Origin: Parcubacteria group bacterium GW2011_GWA2_48_9
GTDB taxonomy: Bacteria; Patescibacteriota; Patescibacteriia; UBA10025
DNA: 33,127 nucleotides
Reading direction: 5' to 3'
Assembly: GCA_001003705.1 (NCBI GenBank)
Contig: LCPQ01000003.1
Coordinates: 1-33,127 of the forward strand
Part shown: positions 1 through 33,127 of the stretch, piece by piece
Layout: every line of letters begins with the position of its first letter
Position numbering within the stretch: the first letter of the stretch is position 1
Position numbers and translations under genes: made by a program
The notes under the pieces: model-generated
What the model was told of the DNA's origin: nothing
What the model saw: the letters and a program-made list of their open reading frames with translations, nothing else
Databases searched by the model: none

Positions 1-366
1 CACTTTTTCTTTTTCCTGCAAATTGGCTAATAGTCCAATCACCTCAAAGTTTGTCGGATCAATCGACCCGAGTCGGAGCTCATCCCCGCTGCGCACAAAC
101 GCAACTGTTTTCAATCGACGCGCGTCTTCTTCCGGAATAAGTGAGAGTACCTCTGTTGCTATCGGAAACCCCTTCAGCATGATGTAATCTATTCCCAATT
201 CAATGGCTCGTTCCTGTGTAAGACGCTCTTTCTCCTTTATATCAATCTCATGCATTTTCTCCTCGAATTTATCCTTCGTGTCGTCGGAGGCTATCTTGAG
301 ATGCCGCCTGGCTTGAGGACTCAGGAGGTCGTCGAGTGATTTATCTTTTTGTTGCGCATCATCCAT
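1..366 (-). CDS. Type IV pilus / type II secretion assembly ATPase, N-terminal part (PilB/GspE family), cut by the window edge
   Basis: This is a minus-strand reading frame starting at ATG 366 and still open at base 1, so 122 codons are visible. After a charged leader (MDDAQQKDKSLDDLLSPQAR) comes a stretch typical of the MshEN/T2SSE_N domain: AIELGIDYIMLKGFPIATEV, a LIPEEDARR motif, then LRLGSIDPTNFEVIG. That domain precedes the AAA-type ATPase core in PilB, GspE and MshE, which power pilus assembly from the cytoplasmic face of the inner membrane; the core lies outside the window. The gene follows the DHH-family gene on the same strand after 78 bases, so it may be cotranscribed, although a TATACT at 380-385 (minus strand) could be a -10 of its own with a very short leader. 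Family assignment is reasonably secure; whether it is PilB or GspE cannot be decided here. Confidence 0.8.
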   Translation of the reverse strand, partial: MDDAQQKDKSLDDLLSPQARRHLKIASDDTKDKFEEKMHEIDIKEKERLTQERAIELGIDYIMLKGFPIATEVLSLIPEEDARRLKTVAFVRSGDELRLGSIDPTNFEVIGLLANLQEKEKV

Positions 367-444
367 ATGAATATCAAGTAGTATATCATTTTTCGCTGTA
401 TAACAAAAACGGCTTTTAAGCATTTGCCTGTAGAAAACGTATTC

Positions 445-1584
445 TTAAAACGATGCCAGATAGTGCTTTGCCGCCTCAACCACTTGCGTTTCAACTGTGG
501 CACTGTCAGTACCGAGTAGTGCAAATGTGGTGTAGTTGCGAGTACCTGTCGGCGAGAATGACTTGAACATTATGCGTCCGTCGAGTGCGCGGACTGTATT
601 GGCGATGACTCCCACTCCTCCTTCGGCGCGTTCGTACATTAAAATCATCGCTTCTGCATGCGGTGTATTGATGATAAGCTCGTCAATGATGCCGTCGAGC
701 TCCTTTTCATCGGTCCCTGAGCGCTCAAAGTCCTGCCTGCGAAGAACTGACCACACAATACGGCCGTCAACCTCGGTGCGCAATCGTGCAAGCGCTCTAC
801 CCCATAGTTTCAAAGTGGAGAGTGATTTGGTTCGGTAAAGATTCTTTATAATCTCGTCGCGACGAGCGCCCTGCTCAATGAGATGACTCGCAATTGAAAG
901 TGAGCGGGGAGTTACACTGCCGCTTTGAAATCCCTTGGTTTTTGAAATAATGCCGGTAAGCAAGCTTGTTGCAATATATTCATCCATAAGGTTTGCGCCA
1001 AGCTGTTTAATTAGCTCAAACACCATTTCTGACGTGGAAGTCGCCACTAAATCAATATAATTGATCTGTCCGTATTGTTCATTTGTCGGTGAATGGTCAA
1101 TATTGACAAGAGGAGTGTGGTAAAAAAACTCCGCATTATCTTCATAAAGTTTACCCAAGGATTCGAGATCAGGGGCATCCACAACAATGATTAAGTCATA
1201 CTCGTAGGCTGAAGCAGAGGTGGTAACATCCCTAGTTTCAAAAAAGCCGTTTTTGGGAGTAATGAAAACATTAAGCTTATCACCAAGAATATCATACGAA
1301 AGTTCCTCTACCTTCGTGCGAGAAACATCGAGTGTAATCACAAACTTTCGAAGCGCCGACAAATCCTGATGAATATCCTTGCTCTTAGGAAGAAACTGGT
1401 GATGTACCGGCAATTCAAACTCATTCGAGACGACCCGTATATTTTTCTCTAGCTTTTCTAGTGCGAGATACATTGCCAAACCCGCAGACACTGCATCTGT
1501 CGACGGGTTATATGGCAGCACAATAAGAATACTTTTTGACCGCTGTATGAGGTCGTGAATTTGTTTGAGTGGGGCTTCTTGCAT
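445..1584 (-). CDS. DHH-family phosphoesterase-like protein with degenerate metal motifs
   Basis: The frame has the order of DHH/NrnA-type phosphoesterases: motif I (NPSTDAVSAG, about residues 26-35), motif II (VVDAPD, Asp136 and Asp139), motif III (NIDHSPTN, 162-168), the ATSTSEM segment, and a C-terminal DHHA1-like half containing EGGVGVIANT. In active members motif I reads H-x-N-P-D-x-D and motif III reads D-H-H; here they read P-Y-N-P-S-T-D and D-H-S, so several metal ligands are missing. The frame extends upstream to ATG 1623, but a consensus promoter (TTGACA, 17 bases, TATACT) overlaps that region with its -10 downstream of 1623, so I place the start at the next ATG, 1584 (379 residues). 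Members with intact motifs degrade nanoRNA or cyclic dinucleotides; this one may bind without cleaving. The family is clear, the activity uncertain. Confidence 0.8.
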   Translation of the reverse strand: MQEAPLKQIHDLIQRSKSILIVLPYNPSTDAVSAGLAMYLALEKLEKNIRVVSNEFELPVHHQFLPKSKDIHQDLSALRKFVITLDVSRTKVEELSYDILGDKLNVFITPKNGFFETRDVTTSASAYEYDLIIVVDAPDLESLGKLYEDNAEFFYHTPLVNIDHSPTNEQYGQINYIDLVATSTSEMVFELIKQLGANLMDEYIATSLLTGIISKTKGFQSGSVTPRSLSIASHLIEQGARRDEIIKNLYRTKSLSTLKLWGRALARLRTEVDGRIVWSVLRRQDFERSGTDEKELDGIIDELIINTPHAEAMILMYERAEGGVGVIANTVRALDGRIMFKSFSPTGTRNYTTFALLGTDSATVETQVVEAAKHYLASF

Positions 1585-1608
1585 ATTGCTTTTCGCAGAA
1601 ATCAAATT

Positions 1609-1637
1609 AGTATAGAATGCCATAGTTAGCGTGTCAA
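1609..1637 (-). promoter_or_regulatory. Sigma-70-type promoter of the DHH-family gene
   Basis: On the minus strand a perfect TTGACA (1632-1637) is followed after exactly 17 bases by TATACT (1609-1614). Transcription would begin near 1602, giving a leader of about 18 bases to the ATG at 1584. The -10 lies inside the longer reading frame from ATG 1623, which argues against that earlier start. Confidence 0.7.
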
Positions 1638-1665
1638 GGCAAGTCCGGCCACGCCACTTACCTCT

Positions 1666-2148
1666 ATGAAAACAGTGAAATACGCCATCACTACAAGTCC
1701 GACTGCCACACGCGTTGTAGGCATGAGATTCGCCCGTTCACTCAAACATGGCGGTAAAATAGGCCTTATCGGGCCCCTGGGAAGTGGAAAAACGACTTTC
1801 GTAAAAGGCATGGTGGCTGCGTTCGGCATTCCCCCACGTAAGGCTATTAGCCCCAGTTTTGTCCTTGTCCAACATCTTCAGGGTCCTTCCCGCGAAGTGT
1901 ATCATGCTGATCTCTGGCGTTTACAGTCTATCGTTAGCGACGATTTTCGAACGTTTGAGGAGCTGATAAATCACCCCAGCGCTCTCACTATCTTTGAGTG
2001 GGCGGATAAGTTACCTATTTCGCTTCAGAAGCGACTCACACACATCGTTACGTTTACGCAAAAAAACGGGCGCATGCGCGTTATACATATAAAAACTAAC
2101 TCACAATTCAAGCAGCTGAAGCGTCGGGTTCCTCTTCGTGTTCGATAG
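1666..2148 (+). CDS. tsaE: TsaE, ATPase of tRNA threonylcarbamoyladenosine synthesis
   Basis: This 160-residue protein has the TsaE signatures: a Walker A loop GPLGSGKTT (36-44), the SPSFVLVQ segment (62-69; the family usually has SPTF-x-L), HADLWRL (80-86, the H-x-D-x-Y/W-R-L motif), and FEWADKL (110-116), where the family has (I/F)EW-x-(E/D). TsaE works with TsaB and TsaD in making t6A37 on ANN-decoding tRNAs; neither partner is in the window. Usual family length is about 150-160, so it is complete. It is the only plus-strand gene among minus-strand neighbours: it starts 81 bases from the DHH start and its 3' end overlaps the PRC-barrel gene tail to tail by 41 bases. No clear ribosome binding site precedes the ATG. 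Confidence 0.9.
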   Translation: MKTVKYAITTSPTATRVVGMRFARSLKHGGKIGLIGPLGSGKTTFVKGMVAAFGIPPRKAISPSFVLVQHLQGPSREVYHADLWRLQSIVSDDFRTFEELINHPSALTIFEWADKLPISLQKRLTHIVTFTQKNGRMRVIHIKTNSQFKQLKRRVPLRVR

Positions 2149-2380
2149 AGGACAACTCCTTTATCACTGCGTCTTCGACTACCATTTTTTCATTTGTAAG
2201 TGAAAGCACCTGCGTCGGGGCTATGAGCAGTGTCTTTTTAAAAACTAGTGCACCCCGCTCAACCCGATAATGTGCAATGCGGTGGGTCGTTGCATCAAGT
2301 TCAATGCCAACAATACTCCCGAGCGAAACGCCGGAACGGGTTTCAACTGGAAGTGAAAAAAGTTCTCTTTCGGACAGCAT
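2108..2380 (-). CDS. PRC-barrel domain protein, translationally coupled to yidC
   Basis: A 90-residue protein with the short beta-rich pattern of PRC-barrel domains: LFSLPVETRSGVSLGSIVGI, then LDATTHRIAHYRVERG and LLIAPTQVLSLTNEKMVVED, ending in an acidic tail (SSIEHEEEPDASAA). PRC barrels serve in RimM (ribosome maturation) and in photosynthetic reaction centre H subunits; this stand-alone form has no assigned reaction. Its ATG (2380) overlaps the yidC stop as TAATG, so it probably depends on ribosomes finishing yidC and is the last gene of the rpmH operon. In many bacteria the gene after yidC is jag/khpB (KH-R3H, RNA binding); I see no such domains here. The 3' end overlaps tsaE by 41 bases. 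Confidence 0.7.
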   Translation of the reverse strand: MLSERELFSLPVETRSGVSLGSIVGIELDATTHRIAHYRVERGALVFKKTLLIAPTQVLSLTNEKMVVEDAVIKELSSIEHEEEPDASAA

Positions 2381-3150
2381 TATACGTTAGGAGGAGATGA
2401 AGGTTGTACGTTTTTCGGCTTTTTGAACAATAGATACTGTTGCCCGAGTTGAAAGAGTGTCGCAAAAAGCCAGTAGAGAGCCAGGCCGGCGGGAAACCGG
2501 TAAGAAAAATACGCAATCATGATGGGGAACAAATAGGTCATCTGCTTGCTCATCGAGGAAGCCATGCTTTCATCCTTTGCACCCTCTACTTTTGGCGGCT
2601 TGTTAGAAATCAACATACGTGACTGGAAAAACTGGGCTGCGCCCGCTAGAATGGCCAGAACCCAGTTTCCCGTTGCGTTAAGATCTACAAATCCTAAAAA
2701 GTAGGGATCGATGGCAGTAACCGTATACACATTGTGTAAAACTGGGTAGAGGTGTGCTACCTGATCCTGGGCCAAAATACCAGTCGCTGGGTCGATATGT
2801 GAAACTGCTAAAAAGACTCGATATAGGCCGATTAAGACGGGAAATTGGATTAAAATAGGCAAACAAGAAGAAAGCGGGTTCACTTTATTATCCTTATAAA
2901 ACTTCATCATTTGCCGACCAAGTTCTTCACGGTTGTCTTTATACTTTTTTTGGAGCGCCTGAAGTTGCGGTTGCATGTCCTGGAGTTTTTTCTGGGAAAC
3001 TATGGATGACCGTGAGGGTACGAGAAGGATTAACTTAATAACAAGCGTTAAAATAATTATGGCAACGCCAAGGTCGGGAATTATATGATAAATACCAATG
3101 AGCGCGTTAAACAGCGGTTCAAAAATGATTGTGTTAAAAAGTTCACCCAT
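2380..3150 (-). CDS. yidC: YidC/Oxa1/Alb3 membrane protein insertase, short form
   Basis: A 256-residue protein lacking the large periplasmic domain of Gram-negative YidC, as in Gram-positive and candidate-phyla forms. The first core span (GVAIIILTLVIKLILLVPS, from residue 28) is followed by the basic coiled-coil hairpin (QKKLQDMQPQLQALQKKYKD), then LSSCLPILIQFPVLIGLYRV, NWVLAILAGAAQFFQSRML and PAGLALYWLFATLFQLGQQY, giving about five spans. The groove Arg of span 1 appears as Lys39. YidC inserts and folds small membrane proteins, alone or with SecYEG. The start at 3150 lies 9 bases after the yidD stop. The C-terminus (FKKPKNVQPSSPPNV) is short and weakly basic. Confidence 0.95.
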   Translation of the reverse strand: MGELFNTIIFEPLFNALIGIYHIIPDLGVAIIILTLVIKLILLVPSRSSIVSQKKLQDMQPQLQALQKKYKDNREELGRQMMKFYKDNKVNPLSSCLPILIQFPVLIGLYRVFLAVSHIDPATGILAQDQVAHLYPVLHNVYTVTAIDPYFLGFVDLNATGNWVLAILAGAAQFFQSRMLISNKPPKVEGAKDESMASSMSKQMTYLFPIMIAYFSYRFPAGLALYWLFATLFQLGQQYLLFKKPKNVQPSSPPNV

Positions 3151-3159
3151 AGGATTTAA

Positions 3160-3429
3160 TTATACGTGAAAAGATTTCACAACCGGGTCATACCCCCCCG
3201 CAGAAAGAGGAGTGCATCGAAGAACCCGCCATACCGCTTTCCCCAGTCCCCGCATTAAACCGTACTGTTGAATTGCACGAATGGCGTACATTGAGCAGCT
3301 CGGGTAATACCGGCAGTAACCATATGGATGTTTGTGACTATACCATCCATGGTCAGGTGACAGGGTGCGTTGGTACAACTGAATAAGCACTATCACTGCC
3401 CTGCGTAATTGTATGTCGATACGTTTCAT
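3160..3429 (-). CDS. yidD: YidD, membrane protein insertion efficiency factor
   Basis: An 89-residue protein with the YidD core: an N-terminal amphipathic segment (AVIVLIQLYQRTLSPDHG), then YCRYYPSCSMYAIRAI with the conserved Cys pair, and a C-terminal RCTPLSAGGYDPV (the family has RC-x-P-x-x-x-GG-x-DPV). YidD is a small membrane-associated helper of YidC. Position between rnpA (3 bases upstream) and yidC (9 bases downstream) is the classical order. Normal family length is about 70-100 residues, so it is complete. Confidence 0.95.
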   Translation of the reverse strand: MKRIDIQLRRAVIVLIQLYQRTLSPDHGWYSHKHPYGYCRYYPSCSMYAIRAIQQYGLMRGLGKAVWRVLRCTPLSAGGYDPVVKSFHV

Positions 3430-3432
3430 GCA

Positions 3433-3777
3433 CTATTGGCTGATAAGACGGCCTTTTTGGAAAAATATTTCGAGATCACGCCGCACTTCAATAGAACTAC
3501 TAGGAGCAAACTGAGATGTGGGGACTAAAAGATAGTCTCTGTTTCCGATAAGTCGGGGCACCAGCGGTCTCACGGCTTCGCGGATTATTCTCCTCATCCG
3601 GTTGCGTGTTACGGCTTTGCGAGCGACTTTTTTACTCACCACAATGCCGATCCGGGCAAATCGAAAGATGCTACGCGCCGTACGAATACGAAGTCCATGA
3701 AGTCTGAACTCCCGTCCGTGGCGCCACACTCGCTCGAAATCGCTTTCCCGGTGGAGCCGATGGGCGGTTGGAAGCAT
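3433..3777 (-). CDS. rnpA: Ribonuclease P protein component
   Basis: From ATG 3777 the protein is 114 residues and starts MLPTAHRLHRESDFERV, matching the usual MLP-x-x-x-R-L-x-x-x-x-DF start. The signature RNR loop is present as VARKAVTRNRMRRIIREAVR. RnpA binds RNase P RNA and helps remove 5' leaders from precursor tRNAs; the RNA gene is not in the window. A longer form from TTG 3789 would overlap the rpmH stop, but the ATG fits the family start better and leaves a 5-base gap. It belongs to the rpmH operon. Confidence 0.93.
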   Translation of the reverse strand: MLPTAHRLHRESDFERVWRHGREFRLHGLRIRTARSIFRFARIGIVVSKKVARKAVTRNRMRRIIREAVRPLVPRLIGNRDYLLVPTSQFAPSSSIEVRRDLEIFFQKGRLISQ

Positions 3778-3782
3778 ATGTG

Positions 3783-3920
3783 CTACCAACTAATACGCGC
3801 GCGTCCTTTACGACGGCGATCACGTAAAACCCTTCGACCAGTTCTCGTCCTCATTCGACGACGAAATCCATGATTTTTTTGGCGTTTGCGCTTCCTTGGT
3901 TGGTAGGTTCGTTTAGGCAT
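3783..3920 (-). CDS. rpmH: Ribosomal protein bL34
   Basis: A 45-residue basic protein starting [19 protein letters not shown] and continuing with the family pattern [20 protein letters not shown]. It is a structural protein of the large ribosomal subunit. I chose ATG 3920 because it is the universal MKRT/MPKRT start; the open frame continues upstream without homology. It is the first gene of a minus-strand operon rpmH-rnpA-yidD-yidC-PRC protein, led by the promoter at 3948-3976, and diverges from dnaA, the usual arrangement beside bacterial origins. Confidence 0.97.
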
Positions 3921-3947
3921 ATATACTACGGTGAAAAAAGTGTTCTT

Positions 3948-3976
3948 ATTGTAGCAGGCGATACCATTTTGGTCAA
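3948..3976 (-). promoter_or_regulatory. Promoter of the rpmH-rnpA-yidD-yidC operon
   Basis: On the minus strand TTGACC (3971-3976) is followed after 17 bases by TACAAT (3948-3953), preceded by TGC, which makes an extended -10. Predicted start of transcription is near 3941, about 20 bases before the rpmH ATG. No strong Shine-Dalgarno is seen in the leader. Confidence 0.72.
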
Positions 3977-4028
3977 TAAATCTGGGCATAATACCCCAAC
4001 ACGCATCTTTCCACACTTAGTGCACAGC

Positions 4029-4037
4029 TTATGCACT
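4029..4037 (+). promoter_or_regulatory. Possible DnaA box upstream of dnaA
   Basis: TTATGCACT matches the relaxed DnaA box TTATNCACA at eight of nine positions. A poorer relative (CTTTCCACA, 4007-4015, two mismatches to TTATCCACA) lies 14 bases upstream. They sit between the divergent rpmH and dnaA promoters and could mediate autoregulation of dnaA by DnaA. Confidence 0.4.
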
Positions 4038-4076
4038 TATAATCCAAAATACGGTATTCGGGGTGTGCGCTGGGTA

Positions 4077-4085
4077 TGGTATAGT
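4077..4085 (+). promoter_or_regulatory. Candidate extended -10 promoter of dnaA
   Basis: TGG directly before TATAGT forms an extended -10 on the plus strand. The -35 region (near TTCGGG, 4057-4062) is poor, as is common with extended -10 promoters. The leader to ATG 4124 would be about 32 bases. A second option is TATAAT at 4038-4043, which also lacks a good -35. Confidence 0.4.
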
Positions 4086-4123
4086 CAGTACTACCGTTTA
4101 AATGTTTCGGACCGTCTTCTTTT

Positions 4124-5503
4124 ATGACGAATGATGAGTTGTGGAATGCAACACTTGGTGAGTTAGAGTTATCGTTAAGCAGAGCTAACTTCACCACCTG
4201 GTTTAAAAACACCTTTATTGTCAGCCGTGAGGGTGACAAAGTTGTTATTGGGGTACCCAATACGTTCACTAAAACGTGGTTTGAAAATAAATACCACGGT
4301 GCAATCCTGAAAGCGATGCAGCATATTACTGACCCGCCTATTAAAGCCATCGAGTACACTGTTTCAGCGCGGCAAGCTGCAAAAGTCGCGTCTTCGGTTG
4401 CCCCCGGCGACAAAGTGCAGATACACAAAGAAAGTACGGAAATCACACCGCGACGAGTAGTCGAGGTAGATGGGTCACTTGAGCCAAAATACACCTTCGA
4501 AAATTTCGTTGTGGGTACCGGCAATGAACTCGCTCATGCAGCATGTAAGGCAGTGACTATAAATCCAGGAAAAATTTATAATCCACTTTTTCTCTACGGT
4601 GGTTCGGGACTTGGGAAAACTCATCTCATCCAGGCGATAGGCGCGGAATTTAAAAAAAAGAACCCCGGAATGAATGTCCTATATGTCACGTGTGAGAAGT
4701 TTACAAATGATTTTATTCAGGCAATCACAAGAGGCTCCATAGACAATTTCAAAAAAACCTATCGATCTGTCGACTGTCTCCTGATTGATGATATCCAGTT
4801 TCTTGCGGGTAAAGAGGGAACGCAGGAAGAGTTTTTCCATACATTTAATGCACTCCACCAATCACACAGGCAGATTGTCCTCACATCAGACCGCCCACCA
4901 AAAGCCATCCCAGCCTTAGAAAACCGACTAGTATCACGCTTTGAATGGGGCATGATGGCAGACCTACAGCAGCCTAACCTTGAAACTCGTATTGCTATCC
5001 TAGACTCAAAATGCATAGAACGGTCATTTACACTTACTCCGGACATCGTCCAGTTCATCGCTACCGCTATCCAGAGTAACGTGCGTGAACTAGAAGGAGC
5101 ACTTAACCGGATAGCTGCGTACCAACAGCTAAATAATATCCCGCCTACTCTTGTTTCAGTCAAAGAACTTCTCGCGAGCGTTACTCACCAGCAAAAGCGT
5201 AATGGCGCAATAACCGTTAAACAAATACTCAACACTGTCGCAAGTTTCTTCGAGCTTAGTATGGAGGATCTAAAAGGAGCGAGCCGAAAGAAAGAACTTG
5301 TAGTTCCGAGGCAAATATCTATGTATTTACTGCGAGAAGACGCGAAGAGCTCTTACCCAACGATTGGCCAGGAACTTGGCGGTCGCGACCATACTACCGC
5401 TATTCATGCTTTTGAAAAGATGAAAGACGCTGTTGAGCACGACGAAAAAATTCGTGATGACATCAACCTTATCCGCCAACGGCTGTATGCGAACCGGGGA
5501 TAA
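4124..5503 (+). CDS. dnaA: Chromosomal replication initiator protein DnaA
   Basis: A 459-residue DnaA with all four domains. Domain I (1-75) begins DELWNATLGELELSLSRANF; a short linker (domain II, about 82-118) follows; domain III (from LEPKYTFENFVVGTGNELAH, 119) carries Walker A GGSGLGKTH (159-167), Walker B LLIDDIQF (219-226) and the arginine region NRLVSRFEWG; domain IV ends with the DNA-binding signature GGRDHTTAIHAFEKM. DnaA-ATP opens the origin and recruits the helicase. It is divergent from rpmH and followed by dnaN. Its start ATG 4124 has no clear Shine-Dalgarno. Length is normal. Confidence 0.98.
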   Translation: MTNDELWNATLGELELSLSRANFTTWFKNTFIVSREGDKVVIGVPNTFTKTWFENKYHGAILKAMQHITDPPIKAIEYTVSARQAAKVASSVAPGDKVQIHKESTEITPRRVVEVDGSLEPKYTFENFVVGTGNELAHAACKAVTINPGKIYNPLFLYGGSGLGKTHLIQAIGAEFKKKNPGMNVLYVTCEKFTNDFIQAITRGSIDNFKKTYRSVDCLLIDDIQFLAGKEGTQEEFFHTFNALHQSHRQIVLTSDRPPKAIPALENRLVSRFEWGMMADLQQPNLETRIAILDSKCIERSFTLTPDIVQFIATAIQSNVRELEGALNRIAAYQQLNNIPPTLVSVKELLASVTHQQKRNGAITVKQILNTVASFFELSMEDLKGASRKKELVVPRQISMYLLREDAKSSYPTIGQELGGRDHTTAIHAFEKMKDAVEHDEKIRDDINLIRQRLYANRG

Positions 5504-5725
5504 TATGTGGACGGCCTCATTGATAGTATGGGGACGCTTTGTGGAGTTCTCGTGACGTTACAAACTCTACCCCCAAATACCTCACCCACTCCTCACATTT
5601 CATACAGGTACAAAATAAAAAATAATTATAGGGGTTACCCCTAGAAACGCACTTTCTCTACCACTACATCATAGTTATACACCTATCCACACCACTCTTT
5701 ACTCTTACTAGTTATATATACACAT
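5504..5725 (+). other. Putative replication origin (oriC), dnaA-dnaN intergenic region
   Basis: This 222-base gap has no gene. It contains an A/T-rich run (5606-5630), a 15-base palindrome-like element TAGGGGTTACCCCTA (5629-5643, arms of seven bases), and two abutting near-consensus DnaA boxes on the plus strand: TTATACACC (5675-5683, 8/9 to TTATNCACA) and CTATCCACA (5683-5691, 8/9 to TTATCCACA). A third 8/9 box, TTATCCACG (5754-5762), lies just inside dnaN. The dnaA-dnaN gap is the commonest place for bacterial origins. Boxes plus an adjacent A/T-rich tract fit an unwinding element, but no perfect box is present and function is inferred. Confidence 0.55.
5675..5691 (+). promoter_or_regulatory. 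Two abutting near-consensus DnaA boxes
   Basis: TTATACACC and CTATCCACA share one base and point the same way. Each has one mismatch to the DnaA box consensus. They lie 45 bases downstream of the A/T-rich run in the putative oriC and about 35 bases before dnaN. Confidence 0.5.
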
Positions 5726-6826
5726 ATGAAAGTATCATGTACAAAAGAAAATCTTATCCACGGATTACAAGTGGTGAGCCATATTGCAAGTAAAAATATT
5801 ACCTTACCTGTATTGAATAATGTTCTCCTAAAAGCGCATGATGGTGCTCTCGAAGTATCGGCAACCAATCTTGAACTTGCCGTTATTACTAAAATACGGG
5901 GAAAGGTTGAAGAAGAAGGAGCGTTTACTGTTCAGGCGAAGCTTCTCACTGATTTTGTTTCTCTCCTTCCCGATGAACGCGTCGACTTTGAACTCCAGGA
6001 ACAAAGTATACGAGTGCACGCAAAAAATTCACAAACAATCATCAAAGGTACCGAGGCGAGTGAGTTTCCATTAATTCCCACAGTTGAAAAAAAATATGAG
6101 TACATTTGTCTTGCCGCTGATATACGAGCCGGAATTAGCCAAGTGGCATTTGCGGTGTCCGCGGATGAATCCCGCCCCGACATTAACGGTGCACTTTTTT
6201 CAGTGCATAATAAAGAACTCACACTCGTAGGAACGGATAGCTACCGACTTGCCGAAAGAAAGGTACCACTCCAAGCCGCCGGCGGCGATCATGACGTCAT
6301 AGTTCCATCGAAAACACTGTATGAAGTTTTACGGATTATGGGTGATGAGCAGGGTGACGTAGTTATCACGGTCGGGGAAAACCAGATGGTATTCACGTTC
6401 GGATCTACGACACTGATTTCACGCACCATTGAAGGACGTTTTCCCGATTATACCCAAATAATACCAAAAAGCCATAAAACACATGTGCGCGCCTCTGCCG
6501 CTGAATGTGCCCAAGCTATCAGGACTGCTAGCTTATTTTGCAAGTCGGGTGTAAACGACGTGACGCTACAATTTATTCCAGATAAGAAAGAATTAGCAAT
6601 CTCTGCGCTTAATAACCAGCTAGGTGAAAACACAACCGTTGTGCATGCGAAAATCACCGGTCAGAATAATGACGCAGTGTTTAACTATAGATATCTTCTC
6701 GATGGGCTTTCGGCGATGAATACTGAGGAAGTAGAGTTGACTATTGAAGATCGCGATAGTCCTGGGGTTATACGGCCAGCGGACGGGGTGTCCTACATAT
6801 ACGTCGTGATGCCCATTAAGCAGTAA
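5726..6826 (+). CDS. dnaN: DNA polymerase III beta subunit (sliding clamp)
   Basis: A 366-residue DnaN, the normal length for the three-domain clamp. It begins MKVSCTKENLIHGLQVVSHI and keeps the family segments KNITLPVLNNVLLKA, DINGALFSVHNKELTLVGTDSYRLAE (domain 2) and the C-terminal end VIRPADGVSYIYVVMPIKQ (family: P-x-x-Y-x-Y-V-x-MP-x-(R/K)). Two clamps form a ring around DNA that tethers the polymerase. It lies 222 bases after dnaA, across the putative origin, and converges on the penicillin-binding protein gene with only 18 bases between stops. The leader is A/T-rich without a Shine-Dalgarno. Confidence 0.97.
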   Translation: MKVSCTKENLIHGLQVVSHIASKNITLPVLNNVLLKAHDGALEVSATNLELAVITKIRGKVEEEGAFTVQAKLLTDFVSLLPDERVDFELQEQSIRVHAKNSQTIIKGTEASEFPLIPTVEKKYEYICLAADIRAGISQVAFAVSADESRPDINGALFSVHNKELTLVGTDSYRLAERKVPLQAAGGDHDVIVPSKTLYEVLRIMGDEQGDVVITVGENQMVFTFGSTTLISRTIEGRFPDYTQIIPKSHKTHVRASAAECAQAIRTASLFCKSGVNDVTLQFIPDKKELAISALNNQLGENTTVVHAKITGQNNDAVFNYRYLLDGLSAMNTEEVELTIEDRDSPGVIRPADGVSYIYVVMPIKQ

Positions 6827-6844
6827 GCGAAGTCACGCCCAGCC

Positions 6845-9439
6845 TTATTCAGCGCCGTTGGTTGGCCCAGCCGGAGGCAGATAATTGAAGTCTAGGGACG
6901 CCGTTGCGTAGTTTTCGACCGTATCATAGGCAGTGACGGTAAGCGTATGAAAACCGGCCGTAATAGTTCTCAAATCCAAACTGGTAGCGCTAGTCGTGCT
7001 TTCAGTTATTTTAGTAGTGTCAATGCGATATTCGACACGCGCAAGTGCCCGGGGACCATCAAAAACGATGGTGACGGGTAGCGATGCAGCAGTAACTCTC
7101 TGGCCAAGTGTAGGTTTCGCAATGGTGAGAGTAGGGATGCTATCTTTGGTTCGCAAAGTACAGCTTTCATCTGGAGGGTAGGTAGTCAAGAACCCATTTG
7201 CTTCCGCCCAACGCCGTACCGGTTCTTCAAAGCGTTCAAACTGAAGGTCACGCTCCGGGTTTTCAGGGACGGGGCCGCGCGGGTTATCTTTGTCCACGTA
7301 GTACAGAATGGAGTGCACATTTTTGACTTTCTTTTCTGCAACAAACTCCTTTGGATAGTCAATAAGGCACGTGACGGGAATCCGTTTACCTGTGATCGCA
7401 TCTACCTTAATGGTTTCTTCGCCCTCAATCTCCCCTTTTAAAATGGGCTTATCCACTTGAATGAAGTCAGGCTGTTTAAATATTTCAACTGGTGTACCAT
7501 CGAGGACACCACGCATATATTCATTCCAAATAGGTGCAGCAACGATCGATCCATCTGCGCCTCTACTCATTTCTGAATTGTCGTTGTTTCCTACCCAAAC
7601 TCCCGCTGCTAATGATGGCGTATACCCAACTGTCCATGCATCGCGGAAGTCGTTTGTTGTACCAGTTTTTGCGGCGACAGGTCTGCCAGGCAGTGTTAAT
7701 TTTCCACCGGCGCCAAAAATATATGCCCGTGAGCTGTCGTCAGAGAGTATGTTGTTTAGGATACGAACTATTTTTTCATCAACAACTCGGATTTCTTGAT
7801 CTCTAAATTCGTCAAGCACCTTTCCGTCTTTATCCTCAATTTTTAGAATAGGTGTCACCGGGTGTTTAGCCCCTTCGCGTGCAAATGTAGCAAACGCAGC
7901 TACGTGGTCCAGCAATTTTACCTCCCCGCCACCTAACACTAACGCAAGTCCGTAGTTGGAAGGATCGGTGAGTGTAGAGTAGCCAAGCTCTTGAGCCATT
8001 GTAATAGCATCCTCAACTCCTACTAAGTAAAGTGTTTGCACCGCAGGGATGTTAAGTGACCCAGCAAGCGCTTTTCGCATAGTTATCGGACCATTTTCCG
8101 CAAGAGTATAGTTTTTTGGTTCGTAATCTTTCGTGTCAGTCTTGAACTTTGTTACAAGATCAAAAAGGATCGTGTCAGGTGTATAGCCTTCCTTGAAAGC
8201 TGTTAAATATACGACAGGTTTGAAGGACGATCCGGGCTGACGTGGTCGAAGCGTGACATTAACATTACCGTCGATGCTCTCATCGAAGTAGTCTTTCGAA
8301 CCGACCATGGCAAGCACTTGCCCTGTTTTAGTATCCAGAGACACAAACGCAGCGTTTGATGCCTTATACCGTGTATTTCGTTCCGCCCCGTTATTGATAG
8401 CGGCCTCAGCCACTTCCTGATGGTGGATATCTAGAGTAGTGGTTACTTTTAGTCCACCTTGTTCCACTACTTTTTCTCCGTACCTATTTGCTAGGTACTC
8501 ACGGACATAAAACACGAAATGGGGGGCGCGGATGTTCGTTTGAATCGCATGGATATCGATTTCTTCAGAAACGGCCGCATCGTACTCCTCCTGGGAAATA
8601 GAGTTGTCCTCCAGGAGAAGCTTTAAAATGTATTGCTGCCGGGCTTTCCAGTCTTCTTGGTTATTATAATAATACGTGGGTGACTGTGGAAGTGCGGCAA
8701 GTAATGCACCTTCCCCAATAGTAAGATCTTTTGCCGATTTCGCGAGGTAGGTTTGAGAGGCGGCCTCGATACCATACGCACTCGATCCGTACGGGATTTC
8801 ATTAAAATACAATCTTAAAATTTCTTCTTTCGTATACTTCCGCTCAATTTGGTATGCGAGGATGAGTTCACGAATCTTTCTGGTGTAGCTGCGCTCATTG
8901 GTTAGGATGGCGTTCTTTACGAACTGCTGGGTAATAGTTGATCCGCCACGCTGGGGGCATAACCCTCCGAAGTTACCCACTACCTCATGGCATATGCCTT
9001 TAATGATACCGGTGAGGGAGTATCCCTTGTGTGTGTAAAAATTCTTGTCTTCAACGATAATAGCTGCTTGCTTCGCGTATTCTGGAATGTCTTCAAGGTT
9101 GATTACCGTTCTTCTAATATCCCCATGCACTTCGTAAAGGAGCGTTGATCCGTCGCGAGCGTAAATCTTCGTGCTTTCCGCGAGGGACCGCTCGATGACT
9201 TTATCGGGATTAGGTAGATCACGGGAAAACCATGCAAAAAGTCCGACAAACCCAATTCCTCCTAGTAGTAGGAGGATGATGAGAATGGGAAACCAATTAG
9301 CGGCAAGACGCCGGAGTAGTGTACGCTGCTTCGAGTCTGATGAGCGTCGGAACCAGGAAAATCCTTTACGTGGAGTTCGCATATCCTTCCAGGTTTTCCC
9401 TAATGATGGCCGCTTGGGACGCAAGCGAGGGATTGGCAT
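6845..9439 (-). CDS. Bifunctional class A penicillin-binding protein (transglycosylase/transpeptidase)
   Basis: An 864-residue cell wall synthase. A basic cytoplasmic tail (1-48) precedes one membrane span (about 50-71). The GT51 domain has EDKNFYTHKG (catalytic Glu130), RGGSTITQQFVKN (165-177) and EILRLYFNEIPYG. The transpeptidase domain has the serine tetrad SSFK (404-407), SLN (461-463) and KTGTT (591-595). After about residue 750 comes a beta-rich, Ig-like module (TLTIAKPTLGQRV to LDFNYLPP), as in PBP1C-type or surface-bound homologues. It polymerises and cross-links peptidoglycan outside the membrane. It starts 7 bases after the ROK kinase stop, so the two probably form an operon, and it converges on dnaN. 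Subclass (PBP1A or PBP1C-like) is uncertain. Confidence 0.93.
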   Translation of the reverse strand: MPIPRLRPKRPSLGKTWKDMRTPRKGFSWFRRSSDSKQRTLLRRLAANWFPILIILLLLGGIGFVGLFAWFSRDLPNPDKVIERSLAESTKIYARDGSTLLYEVHGDIRRTVINLEDIPEYAKQAAIIVEDKNFYTHKGYSLTGIIKGICHEVVGNFGGLCPQRGGSTITQQFVKNAILTNERSYTRKIRELILAYQIERKYTKEEILRLYFNEIPYGSSAYGIEAASQTYLAKSAKDLTIGEGALLAALPQSPTYYYNNQEDWKARQQYILKLLLEDNSISQEEYDAAVSEEIDIHAIQTNIRAPHFVFYVREYLANRYGEKVVEQGGLKVTTTLDIHHQEVAEAAINNGAERNTRYKASNAAFVSLDTKTGQVLAMVGSKDYFDESIDGNVNVTLRPRQPGSSFKPVVYLTAFKEGYTPDTILFDLVTKFKTDTKDYEPKNYTLAENGPITMRKALAGSLNIPAVQTLYLVGVEDAITMAQELGYSTLTDPSNYGLALVLGGGEVKLLDHVAAFATFAREGAKHPVTPILKIEDKDGKVLDEFRDQEIRVVDEKIVRILNNILSDDSSRAYIFGAGGKLTLPGRPVAAKTGTTNDFRDAWTVGYTPSLAAGVWVGNNDNSEMSRGADGSIVAAPIWNEYMRGVLDGTPVEIFKQPDFIQVDKPILKGEIEGEETIKVDAITGKRIPVTCLIDYPKEFVAEKKVKNVHSILYYVDKDNPRGPVPENPERDLQFERFEEPVRRWAEANGFLTTYPPDESCTLRTKDSIPTLTIAKPTLGQRVTAASLPVTIVFDGPRALARVEYRIDTTKITESTTSATSLDLRTITAGFHTLTVTAYDTVENYATASLDFNYLPPAGPTNGAE

Positions 9440-9446
9440 AGTATGC

Positions 9447-10355
9447 TTAGAAAGTGAGATGGTGTATAGGGTCGGTCAAGAGCGCCGCACCTCGAATATT
9501 CGTTTCTTCGGGGTCATTAATACGTTTTACACTGGTTCGGGTAACAGGTAGGCCTCGGCGGCGGGAGTGCATTTCCTTAATACCGTCTCGAATTAATCCG
9601 GGAATTCTCGTAAGTCCTCCGCCGACACCAATGTATGAAGGACCATAAACGGCAATGATATTTGCGAGACCGATACCGAGTGATCGTACCATAACCCGAT
9701 AAATATACTTTGCGGAACGGTCGTATGGAAGACGCTCTTGAATTTCATATGTCGATCTTTGCTTACCGCTTTTTTGTGCGTACATTCGCACCATACCCCA
9801 TCCGCCAGCGAGGACATCAAGGTGGCCACGGTGTCCGCAACTGCAACGCACTGTAGATGATGCATCGATAGTTGTGTGCCCGATTTCCGCAACCCACCCC
9901 TGGTCTCCATGGTAGAGCTTGCGACCTATAACGAGTCCAGCCCCGACGCCACTCCCGAGCGTCAAACCGACAACCGTGTGGTACCGTTTTCCGTCGCGAA
10001 GCGCGACACCCAAGGCAAAGGCATTCGCGTCGTTGCCCAGTGCGACACGCTTATGAAATTTCCTAGAGACAATCCGGGCAAGGGGAACATTGTGCCATTG
10101 TGGCGGGAGTTTATCAGCGGTATGCGAAATGCCACGCCGCCAGTCCACCGATCCGATGATACCGATCCCGATTCGTTGGTAGGAGGCGCGTGGATAGGTG
10201 GAGATTGCGGCAAGTAGGTTCTCTATGACAGCGTTTTTCCCTTTGTGCATTTCTGTGAGTAGGGTATGCCGCAGAACTACCTGCCCATTCGGTAGGAGGA
10301 GGCCGGCGGTGATTTTTGTAGCTCCGATATCGATACCAAGTAGGGCAGATGCCAT
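9447..10355 (-). CDS. ROK-family sugar kinase (glucokinase-like) with variant zinc motif
   Basis: A 302-residue ROK protein without a DNA-binding N-terminus, hence a kinase type rather than a repressor. It shows the ATP loop DIGATK (9-14), GNDANAFALG with the catalytic Asp109, LTLGSGVGAG (131-140), EIGH (157-160) and the zinc region CSCGHRGHLD (171-180). The family consensus is C-x-C-G-x-x-G-C-x-(E/N); here the third Cys is His178. Likely substrate is glucose or a related hexose, giving the 6-phosphate. In context it could phosphorylate glucose released by the GH15/GH57 enzymes in the nearby operon, but this is inference; N-acetylhexosamine is another option. It heads a two-gene operon with the penicillin-binding protein. 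Confidence 0.85.
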   Translation of the reverse strand: MASALLGIDIGATKITAGLLLPNGQVVLRHTLLTEMHKGKNAVIENLLAAISTYPRASYQRIGIGIIGSVDWRRGISHTADKLPPQWHNVPLARIVSRKFHKRVALGNDANAFALGVALRDGKRYHTVVGLTLGSGVGAGLVIGRKLYHGDQGWVAEIGHTTIDASSTVRCSCGHRGHLDVLAGGWGMVRMYAQKSGKQRSTYEIQERLPYDRSAKYIYRVMVRSLGIGLANIIAVYGPSYIGVGGGLTRIPGLIRDGIKEMHSRRRGLPVTRTSVKRINDPEETNIRGAALLTDPIHHLTF

Positions 10356-10370
10356 AGGTCGTATAATGGT

Positions 10371-10379
10371 ATTATAGCA
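10371..10379 (-). promoter_or_regulatory. Extended -10 promoter of the ROK kinase gene
   Basis: On the minus strand TGC directly precedes a perfect TATAAT (10371-10376). No good -35 is seen. The predicted transcription start is near 10364, so the leader to ATG 10355 would be only about 9 bases, too short for a normal Shine-Dalgarno. Confidence 0.45.
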
Positions 10380-10410
10380 GACAATTCGCTATACTTGTTG
10401 GTGGTAACTT

Positions 10411-11619
10411 ATGACGAAACACACACACTCTCTCTCTAGCAATGTTGACGAACTCCTTGGACGGGGAGTCGCTCAAATAATCGTGCGAGAGAGTGTAGCA
10501 GAAAAACTCTCCACAGGCAAAAAATTGCGCATCAAACTTGGGGTTGATCCGACAGCACCTCATTTACATCTTGGTCATGCAGTTATTTTACGAAAAATGC
10601 GCGCCTTTCAAGAACGCGGCCACAAGGTCATTTTTCTCGTGGGTGATTTTACCGCGCGTATTGGTGATCCCACAGATCAACAGAACGCCCGTAAACAATT
10701 GACTGAACAAGATGTTGCCCGCAATATGGCTTCATATGTATCAGAGGCAGGAAAGATTCTTGACATAAAAAAAACTGAAATACGCTACAATAGCGAATGG
10801 CTGCAGCGGATGGACTTCGCGGAGATTTTTGATCTTACGTCACTATTCTCTGTCCAGCGGATGCTCGAACGCGATATGTTTGAAAAACGCATGAAACAGG
10901 GACACCCGATCTGGCTCCATGAATTTCTCTACCCGGTCATGCAGGGGTATGATTCCGTAGCATTAAAAGCAGACCTCGAGTTCGGCGGTACTGATCAAAC
11001 GTTCAATGTACTCGCGGCACGCACTATTCAGCCGCATTACTCCCAGGATCCACAGGATATTATAACTTTTGAACTTCTCGAGGGAACTGATGGGAAACGG
11101 AAAATGAGCATGAGTATAGGAAATACAATTAACCTCGTAGATTCACCTGATGAAATGTACGGAAAAACGATGGCTATTCCGGATACGTTGATAGTACGTT
11201 ACTTTCTTCTGGCAACCGATGTGCCGGAACGAGAAATCAGCCAGTTTGAACAGGAGATGAAAAAAGGCGCGAATCCGAAAAAATACAAAGAACGTCTTGC
11301 AACTGAACTGGTAACGATATACCACGGAAAGTCGCATGCGATTCGGGCTGCTGCTGCTTTTACTAAAGTCTTTAAAGATAAGAAAATACCAGATGTCATC
11401 CCCGAAAAAGCCGTGCACGATTCGTCGTATCAACTCATTGACTTTCTGGTAGCATTAAAACTTACACCATCAAAGAGTGAGGCGCGCAGGTTAATTCAAC
11501 AGGGAGCTGTCTCTGTAGACAGCAAAGTCATGAATAACTGGCAGGCAACAGTTACAGTGAGAAGTGGCATGATAGTGAAGGTTGGAAAAAGAAAGTTTGT
11601 AAAGGTACAAAAAGTCTAG
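10411..11619 (+). CDS. tyrS: Tyrosyl-tRNA synthetase
   Basis: A 402-residue class I synthetase of the TyrS type. It has GVDPTAPHLHLGH with the HIGH-type HLGH at 53-56, the tyrosine-pocket segment LYPVMQGYDSVALKADLEFGG (173-193, split by the conserved Q-x-x-D), GTDQTFN, and the KMSMS loop (231-235). The C-terminal 70 residues are an S4 RNA-binding domain (LTPSKSEARRLIQQGAVSVD). The order matches the longer TyrS class (about 400 residues). It diverges from the ROK kinase; a TATACT at 10390-10395 may be its -10, with a leader below 10 bases. It is followed by a clear terminator hairpin. Confidence 0.96.
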   Translation: MTKHTHSLSSNVDELLGRGVAQIIVRESVAEKLSTGKKLRIKLGVDPTAPHLHLGHAVILRKMRAFQERGHKVIFLVGDFTARIGDPTDQQNARKQLTEQDVARNMASYVSEAGKILDIKKTEIRYNSEWLQRMDFAEIFDLTSLFSVQRMLERDMFEKRMKQGHPIWLHEFLYPVMQGYDSVALKADLEFGGTDQTFNVLAARTIQPHYSQDPQDIITFELLEGTDGKRKMSMSIGNTINLVDSPDEMYGKTMAIPDTLIVRYFLLATDVPEREISQFEQEMKKGANPKKYKERLATELVTIYHGKSHAIRAAAAFTKVFKDKKIPDVIPEKAVHDSSYQLIDFLVALKLTPSKSEARRLIQQGAVSVDSKVMNNWQATVTVRSGMIVKVGKRKFVKVQKV

Positions 11620-11670
11620 CTCCGGCAGGCTATGCGGCAGGAGCCTACGTGCCCATGACGTAGTTTTTTA
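11619..11670. terminator. Bidirectional terminator between tyrS and the alpha-glucan operon
   Basis: Two hairpins are adjacent. CTACGT (11645-11650) pairs with ACGTAG (11658-11663) across a 7-base loop and is followed by TTTTTT, a good intrinsic terminator for tyrS. GCTCC (11619-11623) pairs with GGAGC (11640-11644), and on the minus strand is followed by TAGACTTTTT, which could end the long minus-strand operon. Confidence 0.65.
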
Positions 11671-11808
11671 TTTTCCAAACAGCAGGGCGATAATGAAGGC
11701 AAGTGCTGTCGTTACTGCCGCCAGCAGCATGACGCCGAGGGAGATTTTTGTCGACGTCGACACTTCTGTGGCAACCTCTGTTTCGACCTGCAACTTCTGT
11801 GGTGGCAT
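11668..11808 (-). CDS. Small single-span membrane protein, 46 residues, function unknown
   Basis: ATG 11808 to TAA 11668, 14 bases after the GalT-like gene stop and on the same strand. The protein has a polar, Glu/Thr-rich start (MPPQKLQVETEVATEVSTST) and one strongly hydrophobic stretch (residues 24-44) ending LLFGK. This looks like a genuine tail-anchored or single-span peptide rather than noise: hydrophobicity is concentrated in one run of about 20 residues and it fills the gap up to the terminator. I do not recognise a family. It would be the last gene of the alpha-glucan operon. It could also be a chance frame. Confidence 0.45.
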   Translation of the reverse strand: MPPQKLQVETEVATEVSTSTKISLGVMLLAAVTTALAFIIALLFGK

Positions 11809-11822
11809 AGATGTTTAACTGA

Positions 11823-12773
11823 TTATTTTTTTGATTGGAATTTTTTTCGAAAATACGCCGCGGCTTCTTCAGGTGATACCGTATTGATGATCAGCCGTGA
11901 GCCGAGTTCTACCCCAGCCCAGATATCACGACGTGGACAGATGCGCAAGTAGAGATGCTCATCCTGGTCCGTTACCGCCTGATGCAAGTAGTAATTGTAG
12001 GGGAGGTTCATCCTATTGACTTCACTAATGATACTTTTCAATGTGGTTGCCAGTGATAGCACTTCAGGCTCACGCATTTGTGTGATGTTATCAATATGGC
12101 GCCGGGGGATGATCCACGTCTCGTAGTTGTAGGATGAAGCGTATGGTGTAAAAGCCACAATGTGATCATCCTGGTAGACTTTTCGTGGTCCCCTGACTTC
12201 TTTCAGAATTAAATCGCAGTAATAGCACGATCCATGGGTAATACGGTATTCTTGTGCTTTCGTGAGCTTGTCGACAATATGGGGAGATAGGAACGATGTA
12301 GCGAATATTTGCGAGTGGGCGTGGACAAGTGATGCCCCTGCTTTTCCACCGTGATTTTTGAAGATAAGGATATAAATAATCTTTTTATCCTTCATGAGTT
12401 CGCGGGTTCTGTGCACATACGTATCGAAGAGCCGTGCTATGTGTCCGACAGAGAAATCGGCAAGTTCCTTGTTATGATGAGGTGTCTCAATAATAACCTC
12501 CTGATGGCCGTATGCCCTCGGGTTTTTCCAGCTCACTACGGGGAAAATGTTTTTAATAACCTTGATTTCCCATCTGTCACCCGGCCCGACCTGAAAGAGT
12601 GCTGGTTGAGAAGGCTTTTCAACCTCGCGACAAAATGGGCAATCCTTTGATTTTACCGGTGTTTCATGGTCATGGGTGATGTCGTGCGGGCGCTGACTGC
12701 GTTTGGGCGCAATAATCACAAACCGGTCGTGAATATAGTCTTTCCGTACCTCGCTTTTTTCCTGTTGTGGCAT
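11823..12773 (-). CDS. GalT-like hexose-1-phosphate nucleotidylyltransferase (HIT superfamily)
   Basis: A 316-residue protein of the galactose-1-phosphate uridylyltransferase family. It keeps the metal-site CPFC (45-48), a second CYYC (183-186), the active-site segment LVHAHSQIFA (149-158), and the second-half region YNYETWIIPRRHIDNI. Family enzymes form a covalent nucleotidyl-His intermediate at the second His of H-P-H-x-Q; here it is H-A-H-S-Q, so the nucleophile His153 is kept and Pro is Ala. The strict GalT reaction swaps UMP between UDP-glucose and galactose-1-phosphate; related members act as ADP-glucose phosphorylases. In an operon with two glycogen synthases, a role in making or salvaging NDP-glucose is plausible but inferred. 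It starts 9 bases after glgA copy 1. Confidence 0.85.
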   Translation of the reverse strand: MPQQEKSEVRKDYIHDRFVIIAPKRSQRPHDITHDHETPVKSKDCPFCREVEKPSQPALFQVGPGDRWEIKVIKNIFPVVSWKNPRAYGHQEVIIETPHHNKELADFSVGHIARLFDTYVHRTRELMKDKKIIYILIFKNHGGKAGASLVHAHSQIFATSFLSPHIVDKLTKAQEYRITHGSCYYCDLILKEVRGPRKVYQDDHIVAFTPYASSYNYETWIIPRRHIDNITQMREPEVLSLATTLKSIISEVNRMNLPYNYYLHQAVTDQDEHLYLRICPRRDIWAGVELGSRLIINTVSPEEAAAYFRKKFQSKK

Positions 12774-12782
12774 AGTATGATG

Positions 12783-14222
12783 TTACGTACGAGAGAGCAT
12801 TGAGCTATACAGTGCGGCGTATTTGCGTGACGACTCTTCCCACGAGAAGTTTTTTTTCATAATGCGCTGACATATAGTATGCCATACCTTCTTGTTTTGA
12901 AAAAGCGCTACCGCGTCCCTCACGGCGTTTAGAAGTGCTTCAGGAGTGGGGGCATCGAATACAAAGCCGTCACCAGTCGAACCATTTTGACCGATGGGTT
13001 CGACCGTATCTTTCAAACCACCCGTTGCACGTACGATTGGCACGGTGCCGTATCGCATTGCTATCAGTTGTCCCAAGCCGCAAGGTTCAAACCGTGAGGG
13101 CATGAGAAACATATCAGCCCCTGCGTATATCTTTTGTGCAAGCTCCGCATCGAAAGTTATCGAAACATGCATGGCATGCGGGAATTGCTTTGCCAGTTCG
13201 CGCAAGGATTGTTCGATCTCCGGGTAGCCCGTACCGAGCACGATTAACTGTAACCCATGCTTGAAAAGTCTCTTACCCAGTTTGGTGGTAAGGTCGATAC
13301 CTTTTTGATCGGTAAGCCGGCTGACTAGTCCAATGAGCGGTAGTGAGGGATCAAGGGGCAGTTTACAGAGTTTTTGCAGTACGCTTTTGTTTTTCTCTTT
13401 TCTTTCAATGGTGTTTATGGAGTAGTTTTCTCTTATCTGTGGGTCGGTCTCTGGGTTAAATCGCTCATAATCAATACCATTCACGATACCAGCTAAATGT
13501 TTTTCGCGTTTTGCGAGTACTGTTTCTAGTCCGGCTCCGTATTCAGAGGTGAGAATCTCTTGTGCGTAGGTTGGGCTGACTGTGTTGATGGCATCAGCTG
13601 TCAGTATTCCCTGACGGAGGAAATTTGCTTTACCGTCGTTTTGCTGAAGTGCCACCTGTGGATCAATCATAAGAAAACGCCATATTTCATCATCGGATGC
13701 TATTCCCTGCATCGCAAGGTTGTGAATGGTGAGAAGTGTTTTTGGCGTTTTTCCGCCGCTCTTGATTTTAGAAGTTGTGAGCAATATTGGGATCCACGAT
13801 GATTGCCAGTCATGGCAGTGTATGATATCAATCGGCCACCTCGCAGTTTCAAGTAAAGCCATCACTGCACGATTAAAGAAAGCAAACCGCGTAGTCTCAG
13901 AGACGATATCAGATGGTGGGTAGATACCATCTTGGCTCAGTAGTGCATCATGTTCTATGAGGAAGAGTGGTACCGAAGAATGAGGCAATTGCGCTTCATG
14001 AACGTGAACCAGCTCTCTGCCTCCGTTCCAAGGGACTGTAAGGTTTGGAAATGGGGTCGTATGCGGGATGGAAGAGAGGTCAATAACCCCGTATTTCGGC
14101 AGTATAACGCGCGTCGCGACTCCGATTTTTGATAATGCAATAGGGAGTGCACCAACAACATCGGCGAGCCCCCCCACTTTAGCTATTGGGGCTACTTCTG
14201 AAGCGATAAATACTACCTCCAT
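12783..14222 (-). CDS. glgA: Glycogen/starch synthase, GT5 family (copy 1)
   Basis: A 479-residue GlgA-type synthase that transfers glucose from ADP- (or UDP-) glucose to the non-reducing end of alpha-1,4-glucan. It begins MEVVFIASEVAPIAKVGGLA with the donor-binding K-x-GG-L (Lys15) and ends with the GT-B signature FEPCGLGQLIAMRYG followed by PIVRATGGLKDTV. ILVNGIDYERFNPE-type text (GIVNGIDYERFNPETD) is also typical. Length is normal. Its first 10 bases overlap the end of the kinase-fold gene and the GalT-like gene follows 9 bases later. A second, clearly different GlgA is encoded in the same operon (17801-19285). Confidence 0.94.
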   Translation of the reverse strand: MEVVFIASEVAPIAKVGGLADVVGALPIALSKIGVATRVILPKYGVIDLSSIPHTTPFPNLTVPWNGGRELVHVHEAQLPHSSVPLFLIEHDALLSQDGIYPPSDIVSETTRFAFFNRAVMALLETARWPIDIIHCHDWQSSWIPILLTTSKIKSGGKTPKTLLTIHNLAMQGIASDDEIWRFLMIDPQVALQQNDGKANFLRQGILTADAINTVSPTYAQEILTSEYGAGLETVLAKREKHLAGIVNGIDYERFNPETDPQIRENYSINTIERKEKNKSVLQKLCKLPLDPSLPLIGLVSRLTDQKGIDLTTKLGKRLFKHGLQLIVLGTGYPEIEQSLRELAKQFPHAMHVSITFDAELAQKIYAGADMFLMPSRFEPCGLGQLIAMRYGTVPIVRATGGLKDTVEPIGQNGSTGDGFVFDAPTPEALLNAVRDAVALFQNKKVWHTICQRIMKKNFSWEESSRKYAALYSSMLSRT

Positions 14223-15190
14223 AAAGTCCGTAAAATAAATGAGCGGGAGAATCTATATAGTGCTCTCATATCGTGTTTCAGAGGGTAAAAATGTGAACTG
14301 ATAACATTAAAAACGGATTGGATCAGGACTTCTAATTCCCATTGTTTTTCAAACTCATTAATTACGACATGTTTTTTTACCGCTGTATACAATGCTTCCT
14401 GCCAGTTTGAATGTTGTGATGCGCGCATCCAGAGTACCACGTAATCATGCACTGCATGCCCAAGGCCGATATTTTCCCAATCAATAAGTCGCATCTGGTC
14501 GTTATGCTGTTTTATAAAATGTACACCGTAGGGCTCCTGATGCACCAATATATTAGACACCTTGTTATATATGTTTCCGTGGAGTGTAAAATATTTCTGC
14601 AGCTGTAACGATGTTTGCGGACGGACAAGCCTGTCTATAAGTTTCCAATGAGGCTTCATAAACGCAAGTAGTTGGTTTGAAAATTGTGGATGATAAAGGA
14701 GGCGCTTGAATGTGGCGGGGAGATCAGCGGTGGGAATTGCCTGCAGTGCAGAGAAAAGATGCACGATCCACCGGAGGCGTTTTTGGGTGAAAAACGAATC
14801 CCGGATACATATGTTACCGTCTTTGACGTTTTGGGGTGTTCCCCAGATGTACTCGCGAATGTACCATGCGCGAGGAGTGAGTCCTGAAGCAAATATGTGT
14901 GGAGCAGCTTTTCGCACAATAGTGTGACGCGAATGAGCCAAAAATCGAAGAAAAAGGATTTCGCGCTGGAATTTTTCATTAGTCAAGAAGTCCACCGTCG
15001 ACGTGAACAGGCATATTTTTACTAAACACCGTTTACGGCGAAAGTATCCTTCCGCAACGTAGTATCGAGGTCCAGTTTCAATAACATGCTCTATGTGTAT
15101 GCGGTAACGGTGGATAAGATCCGTTGCGAAGCGCTCGGCAGTTTTTAATCGGTATTTTTTAAGTTGTCGAGTCGCGTGGAATACACTCAT
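14213..15190 (-). CDS. Aminoglycoside-phosphotransferase-fold protein with altered catalytic loop
   Basis: A 325-residue protein with kinase-like landmarks of the APH/choline kinase fold: a beta-3 Lys in CLVKICLF (Lys58), a helix Glu in FQREILFLRF (Glu77), a hinge-like REYIWG (112-117), the catalytic-loop region FTLHGNIYNKVSNILV (201-216) and the metal Asp in LIDWENIGLG (Asp237). APH enzymes have HGD-x4-N at the loop; here it is HGN-x6-N, so the catalytic Asp is Asn206 and the loop is two residues longer. The protein could be a pseudokinase or an unusual kinase; maltokinase, an APH relative that makes maltose-1-phosphate, is a tempting analogue given glgA and GH57 neighbours, but I cannot show it. 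The start overlaps the GH57 copy 1 stop as ATGA, and its end overlaps glgA copy 1. Confidence 0.65.
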   Translation of the reverse strand: MSVFHATRQLKKYRLKTAERFATDLIHRYRIHIEHVIETGPRYYVAEGYFRRKRCLVKICLFTSTVDFLTNEKFQREILFLRFLAHSRHTIVRKAAPHIFASGLTPRAWYIREYIWGTPQNVKDGNICIRDSFFTQKRLRWIVHLFSALQAIPTADLPATFKRLLYHPQFSNQLLAFMKPHWKLIDRLVRPQTSLQLQKYFTLHGNIYNKVSNILVHQEPYGVHFIKQHNDQMRLIDWENIGLGHAVHDYVVLWMRASQHSNWQEALYTAVKKHVVINEFEKQWELEVLIQSVFNVISSHFYPLKHDMRALYRFSRSFILRTLWR

Positions 15191-16569
15191 CTTTTTGTGA
15201 TTTCATGCTCTTTTTCTTTTAACTCACCAATGCGGTCCCGTAGTTGGGCAGCGCGTTCGTATTCTTTCGTTTGTGCTGCTGTCTCCATTTGGGTAGTCAA
15301 ATTCTGTATCATGCCATCGAACTCCTTTTTAGGAATATACATTGCCTCTTTGGTGATGCGTTGCGTTACGTCCTCATCAGATGATTTGCTTCTGTCGTCT
15401 ACTTTACCTGTCCGTTGCCAGTCGAAGCTTGTGTACAGGATGTCGCGGTACAGCTTCTCTGCTGCATCACGGTCTTTTTGGGTGGCACTAGGAGAAGCTA
15501 GTACGACATCACGAAGTTCTTTCGCGCCCGCTTCTATCATTTCTATGCTCCACCAGGGTTGGGCTGATGCCCACCAGTACTGGTCGGAGTGCAGCGACCT
15601 ATCGAGTGCAATGCGAATTTTTTTATACTTTGGGTGTGACGGTTTAATTTTTTCCACTTGCTGCAAGGCTAAGTTAGTGAGACGCCATTGCATGCGCTGA
15701 ATTTCATTGTCAGGATCATCCCACCTTGCGTATGGCGTATTATTTTCAATATCCCGCATCATGAGTGCCCAGCTTGAGGGTCGGGGAGCCACTTGCTTTG
15801 TTCCCGGAAACAGCTTTGGCAAATCGGAGATGCACACAGGCGTCAGGTCGGGTACTTCATAGAGGTCAAAGAGGAGATGTTCGAGACCCGGCCGATGGTG
15901 GCCAAATGTTTCGCCGTCCATGGCGGTAATGAGATACTCGTGTTTTTTTACTCTATCGCCAAGTAAGCGAACTAACATGGGTCCACTGAACACGCTCATC
16001 CCGACTTCAGCCGAGAGAATGCGGAAACTTGTGTCCCTCTCTCTGAAGTAGACACGCATGCCCTCGACTCCTTTTATGGTGTATGTATTTGCCCAGTCAA
16101 TCGCATGCAGGGTGCCGTTGTAGGCGAGTTCATCAAGGATGAGCCACTCGAACCCCATGCGTCGCGCGACTTTAGCCACTTTATCGGCATACGCCATCTC
16201 AGGAGGGAAAAACCCCCGTGGGGCAAACGCATCACCGAAATATTTTTTATTTGTTTCAGTATTAAGTTCAATTTGCCGTTGGATTTCCTTCTCGGGCATC
16301 AACGGAAGAAACGGATGGTATTTGGCACTTCCCGTAAATTCTATCTGTTTCCGTTCTGCGAGCGTTCGGAGATCACGAATGACATCTTCACACCCGTGCT
16401 GTTCAAGAAGTTCTGTCAACACAGCGTTAACATTTAACGTAAGTTTTGCTCGCGGGTGAGCCAAGAGGCCTTTCGTCAGTTTCCGGTAACTCTCATTAGC
16501 GATTTTCTTAATCCAATAAGCTTTCTGTGTCGGTGGTTGATAAATGTGCAAAAAATTGGCCCAGTACAT
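15187..16569 (-). CDS. GH57-family glucan hydrolase/transferase with C-terminal UVR motif (copy 1)
   Basis: A 460-residue protein. Residues 1 to about 400 are a GH57-type barrel: FLHIYQPP (6-13), KQIEFTGSAKYHPFLP (74-89), GFFPPEMAY with the probable nucleophile Glu124, and ITAMDGETFGHH with the probable acid/base Asp218. GH57 includes alpha-amylases, 4-alpha-glucanotransferases and branching enzymes; the exact activity is unknown. The last 40 residues (MIQNLTTQMETAAQTKEYER, then AAQLRDRIGELKEKE) match the UVR motif of UvrB, UvrC and McsA, a helical hairpin for protein contacts. Copy 2, directly upstream, has no such tail. The stop overlaps the kinase-fold gene start (ATGA) and the gene starts 11 bases after copy 2. 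Confidence 0.88.
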   Translation of the reverse strand: MYWANFLHIYQPPTQKAYWIKKIANESYRKLTKGLLAHPRAKLTLNVNAVLTELLEQHGCEDVIRDLRTLAERKQIEFTGSAKYHPFLPLMPEKEIQRQIELNTETNKKYFGDAFAPRGFFPPEMAYADKVAKVARRMGFEWLILDELAYNGTLHAIDWANTYTIKGVEGMRVYFRERDTSFRILSAEVGMSVFSGPMLVRLLGDRVKKHEYLITAMDGETFGHHRPGLEHLLFDLYEVPDLTPVCISDLPKLFPGTKQVAPRPSSWALMMRDIENNTPYARWDDPDNEIQRMQWRLTNLALQQVEKIKPSHPKYKKIRIALDRSLHSDQYWWASAQPWWSIEMIEAGAKELRDVVLASPSATQKDRDAAEKLYRDILYTSFDWQRTGKVDDRSKSSDEDVTQRITKEAMYIPKKEFDGMIQNLTTQMETAAQTKEYERAAQLRDRIGELKEKEHEITKR

Positions 16570-16580
16570 AGGTGTTAAAT

Positions 16581-17804
16581 TTAAATTTTTTTATTCGCCA
16601 TCCAAGGCGCTAACGGCATTGCCTGCATGAACGTATCACGCATGCGTCGAGCAACACCTTCCCGATGCCATGCATGTGCTGTAGTGCGGATAGCATCGAC
16701 TAATAGATTGACACTGTTTTGTAAGTCGTCTGGGAGCACAAGTAACGCTCCAACCTTTTTAAGTAATTCGGCGCGGCTTATGACCATATCGATATCCCAC
16801 CATGGATGGGCTGATGCCCACCAGAATTGGTCACTGGCAATTGCGGTATCAAACAAAGATTCAGCTTCTCGAACGCGCGTAGTACCCTGAGCTTGGCTAC
16901 GTTCAATCAACTCCGCCACTCTCTCTACCAGCTGCCATTGCAATGTGTGGAGTGCATTATCAGGGTGTTTCCATAAGCCGTAAGATATTCCTCGTTCTAT
17001 CTCGTTTTCCTCTGATGACCAGCTGGATGGTAGTGGTTGGCAAACTTCAGTCTCATTAAGTGCCTCGAGATATTCACTTACGGTACACGTTTGGACACGC
17101 TGGTCCGTCACCAGCTGTTTCCACAAGGGGAGTAATTCTTTCCGATGATGTCCTAGGTTTTCACCATCCATGGCTGTAATGAGATATGACGATGATCGAT
17201 CGTCGCGCTTCACCTCGTTCCAAAATGCATCGGGCGAGGCCTCCTGTGCTACAAATGAGAGATAGTTTGAAAGATGCCTATTTCTAAAGACAACGGTCAT
17301 GCCATTCTCTGTGCGGTACTGTCTATTGAAAGCAACTTTTCCCAAATTCCCGTTGTACGCTATTTCATCGATAATCATCCAATGAAAGCCTGAGTTATGA
17401 ATGACACTCTCGGTTTCAGGGCTGTAGCACATTTCAGGGGGGAAGAACCCACGAGGATGATAAGCTGATCCAAATATCTTGATACATGTAGCCTCATGTT
17501 TTCTAAGCTGGCGCACTACATATGGCGCTGCAATCAACGGCAGGATTGCATGGGCATACGAGGTTCCGACAAGTTCAACCTGTCCAGAATGCGCTAGCGC
17601 ACCTATATCGTGCAGGAGGATATCATGACCAGAATCGATCAGTTGTTCGACCAGGATACCGGGTATATTGATCGTTACCTTCACTTCCGGGTGTGACCGC
17701 AAGAATTCCACCACTGGCTGGTAACTTTCTGTAACAACGCGCTCGATAATGTCGCGGCGTTGATACGGCGGTTGGTAAATGTGTAAAAAGTTTACCCATT
17801 TCAT
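16581..17804 (-). CDS. GH57-family glucan hydrolase/transferase (copy 2)
   Basis: A 407-residue GH57-type protein, a paralogue of the neighbouring copy 1 and collinear with it: FLHIYQPPYQ (6-15), GQVELVGTSYAHAILP (74-89), GFFPPEMCY with probable nucleophile Glu124, and LITAMDGENLGHH with probable acid/base Asp213. Both copies also share IDE(I/L)AYNG and a late D-Q-(F/Y)-WWASA-(H/Q)-PWW segment. It ends near residue 407 without the UVR tail. No signal peptide is visible, so it should act on intracellular alpha-glucan. Its ATG overlaps the stop of glgA copy 2 as ATGA, which suggests coupled expression of this synthase-GH57 pair. Confidence 0.88.
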   Translation of the reverse strand: MKWVNFLHIYQPPYQRRDIIERVVTESYQPVVEFLRSHPEVKVTINIPGILVEQLIDSGHDILLHDIGALAHSGQVELVGTSYAHAILPLIAAPYVVRQLRKHEATCIKIFGSAYHPRGFFPPEMCYSPETESVIHNSGFHWMIIDEIAYNGNLGKVAFNRQYRTENGMTVVFRNRHLSNYLSFVAQEASPDAFWNEVKRDDRSSSYLITAMDGENLGHHRKELLPLWKQLVTDQRVQTCTVSEYLEALNETEVCQPLPSSWSSEENEIERGISYGLWKHPDNALHTLQWQLVERVAELIERSQAQGTTRVREAESLFDTAIASDQFWWASAHPWWDIDMVISRAELLKKVGALLVLPDDLQNSVNLLVDAIRTTAHAWHREGVARRMRDTFMQAMPLAPWMANKKI

Positions 17805-19285
17805 ACATGAGAAGATAGTGGGTAGGTAATGGGTGTTTTTCGAAGCGCAATGCTATACAGGCTCACGTATTTTTTTGCCGGCAATTCCCACGAGTATGAT
17901 TCCTGCATGGCTTGTTGTATCAATGTATGCCAAGCAGACTTATATTTGAAAGTTTCTAGCGCCCGCGAGAGCGCTATCAAGAAGTCACCCTCCGTCCACG
18001 CACGGAATACGAAGCCAGTTCCTCTGCCAGTTCGCGGATTGAAATTTGTAATTGTATCTGAAAGTCCTCCCGTTTCATGCACAATAGGTATCGAACCATA
18101 CCGCATACTGATCAACTGAGAGATCCCGCATGGTTCCCACCTGGATGGCATCAGGAAAAGATCCGATCCTGCATACACTTTTGAAGCCATCTCTTCCGTA
18201 AATGGAGTCATAATGCCGACCTTACGGGGGTGCGTTCGGGCTATTTGCTTGAAAAATGCGATATAATCCCGTCTACCTGAACCGACTACGACAATCTGCA
18301 AATGTTGTCTGAGCAACACGTCGATTGTCTGCATGATGAGTGCAAAACCTTTTTGCTCGCTTAAACGGTTTACTACCCCAATAAGCGGGATATCTTCTTT
18401 TTGCTCAAAGCCTATTTCTTTCTGGAGCGAAAGCTTATTTTTCACCTTTTTCTCAATAGAACTCCAGTCGTATTTGTATTTAATATTTTGGTCGAATGCT
18501 GGGTTATAAACAGTGTAATCAACGCCATTGATAATACCGTACAGATCTTTTTCTCGCCTGGATAGTTCATTTTCGAGCCCGAGACCAAATTCAGGAGTCA
18601 AGATTTCTTCAGCGTAACGGACACTAACAGTATTTATAACATCTGCATATCTAATCGCTCGTTTCGTAAAGTTCATGTGAGCGATGTTTGTAACTGATGT
18701 AGGAGGGAGCCCCTCTCCGTCATCAATTCGCGAAGGTGGTACTTTCCACCATTCGCCAGCGGATTGGAAAGCAAGATTATGTATAGTAAAAAGTGTACGG
18801 GTATTTTTCAGTGTCGGGTACTGTTTTCTACGAAACGCTAATATGTTTGGAACCGCTCCCGCCTGCCAATCATGGCAATGTATGAGGTGCGGCTTAAGAT
18901 TGAGGGCATCCGTCACTTTTAACGATGCCAGCGCAAAAAACAAAAAACGAAGGCTATCGTCAGTATACTCATAAATGCGTGAACGATTGCCGAAAAATTG
19001 CGGAATGTCCAAAAAGAAGACTTTGAAATTTTTGGAAAGCTGAAGTTTTAAAGCACTTGCAGTATATTTTCTTTTTCCGTAGGTAACAGTAAACCGGGGA
19101 GTCGCGCGTTTAAGTTTTAACCCCTGTTTTTTAATAAATCCATATAACGGCGTCATGATGCTGACGTCGTGATGAAGTGCTGCAATAGCCCGCGGAAGGC
19201 CCTTCCCAACGTCTCCCAGTCCCCCCGTTTTTGAATATGGCGCTACTTCTGACGATACACTCACAACTCGTAACGTCCGTGGCAT
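17801..19285 (-). CDS. glgA: Glycogen/starch synthase, GT5 family (copy 2)
   Basis: A 494-residue GlgA-type synthase. It has the donor-binding segment SKTGGLGDVGKGLPRAI (Lys19), FLDIPQFFGNRSRIYEYTDD, LIHCHDWQAG, GIINGVDYTVYNPAFD and the GT-B end signature EPCGISQLISMRYG with PIVHETGGLSDTI. It differs from copy 1 throughout while keeping all catalytic landmarks, so both are probably active and the duplication is old. Two synthases with different roles (chain start versus extension, or ADP- versus UDP-glucose use) are known in other bacteria, but which applies here is not visible. It starts 3 bases after the GH15 gene and its stop overlaps GH57 copy 2. Confidence 0.93.
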   Translation of the reverse strand: MPRTLRVVSVSSEVAPYSKTGGLGDVGKGLPRAIAALHHDVSIMTPLYGFIKKQGLKLKRATPRFTVTYGKRKYTASALKLQLSKNFKVFFLDIPQFFGNRSRIYEYTDDSLRFLFFALASLKVTDALNLKPHLIHCHDWQAGAVPNILAFRRKQYPTLKNTRTLFTIHNLAFQSAGEWWKVPPSRIDDGEGLPPTSVTNIAHMNFTKRAIRYADVINTVSVRYAEEILTPEFGLGLENELSRREKDLYGIINGVDYTVYNPAFDQNIKYKYDWSSIEKKVKNKLSLQKEIGFEQKEDIPLIGVVNRLSEQKGFALIMQTIDVLLRQHLQIVVVGSGRRDYIAFFKQIARTHPRKVGIMTPFTEEMASKVYAGSDLFLMPSRWEPCGISQLISMRYGSIPIVHETGGLSDTITNFNPRTGRGTGFVFRAWTEGDFLIALSRALETFKYKSAWHTLIQQAMQESYSWELPAKKYVSLYSIALRKTPITYPLSSHV

Positions 19286-19288
19286 ATA

Positions 19289-20374
19289 TTAATCAAGATA
19301 TCCTAGTTCTTTTGCAGCAATCACGAAGAGAGCATGACTCCACACGAGTGGGTAGATGCCTATACGGAAATCCTCGAAAAACTGCTCTGGAAGAAAACCA
19401 TTGAATTTTTCTGCGTGCGACAGGACCCACTCGAAATACTCGTGAGCTTTTTTAGTATTTCCGCACCGATGCCAATATATTGCCATCATACAGTTGAGAA
19501 GTGGCCATGCCCCTCCACCTTCTTGCGCCGAACCCTCACTGTCAAAGTAGTCGAACTCAAATCGATGTACGCCACCTCGTATAACAAGTTTCTTTTCGAT
19601 CATGGCGACTGTGTTTATTATACGTTTGTCGGTAGGTTCACAGATAGCAAAGGGCCACGCAAGTCCGATAAGAGAGGCGTCAACGTTCGGATCAGATATT
19701 TTACCCTTATTTCTTACGAAGTAACCTTTCGACTCATCATAGGCAGCGTTAATTACTTGCATCATCTGCATAGCGGATTCTTTCCACAATGGATTATGGA
19801 ATGACTCATTTGCGCACAGAAGACCTCGTGCACACGCGGCCAGTGAATATGTAAAGACATTTTCAAATCTCGCAGAGGTTGATCGATGCGATTCTTCCCA
19901 AATATCCGATGTCGGAATGGAAAAAAATGAACCATTCCACACTTTTACCAGTCCATTGGCAAGCCGTTCGATAAGTGGATGGTAGCTTTGTGGGGTGGCC
20001 GGACTATGTCGGCAGTGGTGGTCTATTGCCCAGAGGAGTGTACCAGTCTGGTCGGGCATGAAGACCTTTCCCATTGTCGCTATACGTCCGTTTGTCGAAT
20101 AGTTTGAGTAGAGGAGACCCTCCTCCTCGAAATCTTCTGGACGGTTCTCCATCCAGCGAAAAAAAGGTTCTTGAATTTTTAATCCGAGAATATCAGCAGC
20201 TACACATATATATGCTGCATCGCGGATCCACACATACCGGTAGTCTGAAGCATGCTTCGGTACGTAGGGTTTATCAGTGTTTGCACCTACGATAGCACCG
20301 TTTTCAACCGCGCTGTCCATAATGACTTCGCGTGAGGCTTCAATGACCCGTTGAATACTTTTAGTTAGTGTCAT
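19289..20374 (-). CDS. GH15-family glucoamylase-like hydrolase, catalytic domain only
   Basis: From ATG 20374 the protein is 361 residues, almost all an (alpha/alpha)6 barrel of the GH15 type: YRYVWIRDAAY (45-55, substrate-site W-x-RDA), IWEESH with the probable acid Glu (159-161 region), and NGFLPEQFFED with the probable base Glu330. GH15 glucoamylases remove glucose from non-reducing ends of alpha-glucans. Prokaryotic members are often above 600 residues with an N-terminal beta-sandwich, missing here. No signal peptide is seen, so the substrate should be internal. I chose ATG 20374 because it overlaps the ruvC stop as ATGA; the frame also runs back to a TTG at 20401. It could act on another glucoside (trehalose is a known GH15 substrate). 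Confidence 0.85.
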   Translation of the reverse strand: MTLTKSIQRVIEASREVIMDSAVENGAIVGANTDKPYVPKHASDYRYVWIRDAAYICVAADILGLKIQEPFFRWMENRPEDFEEEGLLYSNYSTNGRIATMGKVFMPDQTGTLLWAIDHHCRHSPATPQSYHPLIERLANGLVKVWNGSFFSIPTSDIWEESHRSTSARFENVFTYSLAACARGLLCANESFHNPLWKESAMQMMQVINAAYDESKGYFVRNKGKISDPNVDASLIGLAWPFAICEPTDKRIINTVAMIEKKLVIRGGVHRFEFDYFDSEGSAQEGGGAWPLLNCMMAIYWHRCGNTKKAHEYFEWVLSHAEKFNGFLPEQFFEDFRIGIYPLVWSHALFVIAAKELGYLD

Positions 20375-20871
20375 AGGTGTTGTTGTGTGTCGAATGCCCA
20401 ACAGAGTGCAACAGCAAGGGCATCGGCTGCATCGTCTGGCGTTGGTAGTTCTTTCATGGAAAGATGCAGGCGCACCATTTTTTGTACTTGACGCTTATCC
20501 GCTTTTCCATAACCGACCATTGTTTGCTTCACTTGCAGCGGAGAGTATTCCGCGATAGTTTTTATTGTCGATCCCAGTGCGAGGAGTATGACCCCGCGCG
20601 CCTGCCCTACCGCAAAGGCAGTTTTTACATTTTTTGCGAAAAAAATTTGTTCAACAGCTGCAACCTGAGGATGATAAGCACGAATGAGTCGGTTCACCCC
20701 GGAAAATATTTTTTTAAGCCGCCGGGGGACGCTTTCTACAGGTTTAGTGGTAATCACTCCATATTCTACACACATGACAGTTTTTCCAACTTTTTTTACT
20801 ACACCATACCCAGTAGAAGCGATGCCTGGGTCAATTCCAAGGATCGTGACAGCACTTTTAGACATCTGCAT
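20371..20871 (-). CDS. ruvC: Holliday junction resolvase RuvC
   Basis: A 166-residue RuvC with the RNase H-like acidic site: Asp14 in LGIDPGIASTGYG, Glu74 in AVEQIFFAKN, and the pair in PDDAADALAVAL (Asp147, Asp150). RuvC cuts Holliday junctions made in recombination, with RuvAB. In many bacteria yebC-ruvC-ruvA-ruvB lie together; here yebC and ruvC are together but the next gene is a GH15 hydrolase, and ruvA/ruvB are not in the window. The start at 20871 overlaps yebC by 14 bases; an alternative ATG at 20865 (MSKSAVTI) overlaps by 8. Length is normal. Confidence 0.95.
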   Translation of the reverse strand: MQMSKSAVTILGIDPGIASTGYGVVKKVGKTVMCVEYGVITTKPVESVPRRLKKIFSGVNRLIRAYHPQVAAVEQIFFAKNVKTAFAVGQARGVILLALGSTIKTIAEYSPLQVKQTMVGYGKADKRQVQKMVRLHLSMKELPTPDDAADALAVALCWAFDTQQHL

Positions 20872-21583
20872 TTGTGTAAACCCCAGCTACATCATCGTGT
20901 TCCTCCAGTATCTCAATGAGCTTGTGCAGTTGCTCTTTCTGGCTCTCAGTAAGTTTTATAGGAACTGTCGGTATCATTTCAATGCCAGATGAGGCCGGTT
21001 CAACTTTTATTGTCGCACTGACGCGCTGTAGAGCTTCCAATGACTTTGGATCAGCTATCACCGTTAAACCATCTTCTTCATCTCGTACATCTTCAGCACC
21101 CGCGTCAATGAATTTTAGTTGGAGGTCCGATGTATCTGGTGTTGTGAGATCCTGGCGCATAACTCGAATGACGCTTTTTGGTGAAAATTGCCAAGATACG
21201 CTACCAGTGTTTCCGAGGGAACCCCTATGTTCGGTCAGTAAGTGCCGCAGGTCGGCAACGGTCCGATTTTTATTATCTGTCAGCGTATGGATCAACAAAG
21301 CTACTCCCTCGGGGCCGTATCCTTCATAGGTGATCTCTTCAATCGTTGCTCCCTCCAGTTCTCCCGACCCACGCTTGATGGCGCGTTCAATTGTGTCATT
21401 GGGCATGTTTACCTGTCGCGCCTTATCCATCATCATGCGAAGCTTGAAGTTATCAATCGGATCCTTGCCACCGCGGGCTGCGATAGAAATGGCTTTGCCC
21501 AATTTCGCAAATATATTGCTTCTACGAGCGTCTTTTGCCCCCTTTTGTCGTTTAATTTGCGACCACTTCGAATGTCCGGACAT
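20858..21583 (-). CDS. YebC/TACO1-family protein
   Basis: A 241-residue protein with the invariant start MSGHSKWSQIKRQKGAKDA and the family segments IARGGKDP-like (SIAARGGKDPIDNFKLR), NMPNDTIERAIKRG and YEGYGPEGVALLI, followed by RHLLTEHRGSLGNTGSVSWQ. YebC-family members act as transcription regulators in some bacteria and as translation factors that help ribosomes through proline stretches (mitochondrial TACO1). It is the first gene after the strong promoter at 21628-21656 and so leads the ten-gene minus-strand operon. Length is normal. Confidence 0.95.
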   Translation of the reverse strand: MSGHSKWSQIKRQKGAKDARRSNIFAKLGKAISIAARGGKDPIDNFKLRMMMDKARQVNMPNDTIERAIKRGSGELEGATIEEITYEGYGPEGVALLIHTLTDNKNRTVADLRHLLTEHRGSLGNTGSVSWQFSPKSVIRVMRQDLTTPDTSDLQLKFIDAGAEDVRDEEDGLTVIADPKSLEALQRVSATIKVEPASSGIEMIPTVPIKLTESQKEQLHKLIEILEEHDDVAGVYTNADV

Positions 21584-21627
21584 GTTTGACTAGTTTTTTG
21601 TGATCAATGCATCAAAATCACCACTTT

Positions 21628-21656
21628 ATTATACCAAAAAATACAGGTTTTGTAAA
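21628..21656 (-). promoter_or_regulatory. Promoter of the yebC-ruvC-alpha-glucan operon
   Basis: On the minus strand TTTACA (21651-21656, 5/6 of consensus) is followed after 17 bases by a perfect TATAAT (21628-21633), which is also preceded by TGG (extended -10). Transcription should start near 21621, about 38 bases before yebC. No other intergenic space larger than 14 bases occurs before 11668, so this may be the only main promoter for ten genes. Confidence 0.75.
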
Positions 21657-21759
21657 TGGAAAATACCGCTGTAATAATTGCTTATGGTGCACTTTACTAC
21701 GTAAGCTTGGTTTTGATTATTATACTTCATGGGTGGACTTTATTTGGTGTTCGTCGTCG

Positions 21760-21788
21760 TTGTAAATACAATGTTTTCTTGGTACACT
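21760..21788 (+). promoter_or_regulatory. Candidate promoter of the PGI/PMI gene, possibly leaderless
   Basis: TTGTAA (21760-21765) is followed after 17 bases by TACACT (21783-21788), preceded by TGG (extended -10). Initiation about 7 bases later falls on or just before the ATG at 21796, so the mRNA would have no 5' leader. TATACT at 21721-21726 is an alternative -10 with a poor -35. Confidence 0.4.
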
Positions 21789-21795
21789 AGATGCA

Positions 21796-22869
21796 ATGAA
21801 CATCCTTGATGACATGAAAAAAATGCGATATTTGGACCGGCAAAATGTGCTCGGATCAATTAACGCACTTCCTGACCAGGTAACGCATGCGTGGCGAGAA
21901 AGTCGACGGGTACGATTCCCTTCTAAATACAGCCGTGCAAAAAAAATAATTGTTGTCGGAATGGGCGGGTCAATGATTGGCGCTCATCTTATCGAATCAG
22001 TATTTGCGAGTGATCTTAAGGTGCCGCTGGTTCGTGTTGGAGATTACCGACTTCCGATATGGGCTGGTCGCGACACATTAGTTGTTCTTTCAAGCTACTC
22101 GGGGGCTACCGAGGAGGTGCTTGCTGTCGCCAAGGAAGCATTTAAGCGCGGATGTCTCGTCACTGGGTTAACTGTTGGTACTTCACTTGGACGAACGCTA
22201 CACTCACACAGAGTACCGTATTATAAAATTATTCCATCGTATAATCCTTCAAATCAACCACGAATGGCGACAGGATATATGGTAGCTGGACTCTTGGGAT
22301 TGCTTTCGCGGTGCAGCTTGGTCCACATATCTGAATACGATATGCGGAAGGTAGTTGAATTGTTGGCACATAGTCACCGTACATGGGGTGTAGACGTTCC
22401 GATGAAGCGAAATCAAGCAAAGCAGCTTGCGAAAAAACTCTTGGGTCGAATGATTTTTTTTGCAGCGGCCGAACATCTTGTGGGGAATGCCCATATAGCT
22501 GCCAACCAGGTTAATGAAAATGCTAAGACGTTTTCTGCTTACTTTCCGATTCCAGAATTGAACCATCATTTACTTGAGGCGTTACGTTTTCCACGGACTA
22601 ATCGTCGCGAGCTCATAGGTGTATTTTTTAATTCGCAACAGTACCATCAGCGCAATCAACGACGCATAACAGCAACCAAAAGAATACTGGCCCGACAGCG
22701 TATCAACTCGATCATTATTCGGGCCAGTGGTCCGACGAGGTTTGCCGAGGCATTGCGTATTGCACATTTTGGGGCATACGCGGGGTTCTATCTTGCCATG
22801 CTCTACCGTATCAATCCGGCACCCATCATATGGGTGGATGCGTTTAAGAAGATCATGGCAAAAAGGTAG
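21796..22869 (+). CDS. Bifunctional phosphoglucose/phosphomannose isomerase (SIS family)
   Basis: A 357-residue protein of the PGI/PMI type, distinct from classical Pgi. It has GMGGSMIGAHL (55-65), the sugar-phosphate loop LSSYSGATEE (98-107), QPRMATGY (154-161), NENAKTF (240-246) and IPELNHHLLEAL (252-263), matching the P-E-L-N-H-N segment of the family. It interconverts glucose-6-phosphate or mannose-6-phosphate with fructose-6-phosphate in the cytoplasm. Its position, divergent from the alpha-glucan operon and ahead of the glycan cluster, fits a role in moving hexose phosphates between the store, glycolysis and mannose-type sugar donors. The membrane protein gene follows after 38 bases. 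Confidence 0.9.
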   Translation: MNILDDMKKMRYLDRQNVLGSINALPDQVTHAWRESRRVRFPSKYSRAKKIIVVGMGGSMIGAHLIESVFASDLKVPLVRVGDYRLPIWAGRDTLVVLSSYSGATEEVLAVAKEAFKRGCLVTGLTVGTSLGRTLHSHRVPYYKIIPSYNPSNQPRMATGYMVAGLLGLLSRCSLVHISEYDMRKVVELLAHSHRTWGVDVPMKRNQAKQLAKKLLGRMIFFAAAEHLVGNAHIAANQVNENAKTFSAYFPIPELNHHLLEALRFPRTNRRELIGVFFNSQQYHQRNQRRITATKRILARQRINSIIIRASGPTRFAEALRIAHFGAYAGFYLAMLYRINPAPIIWVDAFKKIMAKR

Positions 22870-22907
22870 ATACCCTCTGTTTTGCGTGCTATTGCCAGTC
22901 TTACCCT

Positions 22908-24467
22908 ATGAATTTTCCACTTCAAGCGCCTAGCTGGTTGCGTCATCATTCAGTGGCCATCATTGCGCTTGGCATTTTCGCCGTGTCATTTATTTTTCTA
23001 CTGTGGCTACAGGCGGATCCGACATTTGCTGATCCGGACTCTTTTTACCATGCAAAAATGGCGATGGTGCTGCGCGATGAAGGCATTATCCAAACATTCC
23101 CTTGGCTTCAATTCACTTTTTTACGTGATGCGTATACTGACCAGCATTTTCTCTATCATATTTTTCTCATTCCATTCGTAACGATACTCCCTCCTATAGT
23201 CGGTACGAAACTTGTGACGATTCTGCTTGCATCTTCAGTGGTGCTGCTCGTATACTTATTTCTCAACTCTCTCAAAGTGCCATGGGCGTGGGCTTTTGCC
23301 ATGCTCTTGCTGCTTGTGACTCCACTAACTTTCCGTTTAAGTTTGGCTAAAGCGCCGAGTGTTTCACTCCTGTTTCTGATTGGTGGTATCTGGCTGTTAA
23401 TACGGAAAAAATATCTTTGGCTTGGCGTTCTTTCGTTTCTATATGTTTGGTCCTACGGAGGTTTCTTGCTTTTGCTTTTTTCCGCAGGTGTGTGGGTGAG
23501 TATTGGTTTTTTACAGGATATACTCGCTCTTCGACGTATTGCACGGAGGGAGTATCTATTCACCTTTGGTACCGTATTTATTGGCACTACGCTCGGAGTC
23601 ATCGTGAATCCCTTTTTCCCGCAGAATATAGCATTTTTCTGGAATCAGCTCGTCAAAATCGGCATTGTGAATTATCAAGGGGTTATAGGTGTCGGTAATG
23701 AGTGGTATCCGTACAAATTTATAGATTTGGTGTCTAATACGATTTTTCTTTCTATTATAGTGCTCATTGGTGTAGTTGTTTTCGTTGTATTACTAAAACG
23801 TCAAAGTAAAGTTTCGTGGCTGTTTTTAATATTAGCGCTGTTTTTTTTCCTTTTAACACTAAAATCAAAACGCTACGTAGAATACTACGTTCCCTTTGGC
23901 ATGTTATTTGGCGCGACTGCTATAGGACAGGCAGCTTCCCAGCTGGAGATGCGTCAGTTGGCAAGGGATATGTATCGATGGGTGACTCGTAAAAAAGTAC
24001 TCGGGATTGTGGTCGCACTTTATTTCATCGTGACGCTGCCCGGGCTTGCCGTGCGGGATGTGCGTACTACTAAACGCGATTTAGGTGGAGGGTCAAATGT
24101 ATTGCGTTTTTCACAGGCGAGCCACTGGCTTGCAACCAATACTCCCGAAGGTTCGGTCGTTTTCCATTCGAGCTGGGATGAATTTCCGATCCTTTTTTAC
24201 CATAATACCCATAATTATTACATTATTGGGCTTGATCCCACCTTTATGTATGAGTATGACCGTCGATTGTATGCTCTGATGGTCGACATTACCACTGGTA
24301 AGGAAGTTGAAAATCCTGGGAGTGTGCTGCGCGATGAATTCGGTGCTTCATATGCATTTGTTGAGAAAAATCATGATGGCATGAAACGCATTATTGAGAG
24401 TATCTCAGGAGTTGAATTAGTATATTCTGATAATGAAGCGTTCATTTATGACATTCGCACACAATGA
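22908..24467 (+). CDS. GT-C-type membrane glycosyltransferase, STT3/oligosaccharyltransferase-like
   Basis: A 519-residue protein with about a dozen hydrophobic spans (first at 16-34) and a C-terminal globular part from about 385. After span 1 comes ADPDSFYHAKMA (41-52), an acidic motif where GT-C enzymes bind metal or lipid phosphate (STT3-like D-x-D/E-Y/F-x-H). The globular part has HSSWDEFPILFYH (420-432) followed by GLDPTF (441-446), reminiscent of the WWDYG region of STT3/PglB/AglB. Members use polyprenyl-linked sugars and work on the outer face of the membrane. It could be an oligosaccharyltransferase or a single-sugar transferase. It starts the surface-glycan cluster, and its stop overlaps the next gene by four bases (ATGA). 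Confidence 0.65.
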   Translation: MNFPLQAPSWLRHHSVAIIALGIFAVSFIFLLWLQADPTFADPDSFYHAKMAMVLRDEGIIQTFPWLQFTFLRDAYTDQHFLYHIFLIPFVTILPPIVGTKLVTILLASSVVLLVYLFLNSLKVPWAWAFAMLLLLVTPLTFRLSLAKAPSVSLLFLIGGIWLLIRKKYLWLGVLSFLYVWSYGGFLLLLFSAGVWVSIGFLQDILALRRIARREYLFTFGTVFIGTTLGVIVNPFFPQNIAFFWNQLVKIGIVNYQGVIGVGNEWYPYKFIDLVSNTIFLSIIVLIGVVVFVVLLKRQSKVSWLFLILALFFFLLTLKSKRYVEYYVPFGMLFGATAIGQAASQLEMRQLARDMYRWVTRKKVLGIVVALYFIVTLPGLAVRDVRTTKRDLGGGSNVLRFSQASHWLATNTPEGSVVFHSSWDEFPILFYHNTHNYYIIGLDPTFMYEYDRRLYALMVDITTGKEVENPGSVLRDEFGASYAFVEKNHDGMKRIIESISGVELVYSDNEAFIYDIRTQ

Positions 24468-25675
24468 ACCACCAGCGACTCATTGTTACTGCAGTGTGCC
24501 TGGTCATTATTCTTGTTTGGATTGGATTTCTCCATGCGAATCCCTCGTATTCGGTGGATTCTTTATCACCTGTGAGACTCGTGCGAGATACGCATGAAAC
24601 AGAGAATGTGTACTATACTCGCTCGTCGCCTCTTGCTGCTGGTGAGATGCCGTATACCACTGCTCCTCAGGAATATCCCATTCTGAGCGTATTATATATT
24701 AGTATGCCACGCCTTTTTACAGACTACCCTGAAACATTTACCGCTATTTTATCAGCTATCAATGCTGCCATACTCGTATGTGCTGTTGTGGTTTCATCAC
24801 ACCTGCTTTCTATTTTGGGAGTTTCATATCACCGACTGTGGCTTTTTTTGTTTCCCGCAACTCTCTATTTTACATTCAATCGGTTTGATATTCTTATGGT
24901 GGGTGTCATTCTCGCCAGCCTCATGTTTCTTTTTCGAGGGAAGTTCTGGTGGGCAATTGTATTCTTGTTGGTTGGATTTTTTATTAAATGGTTTAGCATT
25001 TTTTTGGTGCCAGTGTATTTTCTTTATCAGAGAAACCAGGTATCGCAAGATCAATGGAAGCGGGACATCAAGCTCGGTTGCGTACTTGTATTCGGTTCTT
25101 TAGCAGTTATTACCACCGTGCTATTCGTACTCGCCGGTGAAGAAAGTCTCTATCCTTATCTGTTACATACCCAGCGTGGTATAGAGTATGGAAGCACCTT
25201 TTCTCCGGCATTTGCCTGGTTATTGGTTCATCTCTCTCCCGCCGCTTACCGATATACCCGCGACACCACTGCAGCAGTTTTGTCGACGTTACAGCTTGGA
25301 CTCCCTGTACTCATGCTGATATTTGCTGGGCGGTTTGCACGTTTTGTCAAAACTCGAGAAGACGTACTACGGTGGTCACTCATCGTGATTGCAGTATTTC
25401 TTCTGTTTGCTAAGTTTTATTCGCCACAGTTTGTTCTTTGGTTTTTGCCATTGGCACTCTTATTCAGCAAAACATGGAAGGATGTGCTCCTGCTCGGAAT
25501 CCTCGATGTAGTGCATTATGTTTCATTTCCATTGGTATTTGACGGCTTCGGAGAAGCCTCAAATATGTATGCAGTCGCCGCACTTGTTCGAGGATTGCTC
25601 CTGGCAGTACTTATTTATAGACTCGTGAAGCCATTGTCTATTCGTTGGTTTTCACCTACATTACACAGCGCATGA
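24464..25675 (+). CDS. GT87-like membrane mannosyltransferase family protein
   Basis: A 403-residue protein with about ten hydrophobic spans. Features recalling GT87 (PimE-type, DUF2029) enzymes are an acidic first loop (VDSLSPVRLVRD), EYPILSVLYISMP, FNRFDILMVG (an Asp in an otherwise hydrophobic context), FFIKWFSIFLVP and KFYSPQFVLWFLPL. GT87 enzymes move mannose from polyprenyl-phosphate mannose to lipid acceptors on the outer membrane face. The start overlaps the preceding stop and the end overlaps the next start (ATGA both times), so it is part of a tightly coupled three-gene unit. The exact sugar and acceptor are unknown. Confidence 0.65.
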   Translation: MNHQRLIVTAVCLVIILVWIGFLHANPSYSVDSLSPVRLVRDTHETENVYYTRSSPLAAGEMPYTTAPQEYPILSVLYISMPRLFTDYPETFTAILSAINAAILVCAVVVSSHLLSILGVSYHRLWLFLFPATLYFTFNRFDILMVGVILASLMFLFRGKFWWAIVFLLVGFFIKWFSIFLVPVYFLYQRNQVSQDQWKRDIKLGCVLVFGSLAVITTVLFVLAGEESLYPYLLHTQRGIEYGSTFSPAFAWLLVHLSPAAYRYTRDTTAAVLSTLQLGLPVLMLIFAGRFARFVKTREDVLRWSLIVIAVFLLFAKFYSPQFVLWFLPLALLFSKTWKDVLLLGILDVVHYVSFPLVFDGFGEASNMYAVAALVRGLLLAVLIYRLVKPLSIRWFSPTLHSA

Positions 25676-27198
25676 TTTCAAACCACCGTATTACTCTTAA
25701 AAACAGTATCTGCTTGGTACTTATTCTTATTGTACTTGGCTGGCTCGCGTATCTCATATTCGGCTTTTCATCAACATCTGCGAAGTATGGCATTTTTGGC
25801 GACGAGGGTATTTTCTTAACCGGTGCGCAACGTATACTGAGAGGTGAATTGCCGCACAAGGACTTTTACACCTTATTGCCAACTGCGTCGTATTACCCTC
25901 TTGCATTATTTTTTCGACTTTTTGGCGACAACTATGTGGTTGCGCAGGTTTTTGTGTTTCTTAACGCCGTCGGCATTGGGGGAACCATGTTTTGGCTTGG
26001 ATGGCGACTTCTTCGATGGTGGTCGTCTGTTCCCGCAATAATCTTCCTATTGTTCGTTTTCCCTGCTTGGCCGTATGTTTCCCACCATTGGACGTTCTTA
26101 CTTTTTGCATTGTTATCAACTTGCTGTTGTCTGCAGAAAAACACCGGCTGGCATGTCACAGCGGGTGTGTTTTCTGGACTGTCATTCCTTTTGTTTCCCC
26201 AAAAAGCCCTTTTCACTTTCTTTGCACATATTCTGATATTTTTATTGTTTCGGCCACACGGTCTTCGTTCAGCGGTGTTCACTATTTGCTGGTATCTCGC
26301 CGGTTTGTTGCCCGTCATGCTTATTCACAGCTGGTGGCTTTTTCATACGGGGGTTTGGGCTCTGTATATACAGCAGGTTTTTATTGATTCATTCAAGTAC
26401 TATCCCAACTTTGTCATGCAGGAAATATTTTTTAAATTTAATAATGTCGCTGCGCTCCTTACGCTCGGCATTGTCGGGTTTGGTTTGATGTTTTTCTTCC
26501 GTCGCCATTATACGCCGCTTGTCCTGAAAACATATGTAGCGATTTTCCTTGTGCATATGTCGCTATTGGTTTCCATTTTGTACCATTTAGAACTGTACCA
26601 CGTTCTTCAGGTCATTCCGGCAGCGATTATCTTAATTTTTTTCATCATAGTTTTTTTTGCTCAACGTATACGAGGTATACTCCACACATATTCTTCTATG
26701 GCACTTGCGGCATTTATTATTTCCGCTGTCATTATCTCAGTTTCTGTGCCGTTTACATTGGCGTATGAGTCAAGCTATGGTTTTGGCACCGGATTTACAA
26801 AAAATGTAACTGCTTTTTCGACACCACGCGGAAAGATAGTCTTGAACCACCGTCAAACTCCATATTTTATTGAGGAATACGAAACGGTCAGCAGTCTCGT
26901 CGATACCCAACTTTTAGGGAAATCCATCTTCTTTTTCCCGTATGCACCAGGGTATTACTACTTTCTTAATCTTCGCAATACAACCTCGTTTGATTTCATA
27001 GGTGCCGAAATGATCGCACACGCATATCGTGAACAGATTGCCCAAGAACTGGCCCATGTCGATGTCATTATCCTCCTACCGACAAGCTGGGGGTTTGATC
27101 CACAGGGTGCGTTCATGAAGCTTATTCCAGAGAATTTTTCCTTTCGTCAGGAATTGTTAGAAGGGCGCGTCACCGTGCTTTCGCGAAACTCGTTATGA
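25672..27198 (+). CDS. GT-C-type membrane glycosyltransferase, twin A (508 residues)
   Basis: A polytopic membrane protein with about eleven spans and a C-terminal soluble part from about residue 370. The first outer loop has FGDEGIFLTGAQRILRGELP and then HKDFYTLLPTASYYPLALFF, the layout of GT39/PMT_2-type and ArnT-like enzymes, where the Asp-Glu pair lies near the active site. The soluble part has FFFPYAPGYYYFLNLRNTTS. It is a clear paralogue of the protein at 31552-33078, of identical length and collinear throughout. I use ATG 25672 (overlapping the previous stop as ATGA) in preference to a TTG at 25645. It probably adds a sugar from a polyprenyl-phosphate donor outside the membrane. Confidence 0.7.
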   Translation: MISNHRITLKNSICLVLILIVLGWLAYLIFGFSSTSAKYGIFGDEGIFLTGAQRILRGELPHKDFYTLLPTASYYPLALFFRLFGDNYVVAQVFVFLNAVGIGGTMFWLGWRLLRWWSSVPAIIFLLFVFPAWPYVSHHWTFLLFALLSTCCCLQKNTGWHVTAGVFSGLSFLLFPQKALFTFFAHILIFLLFRPHGLRSAVFTICWYLAGLLPVMLIHSWWLFHTGVWALYIQQVFIDSFKYYPNFVMQEIFFKFNNVAALLTLGIVGFGLMFFFRRHYTPLVLKTYVAIFLVHMSLLVSILYHLELYHVLQVIPAAIILIFFIIVFFAQRIRGILHTYSSMALAAFIISAVIISVSVPFTLAYESSYGFGTGFTKNVTAFSTPRGKIVLNHRQTPYFIEEYETVSSLVDTQLLGKSIFFFPYAPGYYYFLNLRNTTSFDFIGAEMIAHAYREQIAQELAHVDVIILLPTSWGFDPQGAFMKLIPENFSFRQELLEGRVTVLSRNSL

Positions 27199-27212
27199 GG
27201 CAGTATTGACAG

Positions 27213-27241
27213 TTGATAGTTGGGTAGCATGCCAGTATAAT
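27213..27241 (+). promoter_or_regulatory. Internal promoter within the glycan cluster
   Basis: TTGATA (27213-27218) is followed after 17 bases by a perfect TATAAT (27236-27241). A second -35-like TTGACA lies just upstream (27206-27211). It sits in a 102-base gap and would drive the methyltransferase and the genes after it, with a leader of about 53 bases. Confidence 0.6.
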
Positions 27242-27300
27242 GGTGGAATCAGCATTGGAGCATTCCTGGTAGTTTTACTCAGCTATAAACACTATTGTTC

Positions 27301-28053
27301 ATGGACTCCGCACTTCACGCCTTACTCAATAGACAACAAGAAGATCACTGGTGGTTTGCAGGGAGAAGAAAAATATTTTCTAAGGTGCTGCACAATACCG
27401 TTAAAACTGCTAATAATTCAATACTTGATATTGGGTGCGGTACAGGCGGAATGATCGGCATTCTCAAAGACTTCGGACATACCATAGGCATCGAAGTTAA
27501 TCCCGAGGCGGCTGAATTTGCCCGGGGACGCGGCTATGATAGCGTCATTGTGCATGATGCCAAAACACTACCGTTTGCGGATCAATCCTTCGATATTGTT
27601 ACAGCATTTGATATTATTGAACACATTGAGGATGACCGGCAATTTGTTAACGAAATCATTCGTGTGCTCAAGCCAGGCGGAAAATTTTTTCTATCTACAG
27701 CCGCGTTCAACTTCTTATGGAGCGTCTTTGATGAACGCGCACACCACTATAGACGGTACACCAGAAAGTCACTTGCCGGCATGTTAAATCGTTTTAATGA
27801 TTCCGAAGTATGTTACTACAACACGTTACTTTTTCCTCCCATTGCAGTAATACGGTTATTGCAGAAAGTAATACACAAAAAACAGGATCCCAAGAGTGAA
27901 TTATTCGAACTACGCCAGCCCCCAAAAATATTGAATTACGCATTAAAGTGTATTTTTTCATTTGAAAAGTATATCACTGGTATGCGTATCCCATTCGGAG
28001 TTTCACTTTTTGCGGTATGTAGTAAACCAGGTACGAGTATTGCGTCCCCGTAG
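27301..28053 (+). CDS. Class I SAM-dependent methyltransferase
   Basis: A 250-residue protein with the methyltransferase fold: motif I LDIGCGTGG (about 42-50), an acidic end of strand 2 (IGIEVNPEA), FDIVTAFDIIEHI (motif for strand 4), and VLKPGGKFFLS (post-motif). It belongs to the Methyltransf_11/23 type, which methylates small molecules and, in glycan clusters, sugar hydroxyls or lipid carriers. I use ATG 27301 rather than the TTG six bases upstream. It is preceded by its own promoter and lies 35 bases before the acyltransferase. The substrate is not visible. Confidence 0.85.
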   Translation: MDSALHALLNRQQEDHWWFAGRRKIFSKVLHNTVKTANNSILDIGCGTGGMIGILKDFGHTIGIEVNPEAAEFARGRGYDSVIVHDAKTLPFADQSFDIVTAFDIIEHIEDDRQFVNEIIRVLKPGGKFFLSTAAFNFLWSVFDERAHHYRRYTRKSLAGMLNRFNDSEVCYYNTLLFPPIAVIRLLQKVIHKKQDPKSELFELRQPPKILNYALKCIFSFEKYITGMRIPFGVSLFAVCSKPGTSIASP

Positions 28054-28088
28054 TTCTTAGCTGGTTTAATTGAAATAATATTACGTAC

Positions 28089-28637
28089 ATGAAAGCATTG
28101 CATGAAATTGGTTTTTCGAAAGCCCTGCGCTTCGGTTTCTGGGTCCCTCTCCTTGGTTTATTTTCTCTTGCAGGGTATCCACAGGTACGTATGGTTATTC
28201 TACGCATTTTTGGTGCGCGAATTCGTCGTTCATGCATTATCCATCGTGTAAAGTTTATGAATGCATACCGAAAGGGATTCGGGGGGGTATATGCAGGGGA
28301 AGAGGTCTTTATTGGCGACGAATGTCTACTTGATCTAGCCGAATCGATTACCCTTGAAGACCAGGTAACGCTCGCTGAACGAGTGGTTGTTTTAACGCAC
28401 ATGAACGTGGGGTATAGAGACCACCCACTTCAGAAGTATTTTCCGGCCTTCGCGAAACCAGTGGTGATCAAACAGGGTTCATTTATTGGTGCAAACGTAA
28501 CAATATTACCCGGGGTGACTATTGGACCCCGTTCTTTTGTCGCTGCCGGCAGTGTTGTCACAAAAGACGTTTCGCCAGATGCACTGGTCGGAGGTGTTCC
28601 AGCGCGTCAGATCAGAAATATTTCGACCGCGGCATAA
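28089..28637 (+). CDS. Hexapeptide-repeat acyltransferase (probable O-acetyltransferase)
   Basis: A 182-residue protein with a left-handed beta-helix. Hexapeptide-type turns occur from VYAGEEVFIGDECLLDLAES to QGSFIGANVTILPGVTIGPR and FVAAGSVVTKDVSPDALVGG, ending in GVPARQIR, a near-universal ending of the CysE/LacA/NodL group. The likely catalytic His is in LTHMNVGYRDH. A hydrophobic N-terminal segment (FWVPLLGLFSLAG) suggests membrane association. It probably acetylates a sugar of the surface glycan. Six bases separate it from the GT2 gene. Confidence 0.85.
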   Translation: MKALHEIGFSKALRFGFWVPLLGLFSLAGYPQVRMVILRIFGARIRRSCIIHRVKFMNAYRKGFGGVYAGEEVFIGDECLLDLAESITLEDQVTLAERVVVLTHMNVGYRDHPLQKYFPAFAKPVVIKQGSFIGANVTILPGVTIGPRSFVAAGSVVTKDVSPDALVGGVPARQIRNISTAA

Positions 28638-28643
28638 AGATAT

Positions 28644-29393
28644 ATGAACGCCCAGCCTACCTCACCGTATCAGTTTACCCTGGTGTTGCCATTGTACAAT
28701 GAAGGCGGAGGGCTTGCGATACAGCTGGGCTATATCTACCGCACGCTGTGCAATGGAGCGTTTCGGTTTCAGATGATACTGATAGATGATTGCAGTACAG
28801 ATGAAACCACACATATTGCCCATGCGTTCGCCCAGGGAAAAGATTCGGTTTTTGTTGTTCGACATGAGAGGAACCAAGGAAGAGGGGCGACGGTGATGGA
28901 TGGGTTCATGCGCGCGACCAGCGATGTGGTGGGGTTCATGGACGTTGACTGCGAAGTGTCCCCCGTATACCTACTGGAGTTCGTTTCCGATCTTTTGGAA
29001 GGTACGACTGATATTATCACCGGCCATCGTATTTATAAATTTTCAGTTTCGCGAATGCCACGAACTATTGCGAGTATTGGATACCGAATGATCGTACGTG
29101 CATTACTGGATATCAAATTCAAAGATACCGAAACCGGGTACAAATTGTTTCGCAGGACCTCATTTCTTCGTATCGCGCCGTATCTTAAAGAGAAGGGATG
29201 GTTTTGGGATACCGAAGTTATGGCAATAGCCAATCTTGCGAAATTGCGCGTCGAAGAACGCCCCGTGCTTTTCATACGCAACGTTGCGAAGCGATCCAGC
29301 GTGCATTTGGTTTCCGACACACTAACGTATTTTAAATCGCTCATGCGATTTCGCGTGCGGCGTAAATCGCTGGTAAAGGAACTTGCACTATGA
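28644..29393 (+). CDS. Family 2 glycosyltransferase, dolichyl/polyprenyl-phosphate mannose synthase-like
   Basis: A 249-residue GT-A enzyme: FTLVLPLYNEGGG (11-23), LIDDCSTDET (46-55), RHERNQGRGATVMDGF (73-88), the D-x-D at 100-102 (MDVDCE) and KDTETGYKLFRR, the acceptor-side segment. This pattern is close to polyprenyl-phosphate mannose/glucose synthases without the C-terminal membrane spans. Such enzymes make the lipid-linked sugar donors that GT-C enzymes consume, which fits the surrounding GT-C genes. The stop overlaps the aminotransferase start (ATGA). Confidence 0.85.
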   Translation: MNAQPTSPYQFTLVLPLYNEGGGLAIQLGYIYRTLCNGAFRFQMILIDDCSTDETTHIAHAFAQGKDSVFVVRHERNQGRGATVMDGFMRATSDVVGFMDVDCEVSPVYLLEFVSDLLEGTTDIITGHRIYKFSVSRMPRTIASIGYRMIVRALLDIKFKDTETGYKLFRRTSFLRIAPYLKEKGWFWDTEVMAIANLAKLRVEERPVLFIRNVAKRSSVHLVSDTLTYFKSLMRFRVRRKSLVKELAL

Positions 29394-30586
29394 AACAGGT
29401 ACCTTTGTTGCCCCACTTTATCCCTTTTGGAGCACCGAAATTTAGCCGTCATACAGAAACTGAGGTTATTCGCACCCTGCGAAGCGGGTGGATAGGTACT
29501 GGGCCGAAAGTGCTTGAATTTGAGCGCTTATTTGCCCATTATGTCCATGCCCCTTTTGCGGTAGCACTTTCGTCATGTACAGCGGGACTGCACTTGAGTT
29601 TGGTAGTTTCGGGCGTTGGCCGCGGTGACGAAGTGATTACCTCACCCCTGACATTTGCCGCGACTGCGAACGCGATTCTCACTTCAGGCGCCACCGTAAA
29701 GTTTGCCGATGTTGATCTGGCTACATACACTCTCTCTCCGCGCGCGGCTCAGCGGGCAATTACTAAGAAAACTCGTGCTATTATTCCCGTTCATTTTGCA
29801 GGATTGCCGGCTGATATGAAATCATTTGAAGCATTAGCCCGGCGCTATCGTCTTCATCTCATCGAAGACGCAGCTCACGCACTCGGCGCTCGTTCCCATG
29901 GCGCCATGATTGGAGCAACGGGCAATCTAACAAGTTTTAGCTTTTACCCAAACAAAAATATTACCTCATGCGATGGTGGCATGCTCACATTCGCTGATCG
30001 GCGTTTTGAACGGACATTGAAAACTCTCCGGCATCAGGGATTGGATGTTGATGCATGGAAACGGTTCCATCGAAAGTCACTGCAAACGAGTCTGGCGCTA
30101 ATGCATGGGTACAAATACACCATGAATGACTTGCAGGCTATTATCGGCATTGAACAGTTGAAACATGCGGAAGCTTGGCAAAAAACGCGAGAGCGCTACG
30201 CGGCATATTACGATAGCATTTTCACAGCAATTCCTGGAGTATTTTTCCAATACCGCCCGCTCGATAAAGATGAAAACCGCCATGCACTGTATTTATATAC
30301 TTTGCGGCTAGAGAGAAAGTTTTTTGGGCACGCGCGCGACCAGGTCGTGCAAACCCTTCTTCGCAAAAACATTGGGGCGGGTGTCCATTACATCCCTTTG
30401 CATTTGCACCCGGCGTTCCGGCACCAAAAGTACCGTCGAGGTGATTTCCCAATCGCAGAAAAAATTGGTGATGAAATTTTTACAATTCCCTTGACACCCC
30501 ATCTTTCTTTTTCAGTAATTCGTGCCATTGCTCGTGTGACAAAAGCAGTGCTACTCTCGTTTCTCCGTCGGCGGACAACACCGTGA
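29390..30586 (+). CDS. DegT/DnrJ/EryC1-family sugar aminotransferase
   Basis: A 398-residue PLP enzyme. Landmarks are GSGWIGTGP-like text (RSGWIGTGPKVLEFER), SSCTAGLHLS (61-70), PLTFAATANAI, LIEDAAHALGA (Asp160 contacts the pyridine ring) and SFYPNKNITSCDGGM with the PLP Lys at 189. The C-terminal half has GYKYTMNDLQAIIG and GVHYIPLHLHPAF, as in ArnB/PseC-type enzymes. It forms amino sugars on nucleotide-linked keto sugars. It sits in the glycan cluster between GT2 and a methyltransferase, supporting an amino-sugar component of the surface polymer. Confidence 0.92.
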   Translation: MKQVPLLPHFIPFGAPKFSRHTETEVIRTLRSGWIGTGPKVLEFERLFAHYVHAPFAVALSSCTAGLHLSLVVSGVGRGDEVITSPLTFAATANAILTSGATVKFADVDLATYTLSPRAAQRAITKKTRAIIPVHFAGLPADMKSFEALARRYRLHLIEDAAHALGARSHGAMIGATGNLTSFSFYPNKNITSCDGGMLTFADRRFERTLKTLRHQGLDVDAWKRFHRKSLQTSLALMHGYKYTMNDLQAIIGIEQLKHAEAWQKTRERYAAYYDSIFTAIPGVFFQYRPLDKDENRHALYLYTLRLERKFFGHARDQVVQTLLRKNIGAGVHYIPLHLHPAFRHQKYRRGDFPIAEKIGDEIFTIPLTPHLSFSVIRAIARVTKAVLLSFLRRRTTP

Positions 30587-30587
30587 T

Positions 30588-31226
30588 ATGGATCCATCTC
30601 TCACACATCTGCTGTCTATATCATCGAAAACTGGCTATGCGAGGGTCTATTTTACGTTGCGTTTTCTACTTTTTCGTAAGCGATTCTCACTTCTTTTTGC
30701 GCACCTACCTTCCCGCGGCAGGATCGTAGATGTCGGGTGTGGTTATGGGCTCACTGCTCACTTGCTTTCTTTGCAGTATCCAAATGCTAGTATAATCGGC
30801 ATAGATACAAATGCCCGGCGGATACGGACTGCGAAGACAAGTGCACACGGACTTTCCCAACTCTCGTTCGAACTCGCTGATGCTAATACGTTTTCATTCG
30901 AGCAAAGTGATGCAATACTGTTAATCGACGTTTTGCACCATATCCCCTATGTGCAACATCGGCCCCTTTTTAGGCGGCTGGCGGCGGCGCTAGGGCACAA
31001 TGGAGTATTGCTCATTGCTGATATTGCTATCCAGCCGCGCTGGAAATACTGGTGCGCCTATTTAATCGATGTGGTGCTGTATCCGTTCAGTATACGGTGC
31101 CAGTTTTACTCATCTCAAAGTATACGAAGCATGCTCGCAGAGAGCGGGTGGAGCGTACAGAGCGAGGTCAGGACTGATGCGGGAAGCATTTTTCCGACAA
31201 TTATGTACCTTGCTAAACCGTTGTAG
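30588..31226 (+). CDS. Class I SAM-dependent methyltransferase
   Basis: A 212-residue methyltransferase: IVDVGCGYGLTAHLL (46-60, motif I), IIGIDTNARRI (end of strand 2), FEQSDAILLIDVLHHI (strand 4) and HNGVLLIADI (strand 5). It is unlike the other methyltransferase of the cluster outside these motifs. The gene begins one base after the aminotransferase stop and ends at a 7-base-pair hairpin. The substrate is not visible; a sugar or lipid-linked intermediate is likely from context. Confidence 0.8.
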   Translation: MDPSLTHLLSISSKTGYARVYFTLRFLLFRKRFSLLFAHLPSRGRIVDVGCGYGLTAHLLSLQYPNASIIGIDTNARRIRTAKTSAHGLSQLSFELADANTFSFEQSDAILLIDVLHHIPYVQHRPLFRRLAAALGHNGVLLIADIAIQPRWKYWCAYLIDVVLYPFSIRCQFYSSQSIRSMLAESGWSVQSEVRTDAGSIFPTIMYLAKPL

Positions 31227-31244
31227 GTTGTAGTTCAACAACGG
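31218..31244 (+). other. Hairpin at the end of the methyltransferase gene
   Basis: CCGTTGT (31218-31224) and ACAACGG (31238-31244) form a perfect 7-base-pair stem with a 13-base loop, and the stop codon TAG (31224-31226) lies at the foot of the loop. No U-run follows, so it is not a standard intrinsic terminator; it may stabilise the mRNA end or reduce read-through. Confidence 0.35.
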
Positions 31245-31551
31245 ATCGATGGTGACAATTGAATCCATCATGAGCGCTATTTCTTCTTTTTTTGATGCTA
31301 TTCGCCGCAGCTCATGCTTTGGTCGTCGTAGCACTACCTCTATTCACAATGATTCAAAGTATCTTAACATTCTATGCCATTCTCAATTTTATGTACTACC
31401 TGTAGCTGCTATTGATTTTTGATATGGTTGAGGAAGATACTGCAAAGAATTTTAACTTTATCGTAGGTTACGAACTGTTGTATTTTTTTACGCTCCACTG
31501 TTTCCTGATACAACCGTCGACACCTACTCCGTTAATTTATTCAGCACTCGC
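31227..31551. other. Long gap without a confident gene
   Basis: This is by far the longest apparently non-coding stretch in the window. It holds a 57-codon plus-strand frame (31249-31422, starting MVTIESIMSA) with no recognisable pattern, Cys/Ser-rich and ending without a domain. A weak promoter option for the next gene is TTTACG (31487-31492), 16 bases, TACAAC (31509-31514) preceded by TGA. I see no tRNA, small RNA or repeat that I could name. Confidence 0.5.
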
Positions 31552-33078
31552 ATGAAACGCCCATGTATATCACCAGTTGCACTCGTGGGTGTTCTTGTCA
31601 GCTTGGTAACATTGGGTTGGCTGTTTTGGATTGTGTATAGTTTTTCCTCAACATCCGCCGCCTACAGCATTTTTGGTGATGAAGGGATATTTCTTACCGG
31701 CGCGGACCGCATTCTTCAGGGCGAGATGCCATATAGGGACTTCATCACCTATTTATCACCCGGTGCATATTACCCTCTTGCCGGTTTTTTTCACCTTTTT
31801 GGTGAAAACTACGTTGTAGCTAGAACTTTTCTCCTTCTGAATATTATTGGTATCATTGCGGCCATGTATTGGCTTGCCTGGCCCCTGTTGCGCTGGTGGA
31901 GTTTTTTGCCGGTTGTTGTCTTTAGCTTTCTCATTTTTCCCGCGTGGCCCTTTGTGTCTCATCATTGGCAGTTTCTTGTATTTGCCCTATTATCGACTTG
32001 CTGTCTTTTCTATCGTACGGCCTGGTGGCGAATAGCAAGCGGAATTTTGGCAGGAATCTCTTTCGCTGTTTTTCCCGAGAAAGGCATTTTTGTATTCGCT
32101 GCCCACATTACTATATTGACGCTCACCGAATTTCGAAATGTACGAAGTCTCATCGCGCCCATTGTAAAGTACTTAGTTGGTTTTCCCCTTCCTGTAGTGG
32201 GAGGTGTTTGGTGGCTTGTTAGTAATGGTGTGTGGCATTCTTTTTTACAACAGGCGTTCGTCGACATGGTTACCTACTATCCCAAGCAGGTCCAGCCTTT
32301 CGCTTTTTTCACATTTAACAACATTGCCTTCTTAACGTTTCTCGGTTTCATTGGATTAGGGCTTGTGCTTATTATTAATCGCCGTCTTTCAGTTTTCCCA
32401 TGGAAGCCGTTTACAATGATCTACCTTCTCCACATATTCCTGAGTTTTTCCGTTTGGTATCATATAGAGCTCTACCACCTTCTCCAAATTATTGCTCCAT
32501 TTACTATCCTAATGTTTGCTGCGCTGTTGGTTTTTTTCCGGAACCGTAAAGCAATCTTGAAGACGTATTCATTGGTAGGTACGGCTGCACTCGCTTTCTC
32601 TACTATGGTCGTTTCAGTCTCTGTGCTATTTGCTTTAGCATTTCAATCCAGCTATGGTGCTGGCATGGGTATGTCAGACAACTTTTCCCGTTTTTCTACA
32701 TTGCGCGGAACTATAGCACTGAATAATTACAAAACACCTGCCCTTGTTGATGAATATGCCGCGGTGAGCCAGCTAGCTGCAACTACGCTTGCAGGCAAGC
32801 ATGTCTTCTTCTTACCCTATGCTCCTGGTTTTTATTATTTTTTCGGCTTACGTAACATGACGTCGTTCGACTTTATGGTGACAGATACAATCCCGCCGGC
32901 ATACTTCGAAAAGTTTGAAGAAGAATTAGAAAATATTGATGCGGTAGTGTTTCTTCTGACAAGCTGGCAGTCGTTTGATACGCAAGGCGCCATCATGCAA
33001 GTGATTCGTGAAAGTTTTTCGAACCATCAGGAATTATTACAGGGCCGTGTTCAGGTTTTTTCACGTATTCCGCTATGA
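31552..33078 (+). CDS. GT-C-type membrane glycosyltransferase, twin B (508 residues)
   Basis: Same length and layout as the protein at 25672-27198: the first outer loop has FGDEGIFLTGADRILQGEMP, then YRDFITYLSPGAYYPLAGFF; the middle has FPAWPFVSHHWQFLVFALLS; and the end has FFLPYAPGFYYFFGLRNMTS and FDTQGAIMQVIRESFS. The acidic Asp-Glu pair is conserved in both. About eleven spans are followed by a soluble C-terminal part. Differences run along the whole length, so the duplication is not recent. Its stop overlaps a GT2 start, giving a GT-C/GT2 pair. It follows the 325-base gap and may have its own promoter. Confidence 0.7.
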   Translation: MKRPCISPVALVGVLVSLVTLGWLFWIVYSFSSTSAAYSIFGDEGIFLTGADRILQGEMPYRDFITYLSPGAYYPLAGFFHLFGENYVVARTFLLLNIIGIIAAMYWLAWPLLRWWSFLPVVVFSFLIFPAWPFVSHHWQFLVFALLSTCCLFYRTAWWRIASGILAGISFAVFPEKGIFVFAAHITILTLTEFRNVRSLIAPIVKYLVGFPLPVVGGVWWLVSNGVWHSFLQQAFVDMVTYYPKQVQPFAFFTFNNIAFLTFLGFIGLGLVLIINRRLSVFPWKPFTMIYLLHIFLSFSVWYHIELYHLLQIIAPFTILMFAALLVFFRNRKAILKTYSLVGTAALAFSTMVVSVSVLFALAFQSSYGAGMGMSDNFSRFSTLRGTIALNNYKTPALVDEYAAVSQLAATTLAGKHVFFLPYAPGFYYFFGLRNMTSFDFMVTDTIPPAYFEKFEEELENIDAVVFLLTSWQSFDTQGAIMQVIRESFSNHQELLQGRVQVFSRIPL

Positions 33079-33127
33079 ACAAGATTGGAGCAATTGATTT
33101 AACACTCATACTGCCTTTATACAACGA
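33075..33127 (+). CDS. Family 2 glycosyltransferase, N-terminal fragment cut by the window edge
   Basis: ATG 33075 overlaps the preceding stop as ATGA. The 17 visible codons read MNKIGAIDLTLILPLYN, ending in the L-P-x-Y-N start motif of GT2 enzymes, very close to FTLVLPLYNE in the GT2 protein at 28644. It is probably a second polyprenyl-phosphate sugar synthase-like gene supplying the adjacent GT-C enzyme; the rest is outside the window. Confidence 0.65.
   Translation, partial: MNKIGAIDLTLILPLYN

Follow-up and report, generated by a model that had tools for sequence, protein, structure and literature searches.

An STT3-like GT-C membrane protein of Patescibacteria: predicted fold, active-site motifs and candidate acceptors

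What might a membrane protein with the features of an oligosaccharyltransferase (OST) be doing in a member of the Patescibacteria? The question is raised by an open reading frame at positions 22908 to 24467, forward strand, of the window, by which is meant the whole stretch of DNA analysed (33127 bases, being the whole of contig C3 of a 44-contig, 1.26 Mb genome). The frame starts with ATG and encodes 519 residues that, going by the frame itself, its alignment and an AlphaFold model, form an STT3-like GT-C membrane glycosyltransferase, with a membrane part in residues 1–393 of the model and an extracytoplasmic domain of about 125 residues (about 395–519) following it. The original prediction pointed to two stretches, ADPDSFYH and SSWDEF...GLDPTF, as resembling OST motifs; both are present as quoted, and their proposed placement in the first loop and the soluble domain agrees with the model.

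The gene stands among others that bear on the question. Directly upstream on the same strand lies a gene for a bifunctional phosphoglucose/phosphomannose isomerase (21796..22869), and YebC and RuvC are encoded upstream on the opposite strand. Downstream, and again on the forward strand throughout, a GT87-like GT-C glycosyltransferase (24464..25675) overlaps the gene by 4 bases, and is followed by a GT-C-like membrane protein having no Pfam family and an uncertain start codon (25645..27198), a methyltransferase (27295..28053), a WcaF-like hexapeptide acyltransferase (28089..28637), a GT2 glycosyltransferase related to the polyprenyl-phosphate sugar synthases DPMS, ArnC and sll0501 (28644..29393), a PseC/ArnB-like sugar aminotransferase of the DegT/DnrJ/EryC1 kind (29390..30586), a second methyltransferase (30588..31226) and a further GT-C-like membrane protein (31552..33078) that by eye is a paralogue of the one at 25645..27198. 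The left two thirds of the window carry DnaA/DnaN, a PBP1-like protein, TyrRS and a glycogen-type cluster.

The frame at 22908..24467 is a conserved gene, and its product is the representative of a family in Patescibacteria, a widespread variant of the STT3 kind. Relatives occur in 33 of 57 near genomes (its own counted), in 182 of 352 genomes of the class at E ≤ 0.001 (at least four of these matches being weak, with E from 1e-6 to 6e-4), and in 28 of 379 genomes sampled across the phylum, again with some weak matches. When 84,980 species genomes were scanned by pattern, 213 candidates emerged, among them 158 relatives, the best 80 of which were kept as loci; among those best 80 the groups, where given, are Patescibacteria lineages (Kerfeld-, Buchanan-, Falkow-, Uhr-, Komeili- and Kuenenbacteria among others). 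Four loci (L053, L072, L082 and L107) carry two STT3-like genes in tandem, and alignment A2, on which much of what follows depends, has 82 rows, comprising the window protein and 81 near-full-length proteins (of 84 found) from the 80 loci, with identities to the window protein down to 32%. A scan of viral contigs for the STT3-like protein found nothing, as did a structure search of BFVD with the model at E ≤ 0.001, and among open-licence full texts in PubMed Central no paper was found describing such an enzyme in Patescibacteria.

How far the likeness to OSTs extends can be judged from the predicted structure. When supplied with alignment A2, AlphaFold returned a model with pLDDT 95.8 and pTM 0.93, as against an unusable one (pLDDT 48.9) from the single sequence. 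Searched against the PDB with Foldseek, the model gave 22 matches at E ≤ 0.001. OST chains account for 17 of them (ranks 1–15, 17 and 18); the others are CeDPY19 (rank 16, E 3e-8) and, after it, ALG12, AftD twice and ALG9. In the VIA comparison, a list from which absence excludes no GT-C family, rows 1–17 are all OSTs (STT3, AglB or PglB), with Z-scores of 24.5–29.4 over 440–491 residues that include the C-terminal domain; STT3A, for example, aligns with Z 29.4 over 486 residues, AglB with 27.6 over 474 (rmsd 3.5) and PglB with 25.0 over 440 (rmsd 3.5). Two further OST entries come lower, among the PMT and ArnT rows (PglB 3rce, Z 23.4, and apo AglB 3wak, Z 20.6), so that the 19 OST rows taken together span Z 20.6–29.4 and rmsd 3.5–4.3, with 18 of them above ArnT and one below. 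The PMT rows reach Z 22.9–24.4 (Pmt4 24.4, over 337 residues) across only 332–346 residues; their alignment ends at residue 394, and the C-terminal domain of the STT3-like protein is therefore not covered. Lower still are ArnT (Z 20.8 and 19.3, rmsd 5.4 and 5.3), DPY19 (Z 20.5 over 464 residues) and AftA (Z 19.6, rmsd 5.5). The predicted fold is therefore STT3-like. In the comparison with PglB and AglB that had been proposed for it, the best matches to the model are OSTs, in Foldseek and in VIA rows 1–17 alike, and it is these, not single-sugar GT-C enzymes, that occupy the top of the VIA list.

Sequence searches gave a different kind of answer. Against the PDB, a phmmer search with the window protein and an hmmsearch with alignment A1 each yielded 0 matches, and the OST family profile PF02516 matches neither the window protein, nor any of 30 members at E ≤ 0.01, nor anything in the protein's own genome. 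TIGR04154 does match the window protein (35 bits, profile positions 194–520) and 8 of the 30 members. That profile also gives matches in 117 of the 379 genomes from the phylum, many of those listed being short (profile about 95–150), and PF02516 does so in 50, with 16 above its cut-off. Fourteen such proteins were read, and by eye they are other GT-Cs. Because both profiles are unspecific in this phylum, their scores are not used here as proof.

The residues with which OSTs work are retained in part. In published accounts PglB is described as using D56 of EL1, R147, D154 and D156 of EL2, E319 of EL5 and R375 of EL6 (PMC6801728); OSTs are described as dependent on a metal whose ligands come from two DxD motifs (PMC8342417, PMC10154233, PMC7226087), in AglB by D47, D161 and H163 (PMC8342417); and the +2 Ser/Thr of the acceptor is bound by the WWDYG motif (PMC8342417, PMC7226087). 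In the STT3-like protein (motif coordinates all on the forward strand; correspondences with OSTs other than that of R322 and P329 being a by-eye reading of alignments) the first DxD has its counterpart in the EL1 motif D42-P-D44-S-F-Y-H48 (23031..23051), with D44 in the place of PglB D56, and the DxD/xxD pattern of OST EL1 is present, residue 42 being D in 77, E in 4 and C in 1 of the A2 rows. EL2 (23334..23363) provides R143, the equivalent of PglB R147, together with an invariant K148, and residues 150–152 take the place of PglB D154-x-D156; here the second DxD (R-x6-D-x-D/E/H) is absent, with neither an acidic residue nor a His at positions 149–155 in any of the 82 A2 rows. The EL5-type motif V262-G-x-E265-W-Y (23691..23708) retains the Glu of TIXE/SVSE in 82 of 82, but [VI]-G-x replaces T/S-x-x. 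In EL6 both the Arg and the Pro are found, as R322-x6-P329 (23871..23894), with the +7 spacing of PglB R375 and P382, to which hhalign aligns them with E 0.0028 over 83 columns, at a probability of only 10.9. The C-terminal motif [S/D]-W423-D424-[D/E]-F-P (24171..24188) is a partial counterpart of WWDYG, which is not kept in full in A2: W423 is found in 82 of 82 rows and D424 in 73, but the first W is replaced by D (63), S (11), N (6), M (1) or Q (1), and YG mostly by [DE]F. Beyond it, G-L-D443-P-T-F (24228..24245) lies where OSTs have the VDN/DGG segment. The residues D44, Y47, H48, R143, K148, E265, R322, P329, W423, G441 and D443 are the same in all 82 rows, and D78, H80 and H84 are invariant or nearly so; it is this conservation, rather than a calculation of chance, that is the reason for regarding the motifs as more than accidental. 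The resemblance first noticed therefore holds for the acidic EL1 motif, for the WD and for GLDPTF, but does not extend to the second DxD or to half of WWDYG.

Two readings turn directly on these residues. One, which takes up the original idea of a lipid-linked glycan passed to proteins, is that the protein is a true metal-dependent N-OST, transferring a lipid-linked oligosaccharide en bloc, with the metal ligands re-formed, for instance from D42, D44, D78 and H80. The fold and the VIA Z-scores are in keeping with this, as is the presence of (near-)invariant residues (D42, D78, H80 and H84) that could act as ligands, but the second DxD missing from 82 of 82 rows, the loss of half of WWDYG, the helix count discussed below and the failure to match PF02516 all tell against it, and we consider it improbable. 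The other, that this is a degenerate OST relative without catalysis, serving as a pseudo-enzyme or scaffold, would account for the loss of the canonical metal motif; it is hardly credible in view of D44, R143, K148, E265 and R322, which are unchanged in 82 of 82 sequences, including relatives of 32% identity.

A further difference concerns topology. OSTs are given 13 TM helices (PMC8342417, PMC6801728), against 11 counted by eye along the DSSP line of the model (9–34, 96–121, 127–144, 150–165, 169–182, 187–207, 213–233, 271–294, 301–319, 321–345 and 363–393). The description of the protein as an STT3-like membrane enzyme is borne out by the fold, while this by-eye count appears lower than in OSTs and PF02516 gives no match. 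On the same count the loop with the Glu joins TM7 to TM8, and PMC12041525 puts the donor arch at TM7-8 in PimE, ALG6 and ArnT and at TM9-10 in PglB. This is a point in favour of a serious rival, namely that the acceptor is a lipid or polysaccharide, the enzyme being a single-sugar GT-C of the ArnT, PimE or AftA kind that adds its sugar to a glycolipid or polysaccharide of the cell surface, with a likeness to OSTs that reflects no more than shared ancestry. The loss of the second DxD fits such an enzyme, as does the position of the gene among those for other GT-Cs, a sugar aminotransferase, an acyltransferase and methyltransferases. Set against this are the poorer matches to ArnT and AftA (rmsd 5.3–5.5, compared with 3.5–4.3 for the OST rows) and the retention, at the places where OSTs bind peptide, of the EL5 Glu (82/82) and of W and D (82/82 and 73/82); the pilin tails considered below also speak against it. 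We regard this rival as possible, if doubtful.

The neighbourhood has something to say about the donor. A census was made of 81 loci (the window and L031–L110), using mechanically called ORFs of at least 110 aa, and found YebC near 58 of them, RuvC near 54, the isomerase near 40 (directly upstream in 36) and members of a broad GT2 group near 42. Of the 77 loci with an ORF after the STT3-like gene, 24 have a same-strand GT2 there, and 21 of these 24 carry the motif [FY][MT]DxDL, which we take to be that of Alg5-type polyprenyl-phosphate glucose synthases; for one of these GT2s, a 130-residue fragment gave a match to the DPMS structure (8e-13). The GT2 of the window (starting at 28644) matches DPMS at 7.5e-9, ArnC at 1.9e-8 and sll0501, presumably GtrB, at 1.8e-5. 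The group is nevertheless mixed, the classical DxDxxHxP being found in only 19 of 64 members. Elsewhere in the genome are one phosphoglycosyl transferase, three Wzx-type proteins and one GtrA/DPMS_TM protein, which would equip the cell for both kinds of donor; the first two would suit a metal-dependent OST, but these families are common, occurring in 9 and 13 of 14 control genomes respectively. On sequence evidence, then, the GT2 neighbours point to polyprenyl-phosphate monosaccharides rather than to an en bloc lipid-linked glycan. The GT2 could instead serve other GT-C neighbours (GT87, DUF2079, PMT_2). As to precedent, DPY19 is described as having no metal ligands, using Dol-P-Man and being unaffected by EDTA (PMC10154233), and PimE as having no DxD, being likewise indifferent to EDTA and using a Pol-P sugar (PMC12041525), but AglB of A. 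fulgidus combines a monophosphate donor with use of a metal (PMC8342417), so that donor type and loss of metal need not go together.

The example of DPY19 suggests one more reading, in which the family would be protein mannosyltransferases of the DPY19 or PMT kind, adding a single C- or O-linked sugar to exported proteins. CeDPY19 is the first non-OST match in Foldseek (E 3e-8) and DPY19 aligns over 464 residues (Z 20.5); it is a metal-independent user of Dol-P-Man (PMC10154233); and the PGI/PMI gene lies directly upstream in 36 of 81 loci. Its signatures, given as ExE in EL1 and Rx6LRE in EL2 (PMC6801728), are however not kept, and PMT aligns over the membrane half only, up to residue 394, all of which makes this reading very unlikely.

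The explanation we prefer, with confidence that falls somewhat short of even, is that of an STT3-fold GT-C enzyme that works without metal, uses a polyprenyl-phosphate-linked sugar to modify an exported protein. The active site would lie on the external face of the cell membrane; the GT2 synthase would make the polyprenyl-phosphate sugar, and the STT3-like enzyme would take the sugar from that carrier, with the donor phosphate held by K148, R143 and R322 in place of a divalent metal. Activation of the acceptor would fall to D44 and E265, and the exported protein may be gripped by the EL5-type loop on one side and the C-terminal domain on the other.

Under this preferred explanation the leading candidate for the acceptor is the short external tail of T4SS-type (VirB2-like) pilins. 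A pilus target had been suggested from the outset, and Pfam finds no pilus genes among the 27 window proteins scanned, nor PF18895 (T4SS_pilin) any match on contig C3; what there is of suggestive evidence comes from relatives. Small two-helix, T4SS_pilin-like proteins (152 in all, sequence community c5) occur, often in arrays, within the fetched flanks of 31 of the 81 loci, and in the four loci with tandem STT3-like genes such an array follows them directly. The possibility that these are spurious ORFs over rRNA was considered and rejected: Rfam gives nothing in L072, and the proteins there are PF18895-like, a PF18895 match (G045:C13:21081-21257) falling inside the c5 ORF at 9534–9917 of that locus. 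Among the matches listed, at least 21 of the 33 genomes with the enzyme carry a PF18895 hit no more than about 20 kb from its gene, a raw count in which synteny is inherited; T4SS pilins as such are found in all 57 of the relatives, with or without the enzyme.

What appears to differ is the tail, taken as the last 15 residues. In a discovery set of 98 pilins from 20 regions with the enzyme and 83 from 18 without (20 enzyme-free regions having been drawn from 18 genomes, and 18 of these regions holding pilins), a tail N-x-S/T is present in 20 of 98 pilins as against 1 of 83 (mirror motif 9 and 4), or, by region and not blind, in 12 of 20 as against 1 of 18, the single exception (L195) coming from a genome (G040) that is 79% complete. 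Among related tails are LVNATS, LYNATR and ILNAT with the enzyme and LVTATTG, LVTATQD and LMSATSA without it; T/S tails such as LVTATT and LYSATT also occur in the former set.

Since this contrast had been noticed rather than predicted, it was tested in 109 other genomes of the class, all outside the first 57, with a pilin model from which the tails had been removed. These genomes were drawn from the best pilin matches listed, and high-scoring pilins are therefore favoured; four others were left out, G400 and G569 for a weak enzyme match and G471 and G686 because all their listed frames were long; in G664 an inner stop in the first pilin region listed meant that the second was used; ORFs above 320 aa and matches short of the model's end were dropped, and the enzyme and family labels were transcribed by hand. 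With p-values that ignore relatedness, the best pilin has a tail sequon in 19 of 53 genomes with the enzyme and 10 of 56 without (Fisher p = 0.050; mirror 4/53 and 4/56), and any pilin in the fetched region has one in 35 of 53 and 17 of 56 (p = 2.5e-4; mirror 8/53 and 15/56); per pilin the counts are 43 of 279 and 23 of 317 (mirror 10/279 and 18/317). At the level of families a permutation gives p = 0.046, and the Mann-Whitney test p = 0.10 when any pilin is counted and 0.76 when only the best is. Family f24 shows the difference for any pilin (11/16 with the enzyme, 2/6 without), but in the best pilin all 16 of its tested genomes with the enzyme have T, S, E or K rather than N; leaving f24 out gives 19 of 37 against 9 of 50 for the best pilin, a count that is not relied on because it was chosen after the fact. 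Conversely, N-A-T tails occur without the enzyme, in genomes of f53 and of further families, for which searches with PF02516, TIGR04154 and the STT3-like family found no OST in explanation; two f53 GT-Cs that were read are PMT-like by eye. It also counts against the idea that the tail sequons are very near the predicted membrane helix.

The window's own genome fits in part: its top-scoring pilin among the stretches examined (contig C26) ends ...FVVQTTTNVTN, that is, in N-V-T-N. As for sequon-rich surface proteins, a search for which had been proposed, no clear excess is seen in a sample of 400 of its ORFs (268 N-x-S/T against 251 mirror motifs in soluble and 200 against 178 in secreted-like proteins). 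The 152 c5 pilins contain 122 N-x-S/T and 91 mirror motifs, and the other ORFs of the loci 633 and 634 (soluble), 112 and 146 (secreted-like) and 476 and 505 (polytopic). All told, the association between enzyme and pilin sequon is suggestive, by comparison of sequences, and as an association with a protein acceptor it argues against the single-sugar enzyme of lipid or polysaccharide. The nearest publication found, on type IV pili of Saccharibacteria, predicts O-linked pilin glycosylation (PMC12206443). The fullest version of the proposal, an N-glycosylation of ultra-small Patescibacteria in which a metal-independent 11-TM STT3-like enzyme moves a sugar from polyprenyl phosphate to N-x-S/T in the external C-terminal tail of a VirB2/T4SS-type pilin, is one that we rate as unlikely.

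Should an OST fold and acceptor-side residues indeed work without the second metal motif, the family would be a natural test of how flexible OST chemistry is. It would offer a lead to protein glycosylation in Patescibacteria, with the pilin tail as a testable candidate acceptor, and, if the pilin reading is true, to glycosylated appendages that Patescibacteria cells may use on their hosts.

It remains to place the protein among known systems. With ArnT, which we take to be GT83 and whose donor is a polyprenyl-phosphate sugar, it shares the GT-C fold, but the two ArnT matches reach only Z 20.8 (rmsd 5.4) and Z 19.3 (rmsd 5.3). With PMT and Pmt4, O-mannosyltransferases presumably of GT39, it has in common the GT-C membrane half and, by the by-eye count, 11 TM helices, the number given for PMT in PMC6801728, but the match stops at residue 394 and the window protein has no PMT Pfam match. 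The likeness to DPY19 comprises an STT3-like module, the lack of metal ligands and an external C-terminal domain; in place of ExE and Rx6LRE, however, the STT3-like protein has DxD and R-x6-[mostly P/N/Q/S/T] (Rx6PSV-like), and the Z-score is lower, at 20.5. The tryptophan C-mannosyltransferases of the DPY19 type are, on our assumption, GT98. Finally, STT3, AglB and PglB (GT66, PF02516) share with it the Asp of EL1, the Arg of EL2, the Glu of EL5, Arg-x6-Pro in EL6 and the C-terminal WD, but the second DxD (0/82), all of WWDYG except W-D, and a match to PF02516 are missing, the TM helices number 11 by eye instead of 13, and the C-terminal domain has about 125 residues. By the features examined, the protein is STT3-like without belonging strictly to the OSTs.

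In Patescibacteria, "STT3" labels that derive from weak scores against the Pfam and NCBIfam models PF02516 and TIGR04154 constitute an annotation trap. Those proteins with such weak matches that were read (L111-L122, L137 and L142) are, by eye, other GT-C enzymes.

As to further matches to the family of the enzyme encoded at 22908-24467, the organism's own genome contains a second, weak match to the family profile (G000:C7:3736-4089, E 1.1e-4). Genomes of one family within the class (f24, e.g. G360, G530 and G632) carry a divergent sub-branch of the enzyme (E about 1e-37 to 1e-117); the C-terminal tails of the best pilins of the f24 genomes carrying this sub-branch read T/S/E/K-A-T rather than N-A-T. 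Among loci of relatives, four (L053, L072, L082 and L107) have two STT3-like genes duplicated in tandem and followed directly by arrays of T4SS_pilin-like genes, and in two others the ORF immediately upstream of the STT3-like gene is very long (1616 aa in L042, 1285 aa in L092; group c53).

Within the window, the GT-C-like membrane proteins predicted at 25645-27198 and 31552-33078, neither assigned to a Pfam family, appear by eye to be clear paralogues; common to both is the motif YxIFGDEGIFLTGA...FPAWPxVSHHW. The pair brackets the sugar-modification genes. Further left lies a glycogen-type cluster (11823-20401) comprising two GlgA-like genes, two GH57 genes, one GH15-like gene and one encoding an APH-like protein, with a UvrB/UvrC (UVR) motif at the end of one GH57 protein. 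YidC, DnaA and DnaN are grouped together at 2380-6826, so the replication origin may lie close to where the window starts on the left.
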